DNA from: a virus | Virus record (IMG/VR): IMGVR_UViG_3300013089_000003 | Coordinates: 1-28,271 of that record | Direction: 5' to 3' (one strand) | DNA length: 28,271 bases | Shown: piece after piece, positions 1 to 28,271 of the stretch | How the letters are laid out: every line of letters starts with the position of its first letter | Position numbering within the stretch: position 1 is the stretch's first letter | Made by a program: the position numbers and the translations under genes | Notes under the pieces: model-generated | What the model saw: the letters and a program-made list of their open reading frames with translations, nothing else | Database searches by the model: none | Told to the model about the DNA's origin: nothing

Positions 1-71
1 CGGACAGGGGGTGAGGTGAGCTGGGGGCGGTGGGCAGTGTCTGGCTGACACGTGAACATTTGAGGCGGGCG
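1..71 (+). other. Left edge: possible end of an upstream gene plus leader
   Basis: Frame 1 is open from the window edge to a TGA at 46-48, giving 15 residues, so this may be the C-terminus of a truncated upstream gene. That is too short to be sure. A short inverted repeat, GTGTC at 37-41 and GACAC at 47-51, overlaps this stop. The sequence GAGG at 62-65 lies at good spacing before the ATG at 72. Confidence 0.25.
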
Positions 72-191
72 ATGGGAAAGAAGCACAGGAAGCGGACGAA
101 GCCGAAGGACGATGGGCGCATCGTGGTGAGGGGGTTCCACGGACTTAGGAAGGTGCGTTCGTTTGGGAAGAGGCGCAGACTCAGGCAGTAG
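72..191 (+). CDS. Tiny highly basic protein, 39 aa, unknown
   Basis: This is a 39-residue frame starting at ATG 72, with GAGG at 62-65 as a plausible ribosome binding site, and ending with TAG at 189-191. About 40% of its residues are Lys or Arg, including KKHRKRTKPK near the start and GKRRRLRQ at the C-terminus. It has a single short hydrophobic stretch in the middle. Such composition suggests nucleic-acid binding, but no family is recognised. It sits immediately before the methyltransferase gene. Its main support is the ribosome binding site and the tight packing. It could be a chance frame in GC-rich DNA. Confidence 0.4.
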   Translation: MGKKHRKRTKPKDDGRIVVRGFHGLRKVRSFGKRRRLRQ

Positions 192-194
192 CAT

Positions 195-201
195 GGAGGT
201 G
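195..201 (+). promoter_or_regulatory. Shine-Dalgarno that decides the methyltransferase start
   Basis: GGAGGTG lies 9 nt before the ATG at 211 and is the strongest ribosome binding site in the area. It favours 211 over the in-frame starts at 163 (inside the preceding small gene) and 193 (only a weak AGG upstream). Confidence 0.5.
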
Positions 202-210
202 GTACGAAGT

Positions 211-735
211 ATGAACGGGATCGCGACAGAGAAGCACTTTCAGGATTGTCCGGGGGGATATTGGGATGGGCGCTGGGAAGCGTACCTGCGGCAGGTGTGT
301 CTCTTCCTTCGCCTGCTGGACGGGATGCACTTTCGCCATGGGCACGTGCTTGAGGTGGGTCCCGGGGAGCGGCCTCTGGTGGTTGGCTCGCAGCGGATGG
401 ATAAGCGGGAGCTGCAAATCGCGAATCTTGTGGTGTGTGATATCGAGAATCCCTGGCCGTGGCAAGATGGAGCGTTCGACCTGGTAATCATGCTTCAGGT
501 GATTGAGCATGTGGCTCATGATACTGAGTGCCTGGTGATGGATGAGTGCAAGCGGGTCGGGTCGCATCTGCTGTTGTCGATTCCGTACCAATGGACGGGG
601 GGGCCGCTGGATCACCGGGGGCTGGATGACAGTTATGTGGCGGCGGTGTCGCGTGGCGTGCGCTGGGATCTGGCGTTCGAGATGGGTGGGCTGAATGGCG
701 TGCCGCGACGGAAGGCGTACTTCTGGGAGTGGTGA
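211..735 (+). CDS. Class I SAM-dependent methyltransferase
   Basis: The 174-residue product carries a Rossmann-type methyltransferase core. Motif I is HVLEVGPGE at residues 45-53. An acidic strand end follows at VVCDIE (about 74-79). Then comes a PWPWQDGAFDLVIMLQVIEH segment (81-100), typical of the Methyltransf_11 group, where the phrase before the E-H pair closes the SAM pocket. The C-terminal part (about 118-174) is short, with SIPYQW and GGPLDHRG. The substrate is not evident. Related small phage methyltransferases modify DNA, sugars or small metabolites. The gene is also open from 163 or 193. The 211 start is chosen for its Shine-Dalgarno site. Placement just before the terminase genes is unusual, so it may be an accessory gene. 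Confidence 0.75.
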   Translation: MNGIATEKHFQDCPGGYWDGRWEAYLRQVCLFLRLLDGMHFRHGHVLEVGPGERPLVVGSQRMDKRELQIANLVVCDIENPWPWQDGAFDLVIMLQVIEHVAHDTECLVMDECKRVGSHLLLSIPYQWTGGPLDHRGLDDSYVAAVSRGVRWDLAFEMGGLNGVPRRKAYFWEW

Positions 736-755
736 CGTAGTGATCGAGGATGCGG

Positions 756-950
756 ATGACTGAGTACGTGTATGGCTGGGGCAACAACGTGAAGCGGGCT
801 ACGCTGAAGGGTCGGCGGTGCCGCGTGGTGGTGCGCGGGGCGATGAACAGCGCGCTGGTCGAGTTTGGGGACACGGGCCAGCGTGAGGTGGTCAGCCGCA
901 ATGCGTTGCGGCGGGCGGATCGGGATGCAGGAAGGATGGTGGGCCGATGA
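756..950 (+). CDS. Small conserved-type phage protein, 64 aa
   Basis: The product is a 64-residue basic protein whose core reads GRRCRVVVRG, then MNSALVEF and VVSRNALRR (residues about 20-54). The alternation of short beta strands and turns suggests a small beta-barrel such as a KOW or SH3-like fold. This is inference from pattern only. Similar short proteins occur beside terminase genes in many uncultivated phages, as I recall. ATG 756 has GAGG at 746-749 just upstream. ATG 750 is an alternative two codons earlier. Its stop overlaps the next start as ATGA, indicating translational coupling. Confidence 0.6.
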   Translation: MTEYVYGWGNNVKRATLKGRRCRVVVRGAMNSALVEFGDTGQREVVSRNALRRADRDAGRMVGR

Positions 951-1291
951 GCAGAGCGACTAGACTGGTACGGGTGTCTGATGTGCCTCCGGGGACTATG
1001 GGCGATATGGCGGCCATACCGTTGCCGGGATTGAGGGCTCGGGCGCGGAACCGGAGATTGGTGGTGTGGCCAACCGCGGATGGTGGGGTGATGATCTGTA
1101 CCCGCAGGCTGATGCCAACGGTTCCGGGGACGCCCCGGCAGATTTTGCGGCATGGCATGCGGCTGAGCCAGGGAGGGGCCTGGGCGCTGCTGGATATTCT
1201 GAGCCGGGTCCTGGAGCGGCAGCTCGATGACGAGGTGTCGGCGGACGCAGAGTCGTTGGATGCGGGGGACGGCGATGGATGTGGGGTCTGA
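947..1291 (+). CDS. Hypothetical protein, 114 aa
   Basis: This 114-residue frame starts with the ATG that overlaps the previous stop (ATGA at 947-950). It runs 17 nt into the terminase small subunit gene. The N-terminal half is basic and rich in short hydrophobic strands, for example RRLVVWPT and GGVMICTRR. A predicted helix around GAWALLDILSRVLERQL is followed by an acidic tail (DDEVSADAES, then a Gly and Asp run). No domain is recognised. Close coupling on both sides argues that it is a real gene in the packaging operon. A role in packaging or as a small regulator is only a guess. Confidence 0.5.
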   Translation: MSRATRLVRVSDVPPGTMGDMAAIPLPGLRARARNRRLVVWPTADGGVMICTRRLMPTVPGTPRQILRHGMRLSQGGAWALLDILSRVLERQLDDEVSADAESLDAGDGDGCGV

Positions 1292-1799
1292 ACCGGGCAG
1301 TCATGCGTTGCGCAACTGGCGCCACGAGCGCTTTGCGCAGGCGTACGCCGGCGAGTGCTACGGAAATGCAACGAGGGCGTACGTCGCCGCTGGCTTCTGC
1401 CCGAAACGCATTGAGAGTGCGCAGACAGCAGGTCCCCGCCTGTTGCGGGATGTTGCCGAGATTCGGGAGCGGGTGGCCTACCTGCGGAAGGCCGCAACGC
1501 AGCTCATCGAGTATGATCGGTTGGAGGCGACACGGCGGCTGTTGGGGATGGCGGAGGATGATACGTGTCCTCGGGCGGTGCAGCTGAAGGCGCTCCAGAC
1601 GCTCAACAAGCTGATGGGATACGAGACCCCAGAAGAGGTGCACCACGAGCACCGGGGGGAACTGTCGGTGAAGGCCTCGGACGGCCTGGAGGGGGATGTG
1701 CTTGAGGCGATGCGCGAGGAGGCGCGGTTGATCCAGGAGGCGTTTGACGCGGGGGAGGCGGAGTCCGCAGGGGAGGATGAGCCGAGCGGAGATGAATGA
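1275..1799 (+). CDS. terS: Terminase small subunit
   Basis: The 174-residue product is the DNA-recognition subunit of the packaging motor. Residues about 14-60 match the Terminase_2 pattern: RHERFAQAYAGECYGNATRA, then an A-G-(F/Y) turn and a second helix ending in GPRLLRD, which together make the helix-turn-helix. The middle (about 65-110) is a long helical region expected to oligomerise. The acidic C-terminus is expected to contact the large subunit. ATG 1275 is preferred because GGGGGAC lies just upstream. An in-frame ATG at 1227 lies deep in the previous gene. Its stop overlaps the terminase large subunit start (ATGA at 1796-1799). Position and fold pattern support the call strongly. Confidence 0.85.
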   Translation: MDVGSEPGSHALRNWRHERFAQAYAGECYGNATRAYVAAGFCPKRIESAQTAGPRLLRDVAEIRERVAYLRKAATQLIEYDRLEATRRLLGMAEDDTCPRAVQLKALQTLNKLMGYETPEEVHHEHRGELSVKASDGLEGDVLEAMREEARLIQEAFDAGEAESAGEDEPSGDE

Positions 1800-3319
1800 G
1801 CCCTGTCGCGGATATGTCCCTGCCGGTTGCGCTGGCGTTCTACCAGCAGGTAGCGCAGCGTAACCAGCGTGAGGAGATGCGGGCGCTTGCCCGCAATGAC
1901 CTGTTCTTCCTGCTGGTGTTCCTGTGCCGGCGTCGCGATCTCATTCACCCATGGATCTATGAGCGGGTCCGGGAGGTCGAGGCGGCTTCGGATGGGCACC
2001 TCGACCTCTGGGCGCGTGAGCACGGCAAATCCTCTATCATCACCTTCGGGGCGACGCTCCAGGAGATTCTGTGTGATCCCGAGGTCACGGTCGGGATCTT
2101 CTCCCACACGCGCCCCATCGCAAAGGCCTTCCTGAAGCAACTCAAGGTGGAGCTCGAAAGCAACGAGCTGCTGAAGGCGCTCTTCCCTGATATCCTATGG
2201 CAGGAACCCAAGAAGCAGGCGCCAACCTGGTCGCTTGACCTGGGGATCGTGGTCAAGCGCAAGGGCAATCCCAAGGAGATGACAGTCGAGGCGTGGGGAT
2301 TGGTCGACGGGCAGCCGACCAGCAAGCACTACTCGCTTCAGGTCTATGATGATGTGGTGACCCTGGAGAGTGTCACCAGCCCGGAGATGATTGCCAAGAC
2401 CACGGAGGCGTGGGAGATCTCGCTCAATCTCTCGAGCCGGCCGGCGCGTCGCCGCTACGTGGGTACGAGGTACCACGCCAACGATACCTATCGGACCATG
2501 ATCGAGCGTGAAGCGGCGATCCCGAGGTTGTACGCGGCGACGCATGACGGGACCCTGGAGGGCCGGCCGGTGTGGCTGAGCCGCCAGGAGCTGGACGACA
2601 AGCGCAGGTCCATGGGGCCGTATGTGTTCGCCTGTCAGATGCTCATGAACCCGCTTGCCGACAAGGCACAGGGGTTTGCACACGACTGGCTCGAGTTCTA
2701 TGACGGGTCGTTGAAGACGGGGCAGATGAACATCTACATCCTGGTGGACCCGGCCGGGGAGAAGAAGAAGAGCAGCGACTACACGGTCATGGCGGTAATC
2801 GGGCTCGCTCCCGATCAGAATTACTATCTGCTGGATCTGGTGCGCGATCGGCTCAGCCTGACGGAGCGTGGCAAGACGCTGTTTGACCTGGTGATTAAGT
2901 GGCCCGGATGCATTCGCGTAGGGTACGAGAAATATGGTCTGCAGGCGGACATCGAGTTTATCCGCTTCCTCCAGAACCAGCGCAACCATAGGTTTCCCAT
3001 CGTCGAGCTTGGGGGGCCGATGCCGAAGCCGGACCGGATACGGCGCCTGGTACCGGTGTTCGAGCAGCGGCGGTTCTGGCTCCCGCGGCGGCTGATCTAT
3101 GTGGATTGGGAAGGCAAGGTGCACGACCTGGTAGCGGATTTCATCGCCGATGAGTACGACGCCTTTCCGGTCTCGACGCATGACGATATTCTCGACGCCA
3201 CGTCGAGGATTCTGGACGTGGATCTGCGCGCAGCCATGCCCGCGATGGACAGGGATGCCCTGGAGCGGGGTAGCCAGGTCCCGGCGCCGATGACGCAGAG
3301 TACCTATAAGGTGCTCTGA
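1796..3319 (+). CDS. terL: Terminase large subunit (packaging ATPase and nuclease)
   Basis: The 507-residue protein is the ATP-driven DNA translocase and headful or site-specific nuclease of packaging. Walker A is LWAREHGKSS at residues 71-80, the W-A-R-E-H-G-K-S form seen in many T7-like and BPP-1-like terminases. Walker B is LQVYDDV at 181-187 with the acidic pair D185/D186. The RNase H-like nuclease follows, with VDPAG at about 317-321 (D318), YEKYG at 377-381 (E378) and HDDILDA at 462-468 as the likely metal ligands. Length is normal for the family. The start overlaps the small subunit stop. ATG 1814 is an alternative. A terminator hairpin follows 8 nt after the stop. Confidence 0.95.
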   Translation: MSPVADMSLPVALAFYQQVAQRNQREEMRALARNDLFFLLVFLCRRRDLIHPWIYERVREVEAASDGHLDLWAREHGKSSIITFGATLQEILCDPEVTVGIFSHTRPIAKAFLKQLKVELESNELLKALFPDILWQEPKKQAPTWSLDLGIVVKRKGNPKEMTVEAWGLVDGQPTSKHYSLQVYDDVVTLESVTSPEMIAKTTEAWEISLNLSSRPARRRYVGTRYHANDTYRTMIEREAAIPRLYAATHDGTLEGRPVWLSRQELDDKRRSMGPYVFACQMLMNPLADKAQGFAHDWLEFYDGSLKTGQMNIYILVDPAGEKKKSSDYTVMAVIGLAPDQNYYLLDLVRDRLSLTERGKTLFDLVIKWPGCIRVGYEKYGLQADIEFIRFLQNQRNHRFPIVELGGPMPKPDRIRRLVPVFEQRRFWLPRRLIYVDWEGKVHDLVADFIADEYDAFPVSTHDDILDATSRILDVDLRAAMPAMDRDALERGSQVPAPMTQSTYKVL

Positions 3320-3326
3320 GGGGGGT

Positions 3327-3356
3327 GTCGGGGGACGGAAGAAACCCCGACTTTCT
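3327..3356 (+). terminator. Likely intrinsic terminator after terL
   Basis: A 7-bp stem, GTCGGGG at 3327-3333 pairing with CCCCGAC at 3345-3351, has an 11-nt loop and is followed directly by TTTCT. It lies just after the terminase stop at 3319 and would end the packaging transcript or reduce readthrough into the head genes. The U-tract is short, so termination may be partial. Confidence 0.6.
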
Positions 3357-3400
3357 GTACAGTGCGCTACGCACGATCCCACGAGTTTTACGCACGGAGC

Positions 3401-3416
3401 ACGTGGGGCCACACGT
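3401..3416. repeat. 16-bp near-perfect palindrome, possible operator
   Basis: The sequence ACGTGGGGCCACACGT is symmetric at 7 of 8 base-pair positions. Upstream, the octamer TACGCACG occurs twice, at 3368-3375 and 3389-3396, exactly 21 bp apart. Together these could be protein-binding sites controlling the head operon. No clear -35/-10 promoter was seen beside them. Confidence 0.35.
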
Positions 3417-3427
3417 TCACTTTTCCC

Positions 3428-3472
3428 CCTATGACAAAGGGCAGTGTCGACACTGCCGGATGCGGTCATAGG
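3428..3472. repeat. Nested inverted repeats before the head module
   Basis: An 18-bp perfect palindrome (3440-3457, GGCAGTGTCGACACTGCC) lies inside an 8-bp inverted repeat: CCTATGAC at 3428-3435 and GTCATAGG at 3465-3472. As DNA this is a strong dimer-binding site. As RNA it would form a long stem with a UCGA tetraloop and would pair the AGG of the ribosome binding site (AGGAG, 3470-3474) of the next gene. No T-run follows, so it is not a simple terminator. Confidence 0.6.
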
Positions 3473-3485
3473 AGCGCGAAGAGTC

Positions 3486-3680
3486 ATGTGTTTCGGCGGA
3501 TCTCCATCTCCCCGACCCCCGCCTCCCCCTCCTGAACCCCTCAAAGACGTGGCCGTTGATCAGCGGCGCGCTCGCGACCAGTCCAAGGCCGCGGCGGTGC
3601 TCGCCTCCGGCATGCAGGGCACGAACAGGACCGGGGGGCGCGGGGTCAGTTCCGTTCCGCTGGTCAACCGGCTGGGATAG
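3486..3680 (+). CDS. Small proline-rich head-module protein, 64 aa
   Basis: The 64-residue product begins MCFGG, has a polyproline run at residues about 8-15 and a short charged helical segment (about 18-40). It ends with GTNRTGGRG and a NRLG terminus. Small proteins beginning M-C-F-G-G or M-S-F-G-G with proline runs and a Gly-rich tail ending in L-G often sit between terminase and portal genes in podoviruses, as I recall. Their role is not known to me. ATG 3486 is chosen because AGGAG (3470-3474) precedes it. The GTG at 3444 falls inside the palindrome and is unlikely. The portal gene starts 5 nt after its stop. Confidence 0.65.
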   Translation: MCFGGSPSPRPPPPPPEPLKDVAVDQRRARDQSKAAAVLASGMQGTNRTGGRGVSSVPLVNRLG

Positions 3681-3685
3681 GCCTC

Positions 3686-5374
3686 ATGTCCAGAGAAAAC
3701 GCGGCAATCTGCACGGCGGTCCAGAAGCGGTTTGGGCGGTTGAAGGCCGACCGCACGAGCTGGCAGTCGACGTGGACGGAGCTGAAGACGCAGCTATTGC
3801 CGGCGCACGGGCGGGGGATCGGCGGGGCCGGAAACATCGGCGAGCACAACGACGGGGCGCGCCATGATCTGGACCTTTACGACATGCAGCCGGTACGTGC
3901 CATCGGGGTGGCCGGCGCCGGGATGCAATCCGGGCTGACCTCGCCGGCGCGGCCGTGGTTCTCGCTCGGGGTACAAGATCCTGGGCTGGCTGATGAGCAC
4001 CATGTGAAGCTTTGGCTCGCGGATGTGGAACGGCGAATGCGCTCGGTCTACAGCCAGAGCAACGTGTACCGCTCGCTGCACCACTGCTACCTCGAGCTAT
4101 TGACCTTCGGCACCGCGGCCATGGGGATCTTTGAGGTGTTCGGCAGCGTGCTGCGGGCGCGGGCCTACACGTGCGGGGAGTACTGGCTGGCGCAGGATGC
4201 GCAGGGCCGGGTCGACACGATGTACCGGCAGTACTGGATGAGCGTGGGGCAGCTGCGGGATGAGTTCGGCGAGGACCACTTGTCTCCTGGGGTGCGCTCG
4301 TGCCTGGCTGGCGGGAATGTCGACACGGTGTTTGCGGTGATCCATGCCATCGAGCCGAACGATGACAGGATAGAGGCTGGGGTGGAGCGGTTTGCCTGGC
4401 GATCGATCTACATGGAGGCCGGCGCCAGCGAGGAGGTGTTGAAGATCGAGGGGTACTACGAGTTCCCGGTCATGGCGCCACGGTGGCACGTGGTGGCCGA
4501 GGATACCTACGGGCACGGGGCCGGACACGATGTCCTTGGCGACTGCAAGATGCTCCAGAAGATGACCGAACAGGAGCTGGTGGCGCTCGACAAAGCGATT
4601 GAGCCCCCCATGGCGGCCCCCGGGTCGATGAAAACGGTTCTCATCAACACGGTTCCGGGAGGCATCACCTACACCGATGATCCGAAAGACATGTTGCGGC
4701 CTCTGTACCAGGTAACCCCGCCCATCGGCGAGATTGAGGCGAAGATCCGCGATGTACGGCTGTCTATCAGGCAGGGGCTCTACAACGATCTGTTTCTGAT
4801 GCTCATCGAGGCGGAGATGGGCAAGATGACGGCGACCGAGGTCGCCGCGCGCCACGAGGAAAAGTTGGTCATGCTCGGACCGGTGCTGGAACGGCTGCAC
4901 AACGAGCTCCTTGACCCGTTGATCGACCGCACGTTCAACTTGATGGCCCGAGCTGGGTACATCCCCCCTCCCCCGCAGGCGCTTCAGGGCATGCCGCTGA
5001 ACGTGAATTACATCTCCCCGCTCGCGCTGGCTCAGAAGGCGATTGCGCTGAATGGGGTCACCACGCTTACCGCATTCGTGGCGCAGGCGGCAACCATCGA
5101 CCCGGCCGTGACGGACAAGCTGGACCTCGATGAGGCAACCGACGCCTATGCCGATGCGCTTGGGGTCCCTCCCAAGCTGATGCGGGACGATCGAGCCGTG
5201 AAGACGATGCGGGCGAACCGGGCCAAGCAGGCGCAAATGGCCGCGATGGTCCAGGGGGCGCAGGCGATGGCAGGCGCGGCGAAGGATGCCGCTGGGGCGG
5301 ACCTCGCAGGCAATAATGCCCTGAGCCGGATCATGGGCACGGCCCAACAGACGGGGAGGATGCCGGGTGCCTGA
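3686..5374 (+). CDS. Portal protein (head-to-tail connecting family)
   Basis: The 562-residue product forms the dodecameric ring through which DNA enters and leaves the capsid. It fits the podoviral head-to-tail connecting family shared by T7 gp8 and BPP-1. The start, with AVQKRFGRLKADRTSWQSTW, is the usual helical wing. It continues with the family-typical GMQSGLTSPARPWFSLGV (about 80-97), then a helix-rich region with LTFGTAAMGIFEV and a beta domain. The crown-like C-terminal part includes a KMTATEVAARHEEKLVMLGP helix (about 377-396). The C-terminus is Ala- and Met-rich and may reach into the capsid. Its stop overlaps the GTG of the Bbp19-like gene. Size and position match the family. Confidence 0.92.
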   Translation: MSRENAAICTAVQKRFGRLKADRTSWQSTWTELKTQLLPAHGRGIGGAGNIGEHNDGARHDLDLYDMQPVRAIGVAGAGMQSGLTSPARPWFSLGVQDPGLADEHHVKLWLADVERRMRSVYSQSNVYRSLHHCYLELLTFGTAAMGIFEVFGSVLRARAYTCGEYWLAQDAQGRVDTMYRQYWMSVGQLRDEFGEDHLSPGVRSCLAGGNVDTVFAVIHAIEPNDDRIEAGVERFAWRSIYMEAGASEEVLKIEGYYEFPVMAPRWHVVAEDTYGHGAGHDVLGDCKMLQKMTEQELVALDKAIEPPMAAPGSMKTVLINTVPGGITYTDDPKDMLRPLYQVTPPIGEIEAKIRDVRLSIRQGLYNDLFLMLIEAEMGKMTATEVAARHEEKLVMLGPVLERLHNELLDPLIDRTFNLMARAGYIPPPPQALQGMPLNVNYISPLALAQKAIALNGVTTLTAFVAQAATIDPAVTDKLDLDEATDAYADALGVPPKLMRDDRAVKTMRANRAKQAQMAAMVQGAQAMAGAAKDAAGADLAGNNALSRIMGTAQQTGRMPGA

Positions 5375-5702
5375 TCCTCGTACAACTCGGGAAGAGGCGA
5401 ACCGCAAGGCGGAGCTCGCGGCGGCGCAACGTCGCGCCGATGTGCGCGAGGTGATGGGGTTGCCCTCCGGCCGGCGGCTGATCTGGGATTGGTTGAGCGA
5501 TGCGGGCCTGTTTCGGGCCTGTTTCACAGGCAGCTCGCAGACCTTCTACAACGAGGGCCGGCGGGAATTCGGGTTGAGAATGTTCCAGCAGATCCTGGAG
5601 GCGTGCCCGGATCTGTATGCACAGGCAGTGCAGGAATTACGCGCACGCGAAAACGATCATGCGGAGACTGACGATGGCAGACAGCGCACAAGCTCACACT
5701 GA
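5367..5702 (+). CDS. Bbp19-like head-module protein, 111 aa
   Basis: The 111-residue product matches my recollection of the phage Bbp19 family, named from Bordetella phage BPP-1. The signature is SGRRLIWDWLSDAGLFRACF followed by a T-G-S-S-x-T-F-Y-N-E-G-R-R block and FGLRMFQQILEACPD (residues about 34-82). The protein is mostly helical. Its exact role in the virion is not established to my knowledge. It is always found between portal and capsid genes, so a part in head assembly or the connector is likely. It starts at GTG 5367, with GGAGG just upstream inside the portal gene, and overlaps the portal stop by 8 nt. It also overlaps the next gene by 29 nt. Confidence 0.75.
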   Translation: MPDPRTTREEANRKAELAAAQRRADVREVMGLPSGRRLIWDWLSDAGLFRACFTGSSQTFYNEGRREFGLRMFQQILEACPDLYAQAVQELRARENDHAETDDGRQRTSSH

Positions 5703-6423
5703 CGCTGCGTCTGGCGAATCGTCCATCCTCGGCGCTGCGGACGGGGCCGGCGTGAAGCCGGAGACCGGTGCGGACTCGAAGGGCGGCGAGAGCAGCATCC
5801 TCGGCGGGGCCGGGGAAGACGCCAAGCCCGACGGGAAACCCGAGGATAAGGGCAACGAGGACCAAGGCGGAGACAAGGACAAGGCGAAGGCCGAAGGCGA
5901 AGAGAAGGACAAGGACGGCGAGGGTAAACCCAAGGACGGCGAGGACAAGCCCAAGGGCGCACCCGAAGCGTACGAACCCTTCACGATGCCCGAGGGCCTT
6001 GAGCTGGACTCCGCGGCGGTGGACCTGGTTGCCCCCGTGCTGAAGGAACTGGACCTGCCGCAGGAATCGGCGCAGAAGCTGGTGGACGCGTACGTGAAGT
6101 TGCAAGCGCAGCAGGCGCAGGCGGCCGAAGAGGCGCTGGCCGAGCAACGCAAGACCTGGGCGGGCGAGTTCCGCAAGACGAAGGGATGGCAGGAAGAGGC
6201 GGGCTACGCAAGGCGGGCGCTCGACACCTTTGGTGACGATGCCTCCAAGCAGATGTTTGCAGACTCCTGGTTGGGTGACCACCCTGCGGTGCTCTCGTTC
6301 CTGGCGCGGATCGGCAAGTCTGTCTCCGAGGACCGGGGACCTGGCGCGGGTAAGGGACCCACGGGCACGGTAGTGGACCGGGCGGCGTCCTTCTACCCAT
6401 CGATGGCGCGGAAGGGCGGCTGA
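5674..6423 (+). CDS. Scaffold-like capsid assembly protein
   Basis: The 249-residue product precedes the major capsid gene, the usual place for a scaffold. The N-terminal half (about 25-105) is a low-complexity Asp, Glu, Lys and Gly-rich region with alternating charges. The C-terminal half is helical: FTMPEGLELD at about 109-118, then a long Gln/Ala-rich coiled-coil-like helix around LVDAYVKLQAQQAQAAEEAL. It ends with a small basic tail, YPSMARKGG. A motif, GESSILG, appears twice about 24 residues apart near the N-terminus. Charged flexible scaffolds are normally expelled or degraded during capsid maturation. ATG 5674 is chosen for GGAG at 5663-5666. The frame is open upstream to 5617. Confidence 0.8.
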   Translation: MADSAQAHTDAASGESSILGAADGAGVKPETGADSKGGESSILGGAGEDAKPDGKPEDKGNEDQGGDKDKAKAEGEEKDKDGEGKPKDGEDKPKGAPEAYEPFTMPEGLELDSAAVDLVAPVLKELDLPQESAQKLVDAYVKLQAQQAQAAEEALAEQRKTWAGEFRKTKGWQEEAGYARRALDTFGDDASKQMFADSWLGDHPAVLSFLARIGKSVSEDRGPGAGKGPTGTVVDRAASFYPSMARKGG

Positions 6424-6424
6424 T

Positions 6425-6440
6425 GCCGTCCGGCGACGGC
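6425..6440 (+). other. Short GC hairpin before the major capsid gene
   Basis: GCCGTC pairs perfectly with GACGGC around a CGGC loop, starting 2 nt after the scaffold stop. No U-run follows. It may protect or separate the capsid message. The capsid ribosome binding site AAAGGAG (6476-6482) lies downstream and is free. Confidence 0.4.
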
Positions 6441-6490
6441 GCCTGTGACTGTGACAAGACACACTGTGCAACCGTAAAGGAGATGCACAC

Positions 6491-7504
6491 ATGGCTACTC
6501 TGGGAACCTCCACCGTCACGATGCTGGATTTCAAACGGCGTCTTGACGAGAACGACAAGATCGCCGGACTCATCGAGCTGCTCGCCGAGAGCAACGAGAT
6601 GATTCAGGACATGGTGTGGCTCGAAGGCAACCTGCCCACGGGCCACAAGACCACGATCCGGACCGGGCTTCCGACTCCCACGTGGCGGCTGCTGAACTAC
6701 GGGGTTCAGCCCACCAAGGGGACCACGGCGCAGGTGACGGACGCCTGCGGCATGCTTGAGGCTTACGCCGAGGTCGACAAGGACCTCGCGGACCTCAACG
6801 GCAATGCGCCGGCGTGGCGCCTGTCCGAGGATGCGGCCCACATCGAGGGGATGAACCAGTCCTTCCTCGACACGCTGATCTACGGGGACACCACGGTGAA
6901 CCCCGAGCGGTTCGTCGGGCTGAATCCGCGCTTTGCCACGCCGTCCGCCACGACCACGAACAGCGGGTACAACATGATTACCGGCGCGGGCTCGGACTCG
7001 GACAATACGAGCATCTGGCTCGTGGTCTGGGGTCCCAACACGGTCCATGGGATCTACCCCAAGGGCTCGCAGATGGGCCTCAAAATGGAGGACAAGGGCC
7101 AGGTCACTCTCACCGATGCGGCCGGCGGGCGTTACGAGGGCTACCGCACCCACTACCAGTGGAAGTGCGGGCTCTGCGTGCGCGACTGGCGGTACGTCGT
7201 GCGCATGTGCAATATCGACGTGTCGGCGCTGGTGGCTGAGTCCAGCGACGCGGACTTGGTGAAGGGCATGGTCAAGATGCTTGAGCGCTTGCCCTCCGAG
7301 ACCGTGGGCACCCCGGCGTTCTACGTGAACCGGACTGTGCAGACGATGCTGCGCATCCAGGCCCTGCAGAAGAGCGGCTACACCACCACGTTCGATGACG
7401 TGGCCGGGAAGCCGGTGTTGCGCTTCCAGGGCATTCCGGTACGGCGCTGCGATGCGATCATCACGGCCGAGGCCACGGTCGCCGGGACGTTTGGCACTCC
7501 GTGA
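6491..7504 (+). CDS. Major capsid protein (BPP-1 Bbp17-like, HK97-type)
   Basis: The 337-residue product builds the capsid shell. It closely follows the BPP-1-type major capsid pattern as I know it. A helical start has LIELLAESNEMIQDMVWLEG (residues 27-46). Next is LPTGHKTTIRTGLP (48-61), TWRLLNYGVQPTKG (64-77) and ACGMLEAYAEVDKDLADLNG (about 85-104), then a PERFVGLNPRF block (about 138-148). BPP-1's capsid protein has a rearranged HK97-like fold by cryo-EM, and this protein probably shares it. AAAGGAG at 6476-6482 gives strong initiation, as expected for the most abundant virion protein. A 10-bp hairpin follows the stop, and the cement gene lies next. Confidence 0.93.
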   Translation: MATLGTSTVTMLDFKRRLDENDKIAGLIELLAESNEMIQDMVWLEGNLPTGHKTTIRTGLPTPTWRLLNYGVQPTKGTTAQVTDACGMLEAYAEVDKDLADLNGNAPAWRLSEDAAHIEGMNQSFLDTLIYGDTTVNPERFVGLNPRFATPSATTTNSGYNMITGAGSDSDNTSIWLVVWGPNTVHGIYPKGSQMGLKMEDKGQVTLTDAAGGRYEGYRTHYQWKCGLCVRDWRYVVRMCNIDVSALVAESSDADLVKGMVKMLERLPSETVGTPAFYVNRTVQTMLRIQALQKSGYTTTFDDVAGKPVLRFQGIPVRRCDAIITAEATVAGTFGTP

Positions 7505-7515
7505 GCATGACCTGG

Positions 7516-7544
7516 GGGCTCCGGGGCTTTGAATCCCGGGGCCC
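7516..7544 (+). other. Strong hairpin after the capsid gene
   Basis: GGGCTCCGGG (7516-7525) pairs with CCCGGGGCCC (7535-7544), giving 10 bp with one G-U and a 9-nt loop. It begins 12 nt after the capsid stop. There is no U-tract, so an attenuator, RNase barrier or processing site is more likely than full termination, because the cement gene follows. A smaller hairpin, CATCG/CGATG, lies at 7559-7572. Confidence 0.5.
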
Positions 7545-7600
7545 TGCCGGCTCATCATCATCGAGGACGATGCGAGAACCAAGAGACGCAATCCCGAATC

Positions 7601-7606
7601 AAGGAG
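7601..7606 (+). promoter_or_regulatory. Shine-Dalgarno that decides the cement protein start
   Basis: AAGGAG lies 11 nt before ATG 7618, with a second AAGGG at 7609-7613. This supports 7618 over the in-frame GTG at 7501, which overlaps the capsid stop and would add 39 residues unlike the family. Confidence 0.6.
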
Positions 7607-7617
7607 ATAAGGGAACC

Positions 7618-8034
7618 ATGTACATCGACAAGTGCCTCCAACTCAGCTCCGAGCAAGCTGAGACCACGGTGGCTGCGCACGCCTCCACCAATGTCATCGA
7701 CATGGTGGTGGCCGGGCGCAGCTTCCCCGAGCTGTACATCGTGATCGATGTGCACACCGCATGCACCTCCGCCGGCTCCGCGACGGTGGCTTTCACCGTC
7801 CAGCACGACTCCGCCGAAGCCTTCGACACTGCTCAGACGCTGGCCTCCGTTGGCGCCACCGCCATTGCCACGCTGGTGGCCGGATACAACGTGCTCACGG
7901 TGCGCATCCCCAAGGGCTGCCTGCGCTATGTGCGGGTGCTCTACACCATCGGCACCGCGGCGTTGACCGCCGGGAAGTTCAACGCGTACCTCGTGGAGAC
8001 CCCGCAGCTGCACAACGTCAACGCGCCGTACTGA
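7618..8034 (+). CDS. Capsid cement (decoration) protein, Bbp16-like
   Basis: The 138-residue beta-rich product resembles the Bbp16 cement protein family of BPP-1, a jelly-roll protein that clamps capsid subunits on the outer surface. Recognised parts are ASTNVIDMVVAG (about 22-33), SAGSATVAFTVQHDS (about 51-65) and IATLVAGYNVLTVRIPKGC (about 83-101). A RYVRVLYTIGTAALTAGKF stretch comes next, so the family pattern runs to the C-terminus. Its place directly after the capsid gene is the expected one, and its separate strong ribosome binding site fits near-stoichiometric expression. The start is set by AAGGAG at 7601-7606. Confidence 0.88.
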   Translation: MYIDKCLQLSSEQAETTVAAHASTNVIDMVVAGRSFPELYIVIDVHTACTSAGSATVAFTVQHDSAEAFDTAQTLASVGATAIATLVAGYNVLTVRIPKGCLRYVRVLYTIGTAALTAGKFNAYLVETPQLHNVNAPY

Positions 8035-8043
8035 TCCAGGCAC

Positions 8044-8118
8044 GTTGAGCAATAGCTCAACCCCCCAGAAGCGGGGCCGGTGCGCCGTTTGCCTTTGAGT
8101 GGGGCGGCGTGCCGGCCC
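8044..8118 (+). other. Two hairpins between cement gene and next small gene
   Basis: The first is GTTGAGC (8044-8050) pairing with GCTCAAC (8055-8061) around an AATA loop. The second pairs 8074-8087 with 8105-8118 as 7 bp plus 5 bp separated by a 2-nt internal loop, with a 17-nt apical loop. Neither is followed by a U-tract. They fill most of the 111-nt gap and may stabilise the capsid and cement message or damp readthrough. Confidence 0.45.
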
Positions 8119-8145
8119 ATCTGGAGCCGAGCGAGGAGAAAGACG

Positions 8146-8328
8146 ATGCCAGAGTTTGTGTGCGAGCGCAAATGTCAGTTTCAGGGGCGGATCTGGGAGC
8201 CTGGTCAAAAGCTGGTCACGAGTCCGGGAGACCCGCAACCGCCACGTCATTTCGTGACGGTCAAGCAGAAGGAGCGCGGGTTTGTGGTCCGGGCCAAGGA
8301 GGCGATGGGCAAGGCCCTGAAAGGCTAG
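8146..8328 (+). CDS. Small hypothetical protein, 60 aa
   Basis: The 60-residue product starts MPEFVCERKCQFQGRIWEPG and ends in a basic helix with KEAMGKALKG. The first half has the look of a small beta barrel, with strands around a CERKCQF and RIWEPG turn. Short proteins of this form, roughly a ribbon plus basic tail, sit between capsid and tail adaptor genes in some phages. I cannot assign a function. ATG 8146 has GAGGAG just upstream (about 8131-8136), and an upstream in-frame ATG at 8080 falls in the hairpin region. The tail adaptor gene starts 3 nt after its stop. Confidence 0.6.
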   Translation: MPEFVCERKCQFQGRIWEPGQKLVTSPGDPQPPRHFVTVKQKERGFVVRAKEAMGKALKG

Positions 8329-8331
8329 ACC

Positions 8332-8901
8332 ATGGCGGCGACCATCCTCGAAATCTGCAATCAGGCGCTGTTGTACCTGGGGGCTCAGCCCATTACTGAG
8401 CTCAACGACACGGGGACGCCTAACCGGTACTGCAATGCGCTGTACGCACAGTGCCGGAAGGAGCTGCTTCAGCGTCATCCCTGGGGGTTCGCGATTCAGG
8501 AGGCGGAGCTGGTTGAACAGAGCGACGATGCAGAAGATACGACGTGGGGGTATGGCTTTGATCTACCTGAGGACTACCTGCGGGCGCTGCTGATCAACGG
8601 CGACAGGACGGCAGAATTCCAGGTGCGTGGCGGGTACCTCTGGTGTGACAGTGACGAGGTGACGCTGCGCTACATCTTCGATGAGGACACCGTGACGGTG
8701 TTTCCGCCTCTGTTCGTGGCGGCGTACGCATACCTGATTGCCTCCAGGATCGCGCTGCCGATTACCGGGGACGCGAAGATTGTGCAGACTGTGACCATGC
8801 TGGCGGTGCAGGCCTTCCACGAGGCTGCCACCGCTGACGCCAACAGCGAGCAACAGCCGCAGACCGCCTCCACACGCCATATAGCCGATTCCCGACAGTA
8901 G
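8332..8901 (+). CDS. Head-tail adaptor (T7 gp11-like tail tubular protein A)
   Basis: The 189-residue product matches the gp11-type adaptor that joins the portal ring to the tail nozzle. It opens with ILEICNQALLYLGAQPI, a family hallmark helix, then NRYCNALYAQCRKELLQRHP with WGFA (residues about 31-54). The core continues with GYGFDLPEDYLRALLING and strands ending in YIFDEDTVTVFPPLFVAAYA (about 116-135). The last 30 residues form a Gln/Thr-rich tail. The protein sits between the head module and the 922-residue nozzle gene, as in T7-like phages. The nozzle's ribosome binding site overlaps its stop codon. Confidence 0.85.
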   Translation: MAATILEICNQALLYLGAQPITELNDTGTPNRYCNALYAQCRKELLQRHPWGFAIQEAELVEQSDDAEDTTWGYGFDLPEDYLRALLINGDRTAEFQVRGGYLWCDSDEVTLRYIFDEDTVTVFPPLFVAAYAYLIASRIALPITGDAKIVQTVTMLAVQAFHEAATADANSEQQPQTASTRHIADSRQ

Positions 8902-8916
8902 GAGGACAGCACTCAG

Positions 8917-11685
8917 GTGCCCGCATTTCCCAACAGGCCATCGTTCGCGGCCGGGGAGCTGGACCCCGCGTTTCACGGTCGGGTTGACTTCGCGAAGTAC
9001 CACTCCGGCTGCAAGACGCTAAGCAACTTCATCGTGCATCCCCAGGGGGGAGTGAGCCGGCGGCAGGGAACAGCCTACATCGGGGAGGCAATGGGCGACG
9101 GGCGCCTGATCCCGTTCCAGTTCTCCACCGAACAGACCTACATGCTGGTGTTTACCGATGCCGAGATGCAGGTGCTGAAGGACGGTGGGTTCATCGCGAA
9201 TTGTGTCGACCTGGTGGACGCGGATCGGTGGCTGTGGGAAGAGTCTACCGGGAAGGCGGGATACTACTACATGACCGAGCCCGAGGGCGGCGCCCCTCCG
9301 GGGATCACCACCACGCCGTACACGGTTTATGACGCTGCGGGGAACAACATCAATAAAGACTGGGGGGACTATGACACCCTCGGTTTCTTCACCTTGTACA
9401 TCGAGGCTGCCACCGATCCGGGTGACGAAGTGTTCGGCTACTACTACGGCTACTGGGCGGACGCGCCCCACAACAACAATCTGACGATCTCGAGCCCCTT
9501 CGCGCTTGCGGACCTCGCACAGTTGCGGTGTACGCAGTCGGCCGACACGATGTTCTTCGCGCATCCCTCCTACCCTCCCTACAAGCTGGAACGGTACAGT
9601 CACTACACCTGGCGGTTTACCCCGGTTGACTTTACCCCATCGATGCTGGCCCCGGATGGGCTCACGGCCACGTACAGCGAGACTCCGGGTGCGACCACGC
9701 GCACGATGATCTATGCGGTATCGGCCATCGACGGAGACGGCAACGAGAGCCTGATGTCCGAGCAGATTTCCGCGACGGTGGATAGCCCGTGGGCGAGCGG
9801 GGCCATGGTCGACCTGGCGTGGAACGAGGCCCCTGGGGCGGTGCAGTACAGCGTGTGGAAGAACAGCCGGGGGGCTTGGGGACTGATCGGCACCACCTCG
9901 GTGGAGGGCTCCACGGGTCTGGCAAAGGGCACGGAGATCAGCGGCGGGGATTATGCCGCGCACGCGAAGGAGAAGGCGTTTGACGGGGACGCGGATACAG
10001 ATTGGCGGTCCACGCAGACTGACAGCAGCGTGAGTGGGGCGGCCTACATCGGTTTGGACATGGGCGCCGGCGGTGACATCGAGCTGAAGACGTTCCGGAT
10101 TCTCCAACGGGATGACTTTGGAATCTCCTCGGTGAAGCTGCAATACTCCGCCAATGGCGTGGACTGGTCGGACCTGGAGACCTTCACCCTTACCGAGGAT
10201 CTTGGAACGTGGGAAAGCTGCCAGGTCAGCGTCGATCTGGTGTCGGCGCGCTACTGGCGGCTGCTGGCTAATGCCAACAACAGCAACGGCAAGCGCTGGT
10301 CTGTGTGGGAACTGGAGCTGTACTACCGCAACTATGGTAAGGCTTTCGTCGATGACAACGTGAATCCGGATACCACGGTAGGCCCTATCGAGCTCTCGGA
10401 CCCGTTCAACGGGGAGGATGCGTATCCGGGGTCGGTGGCCCTGTTTGAACAGCGGTTGTGGTACGCCTCCAGTAACGACCGGCCTTCCACGGTCTGGGCC
10501 TCGCGTACGGGGATCTTCCATAGCTTTGCGGTCTCCACGCCGCTGCGAGCGGATGACGGGATCGAGGCTACCCTGGCAAGTCGGCTGGCGGATCAGATCC
10601 GGCACATGATCCCGCTGCGGGAAATGATGGTGCTGACCGCGGGCAGCGAGTGGCGCCTGGGGCCCGGCGGCAATACGGACGCGGTTACGCCTACCTCGAT
10701 CATGCTGACTCCGCAATCCTATGTGGGATGCGCGCACCTGGCTCCGCTGGTGATCGGCAACACGGTGCTGTATGTGGGGCGAAACGGGCGTCAGGTCCGG
10801 GACATGTATTTCGACATGGTAGCCGATGGCTACATGGGAAACAACCTGTCCATTCTCGCCGCGCATCTGTTCAGTGGGGCGGCCAGCAATGCGCTCCTTG
10901 ACTGGTGTTATGCGCGGTACCCGGACAGCCTGGTGTGGTGCGCCAAGGCCGATGGTACGCTGGTGGCGCTCTCCTACCTGCGGGAACACGACGTCTGGGC
11001 CTGGCATCGGCATAGCCTGGCGGCCGGCGGAGAGACCGCGGAGGCCAGAGCCGTCGCGGCGCTGCCGGATGACGGGGACGGCGCCGATCCGGTGTACATG
11101 CTGGTCAAGCGGGTGCTCCCGGACGACAGCACGGTGTACTACGTCGAGGCGATGCTTGCGGAGTACTCCGACGATGTGTTCCTCGACTGCGCGATTCTCT
11201 ACACGATGCCTGCGGCCGGCACATCGGCGACCGGGCTGGATTGGATGGAGGGGTTTGCGGTAACCGTCGCCCACAGCAACGGGACGGTGGACACCGGCAA
11301 GACCGTGACGAGCGGTACGGTCACCTGGACGGAAGAGGAAAAAAGCTGGGTGGTGATAGGGCTGCCGTACACCTCCACGCTGGAAACGCTGAATATCGAG
11401 TTCGACGCGGGCGGCACGGCCCAGGGGCGGCGCAAGAAGGTGCACAGTGCAACGGTCCGGGTGCTGAATTCGCAGTATCTGGAGGTGGGTCCGGAAACGG
11501 GCAACACCACGCCGCACCAAGAGGCGGCTACCGAGGAATGGGGAAACGGGGGCGGGTTCACGGGTGATATCTCGATCATCATTCCGCCGGGGTGGAATTC
11601 GCACGGACGGCTGGTGATTACCTCGGCCAAGCCTTGGCCGCTCACGGTCCTGGAAATCGTACCGAAGGTGAGCCTTGGCGAGTAG
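8917..11685 (+). CDS. Tail nozzle (T7 gp12-like) with inserted discoidin-like domain
   Basis: The 922-residue product is the beta-propeller-type nozzle of a short tail. It starts at GTG 8917 after GGAGG (8901-8905). Residues 1-65 are classic for the family: FAAGELDPAFHGRVDFAKYH, then C-K-T-L-x-N-F and GGVSRRQGT, followed by a QFSTEQTYMLVFTD strand. The stretch 246-335 resembles a fibronectin type III-like unit (YAVSAIDGDGNES, DLAWNEAPGAVQYSVWK). Residues about 343-472 match the F5/8 type C (discoidin) pattern: KAFDGDADTDWRS, YIGLDMG, SVKLQYSANGVDWSDL and ARYWRLLANAN, ending in WSVWELELYY. Nozzle sequence then resumes with PGSVALFEQRLWYASS (about 505-520). The inserts probably project outward and bind glycans. 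Confidence 0.9.
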   Translation: MPAFPNRPSFAAGELDPAFHGRVDFAKYHSGCKTLSNFIVHPQGGVSRRQGTAYIGEAMGDGRLIPFQFSTEQTYMLVFTDAEMQVLKDGGFIANCVDLVDADRWLWEESTGKAGYYYMTEPEGGAPPGITTTPYTVYDAAGNNINKDWGDYDTLGFFTLYIEAATDPGDEVFGYYYGYWADAPHNNNLTISSPFALADLAQLRCTQSADTMFFAHPSYPPYKLERYSHYTWRFTPVDFTPSMLAPDGLTATYSETPGATTRTMIYAVSAIDGDGNESLMSEQISATVDSPWASGAMVDLAWNEAPGAVQYSVWKNSRGAWGLIGTTSVEGSTGLAKGTEISGGDYAAHAKEKAFDGDADTDWRSTQTDSSVSGAAYIGLDMGAGGDIELKTFRILQRDDFGISSVKLQYSANGVDWSDLETFTLTEDLGTWESCQVSVDLVSARYWRLLANANNSNGKRWSVWELELYYRNYGKAFVDDNVNPDTTVGPIELSDPFNGEDAYPGSVALFEQRLWYASSNDRPSTVWASRTGIFHSFAVSTPLRADDGIEATLASRLADQIRHMIPLREMMVLTAGSEWRLGPGGNTDAVTPTSIMLTPQSYVGCAHLAPLVIGNTVLYVGRNGRQVRDMYFDMVADGYMGNNLSILAAHLFSGAASNALLDWCYARYPDSLVWCAKADGTLVALSYLREHDVWAWHRHSLAAGGETAEARAVAALPDDGDGADPVYMLVKRVLPDDSTVYYVEAMLAEYSDDVFLDCAILYTMPAAGTSATGLDWMEGFAVTVAHSNGTVDTGKTVTSGTVTWTEEEKSWVVIGLPYTSTLETLNIEFDAGGTAQGRRKKVHSATVRVLNSQYLEVGPETGNTTPHQEAATEEWGNGGGFTGDISIIIPPGWNSHGRLVITSAKPWPLTVLEIVPKVSLGE

Positions 11686-12178
11686 GAAGACAATCCGCAT
11701 TGTGCCGGCGACCCGCGAACATTGCGCGGATATAGCCGCGCGCATGCGTGCAGAGGACCGGGCGGAGCTGTACGCGGGCTGTGGGCTGAATGCGTTCGAC
11801 GGGTTGGTGGAGAGCTGGCGGGTCAGCGAGCAGTATCGGCGCACGGTGCTGGTCGCCCGGCGGCCGGAGGCCATGTTCGGGGTCTCGCTCGGCACGGTGC
11901 TTTCGGGACTTGGGATCGTGTGGCTGCTGGGAACTGAGGATTTTCCGAAGCTGTGCCGCCGGGAGCTGCTCACGGTTCCCCCGCGCATCCTGCTGGAGAT
12001 GTCAAGGATCTGCCCGCATCTGGGCAACGTAGTGGATGCCAGACAACGGCGTTCCATCGCCTGGCTCAAGCGTATCGGGGCGCAGGTGACGGAGCACACT
12101 GTCGCGGTGGGGCCGTTCTGGATGCCGTTCCACCAGTTCACGATCACGAATGGAGATAGACCATGTGCGACCCCGTGA
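11675..12178 (+). CDS. GNAT-like internal virion protein (T7 gp13 / DUF2833 type)
   Basis: The 167-residue product has the pattern of phage GNAT-fold proteins found beside tail nozzle genes. It starts IRIVPATREHCADIAARMR with E-D-R-A-E-L (about 6-32). The middle reads PEAMFGVSLGTVLSGLG, then VWLLGTEDF (about 64-90). The C-terminal part has NVVDARQRRSIAWLKRIG (about 118-135) and ends near GPFWMPFHQF. T7 gp13 and relatives (DUF2833) have the same position and size, and act in virion assembly or ejection. Whether it binds acetyl-CoA is not clear: no certain R/Q-x-x-G-x-G/A loop is present. It begins at TTG 11675, after AAGGTGA, and overlaps the nozzle stop by 11 nt. Confidence 0.75.
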   Translation: MASRKTIRIVPATREHCADIAARMRAEDRAELYAGCGLNAFDGLVESWRVSEQYRRTVLVARRPEAMFGVSLGTVLSGLGIVWLLGTEDFPKLCRRELLTVPPRILLEMSRICPHLGNVVDARQRRSIAWLKRIGAQVTEHTVAVGPFWMPFHQFTITNGDRPCATP

Positions 12179-12678
12179 CGTTAGGCGTTATCGGTGGGCT
12201 GGCAATTGTCGGGGGGGCAGGTGCCACTATCATGGGAGCCCGGGCGGCAAGCCAGCAGGCAGACTATCAGGCTGATGTCCAGCGGAACAACGCGCTTGCG
12301 GCCGAATTCATGCAGGCGGATGCTGCTCGGCGCGGTGAGATCGAGGCCGACCAGATCAACCGCCGCATTGCCGCGGTGACCGGGATGGGGCGCACGGCCT
12401 ATGCGGCAGGCAATGTGATGCTGAGAAGCGGTTCGCCGGCGTCCTGGGAAGAGGATGTGGCTGTGCTCGGGGCCGAGGACCGGGCAATGAGCCAGTACAA
12501 CACGCAGATGGAGCAATGGGGATTCGGTAGGCAGGCCGATGACTTCCGCACACGCAGTCGGCTGGCGTCCTGGCAATCCGGGCAATCCATGTTTGCCGGC
12601 TACCTGGGAGCGGCTAACAGCATTCTTGGGGGGACAAGCCAACTGGGGATGAGCCTTAGCGCTGGGGGATCCGAATAG
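12163..12678 (+). CDS. Internal virion protein (T7 gp14-like)
   Basis: The 171-residue product starts with a hydrophobic glycine-rich segment, LGVIGGLAIVGGAGATIMGA (residues about 7-26). A long helical, Ala- and Gln-rich region follows: ASQQADYQADVQRNNALAAE and onward. This layout fits the smaller ejected core protein of T7-like phages (gp14), which inserts in the outer membrane of the host during DNA entry. The rest has polar helices around EADQINRRIAAVTG and a Gly/Ser-rich tail. No enzymatic domain is seen. It overlaps the GNAT-like gene by 16 nt and precedes the gp15-like gene, giving the expected gp13-gp14-gp15-gp16 order. Confidence 0.7.
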   Translation: MCDPVTLGVIGGLAIVGGAGATIMGARAASQQADYQADVQRNNALAAEFMQADAARRGEIEADQINRRIAAVTGMGRTAYAAGNVMLRSGSPASWEEDVAVLGAEDRAMSQYNTQMEQWGFGRQADDFRTRSRLASWQSGQSMFAGYLGAANSILGGTSQLGMSLSAGGSE

Positions 12679-12691
12679 GCAGGGAAGTATC

Positions 12692-14398
12692 ATGCCAACG
12701 GTACCGACATATCAGCGGCGGATAGGGCCACGGCCCGCGCCGTTCGTGCCGCAGACATCCGCTCTGCCTCCAGACCCCGTGCCCGGAGCTGCTGCGAATC
12801 TGGCCGGGACGGCGCTGGATGCCACGATCGCGCTGATCAACCGCCGCAAACAGCAGCAGAAGGACCAGGACGTGGCGGCGGCGCAGACCTCGTTCGCGAG
12901 GGCGCAAGAGCGTCTTACTGCCTGGCAGAATGGCCCGATGCGCGAAATGCGGGGGCTGGATAGTCAGGGCGCTCCGGCGGCGGCAGAGGAGCTGCTCGCG
13001 GAGGTGTATGAGGAGACCAAGGCCGGGTTGAGCCCGGAGCAACTCAAGCGCCTGGATGGGTTTTGGGGCCAGTTGCGGGTGGGCGTGGTCGGGAATGTCA
13101 CGCGCCACGTGACGGCCGAAACGCAGCGGGCCAGGGAGGCGGGGCAAGATGCGGTGATCGCAGCCGGGATCGAGAGCGCGGCAAGCACCACGGGATTCGC
13201 GGACGTGGACGGCGAGATTCGGGCGATGGAGGGGGTCTATGCGGCCATCGCGGACAAGTACCGTCCGTACGGGCAGGATGTCGTCGACGCGGAGGTCAAG
13301 GACGCGGTGGGCCGCATGACGGCGCGAAAGCTGAGCCTGGCCCTGGACGGGATCAGTAGCGCTAAGGACGCGGCAGAGGTCGAACAGCGCAAGAGTGATC
13401 TTGCCACGGTGCTGGACAACCACGCGGAGACGCTCGGGGCTGATGTGGTATCTCAGTATCGGGAACGGGGGGAGAAGTTTGGCGCGGCCAAGCTTGGGCA
13501 CTTGACTTCCCTGCGCCGCTCTGCGCGGTCCGACGCGGTGTCGGGGCTCAAGATTGATGCGTTACGCGCCATGGTGGCGGACGATGGGTCGATCCTCTCG
13601 GTGATGACTACGGGCCAGGAGTTGCAGGGGGAGTTCCAGGGCAAGGACCCAGACATCGCCTTGGATGTGCAGCGCGTGCTTACCCAGCTCGATGGGGTGT
13701 TGACCAGTCGGTGGGAAGAGCAGGAAGTAGCCGCCAAACGGGCGGACCTCGCAGAAGCCAAAATGGCCGAGCAAGCCCGCAAGGAATGGGAAGACGAAGC
13801 CAAAGCATCCCTGGGGGTGCTTGAAGCCAGGGTGCGCGGCGGCAGAACCCCGCCAGACGTGGCGGTCAATGACCTCATGAGCGCCATGGGGAGGGGCGAT
13901 TGGCCGGATACGAGGGATGTGTGCCTGGCGATCGAGAAGACCCTGACGGCTATCACCACGTATGGGAGTACCGAGCAGAAAGACCAGGCGGCGGCGTGGG
14001 GGGTTATCGCGGACATGGAGGCGGCGAACGCCTTCGGGTCCAGGATCATCGTGAAGAGCAAGTTAGGGGGGATAAACGACAGGACCGAGGCGGAGCTGCT
14101 TGAAGCGAGGGAGAAAGCACGCGGGGCGATGAAAGGGATTTGGGGATTCCGCAAGCCCGATGAGGATGCCCGCGCGAGGGCGCTCGCCGAGATCAATGAG
14201 GACGTGGCACGCAGTCAGACCTTGCGCATGAGGGTATACGAGGCAGCCAGGCTCTATCTCAAGGACCAGAAGGAGAAGGGCAAGCCCATTAGCGTGCCCG
14301 ACTTCGTGGAGCACATCAACAGGTTTCTCGCGTTGCCCAGACAGCAGCAGGCCTATCGCGAATCCATCCAGGGCGGGCTGGACAACAGGGACCGTTAA
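12692..14398 (+). CDS. Internal virion protein (T7 gp15-like), helical
   Basis: The 568-residue product has no recognised enzymatic domain. It starts with a proline-rich stretch (PTVPTYQRRIGPRPAPF), then is almost entirely predicted helix with many Ala, Glu, Lys and Arg residues. One clear example is EEQEVAAKRADLAEAKMAEQ near residue 345. Position and composition match the middle ejection protein of T7-like phages (gp15), which forms a tube with gp16 across the periplasm. This is inferred from order and composition, not from a specific motif. AGGGAAG at 12681-12687 precedes the ATG. The giant gene follows 9 nt after its stop. Confidence 0.65.
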   Translation: MPTVPTYQRRIGPRPAPFVPQTSALPPDPVPGAAANLAGTALDATIALINRRKQQQKDQDVAAAQTSFARAQERLTAWQNGPMREMRGLDSQGAPAAAEELLAEVYEETKAGLSPEQLKRLDGFWGQLRVGVVGNVTRHVTAETQRAREAGQDAVIAAGIESAASTTGFADVDGEIRAMEGVYAAIADKYRPYGQDVVDAEVKDAVGRMTARKLSLALDGISSAKDAAEVEQRKSDLATVLDNHAETLGADVVSQYRERGEKFGAAKLGHLTSLRRSARSDAVSGLKIDALRAMVADDGSILSVMTTGQELQGEFQGKDPDIALDVQRVLTQLDGVLTSRWEEQEVAAKRADLAEAKMAEQARKEWEDEAKASLGVLEARVRGGRTPPDVAVNDLMSAMGRGDWPDTRDVCLAIEKTLTAITTYGSTEQKDQAAAWGVIADMEAANAFGSRIIVKSKLGGINDRTEAELLEAREKARGAMKGIWGFRKPDEDARARALAEINEDVARSQTLRMRVYEAARLYLKDQKEKGKPISVPDFVEHINRFLALPRQQQAYRESIQGGLDNRDR

Positions 14399-14407
14399 GG
14401 CAATTCA

Positions 14408-17400
14408 GTGGACCCCGAACGCATAGACTATGAACTGAATCGCTTCCTGAATGGGGTGTATCGGGACTCCGAGCAGGAAGCGCTTCGCCTGGCCGACAAT
14501 GGGGATGCATGGAAGCAACAGCACGCGGTCCGCCTCTTCCTGACCAGCCGCTACGGTCGGGAAATCTCCGAGGATGAGTACGAACCCTTCCGCAATGCGT
14601 TCTTCGGGGAGGACTCTACCGACGCGGACGCCTATGACCACGTGTTCAGCTTCTATTCGGATGCGCGGCCGGGGGCGCTGAGGGAGGCGGACAAGATCCC
14701 GGATGCTGCGCCACGCACGGCGCGGAGCACGACGTTCAATGGGAAGGGCAGTGTGGCGGCTCGGGCGCTTACTGGCGGGCTGGGGTGGCCCATCCTGGAC
14801 CTGGTGGGCGCCACCGATGCGATTGACAGGGGGCTGGCGCGGCAGATTGGCAAGGTGGGGCCTGAGGACATTCAGGGCATGCGGGAATTCTCCGCCAAGC
14901 TCGGGGCCCCCGTTGCGCAGATATCTCTTGAGGCTCCGCGGTGGAGCGACACGCGGCCGGCTGAGCTGGCAAAGCGCATGATGGCCTTTGTGAACCAGTC
15001 GGTCTACAGCATGCCTATCCGCCTCCTCGATCACGCCAAGATGATGCGTAGCTCCGAAGCGCTGGCGAACGTGTTCGTTGAGGATCTCAAGCAATTCAAC
15101 ATCGGTCCGGAAACACAGGCGTCCCTGGAGGAGAGTTCCGGGAGCTTCGTGCGGAACCTCTCCAATCCGGACTGGTGGGCCGTGAACGGTGGCCAGGCGT
15201 TGGGCAACGCGGCGGTGTTCGGGCTTGGCGCAACGCTCGGATTCGCGGCCACGGGGGGACTGGCGCAGCGTGAGGGACTTCGCCATATGGTCGTGGGGGC
15301 CCTCCAGGGAGCTGGGGAGAGCGAGTTCGAGGCCGGTGTCTTCACCATGGACGTGGTGCGCCACAAGAAAGAGATTGCGCAACGCCTGTCCTGGTTCGAG
15401 AAATCGCTCGCGAACCGTACCGAAGAGCAGCGCCTGGCAGCCTACGGGTCCGGCGCCTACACGGCGCTCAACGCCTACCGTGATGAGATGCGGCGGCTGA
15501 ATGACCCGTTCTTGGCCGGGCAGTACGCATCGGGTGTGTTCTATCGGAACTTGGCCCTGAACAGTGTGCTTGGGGCCATGTCCATGGGGACCGGTGGTGC
15601 GGCGGCAAAACGCTTTCTGGCCGGGAAGTTTGGCGCGGTAGCGACAGCGCTGGGGCTCAGTGCGGTCTCCGCAACCGGGGAAATAGAACAGGAGCTATTC
15701 CAGAATGAATTCAGCGGTCAGGCAATGGCTGCCTACGTGGCGGACACGGCCGTGGCGTGCAACTGGATTCCCGGGAAAACCCTGATGGCTCTGGTTGGCG
15801 ACGATAAGGAAGCCCGAGACACGGTGATGGCGACCATGCTCACGTGCACCAAGAGCACGGTGGTAAGCACCGCGCACCAGTGGGCGGAGTGCCGGACGTT
15901 GGCCGACCAGGAAACGTTTGTGCGCGAGAAGCGCAGAGCGCTCGGAGCACTGGCCGCTCAAGGCGACCGCCACGCCGCGGCAATGCTGAGCGCGCTTGGT
16001 CCAGAGCGCACGGGTATGCAGGCGCTCCGTGAATTCGATGGGAAGGTGAGAGGGCTTGTCAGCAAGGTGATCAGTCGCACGCATCGGGCCATGGAGTCCG
16101 CCACGCCTGAGGAAGCCGCCAGAATGGACCCGGATGCGTTCGTTGCTGAGGAGGTGTTTGCCGAAGCCGATGAGGCGATGGGCCAGGCCCAGGAAGACCT
16201 GGAGGCGCTCCGGGATGCTGAGGGCAGGCCCGAGGATGCGGAGTCCGCGGAGGTGCAGGACACGCAACAATCCTCCCCAGATGTTGCGGAAACCGCAACG
16301 GACGAAGAGACGCCGCCGGCGGAGTCCGCAACTCCGGTACGTCCTCCCACACCGGAAGCGGCGCCGGCGGCGGAGTCTGCAGGGGTTGATCCGCGGATCG
16401 CGTCGGCGCAACGGCTGGCTGAGGTGCTGGCAGAGAAAAACCCCGATGCGGCAGCGGTCCGCGTGATCTTGGACGCGGAGGTCCCGGCATTGGTCCGGGA
16501 GCGGAATCAATCAGGGAGGGTGATCCAGGGGTACAGGGATGGCGCTACGGGCGAACTGGTAGTGGTCGCCGACAATGTTCCGGATGGGGACCTCCCCGGG
16601 TACATCCTCTACGTCTGGGCCCACGAGCACGGCCACGAGGGGTTGGACATCATCTTTGCCGGGGACTCGGTGAAGCGCGATGCGTTCCTGTTGGCCATTC
16701 AACGGTCTCTGGACCCGCAGGAGCTGGCGACGTTCTACAGCAAGACCGGGATGAGTCCGCAAGAAATCGCCGCAATGCCGGAGAAGGCCGACGCGATTGC
16801 GGTGGGGGAGTATCTGGCGGACTTGGCTGGGAAGGTGGGGCGGGATGGTGCGAAAGCTCTCAACCCCAAGCAAGCTGGGATCTGGGAGCGGGTGCTCGAT
16901 GAGGTCCGGGCGTGGGTCCGGTCGTTGGCGCGTCGGCTTGGGTATGCCCCGCGGCTGACGGCGGCTGACATCGAGGGGGTTGCGGTGGCAATGTCAGGGG
17001 CGGCCGGGGTGCGCACCACGGATGTGGGCCGGGCGGCCATGGAGAGCACGGTCCCCGAGGGTGCTCCGGCGGCGGCCGCGGACGAAGCGAAAGGGACGGA
17101 GGCTCCGGACCCGGACTGGATTGCGAAGGCGCAGGCCGAACGCAAGGCGATGAGGGAGGCGCAGGAACAACACCCGCGCATGGTCGATGAAAAGGATGTG
17201 CGCAAGGAGTTGGCGCGTGACGAGATAGTGAAGCTGTACCTCGGACCCGAGGAGCGGCGGGAACTGAAGAATGCCGGCGTAACCTGGGTGCCATACTGGT
17301 TCACGACGGACCGCACGCGCGGTATGAGCTTCGACCAAGCGGCGCAATACCTCCATGACAATTACCCGGAGTTCCACATATCCGAGACCGCCGGTCCGGC

Positions 17401-20400
17401 GGAAGTGGCGCTGTTCTTCCAGGGGAAGGTAACGCAGCGGGTACAGGCGGAGGCGCCCATGCCGCTCACGGCCTTGGAGCTCAACCCGGGCGACTCAATA
17501 GAGCATGCCGACGGGCGCGTGGAGATTGTGATTGGCAAGCCAGCGGAGGGCGGAGCAACCACGGTCGATAGCGAATGGGTACGCGACTATGGCATGGACG
17601 ATACCATTACCGGACAGGTAGGCCGGGCGTCGCCCGAGGAATTGCAGGCGGCACAGGAGAGGGCGGCGGAACTGCCCATCGAGGAGCCCGCTGAAGAGCG
17701 CTGGGCGTCGGATGATACCTCGTTCAGTCTGGGCGGGTATGACCAGGCTGAGAGCGCGGCGTGGAAAGAGCAGCTCGGGAATGTCGCCAAGGGCGGGCCG
17801 AAGAGTCGCGAGGTGCTGCGCTTCGGCAAGACTCCGGCGCTGTTGCTGATGTCCGGTGCCGATCCCTTGCCTATGGTCATGCGCCCTGGACTAGTGCGCA
17901 AGGCAACTTCCGGCAAGGTGCACAATGTACCGATGGCAGTCATCGAGGATCTGCACCGGTACATGGCGGATCCGATGCTGATCACCGATTCTCTCAGCAC
18001 GGAGAACGCGTTGATGGTGGTATTCGACGTGACTGTGGGCACGGCCCCGGTGATGGCCGCGGTACACCTCAACAGCAAGGAGGATCAACACGAGGTCAAT
18101 CGGATAGCCAGTGTCTACGAACGTCGGTCGGTCGATGCTTTGATCGACGCGGTAAGGGATGGACACGCGCACTACGTCAACCTGGAAAAGTTTCGCGCCT
18201 GGGTCCGATCAGCCGGGCTACAATTGCCCGGGGAAGGACTCAGGCGCGACAAGAGAAAGATACTGCACGAAACGGACTTCGGCAAGCCGGTCAGCTTCAG
18301 CGTGGGGGGTCCGGAGCAACTGAGCCTGTTCGCGGATGCGGTCAGCGAGAAGGCGGTACGGCAGAAGGCTCGGAGCATTCTCGATGCGAAGGAATCCTAC
18401 AAGAGTCCCAAGGGCCGGGCTGAGGTGGCCTGGAACCACGTGCGCAATACCGCGGCCAAGGTGCTGAAGGATCTCGACGGGGGAGGCAAGGACTATGGCG
18501 GCGGGATGATGGCGATCCAGGCCGCGGAGACCGTTGCGGCCAAGGAGATCGTGCGCCAGCGTCTGGAGGATGCCCCGAAGCAGGGCGCGGAACAACTGGA
18601 TCTCTTCCGCAGCGATCCGCACGAACGGGGGATGCTCTTCAGCCTCGGCGAGGAGGCGCTTGAGCCCTTGTTCCGCGATGCGGTGGAGGCGCTCCAGGGA
18701 CTGGAAGAGACCCCGGCGCCGGAACGGACAACACGCAGGTTCAAGACCCGTGAGGAAAGCCAGAGGGAAGCTCAGCGCAAGAAACCGATACGCGATCTGG
18801 CTGCGAAGATGCTGCGCGGTGCGTCCGTGCGCGACGCGCTGGTAGCGAATGCACAGCGGTTCTATGAGCTGATTGACCGGGGACCGCGGGATACGCTGGT
18901 GTACGAGCATGAGGGCCAGCCGCATGCCTACCCGAGGCGGCAGACCCTGGCGGAGTACGGGCGCGAGATCGAGCACGAAACCGGGATGGTCGGGGAGGCG
19001 GATGTCCTCCGGGCCCTGGAAGCGATCGACCACTATGACGCCGGCGGAACGCTGGGAAGCATGGAGGCGTTTGCGGCGGGAGAGGATATCAGGAAGGGCA
19101 CGGCGCTACTGCCGCGGCAAGGTGCAAAGTCCGCGGGGGATGAGGGGCGCGCGATCGAGTTCAGCCTGGGGGATGCGCCGAAGCTGGGTAGCCGGGAGAT
19201 GAGTTTGGCGCTGGCGACAGCTGCACGCTACACGCGGGGCCAGAAGGTCAGTGAACGGGTGGTGGCCGGGAGATTGGCGGAGTTGGGGTTGCGGCGGGAT
19301 CAGGCTGGGGCGGTGATGGCCGAGGCTCGCCGAATGGCCGCGAAGCTGGAAAGCGAGCGGATGGCGCCGGCGCGGGATGAGGAGCTGTTGCGGGCGCTGG
19401 CTACCCCGGTGCTGCGGGAACGGTTCACCGCGGATGTGGCGACGGCGGCAAAGACGGGCATGGAGCAAGAGGCGCGCTTCAATCGGGTGTTCCGCTCGAT
19501 CGAGATCTGGAATACCCGGCGCGCTGAACAGATGGCTGCCAAGCGTCGGGGGCTGACGGATGCGGAGCTCGCACGCGGTGGGATGGAGAATCTGCCCTCC
19601 CGCCTGAAGGCGGCGATTGACGAGTATGAGCCGCCGGCCAAGGCGGTGGATGACGAGGAGCCTCCCGTCGAGGTGCCCGCGGATTTCGTGGAGACCGAGG
19701 AGGAAAGCCGGGGTAAGGAAGGCCCGCCAGGGGTCGGGGATGCCTTCGACGCAGCCAGGCGTGACGCGGAGGACCTGGCGGCGGAGGCTAAGGCGCTGAT
19801 GCCTCTGCCGGCGGAGTTGCCTACCGACCCGGTTGACATCGCCGACCTGAAACAGGTGATCGTTGGCCAGGCGGTGCGCAAGCTGACCGACGAAGGGTAC
19901 GTGATTGACAAGAACGCAGACCGCGATCCGGTGCTGCGGCGTGAGGTGGGAGCAACCTGGGCGCGGCTGCTGCGAAAGGCGGCCTGGGAACACGTGCCGG
20001 CCGGGGGCCGGAAAGAGTGGCTTAGAGAAGCGTGCCGGGAATTGGAGCTTGCCCCTGGAACGATCCCCGCAATCAACAAGCGGGTGAGTCACCTTGCCTG
20101 GGCGCTGAATCGGTACGCGACGAAGGCCGACGCCGCGCGCTTCGCCAAAGAGATCGAGCGGCTGCGCAAGCTCAAGGTACTGAAGGGGAGGACCTCCACG
20201 CGCGAGGAGCTGATTCAGCGGGATTTCGAGCCCCGCATGAAGGCCTGGCTTCGGCTGGTGTTCGATATCTATGGGGTGTCGGAACAGTCTGCTGACGAGA
20301 TGTCAGAGAGCCTTCAGAACCTCCAGGAACAGGTAGTTCTCGGTAACGTGAGTGAGGACCAGGCACGCACTACGCTCGCGCGCATGATCGAGAGCATCGG

Positions 20401-22561
20401 TAAGGAGCCGACCTGGGCCTCCCAGCCGGTGGCCCACATCATCGACGATGCCCTGCGGGCGTTGAACCTCTACGGGGCGGTGGTGCACCGAAGCCCGGCG
20501 GAGATAGCCGGGGCAATCGTAACGCTGCGCCAGGACTACAAGGAGGGGCTGTGGAAGATCACCGAGGCGCGCAACAAACGCGAGGAGGTGTGGGGCCCCC
20601 GGCGCGAGGCGATCCAGGAGGCGCTACGGGCGTTGCCGGAAGCGGACCGCGAGACGCTATCGGGCAAGATCGGGGAGTTTCTCCAAGGGAACTACGATTT
20701 CTACAACGGCATGATGGACATGATCCGCCATGCCAAGGGAGAGGTCTACGCAAAAGCGGCCGCCGCGATCAAGGAGATTTCCCTTGAGATCAACGAAGCG
20801 AACAGTAACAAGGCCCGCCTCGTTGAACCGGGTATCACGGAACTTCAGGCGGCGGTAGGCCGGATCTACAAGACCGAGGACGTTGAGCGCACGTTGCGGG
20901 AGTTGATGGAAACCAAGCGCGAGTACCGACGCTTCAGCCGGCGCGCCGAGCGCCACGGGGATCTGAGCCGCGCCAACCTGCTGATGATCCTGGCGGCCAC
21001 CGACCAGGAGGACTACAAGGAGAACCTCGCGGGAAAGGGGCGCGATGACGAGTACCTGGCCGAGCTGCGTTCCGTGCTCTCCCCTGCTGACCTTGAGTTC
21101 CTGGATTGGTTGCGGGGGGCCTACAAAGAGAACCGCCAGGCGATGAGCGAGTTCAGCGAACGCACGCTCGGAGTGCCGGTGCTGGAAGAAGACGCGCTGT
21201 ACCACCCGTTCGTTGCCGACCGCGAGCGAATGCCTTTGGCGGAGATGCACTTCATTCCCCGGCCCGTCCCCCCGGAGATGTCTAGCAGGCGCAAGCATTC
21301 GTGGGACATTGACGAACGGGCCGACGTGGTGAGCACCTTCTTCCGCTACAACGAGAACCGGGCGCAGTTCATGGCGAACCTGGAGGTCGCCCAGAATCTG
21401 CGCTACGTGTTCGGACACCCGGACATGGCCAGGGTGATGGCGGAATTCGCGGGGGCAGGCAATGCGGCGCGCGTGGCCCGGCATGTCGGGGAGATCATGG
21501 GCGGGAGGGTGATGAGAGTGCCCATGCAGGGAGAGGCCCTGATCAGCATGTTGCGCGGTACCGCGACCTTGGCGGTGATGAGCTGGAACATCGGCTCTGG
21601 CCTGAGGCAGCTTTCCGGAGCGCCTGCGTTCGGGTTCGCGGTGGGTGTGCCGGAGATGGCGCGGGCCATAGGCAGGGAGCTTGCGGACTCGGCGCGCTGG
21701 CTGGCGACCTGGAAGGCGATGCTTGCGGACCCCGCATTCCGCGAATGGGCCAACTACGGTTTCGGTGAACCGGTGCACAACGCTATGGCCAAGGTCTCCA
21801 GAAACCCGTTGATACGATTTGCGCGCTTCGGGATGTTCCCCACGCGCATCGGAATCATGGCCGCGGTGGCCACGGTGGCTCCCGGGATCTACATGGGCAT
21901 ACACGATGCCCGGCAGAGAGAGGGCTATACGGACGCGGAGAGTAAGCGCCTGGCCATGCGGGAAGTGATGTGGCTGATCCACCACACCCAGGGCTCGAGC
22001 CAGGTTGCCACGCTGAACCAGTGGTACCGTGGGCCGGAGATCGGGAAGCTTGGGCTCCAGTTTCTCGGGCCTATGTCTCAGCAATCCGGATGGGTGCAGC
22101 GCGCGTTTCGGGAACTGGCCGCCGGCACGCCTGGAAGCAGACGCCAGGCAGCCAACGCGCTTGCGGTTGGGTTTGTGCTGGTGCCTGTGGTGTACCAGAT
22201 GTTCAAGGTAATCTGGGAGATGGGGAGGGGGGATTGGTTTGATGACCCGGAGGAAGAGGCCAAAGAGGCGGCATGGGAGCTGTTCGCAATGGTGCTGGTT
22301 GGCCCAATGGCCGGAAGTGTGGTCTTCGGGAGCATTCTGGAAGCAACAATCAATTCGCTTGTAATGGGGAAATTTGGGGACGTCGAGCCCCCTGCGATGG
22401 AGAAGGCAGTGGACTGGAGCGAGTCCGCCTTCAAGCTCGCTGGGCATCTGGCTACGCTGAACCTGGAAGAGGCATGGAAGGACGCGGACAGGTTCATGAA
22501 GGGCTTCCCGGTGTACCGCGAACCGCGTCGTGTCATCGAGAACTATCTGGAAGAGGACTGA
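14408..22561 (+). CDS. Giant polyvalent ejection protein (zincin-like, MuF-C-like), 2717 aa
   Basis: This protein occupies the gp16 position but is about twice the length of T7 gp16 (about 1318 residues). Residues 256-285 and 381-435 are Gly/Ala-rich hydrophobic segments. A low-complexity linker with repeated A-E-S-A follows at about 611-660. Residues 663-890 include AHEHGHEGLD, a zincin HExxH motif at 739-743, with E801 a candidate third ligand. Residues about 1106-1290 match the MuF-C pattern (LRFGKTPALLLMSGA, NALMVVFDVTVG). F-S-(L/V)-G occurs at 1106, 1297, 1411 and 1585. QLSLF (1304-1308) and QLDLF (1396-1400) are perfect clamp-binding pentapeptides. Long helical segments span about 1700-2150, and the C-terminus has hydrophobic stretches (about 2375-2418, 2480-2500, 2583-2653). 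No lysozyme or transglycosylase motif is seen. It begins at GTG 14408 after AAGG (14397-14400). Confidence 0.85.
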   Translation: MDPERIDYELNRFLNGVYRDSEQEALRLADNGDAWKQQHAVRLFLTSRYGREISEDEYEPFRNAFFGEDSTDADAYDHVFSFYSDARPGALREADKIPDAAPRTARSTTFNGKGSVAARALTGGLGWPILDLVGATDAIDRGLARQIGKVGPEDIQGMREFSAKLGAPVAQISLEAPRWSDTRPAELAKRMMAFVNQSVYSMPIRLLDHAKMMRSSEALANVFVEDLKQFNIGPETQASLEESSGSFVRNLSNPDWWAVNGGQALGNAAVFGLGATLGFAATGGLAQREGLRHMVVGALQGAGESEFEAGVFTMDVVRHKKEIAQRLSWFEKSLANRTEEQRLAAYGSGAYTALNAYRDEMRRLNDPFLAGQYASGVFYRNLALNSVLGAMSMGTGGAAAKRFLAGKFGAVATALGLSAVSATGEIEQELFQNEFSGQAMAAYVADTAVACNWIPGKTLMALVGDDKEARDTVMATMLTCTKSTVVSTAHQWAECRTLADQETFVREKRRALGALAAQGDRHAAAMLSALGPERTGMQALREFDGKVRGLVSKVISRTHRAMESATPEEAARMDPDAFVAEEVFAEADEAMGQAQEDLEALRDAEGRPEDAESAEVQDTQQSSPDVAETATDEETPPAESATPVRPPTPEAAPAAESAGVDPRIASAQRLAEVLAEKNPDAAAVRVILDAEVPALVRERNQSGRVIQGYRDGATGELVVVADNVPDGDLPGYILYVWAHEHGHEGLDIIFAGDSVKRDAFLLAIQRSLDPQELATFYSKTGMSPQEIAAMPEKADAIAVGEYLADLAGKVGRDGAKALNPKQAGIWERVLDEVRAWVRSLARRLGYAPRLTAADIEGVAVAMSGAAGVRTTDVGRAAMESTVPEGAPAAAADEAKGTEAPDPDWIAKAQAERKAMREAQEQHPRMVDEKDVRKELARDEIVKLYLGPEERRELKNAGVTWVPYWFTTDRTRGMSFDQAAQYLHDNYPEFHISETAGPAEVALFFQGKVTQRVQAEAPMPLTALELNPGDSIEHADGRVEIVIGKPAEGGATTVDSEWVRDYGMDDTITGQVGRASPEELQAAQERAAELPIEEPAEERWASDDTSFSLGGYDQAESAAWKEQLGNVAKGGPKSREVLRFGKTPALLLMSGADPLPMVMRPGLVRKATSGKVHNVPMAVIEDLHRYMADPMLITDSLSTENALMVVFDVTVGTAPVMAAVHLNSKEDQHEVNRIASVYERRSVDALIDAVRDGHAHYVNLEKFRAWVRSAGLQLPGEGLRRDKRKILHETDFGKPVSFSVGGPEQLSLFADAVSEKAVRQKARSILDAKESYKSPKGRAEVAWNHVRNTAAKVLKDLDGGGKDYGGGMMAIQAAETVAAKEIVRQRLEDAPKQGAEQLDLFRSDPHERGMLFSLGEEALEPLFRDAVEALQGLEETPAPERTTRRFKTREESQREAQRKKPIRDLAAKMLRGASVRDALVANAQRFYELIDRGPRDTLVYEHEGQPHAYPRRQTLAEYGREIEHETGMVGEADVLRALEAIDHYDAGGTLGSMEAFAAGEDIRKGTALLPRQGAKSAGDEGRAIEFSLGDAPKLGSREMSLALATAARYTRGQKVSERVVAGRLAELGLRRDQAGAVMAEARRMAAKLESERMAPARDEELLRALATPVLRERFTADVATAAKTGMEQEARFNRVFRSIEIWNTRRAEQMAAKRRGLTDAELARGGMENLPSRLKAAIDEYEPPAKAVDDEEPPVEVPADFVETEEESRGKEGPPGVGDAFDAARRDAEDLAAEAKALMPLPAELPTDPVDIADLKQVIVGQAVRKLTDEGYVIDKNADRDPVLRREVGATWARLLRKAAWEHVPAGGRKEWLREACRELELAPGTIPAINKRVSHLAWALNRYATKADAARFAKEIERLRKLKVLKGRTSTREELIQRDFEPRMKAWLRLVFDIYGVSEQSADEMSESLQNLQEQVVLGNVSEDQARTTLARMIESIGKEPTWASQPVAHIIDDALRALNLYGAVVHRSPAEIAGAIVTLRQDYKEGLWKITEARNKREEVWGPRREAIQEALRALPEADRETLSGKIGEFLQGNYDFYNGMMDMIRHAKGEVYAKAAAAIKEISLEINEANSNKARLVEPGITELQAAVGRIYKTEDVERTLRELMETKREYRRFSRRAERHGDLSRANLLMILAATDQEDYKENLAGKGRDDEYLAELRSVLSPADLEFLDWLRGAYKENRQAMSEFSERTLGVPVLEEDALYHPFVADRERMPLAEMHFIPRPVPPEMSSRRKHSWDIDERADVVSTFFRYNENRAQFMANLEVAQNLRYVFGHPDMARVMAEFAGAGNAARVARHVGEIMGGRVMRVPMQGEALISMLRGTATLAVMSWNIGSGLRQLSGAPAFGFAVGVPEMARAIGRELADSARWLATWKAMLADPAFREWANYGFGEPVHNAMAKVSRNPLIRFARFGMFPTRIGIMAAVATVAPGIYMGIHDARQREGYTDAESKRLAMREVMWLIHHTQGSSQVATLNQWYRGPEIGKLGLQFLGPMSQQSGWVQRAFRELAAGTPGSRRQAANALAVGFVLVPVVYQMFKVIWEMGRGDWFDDPEEEAKEAAWELFAMVLVGPMAGSVVFGSILEATINSLVMGKFGDVEPPAMEKAVDWSESAFKLAGHLATLNLEEAWKDADRFMKGFPVYREPRRVIENYLEED

Positions 22562-22565
22562 GACG

Positions 22566-22802
22566 ATGGCCGAAGAGAATAGCCCGCTGCTGCATATCGT
22601 CGGGGAAGACGACTACGCGATCTACGAAGACGAGACGTACCAATACGTGTGCGAGGCGCATCCGGGCGCGGCGCTGAGCGCATCGAAGTGGCGGATTCGG
22701 CGGATCACGCTGGCCGGGGATCGGGTGGAGTGGTGCGGAGGGACCCGGCTGTATAAATGGGCGGCCACGGACCTGGCGACGGTGCAGGGCCATTTCGCGT
22801 AA
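22566..22802 (+). CDS. Small phage protein before the fibre genes, 78 aa
   Basis: The 78-residue product has a compact beta-rich pattern: YAIYEDETYQYVCEAHPG (residues about 19-36), SASKWRIRRITLAGDRVEW (about 41-59) and a closing ATDLATVQGHF. Small proteins of this shape, with an E-T-Y-x-Y-(V/I) strand, a W-x-I-x-R-I strand and a tail ending in A-T-V, are common just before fibre genes in phages with this architecture. The function is unknown to me. A structural or assembly role is likely from position. ATG 22566 has GAGGA upstream, and an in-frame ATG at 22530 lies within the giant gene. The next gene begins 9 nt after its stop, with AAGGA overlapping this gene's TAA. Confidence 0.6.
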   Translation: MAEENSPLLHIVGEDDYAIYEDETYQYVCEAHPGAALSASKWRIRRITLAGDRVEWCGGTRLYKWAATDLATVQGHFA

Positions 22803-22811
22803 GGACGTGCC

Positions 22812-24179
22812 ATGCAGGTGAAGTTCGATCCAATCCTGGGCAGGCTGCGCGCGGACGACAGCGGCGGCGAAGCCCCGGTCACGAGCGTAAACGGCGAAGT
22901 CGGGGACGTGGTTCTCGGCGCCGAGGATATCGATATTGCTGACGCCGGCGGGCTGTTCACGGCCACGGAGGTCGAAGGCGCGCTTCAGGAGTTAGGGGGC
23001 AAAGATGTATGTGCATTCTGGCATTACCAAGTTGCTGCGGGAACAACAGGATCTCTGTCGCCTCCGGCGGGAGGGACGCTCGTGCTCGACTGGGGCCCGG
23101 ATGGCACGGATGTACTGGTGTCTAAGGCTGGTACTGACAGTCGTCCGAACTGGGAGAGTGCGGAGACTGCTGGCGGGGTGCGGATCACCGCGACGCTTGA
23201 TGCGGGAGGCAATTGGGCTCTTTCCGGTACCCCCAGCGCCTACCCCGTGCACCTCGTGTTCCTCTACCGAAGCCCCCTAGCGCTGTACGATTACAGGTAC
23301 TCGCTGCATGAAGTCTCGGACGTGGACTCGCACACGCATCCGACCGGGGATCTACCCGATGATGTGATGCTCAAGAGTGTCTATGACACGGACGACAACG
23401 CGAAGGTTGAATGGGCCGAGGGTGTCTATGACACCGTCAACGGGTTGCCCCATTACGGTGAGTACATCAGTCGACGGATGATCGGGCTGTACGGATATAA
23501 CGTCCAGTGGTGGGGTGGAAACGACACCGAGATTGCCTTCTCGTTTGGCGGTGTCTCACCAATGACGATGCTCGGAGTCAGCGGCTATGGTGGCTGTAGC
23601 ATCACTGTGGACGAGGACCATTACTGGAATGAATGCAGTGCCGAGCCGCTGTTGCGCTTTGCCTTCACGCACCATGGCATGGGCCCTGTCCTTGTGAAGC
23701 CGTCTAATTCTCCTTCGTTCGTGATAGCTCCAGGGGAGGGATTCTGGGTCTTGTCTCACCTTTGGGGTTCGACGGTCATTCCGGCCGTTGGGGCTGGGGG
23801 CGGATCGTCCGGCGATGGCGGAACAACGGGATGGATTGAGGCGGGAGAATATCTGTGGGCCGGCGACTGGGTGAACCTGTACGATGATTCGGGCACGCTG
23901 AAGGTGCGCAAGGCGGATGCCACCGCGGAGGGCAAGCGGGCACATGGGTTTGTGCTCGCGGCGGTGAGTGCCGGGAGCGGGGCGGTGCTGTGCACCTCGG
24001 GCGTGAACAATCAGATCAGCGGGCTGACGCTTGGCGCGGACTACTGGCTCGCGACGACGGCCGGCGCGGAGACCGCAACGGCTCCCACCGGATCCGGCAA
24101 TGTCTCGCAACGCCTGGGCATTGCGCTTTCCGCGACAGAGATCCCCTTCCAGCCGGGACCGGCTGTGACGGTGACGTAG
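22812..24179 (+). CDS. Tail fibre / adhesin-like protein, 455 aa
   Basis: The 455-residue product starts with a virion-attachment-type region: VTSVNGEVGDVVLGAEDID (residues 23-41), then FTATEVEGALQELG (about 49-62). This is the common N-terminal unit of many phage fibres. The middle (about 70-335) is beta-rich, with many Trp, Tyr and Gly residues, and no enzyme motif is seen. It may be a receptor-binding domain. After a Gly/Ser linker (VGAGGGSSGDGG, about 326-337), residues 340-455 form a separate domain. It has EAGEYLWAGDWVNLYDDSG, HGFVLAAVSAGSGAVL and LGADYWLATTAGAETATAPT, the kind found at the ends of other tail proteins. The receptor is unknown. Confidence 0.7.
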   Translation: MQVKFDPILGRLRADDSGGEAPVTSVNGEVGDVVLGAEDIDIADAGGLFTATEVEGALQELGGKDVCAFWHYQVAAGTTGSLSPPAGGTLVLDWGPDGTDVLVSKAGTDSRPNWESAETAGGVRITATLDAGGNWALSGTPSAYPVHLVFLYRSPLALYDYRYSLHEVSDVDSHTHPTGDLPDDVMLKSVYDTDDNAKVEWAEGVYDTVNGLPHYGEYISRRMIGLYGYNVQWWGGNDTEIAFSFGGVSPMTMLGVSGYGGCSITVDEDHYWNECSAEPLLRFAFTHHGMGPVLVKPSNSPSFVIAPGEGFWVLSHLWGSTVIPAVGAGGGSSGDGGTTGWIEAGEYLWAGDWVNLYDDSGTLKVRKADATAEGKRAHGFVLAAVSAGSGAVLCTSGVNNQISGLTLGADYWLATTAGAETATAPTGSGNVSQRLGIALSATEIPFQPGPAVTVT

Positions 24180-24189
24180 GAGACATCGG

Positions 24190-25224
24190 ATGGCTGATCG
24201 TAGACCATTGGCGTTGGTGGCTGGGCTGTTGAAGGAGTTTCCCGAGGGGGATCACCTCACCCACCTATTGGTAGATTTGCCGAGAAACACAGAGGTGCTC
24301 GCGGATACAAAGACCCTGGGCAACGACTGCGATCCGATCCAACTGCTTGACCCGGACGGGGCAACCCGGGCGGTAGTTCTGCCCACGGCCCCGCTTATTC
24401 CGCTACTGGTGATCCAGAATACTGGCACGACATCCAGCGACATCCTCGCGATCTATGCAGACACCCCAAGCAACCCAGCTGCAGGGGACTATCTGAACTT
24501 TGATGGGGCACTGCTTTTTATCCACCAATCCGGAACGACATGGACCCGGTTACCAATCGGGGCCAAGTGCCTCGGAATAAACGCCATGGGGTACGGCTTT
24601 GGGGAAGGCGCAAAAGCCTATACGGAGTCATCGGTTGCCATGGGCGCCAGCGCCAATGCGCACGCTGCGAATGCTACAGCGTTCGGCAGTGATGCAGGTG
24701 TGAGTAGCTCCGGGGAGGTGGGCACGGCGATTGGGGCGTCAACGTATGTGAACCACTATGGGGCGGTTGCCCTGGGATACAGGAGTGAGAGTGGTCGGGA
24801 ACTGGAGACCGTGCGTAGTATTGGAGCTTCCGCCCAGGCTGCAATCTCAGAGATTGGATGGTATGCGGTCACGTTCGATGCCTCCCCATACCAATTGCGC
24901 GTAGGGAATCGCACAAACACCCATTGCACCCTCGCCGCAAACACCGCAGCAATGTTCCATGTGGATCTACTGGCGCGTGATAACGCTGCTGGGAACGTGA
25001 AGGCCTGGCGCTTCAGCGGGATCATCAAGCGGGATGGGTCAAACAATACCTCTATCGTGGGAACACCCACGAAGGATGTGCTCGGGGCCGATTCCGGGGC
25101 GTCTGCATGGGACGCGACGGTAACGGCTGACGATACGAACGAGGCCCTGGCAGTCCAAGTCACGGGCGCCGCGTTCACCGGCATTGAATGGGCGGGGCGC
25201 GGACAACTCACGGAGATCCGATAA
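24190..25224 (+). CDS. Tail fibre protein with YadA-like beta-roll repeats
   Basis: The 344-residue product has a N-terminal region of about 130 residues (RTVVLPTAP-like strands, LLVIQNTGTT), then a stretch resembling left-handed beta-roll repeats of trimeric autotransporter heads: SSVAMGASANAHAANATAFG, then GTAIGASTYVNHYGAVALGY (about 155-196). Such repeats imply a trimeric rod. The C-terminal 145 residues form a distinct beta-rich domain with WYAVTFDASPYQLRVGNR, HVDLLARDNAAGNVKAW and GTPTKDVLGADSGASAWDA. This kind of tip domain is common in phage fibre-like proteins. TAGGAG (24177-24182) precedes the ATG. The stop overlaps the start of the next gene as TAATG. Confidence 0.7.
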   Translation: MADRRPLALVAGLLKEFPEGDHLTHLLVDLPRNTEVLADTKTLGNDCDPIQLLDPDGATRAVVLPTAPLIPLLVIQNTGTTSSDILAIYADTPSNPAAGDYLNFDGALLFIHQSGTTWTRLPIGAKCLGINAMGYGFGEGAKAYTESSVAMGASANAHAANATAFGSDAGVSSSGEVGTAIGASTYVNHYGAVALGYRSESGRELETVRSIGASAQAAISEIGWYAVTFDASPYQLRVGNRTNTHCTLAANTAAMFHVDLLARDNAAGNVKAWRFSGIIKRDGSNNTSIVGTPTKDVLGADSGASAWDATVTADDTNEALAVQVTGAAFTGIEWAGRGQLTEIR

Positions 25225-25514
25225 TGGCTAGCGATGAGCCCAGAATCCGCCTGCCCGATCCCGGGATACCTATCCCGGAACCCCCACTGAGTACGCCGGA
25301 CACGGTCTGGAGGCTAGAGGACGTGATGCTCGATCCCTCGAAGGGCCACGGCATTGGGCGCTTGGTGGCCTATGCAAACCCCGGAGCTATGGCGATCGGG
25401 GAACCACCGGTTGAGACCCGAATCCTGGTGAACGACCGGATGCTCGAGGACAATCCCGCAGAGCTGGCTGCGCTGGTGGAGCTGTTGGGCAGTCTGTTCG
25501 ACGTGGAGGACTGA
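25224..25514 (+). CDS. Small hypothetical fibre-module protein, 96 aa
   Basis: The 96-residue product begins with a proline-rich, extended region (RLPDPGIPIPEPPLSTPDTV, residues about 7-26). It continues with WRLEDVMLDPSKG and ends with a short acidic helix, AELAALVELLGSLFDVED. No family is recognised. Coupling to the fibre gene (TAATG overlap at 25222-25226) and 4 nt spacing to the next gene make it a real member of the operon. It could be a fibre chaperone or a minor virion protein, but neither is shown. An upstream in-frame ATG at 25188 is inside the fibre gene and less likely. Confidence 0.6.
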   Translation: MASDEPRIRLPDPGIPIPEPPLSTPDTVWRLEDVMLDPSKGHGIGRLVAYANPGAMAIGEPPVETRILVNDRMLEDNPAELAALVELLGSLFDVED

Positions 25515-25518
25515 CGCG

Positions 25519-25869
25519 ATGAGCGAGAGCCTGTGCAGGCGCGAGTTTGTTTCGGTGGAGGTGGACTCCGGGGCGGAGGCGTTCTTCTCCATCGCCTGGC
25601 AGGGGGGCCTGCACGGGATCTTCGAGTACTGCGCGGAGAAAGCGGGCCACGTGCGCATGGGCACGGTGATGTTCGGGACGCTCCCGGGGGCGGCCTACGG
25701 GGACACGGGGGCGCTTCAGAGCAACGAGCACACCCAGTTCAGCTACGGAACCGGGGTAACCGCGGTGGCCGCGCAGATCAATGGCAGCACAACGGATATC
25801 GAGTTGGCTACGTCCTCGGATGCAAACGGAGTGACGGTAACAGGGTGGCTGCGACTATGGTCCGACTGA
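25519..25869 (+). CDS. Hypothetical beta-rich protein, 116 aa
   Basis: The 116-residue product is predicted to be a small beta sandwich. It starts with MSESLCRREFVSVEVDSG, has two short aromatic strands (FFSIAWQGG, GIFEYCAEKAG) and ends with GSTTDIELATSSDANGVTVT then GWLRLWSD. The last strand and Trp-rich end suggest packing against another protein. No family was recognised. Its location between the fibre genes and the glycosyltransferase-like gene suggests a virion-surface or accessory role. It overlaps the next gene by 13 nt. A different frame is also open across this gene and continuous with the next gene, but the protein given here has the more natural composition. Confidence 0.55.
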   Translation: MSESLCRREFVSVEVDSGAEAFFSIAWQGGLHGIFEYCAEKAGHVRMGTVMFGTLPGAAYGDTGALQSNEHTQFSYGTGVTAVAAQINGSTTDIELATSSDANGVTVTGWLRLWSD

Positions 25870-27158
25870 AGCCTGGATTCATCGTGAGTGCGAAGCCTGG
25901 TGCGTTTGCCGGGGCGATTGCGCGAGCCGCGGCCGGGGGGTTTCCCGTCACGTCCGGATACGTACCGCCGGCGGGAACGAAGTATGTCTTCACCGGCAGC
26001 ATTACCGAGGATACGGATCTGCGAGCCCTGGCCACGGCGTTGCGTGAGGGTGGCCTGGCGGAGTACACCAGCGCGGCTGGCGAGACGGTGCTTGATGTGT
26101 GGAATTTCCCCGAGGGAAAGCCCCGCAAGCCCGCCGCCTGTCTCCCGCAAAAGCTGAGCCCGCAGGCGCTGGGATGGACCAAGCCCGAACGGGCGACCGT
26201 GCTGAAAGACACCGCAATGGTAGTGTTGGTGCAGGGGGCGGACCGCAAGCGGGTGGATGCCTTCCGGACCGCACTGCGGGCCTGGCTCTGGCTGGACCCG
26301 TTGCCCAGGATCATGGTCACTGAGCTGGTGGCGCCGGGGGAGAGGCAGGTATACATCCTGGCGATTGATGATGTGTTGCGTGAGGCTGGCTTTCACGGGG
26401 GAGGCGCGGTGGAGTATTCGTGTCTGGAACTGGACGAGTTGCACGTGGGGCTCTTCCAGAAAGAGGCCGTGATCAACCGCATGACGCGTGCGGCAAATCC
26501 TCTTGTGCGCTATGTCGGCTCGATCGATGCGGAGTTTCTCCCCCTGCGGCAAGCCTGGGCGGGGCAATGGCGAGAGGAGCTGGCCAGCGGGACCCTGGCG
26601 CTACAGCCCTTCACCCACTACAGCGACACGCGGGACTCGATGAAACGGAACATCCCCTCCTTCTGCTCGGCCCGGATGCGCGCCGGCGGAATCCGCAGGG
26701 AAGTGGCGCCCGGGTTTGGCTGGTGCTTCAACCGGGAGTGGTTCCAGGACATTGGTGGGATGAATCCGTTCTTCGTGCCGGGGGGCGGGGATACCGCATG
26801 GACACTCCGGCTCGATCCTGCCTCCCAGTTCGCCGCGGCTGTCCTCAAGCTGCCCTGGTGGGCGAGGGTCTTCGACGAGACCGGTTACACGCCCACTCCC
26901 GAGCTGGCCGCGGCGGGCGGTGGAGCCTTGCACGTCTGGCACGGGAATTTCGTCGGGCGGCAGTACCGCCGGCGCAATGTGGCGCTCTCGATGCTCACCG
27001 AGAACATCCTCCCAGGCGTGGAGTTGGATGGGCAGGGGCTGGTGTGCTCGGTGGGGCGGCTGGGTCGGCAGATCCAGTACGTGTGCATGCGCAAAGCGGC
27101 GATGAGTGACGATCTGGCTATGGGGCGGATTGTGGATGAGGCAAAGCGAGTCGAATGA
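25857..27158 (+). CDS. Glycosyltransferase-like protein at the end of the fibre module
   Basis: The 433-residue product has an unrecognised N-terminal region (residues 1-115) and then a GT-A type glycosyltransferase-like region. The first strand is MVVLVQG (121-127). A helix follows, then PRIMVTELVAPGE (about 150-162). LFQKEAVINRM (about 202-212) matches the nucleotide-binding helix. The metal-site position reads IDAEF with D224 and E226, where D-x-D is usual. The acceptor region has FGWCFNREWFQDIGG and GGGDTAW (D312), and the end has LHVWHGNFVGRQYRRR (H359, H362), typical of phage-linked GT2-like enzymes. Donor and acceptor are unknown. It may decorate fibre or host glycans. It starts at ATG 25857 inside the previous gene. 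Confidence 0.7.
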   Translation: MVRLKPGFIVSAKPGAFAGAIARAAAGGFPVTSGYVPPAGTKYVFTGSITEDTDLRALATALREGGLAEYTSAAGETVLDVWNFPEGKPRKPAACLPQKLSPQALGWTKPERATVLKDTAMVVLVQGADRKRVDAFRTALRAWLWLDPLPRIMVTELVAPGERQVYILAIDDVLREAGFHGGGAVEYSCLELDELHVGLFQKEAVINRMTRAANPLVRYVGSIDAEFLPLRQAWAGQWREELASGTLALQPFTHYSDTRDSMKRNIPSFCSARMRAGGIRREVAPGFGWCFNREWFQDIGGMNPFFVPGGGDTAWTLRLDPASQFAAAVLKLPWWARVFDETGYTPTPELAAAGGGALHVWHGNFVGRQYRRRNVALSMLTENILPGVELDGQGLVCSVGRLGRQIQYVCMRKAAMSDDLAMGRIVDEAKRVE

Positions 27159-27166
27159 GTCTTCAC

Positions 27167-27202
27167 GGGGCGTAACCCGGCTTGGCCCCAATCATCGCCG
27201 GG
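27167..27202 (+). other. Potential H-type RNA pseudoknot after a UGA stop
   Basis: Stem 1 is GGGGC (27167-27171) pairing with GCCCC (27185-27189). Stem 2 is CCCGGC (27176-27181) pairing with GCCGGG (27197-27202). Loops are GTAA (4 nt), TTG (3 nt) and AATCATC (7 nt). All 11 pairs are Watson-Crick. It starts 8 nt after the UGA at 27156-27158 and ends just before the ribosome binding region of the lipoprotein gene. A simple hairpin using stem 2 alone is the alternative. Confidence 0.4.
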
Positions 27203-27224
27203 CAAGGTGAAATGAGGTGATGCG

Positions 27225-27839
27225 ATGAGATGGAAGGTGAGTTGGTTGGTGATGCTGTTCTGCTGCGTGGTGCTGGGGCTGCTGATGGCGGGGTGCCAAA
27301 TGCCCTTGGCAGGTGGTAGGGCGGTGCTGGTGCTGCCCTTTGCCAGGTCGCCGGTTGTGCTGGACAGCCAGGGGACTCAGACGGTGCATGATGCGGACCA
27401 TCTGGGGCCGGGAAGCGGAACGGATGCGGCCACGGTGGCCAACCCTGATGGGAGCAAGGTGGCTTCGGCCGGCGGGTTCATGATACAGGTGACCGGGAAC
27501 GATGCGCGCAATGCACGATCGACCGATACCGGCCTGGCCGATCAGCAATCTACAGTTGCTGGCAGAGAGACGGGCAGCGTCGACGCCTCCGGACCGCGAA
27601 AGCTCGATAAAGCGCTATCGATACCGATCAATGCGGCGCCGGGTGCAGGGGTTACCGTTCCTGGGGTTGGAGGTGTCCCCGCGGCCGGTGGGGAGGATGG
27701 CGCGGCCGTCGAACCACGATTGCCGGACCGCATACAACTGGAGATTTCTGAAGAGGACCTTGAAGAGATAGCCAACCGGGCATCGCGCAAGGTGCTTCAG
27801 GCATACGATACGGTGTCGCTGGGTCGGGCGTCTCCGTGA
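27225..27839 (+). CDS. Predicted lipoprotein, 204 aa
   Basis: The 204-residue product starts with a basic N-region (MRWK), a hydrophobic core and the lipobox LMAGC ending at Cys24. It is therefore probably lipidated and exported by signal peptidase II. Gln at +2 after the Cys suggests outer-membrane sorting by the E. coli rule. The mature part is a flexible Gly-, Ala-, Asp- and Thr-rich region (about 45-165), with a short helical acidic-basic end, EDLEEIANRASRKVLQAYD. It could be an outer-membrane spanin-like or superinfection-exclusion lipoprotein. No partner is visible in the window, so neither is assigned. GAGGTGA sits just before ATG 27225. The stop overlaps the next GTG start as GTGA. 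Confidence 0.65.
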   Translation: MRWKVSWLVMLFCCVVLGLLMAGCQMPLAGGRAVLVLPFARSPVVLDSQGTQTVHDADHLGPGSGTDAATVANPDGSKVASAGGFMIQVTGNDARNARSTDTGLADQQSTVAGRETGSVDASGPRKLDKALSIPINAAPGAGVTVPGVGGVPAAGGEDGAAVEPRLPDRIQLEISEEDLEEIANRASRKVLQAYDTVSLGRASP

Positions 27840-28271
27840 CCGAGCTTCCTCCAAGGTTTGTGTCCCCCCCGGTGATCGTGGACGCAATGAGCGACCGCGT
27901 GAGCTGGGGGGAGTTTCTCCGTTGGGACCCGCTCGCGCATACCTGGGACGTGACTGAGACGGTGATTATTGCGCTGCGGGGGTGCACCCTGCTTCCGGGG
28001 CACCACGGCAAACACTGGCAGGTGAGGGGGTCGCGTACGCTGTTGGTCGAGCGTGGCTATTCGTTCGACGGGGCCTCGGGACCCGCAGTCGACGGACCGA
28101 CGATCCTGCTGGCTGCATTGGTCCATGATATCATCTGTACCCCCTACCGGTGCGAGTCCGGACGCAAGCAATACCCGGTAGACTCGTACTGGAAGCGGCA
28201 CGCGATCTATTACAGGATTGCTCGGGCACAGGGCACAGCATGGTTCCGGGCAGCGTATCATTGGCTTGGGC
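27836..28271 (+). CDS. DUF1353-like phage protein, truncated by the window edge
   Basis: From GTG 27836 the frame is open for 145 codons to the window end, with no stop. The key block is VERGYSFDGASGPAVDGPTI (residues about 77-96), followed by LLAALVHDIICTPYR. It matches the DUF1353 pattern as I know it, with an aromatic-x-x-D-G-A-S-x-P turn and an A-x-x-H-D motif. Downstream are YWKRHAIYYRIARAQG and WFRAAYHW. DUF1353 proteins are common in phage late regions, often near lysis genes. Their role is not established. The start overlaps the lipoprotein stop (GTGA), so the two are likely co-translated. Confidence 0.75.
   Translation, partial: MTELPPRFVSPPVIVDAMSDRVSWGEFLRWDPLAHTWDVTETVIIALRGCTLLPGHHGKHWQVRGSRTLLVERGYSFDGASGPAVDGPTILLAALVHDIICTPYRCESGRKQYPVDSYWKRHAIYYRIARAQGTAWFRAAYHWLG

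Follow-up and report, generated by a model that had tools for sequence, protein, structure and literature searches.

The question raised by this locus is whether two pentapeptides, QLSLF and QLDLF, could dock a giant phage protein onto DnaN, the sliding clamp of its bacterial host. The window, which is the whole stretch of DNA analysed, was the viral record IMGVR_UViG_3300013089_000003, with 28,271 bases and 63.6% G+C. The small and large terminase genes were followed by those of the head-tail adaptor, the major head protein, the tail, and then two internal virion proteins, and matches to phrog_51, 38, 332, 212, 394, 376, 308, and 418 were found in the window. The head-tail adaptor (portal) was ~40–45% identical to the portals of Bordetella phage BPP-1, Salmonella phage epsilon15, and similar phages. 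The window is assigned to an epsilon15/BPP-1-like podophage, of which it is a fragment, because of this gene content and portal identity. The features referred to below were as follows, all on the + strand.

11675–12678, +, two internal virion proteins (PHROG matches to phrog_308 and phrog_418), upstream of the giant ORF
14408–22561, +, giant ORF of 2717 aa with a GTG start, a polyvalent-type protein at the ejection-protein position (from the ORF and synteny)
16622–16636, +, HExxH zincin-type motif HEHGH, residues 739–743 (motif only)
17723–17734, +, module tag 1, FSLG at residue 1106, preceding the MuF_C domain (motif)
17912–18196, +, MuF_C domain PF18819, residues 1169–1263 (Pfam, E=4.5e-18), a BECR-type RNase-like domain of polyvalent proteins
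18296–18307, +, module tag 2, FSVG at residue 1297, directly preceding QLSLF (motif)
18317–18331, +, QLSLF, candidate clamp-binding motif 1, residues 1304–1308 (translation)
18347–18571, +, predicted three-helix core between the motifs, residues 1314–1388 (AlphaFold2 single-sequence models)
18593–18607, +, QLDLF, candidate clamp-binding motif 2, residues 1396–1400 (translation)
18638–18649, +, module tag 3, FSLG at residue 1411, ten residues beyond QLDLF (motif)
19160–19171, +, module tag 4, FSLG at residue 1585 (motif)

By synteny, a giant gene was located at the matching place in BPP-1 (bbp10, 2052 aa), Cobetia phage Carin1 (2854 aa), Limnohabitans phage DC33, Vibrio phage PS25B.1, and two Manatee Spring podophages. 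The C-terminus of the window giant showed weak similarity to two of these giants. The 2717-aa protein is probably packaged and ejected into the host, a reading supported by the internal virion proteins encoded upstream and by the gene order shared with BPP-1, Carin1, and others. The name "giant ejection protein", given in the earlier note, was thus a fair inference from the position of the giant gene in an epsilon15-like podophage and its synteny with related phages. A 568-aa ORF without a PHROG match (window 12692–14398) follows the internal virion proteins and precedes the giant ORF, and its position suggests a second ejection-type protein. The DC33 record (PQ492659.1, L049) contained a podophage portal and the giant gene, yet it was filed under Inoviridae, the filamentous phages, apparently through a taxonomy error.

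MuF_C was the sole Pfam domain of the giant protein, and together with phrog_616, whose match was confined to residues 1113–1298, it was all that Pfam and PHROGs returned. No LPD family was matched in the Pfam search. The region around HEHGH gave no Pfam peptidase match in the giant protein; it is possibly a metallopeptidase domain, and such a zincin-type domain could be the processing peptidase of the giant protein. On the basis of MuF_C, the zincin motif, the size, and the gene context, the protein resembles a phage polyvalent protein. As in the polyvalent proteins described by Iyer et al. 2017 (PMC5512222), it is a multidomain product of the late-gene region with MuF_C (PBECR) and a HExxH zincin-type motif; that paper, however, mentions no module that binds the clamp or DnaN. 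The 2789-aa LPD5-type protein of phrog_616, from E. coli podophages such as PhiR5_2, is similar in size and ~33–35% identical over residues 1113–1298, but it resembles the window giant only in the MuF_C region, its tags are YSR, and it contains no QLxLF.

The two pentapeptides were present exactly and at the residues given in the earlier note, and the translation of positions 18317–18607 starts with QLSLF and ends with QLDLF. The 2717-aa protein has no further match to QLxLF or to Qxx[LM]F, and both pentapeptides fit the consensus Q-aliphatic-x-[L/M]-[F/L] (PMC11139829). The candidate clamp-binding peptides are GGPEQLSLFADAV and KQGAEQLDLFRSDP. Composition-preserving shuffles gave an expectation of 0.0027 QL[SD]LF per protein, and two copies were reached in 0 of 3000. 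The probability of two or more copies was ~3.6e-6 on composition, a surprise inflated to an unquantifiable degree by the many motifs and proteins that were probably scanned for the earlier note. At the empirical rate (0 in 241,519 aa), the upper bound was 5.6e-4, which likewise ignores the motifs and proteins scanned. Other open frames from related loci, 241,519 aa in all, contained no QLxLF, against 2.7 expected; the 26 other giant phage proteins (70,379 aa) that form part of this set likewise lacked it. The verdict on the pair was that it is real and non-random. The pentapeptides are encoded by different codons, CAACTGAGCCTGTTC versus CAACTGGATCTCTTC, and these differences, together with the lack of any self-repeat above the shuffle level, ruled out a recent DNA duplication of the pentapeptide.

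The tags FS[LV]G occurred four times in the giant protein, against 0.05 expected, and delimit the MuF_C segment, the pentapeptide-bearing module, and the segment that follows it. The giant is better regarded as a polyvalent protein whose modules are bounded by tags than as the helical, Leu-rich sequence that the earlier note had offered as its alternative. The module (residues 1297–1411) matched no Pfam family, and neither a sequence search nor a fold search gave a match in the PDB. It was modelled with AlphaFold2 in two single-sequence runs, which both gave the three-helix core (residues ~1314–1388); the best of five models was taken in each, the other four being much less confident. The pLDDT of the core was mostly ~80–91, with the exception of one loop. 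QLSLF and QLDLF formed short helical segments outside this confident core with pLDDT ~47–62, values that do not imply accessibility. Burial of the pentapeptides in a folded core, which the earlier note had named as fatal to its idea, was therefore not seen in the confident core, but the segments that carry them were of low confidence and helical. The absence of an extended peptide from these low-confidence segments was counted against clamp docking.

The segment after the tag at residue 1297, FSVGGPEQLSLFADAV, aligned without gaps to the segment after the tag at residue 1411, FSLGEEALEPLFRDAV. The shared pattern was FSxG...LFxDAV, in which the LF of QLSLF was aligned with the LF of the segment at 1411, where Gln is absent. 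Over 14 residues, with the tag excluded, 0.5% of random pairs of sequence windows were at least as similar, or ~3% after six comparisons. The LF of QLSLF may accordingly belong to a post-tag LFxDAV segment or helix, which would be a non-clamp cause for part of the match. If the similarity is real, only the QL of QLSLF still needs another cause; QLDLF is left unexplained by the repeat, because it precedes its tag.

No homologue of the module was detectable in phages, plasmids, IMG/VR, or ~1150 bacterial genomes. Phages and plasmids were searched by tblastn with E values allowed up to 10, IMG/VR by degenerate peptides, and the bacterial genomes in addition. Weak bacterial matches (E ~0.001–0.01) were rejected because such values are expected by chance in a search of 398 genomes; one of them, L031, proved on inspection to be a lipase. 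A further scan of IMG/VR for FS[LV]G close to QLxLF, in either order, by DNA patterns that cover G+C-rich codon choices only, returned 10 loci, mostly non-gene-like frames or short unrelated ORFs, and no polyvalent protein among them. The giant proteins of related phages, including those with MuF_C, contained neither the module nor QLxLF. Queries taken from elsewhere in the giant protein recovered no independent copy, but only the IMG/VR contig IMGVR_UViG_3300022553_000053 (L003/L059), which ends at 16835, before the module. This contig is letter-for-letter equal to window 4408–16835 (12,428 bases) and is the same virus, assembled a second time.

The best explanation of the pair is docking of a module of the ejected polyvalent protein on the host DnaN through both pentapeptides, for which we estimate a chance approaching one half. 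According to PMC11139829, QLxLF is the highest-affinity clamp consensus and QLDLF the strongest peptide, clamp-binding motifs occur in tails or loops, and each clamp dimer offers two binding sites. In the context of Pol III alpha, QLDLF binds with a KD of ~7 nM (PMC12309361). We infer the course of events, from ejection and processing to clamp binding and its effect, as follows. The stretch from FSVG 1297 to FSLG 1411 would form a module of its own within the ejected polyvalent protein: a small domain of three helices, with one high-affinity clamp-binding peptide on each flexible flank. Once ejected, and perhaps cut at the tags by the zincin-type domain of the giant protein itself, the module would engage the peptide pockets of the host DnaN dimer. 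Because the peptides lie ~90 residues apart, one module could fill both pockets of the dimer. The likeliest effect would be that the module competes for the clamp with proteins of host replication and repair, or that it keeps its neighbours, for instance the MuF_C RNase-like domain, close to DNA that has just entered or is replicating. The more specific proposal that the two-peptide module bridges both DnaN pockets, and so captures host replication or repair at DNA entry before the expression of any phage gene, is rather unlikely, but its probability is not negligible.

The idea of the earlier note that an ejected fragment docks on the host clamp was thus upheld in part. The exact, best-consensus motifs outside the core and the ejection position spoke for it, whereas the related giants lack the motif, and the large look-elsewhere effect of the motif scan was also counted against it. 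A structure-helped coincidence is only slightly less probable: the pentapeptides would be parts of short amphipathic helices at module ends near the FS[LV]G tags, and their Gln would be fortuitous. Such a coincidence is consistent with the position of both motifs within ~10 residues of a tag, their modelling as helix, and the FSxG...LFxDAV pattern past the next tag, which lacks Gln (0.5%; ~3% after six comparisons). It is also in line with the many motifs and proteins scanned before the pair was reported and with the failure to find a module homologue, in the phages, plasmids, IMG/VR, and bacterial genomes searched, that could show conservation. Against it stand the composition expectation of 0.0027 and the best known residues at all five positions of both copies, and the repeat after the tags does not account for QLDLF, which stands before one.

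The vicinity of the tags would also suit boundary recognition elements for another partner, for example a protease of maturation or self-processing or the packaging machinery, instead of the clamp. Zincin-type peptidases are predicted to process polyvalent proteins (PMC5512222), the giant protein has a HExxH motif, and related MuF_C giants are enriched for an [FY]S[RKL] tag at linkers. These related giants are nevertheless tagged without QLxLF, so that the pentapeptide is no general component of the tag, and two of the four tags in the window giant have no neighbouring pentapeptide; such a role is improbable. Recruitment of repair or of a replication start to the entering phage DNA, in place of a block of the host, would draw on the same motif evidence as the clamp-docking reading. 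It accords with the use of the clamp-binding motif for targeting by transposases, in which such motifs arose repeatedly (PMC4549789), and with the proposal that polyvalent proteins jump-start replication (PMC5512222). Pfam and PHROGs revealed no replication domain in the giant protein, however, and no replication gene was recognised within the 28,271-base window; recruitment of this kind is highly improbable.

The window giant has the exact QL[SD]LF consensus in common with PolC, Hda, Pol IV, Pol III alpha, and transposases; these are proven binders, and in several the motif is conserved in the family, whereas the window pentapeptides are candidate motifs. Twort Gp168, a clamp inhibitor, is a phage precedent for targeting the host DnaN, although its binding site is the DNA channel rather than the peptide pocket. 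To our knowledge, Gp168 is not a virion-ejected polyvalent protein. If the module does dock on DnaN, a virion protein would be influencing the host replisome from the very moment of infection; such an action by a polyvalent protein is absent from PMC5512222 and from the clamp sources, and the module would be a natural two-site clamp ligand. If it is false, the pair would be an example of a strong consensus match arising beside repeated tags in giant phage proteins.

The [FY]S[RKL] tag between the domains of MuF_C giants has better statistical support than clamp docking. In 13 MuF_C proteins, [FY]SR was observed 24 times against 6.9 expected (analytic expectation) and the reverse RS[FY] twice, although several of these proteins are related and the counts are not independent. 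In 12 giants not known to have MuF_C, collected by synteny or LPD38, [FY]SR was observed 7 times against 7.0 expected. The words "linker" and "short motif" are absent from the polyvalent-protein paper (PMC5512222). The tag loci were L001, L002, L009–L023, L051, and L052, together with window residues 1106, 1297, 1411, and 1585. Most of the [FY]S[RKL] tags were located in linker-like stretches between domains, and the tag is a candidate processing or boundary signal. The variant tended to be uniform within one protein, being YSR in PhiR5_2 and FS[LV]G in the window giant.
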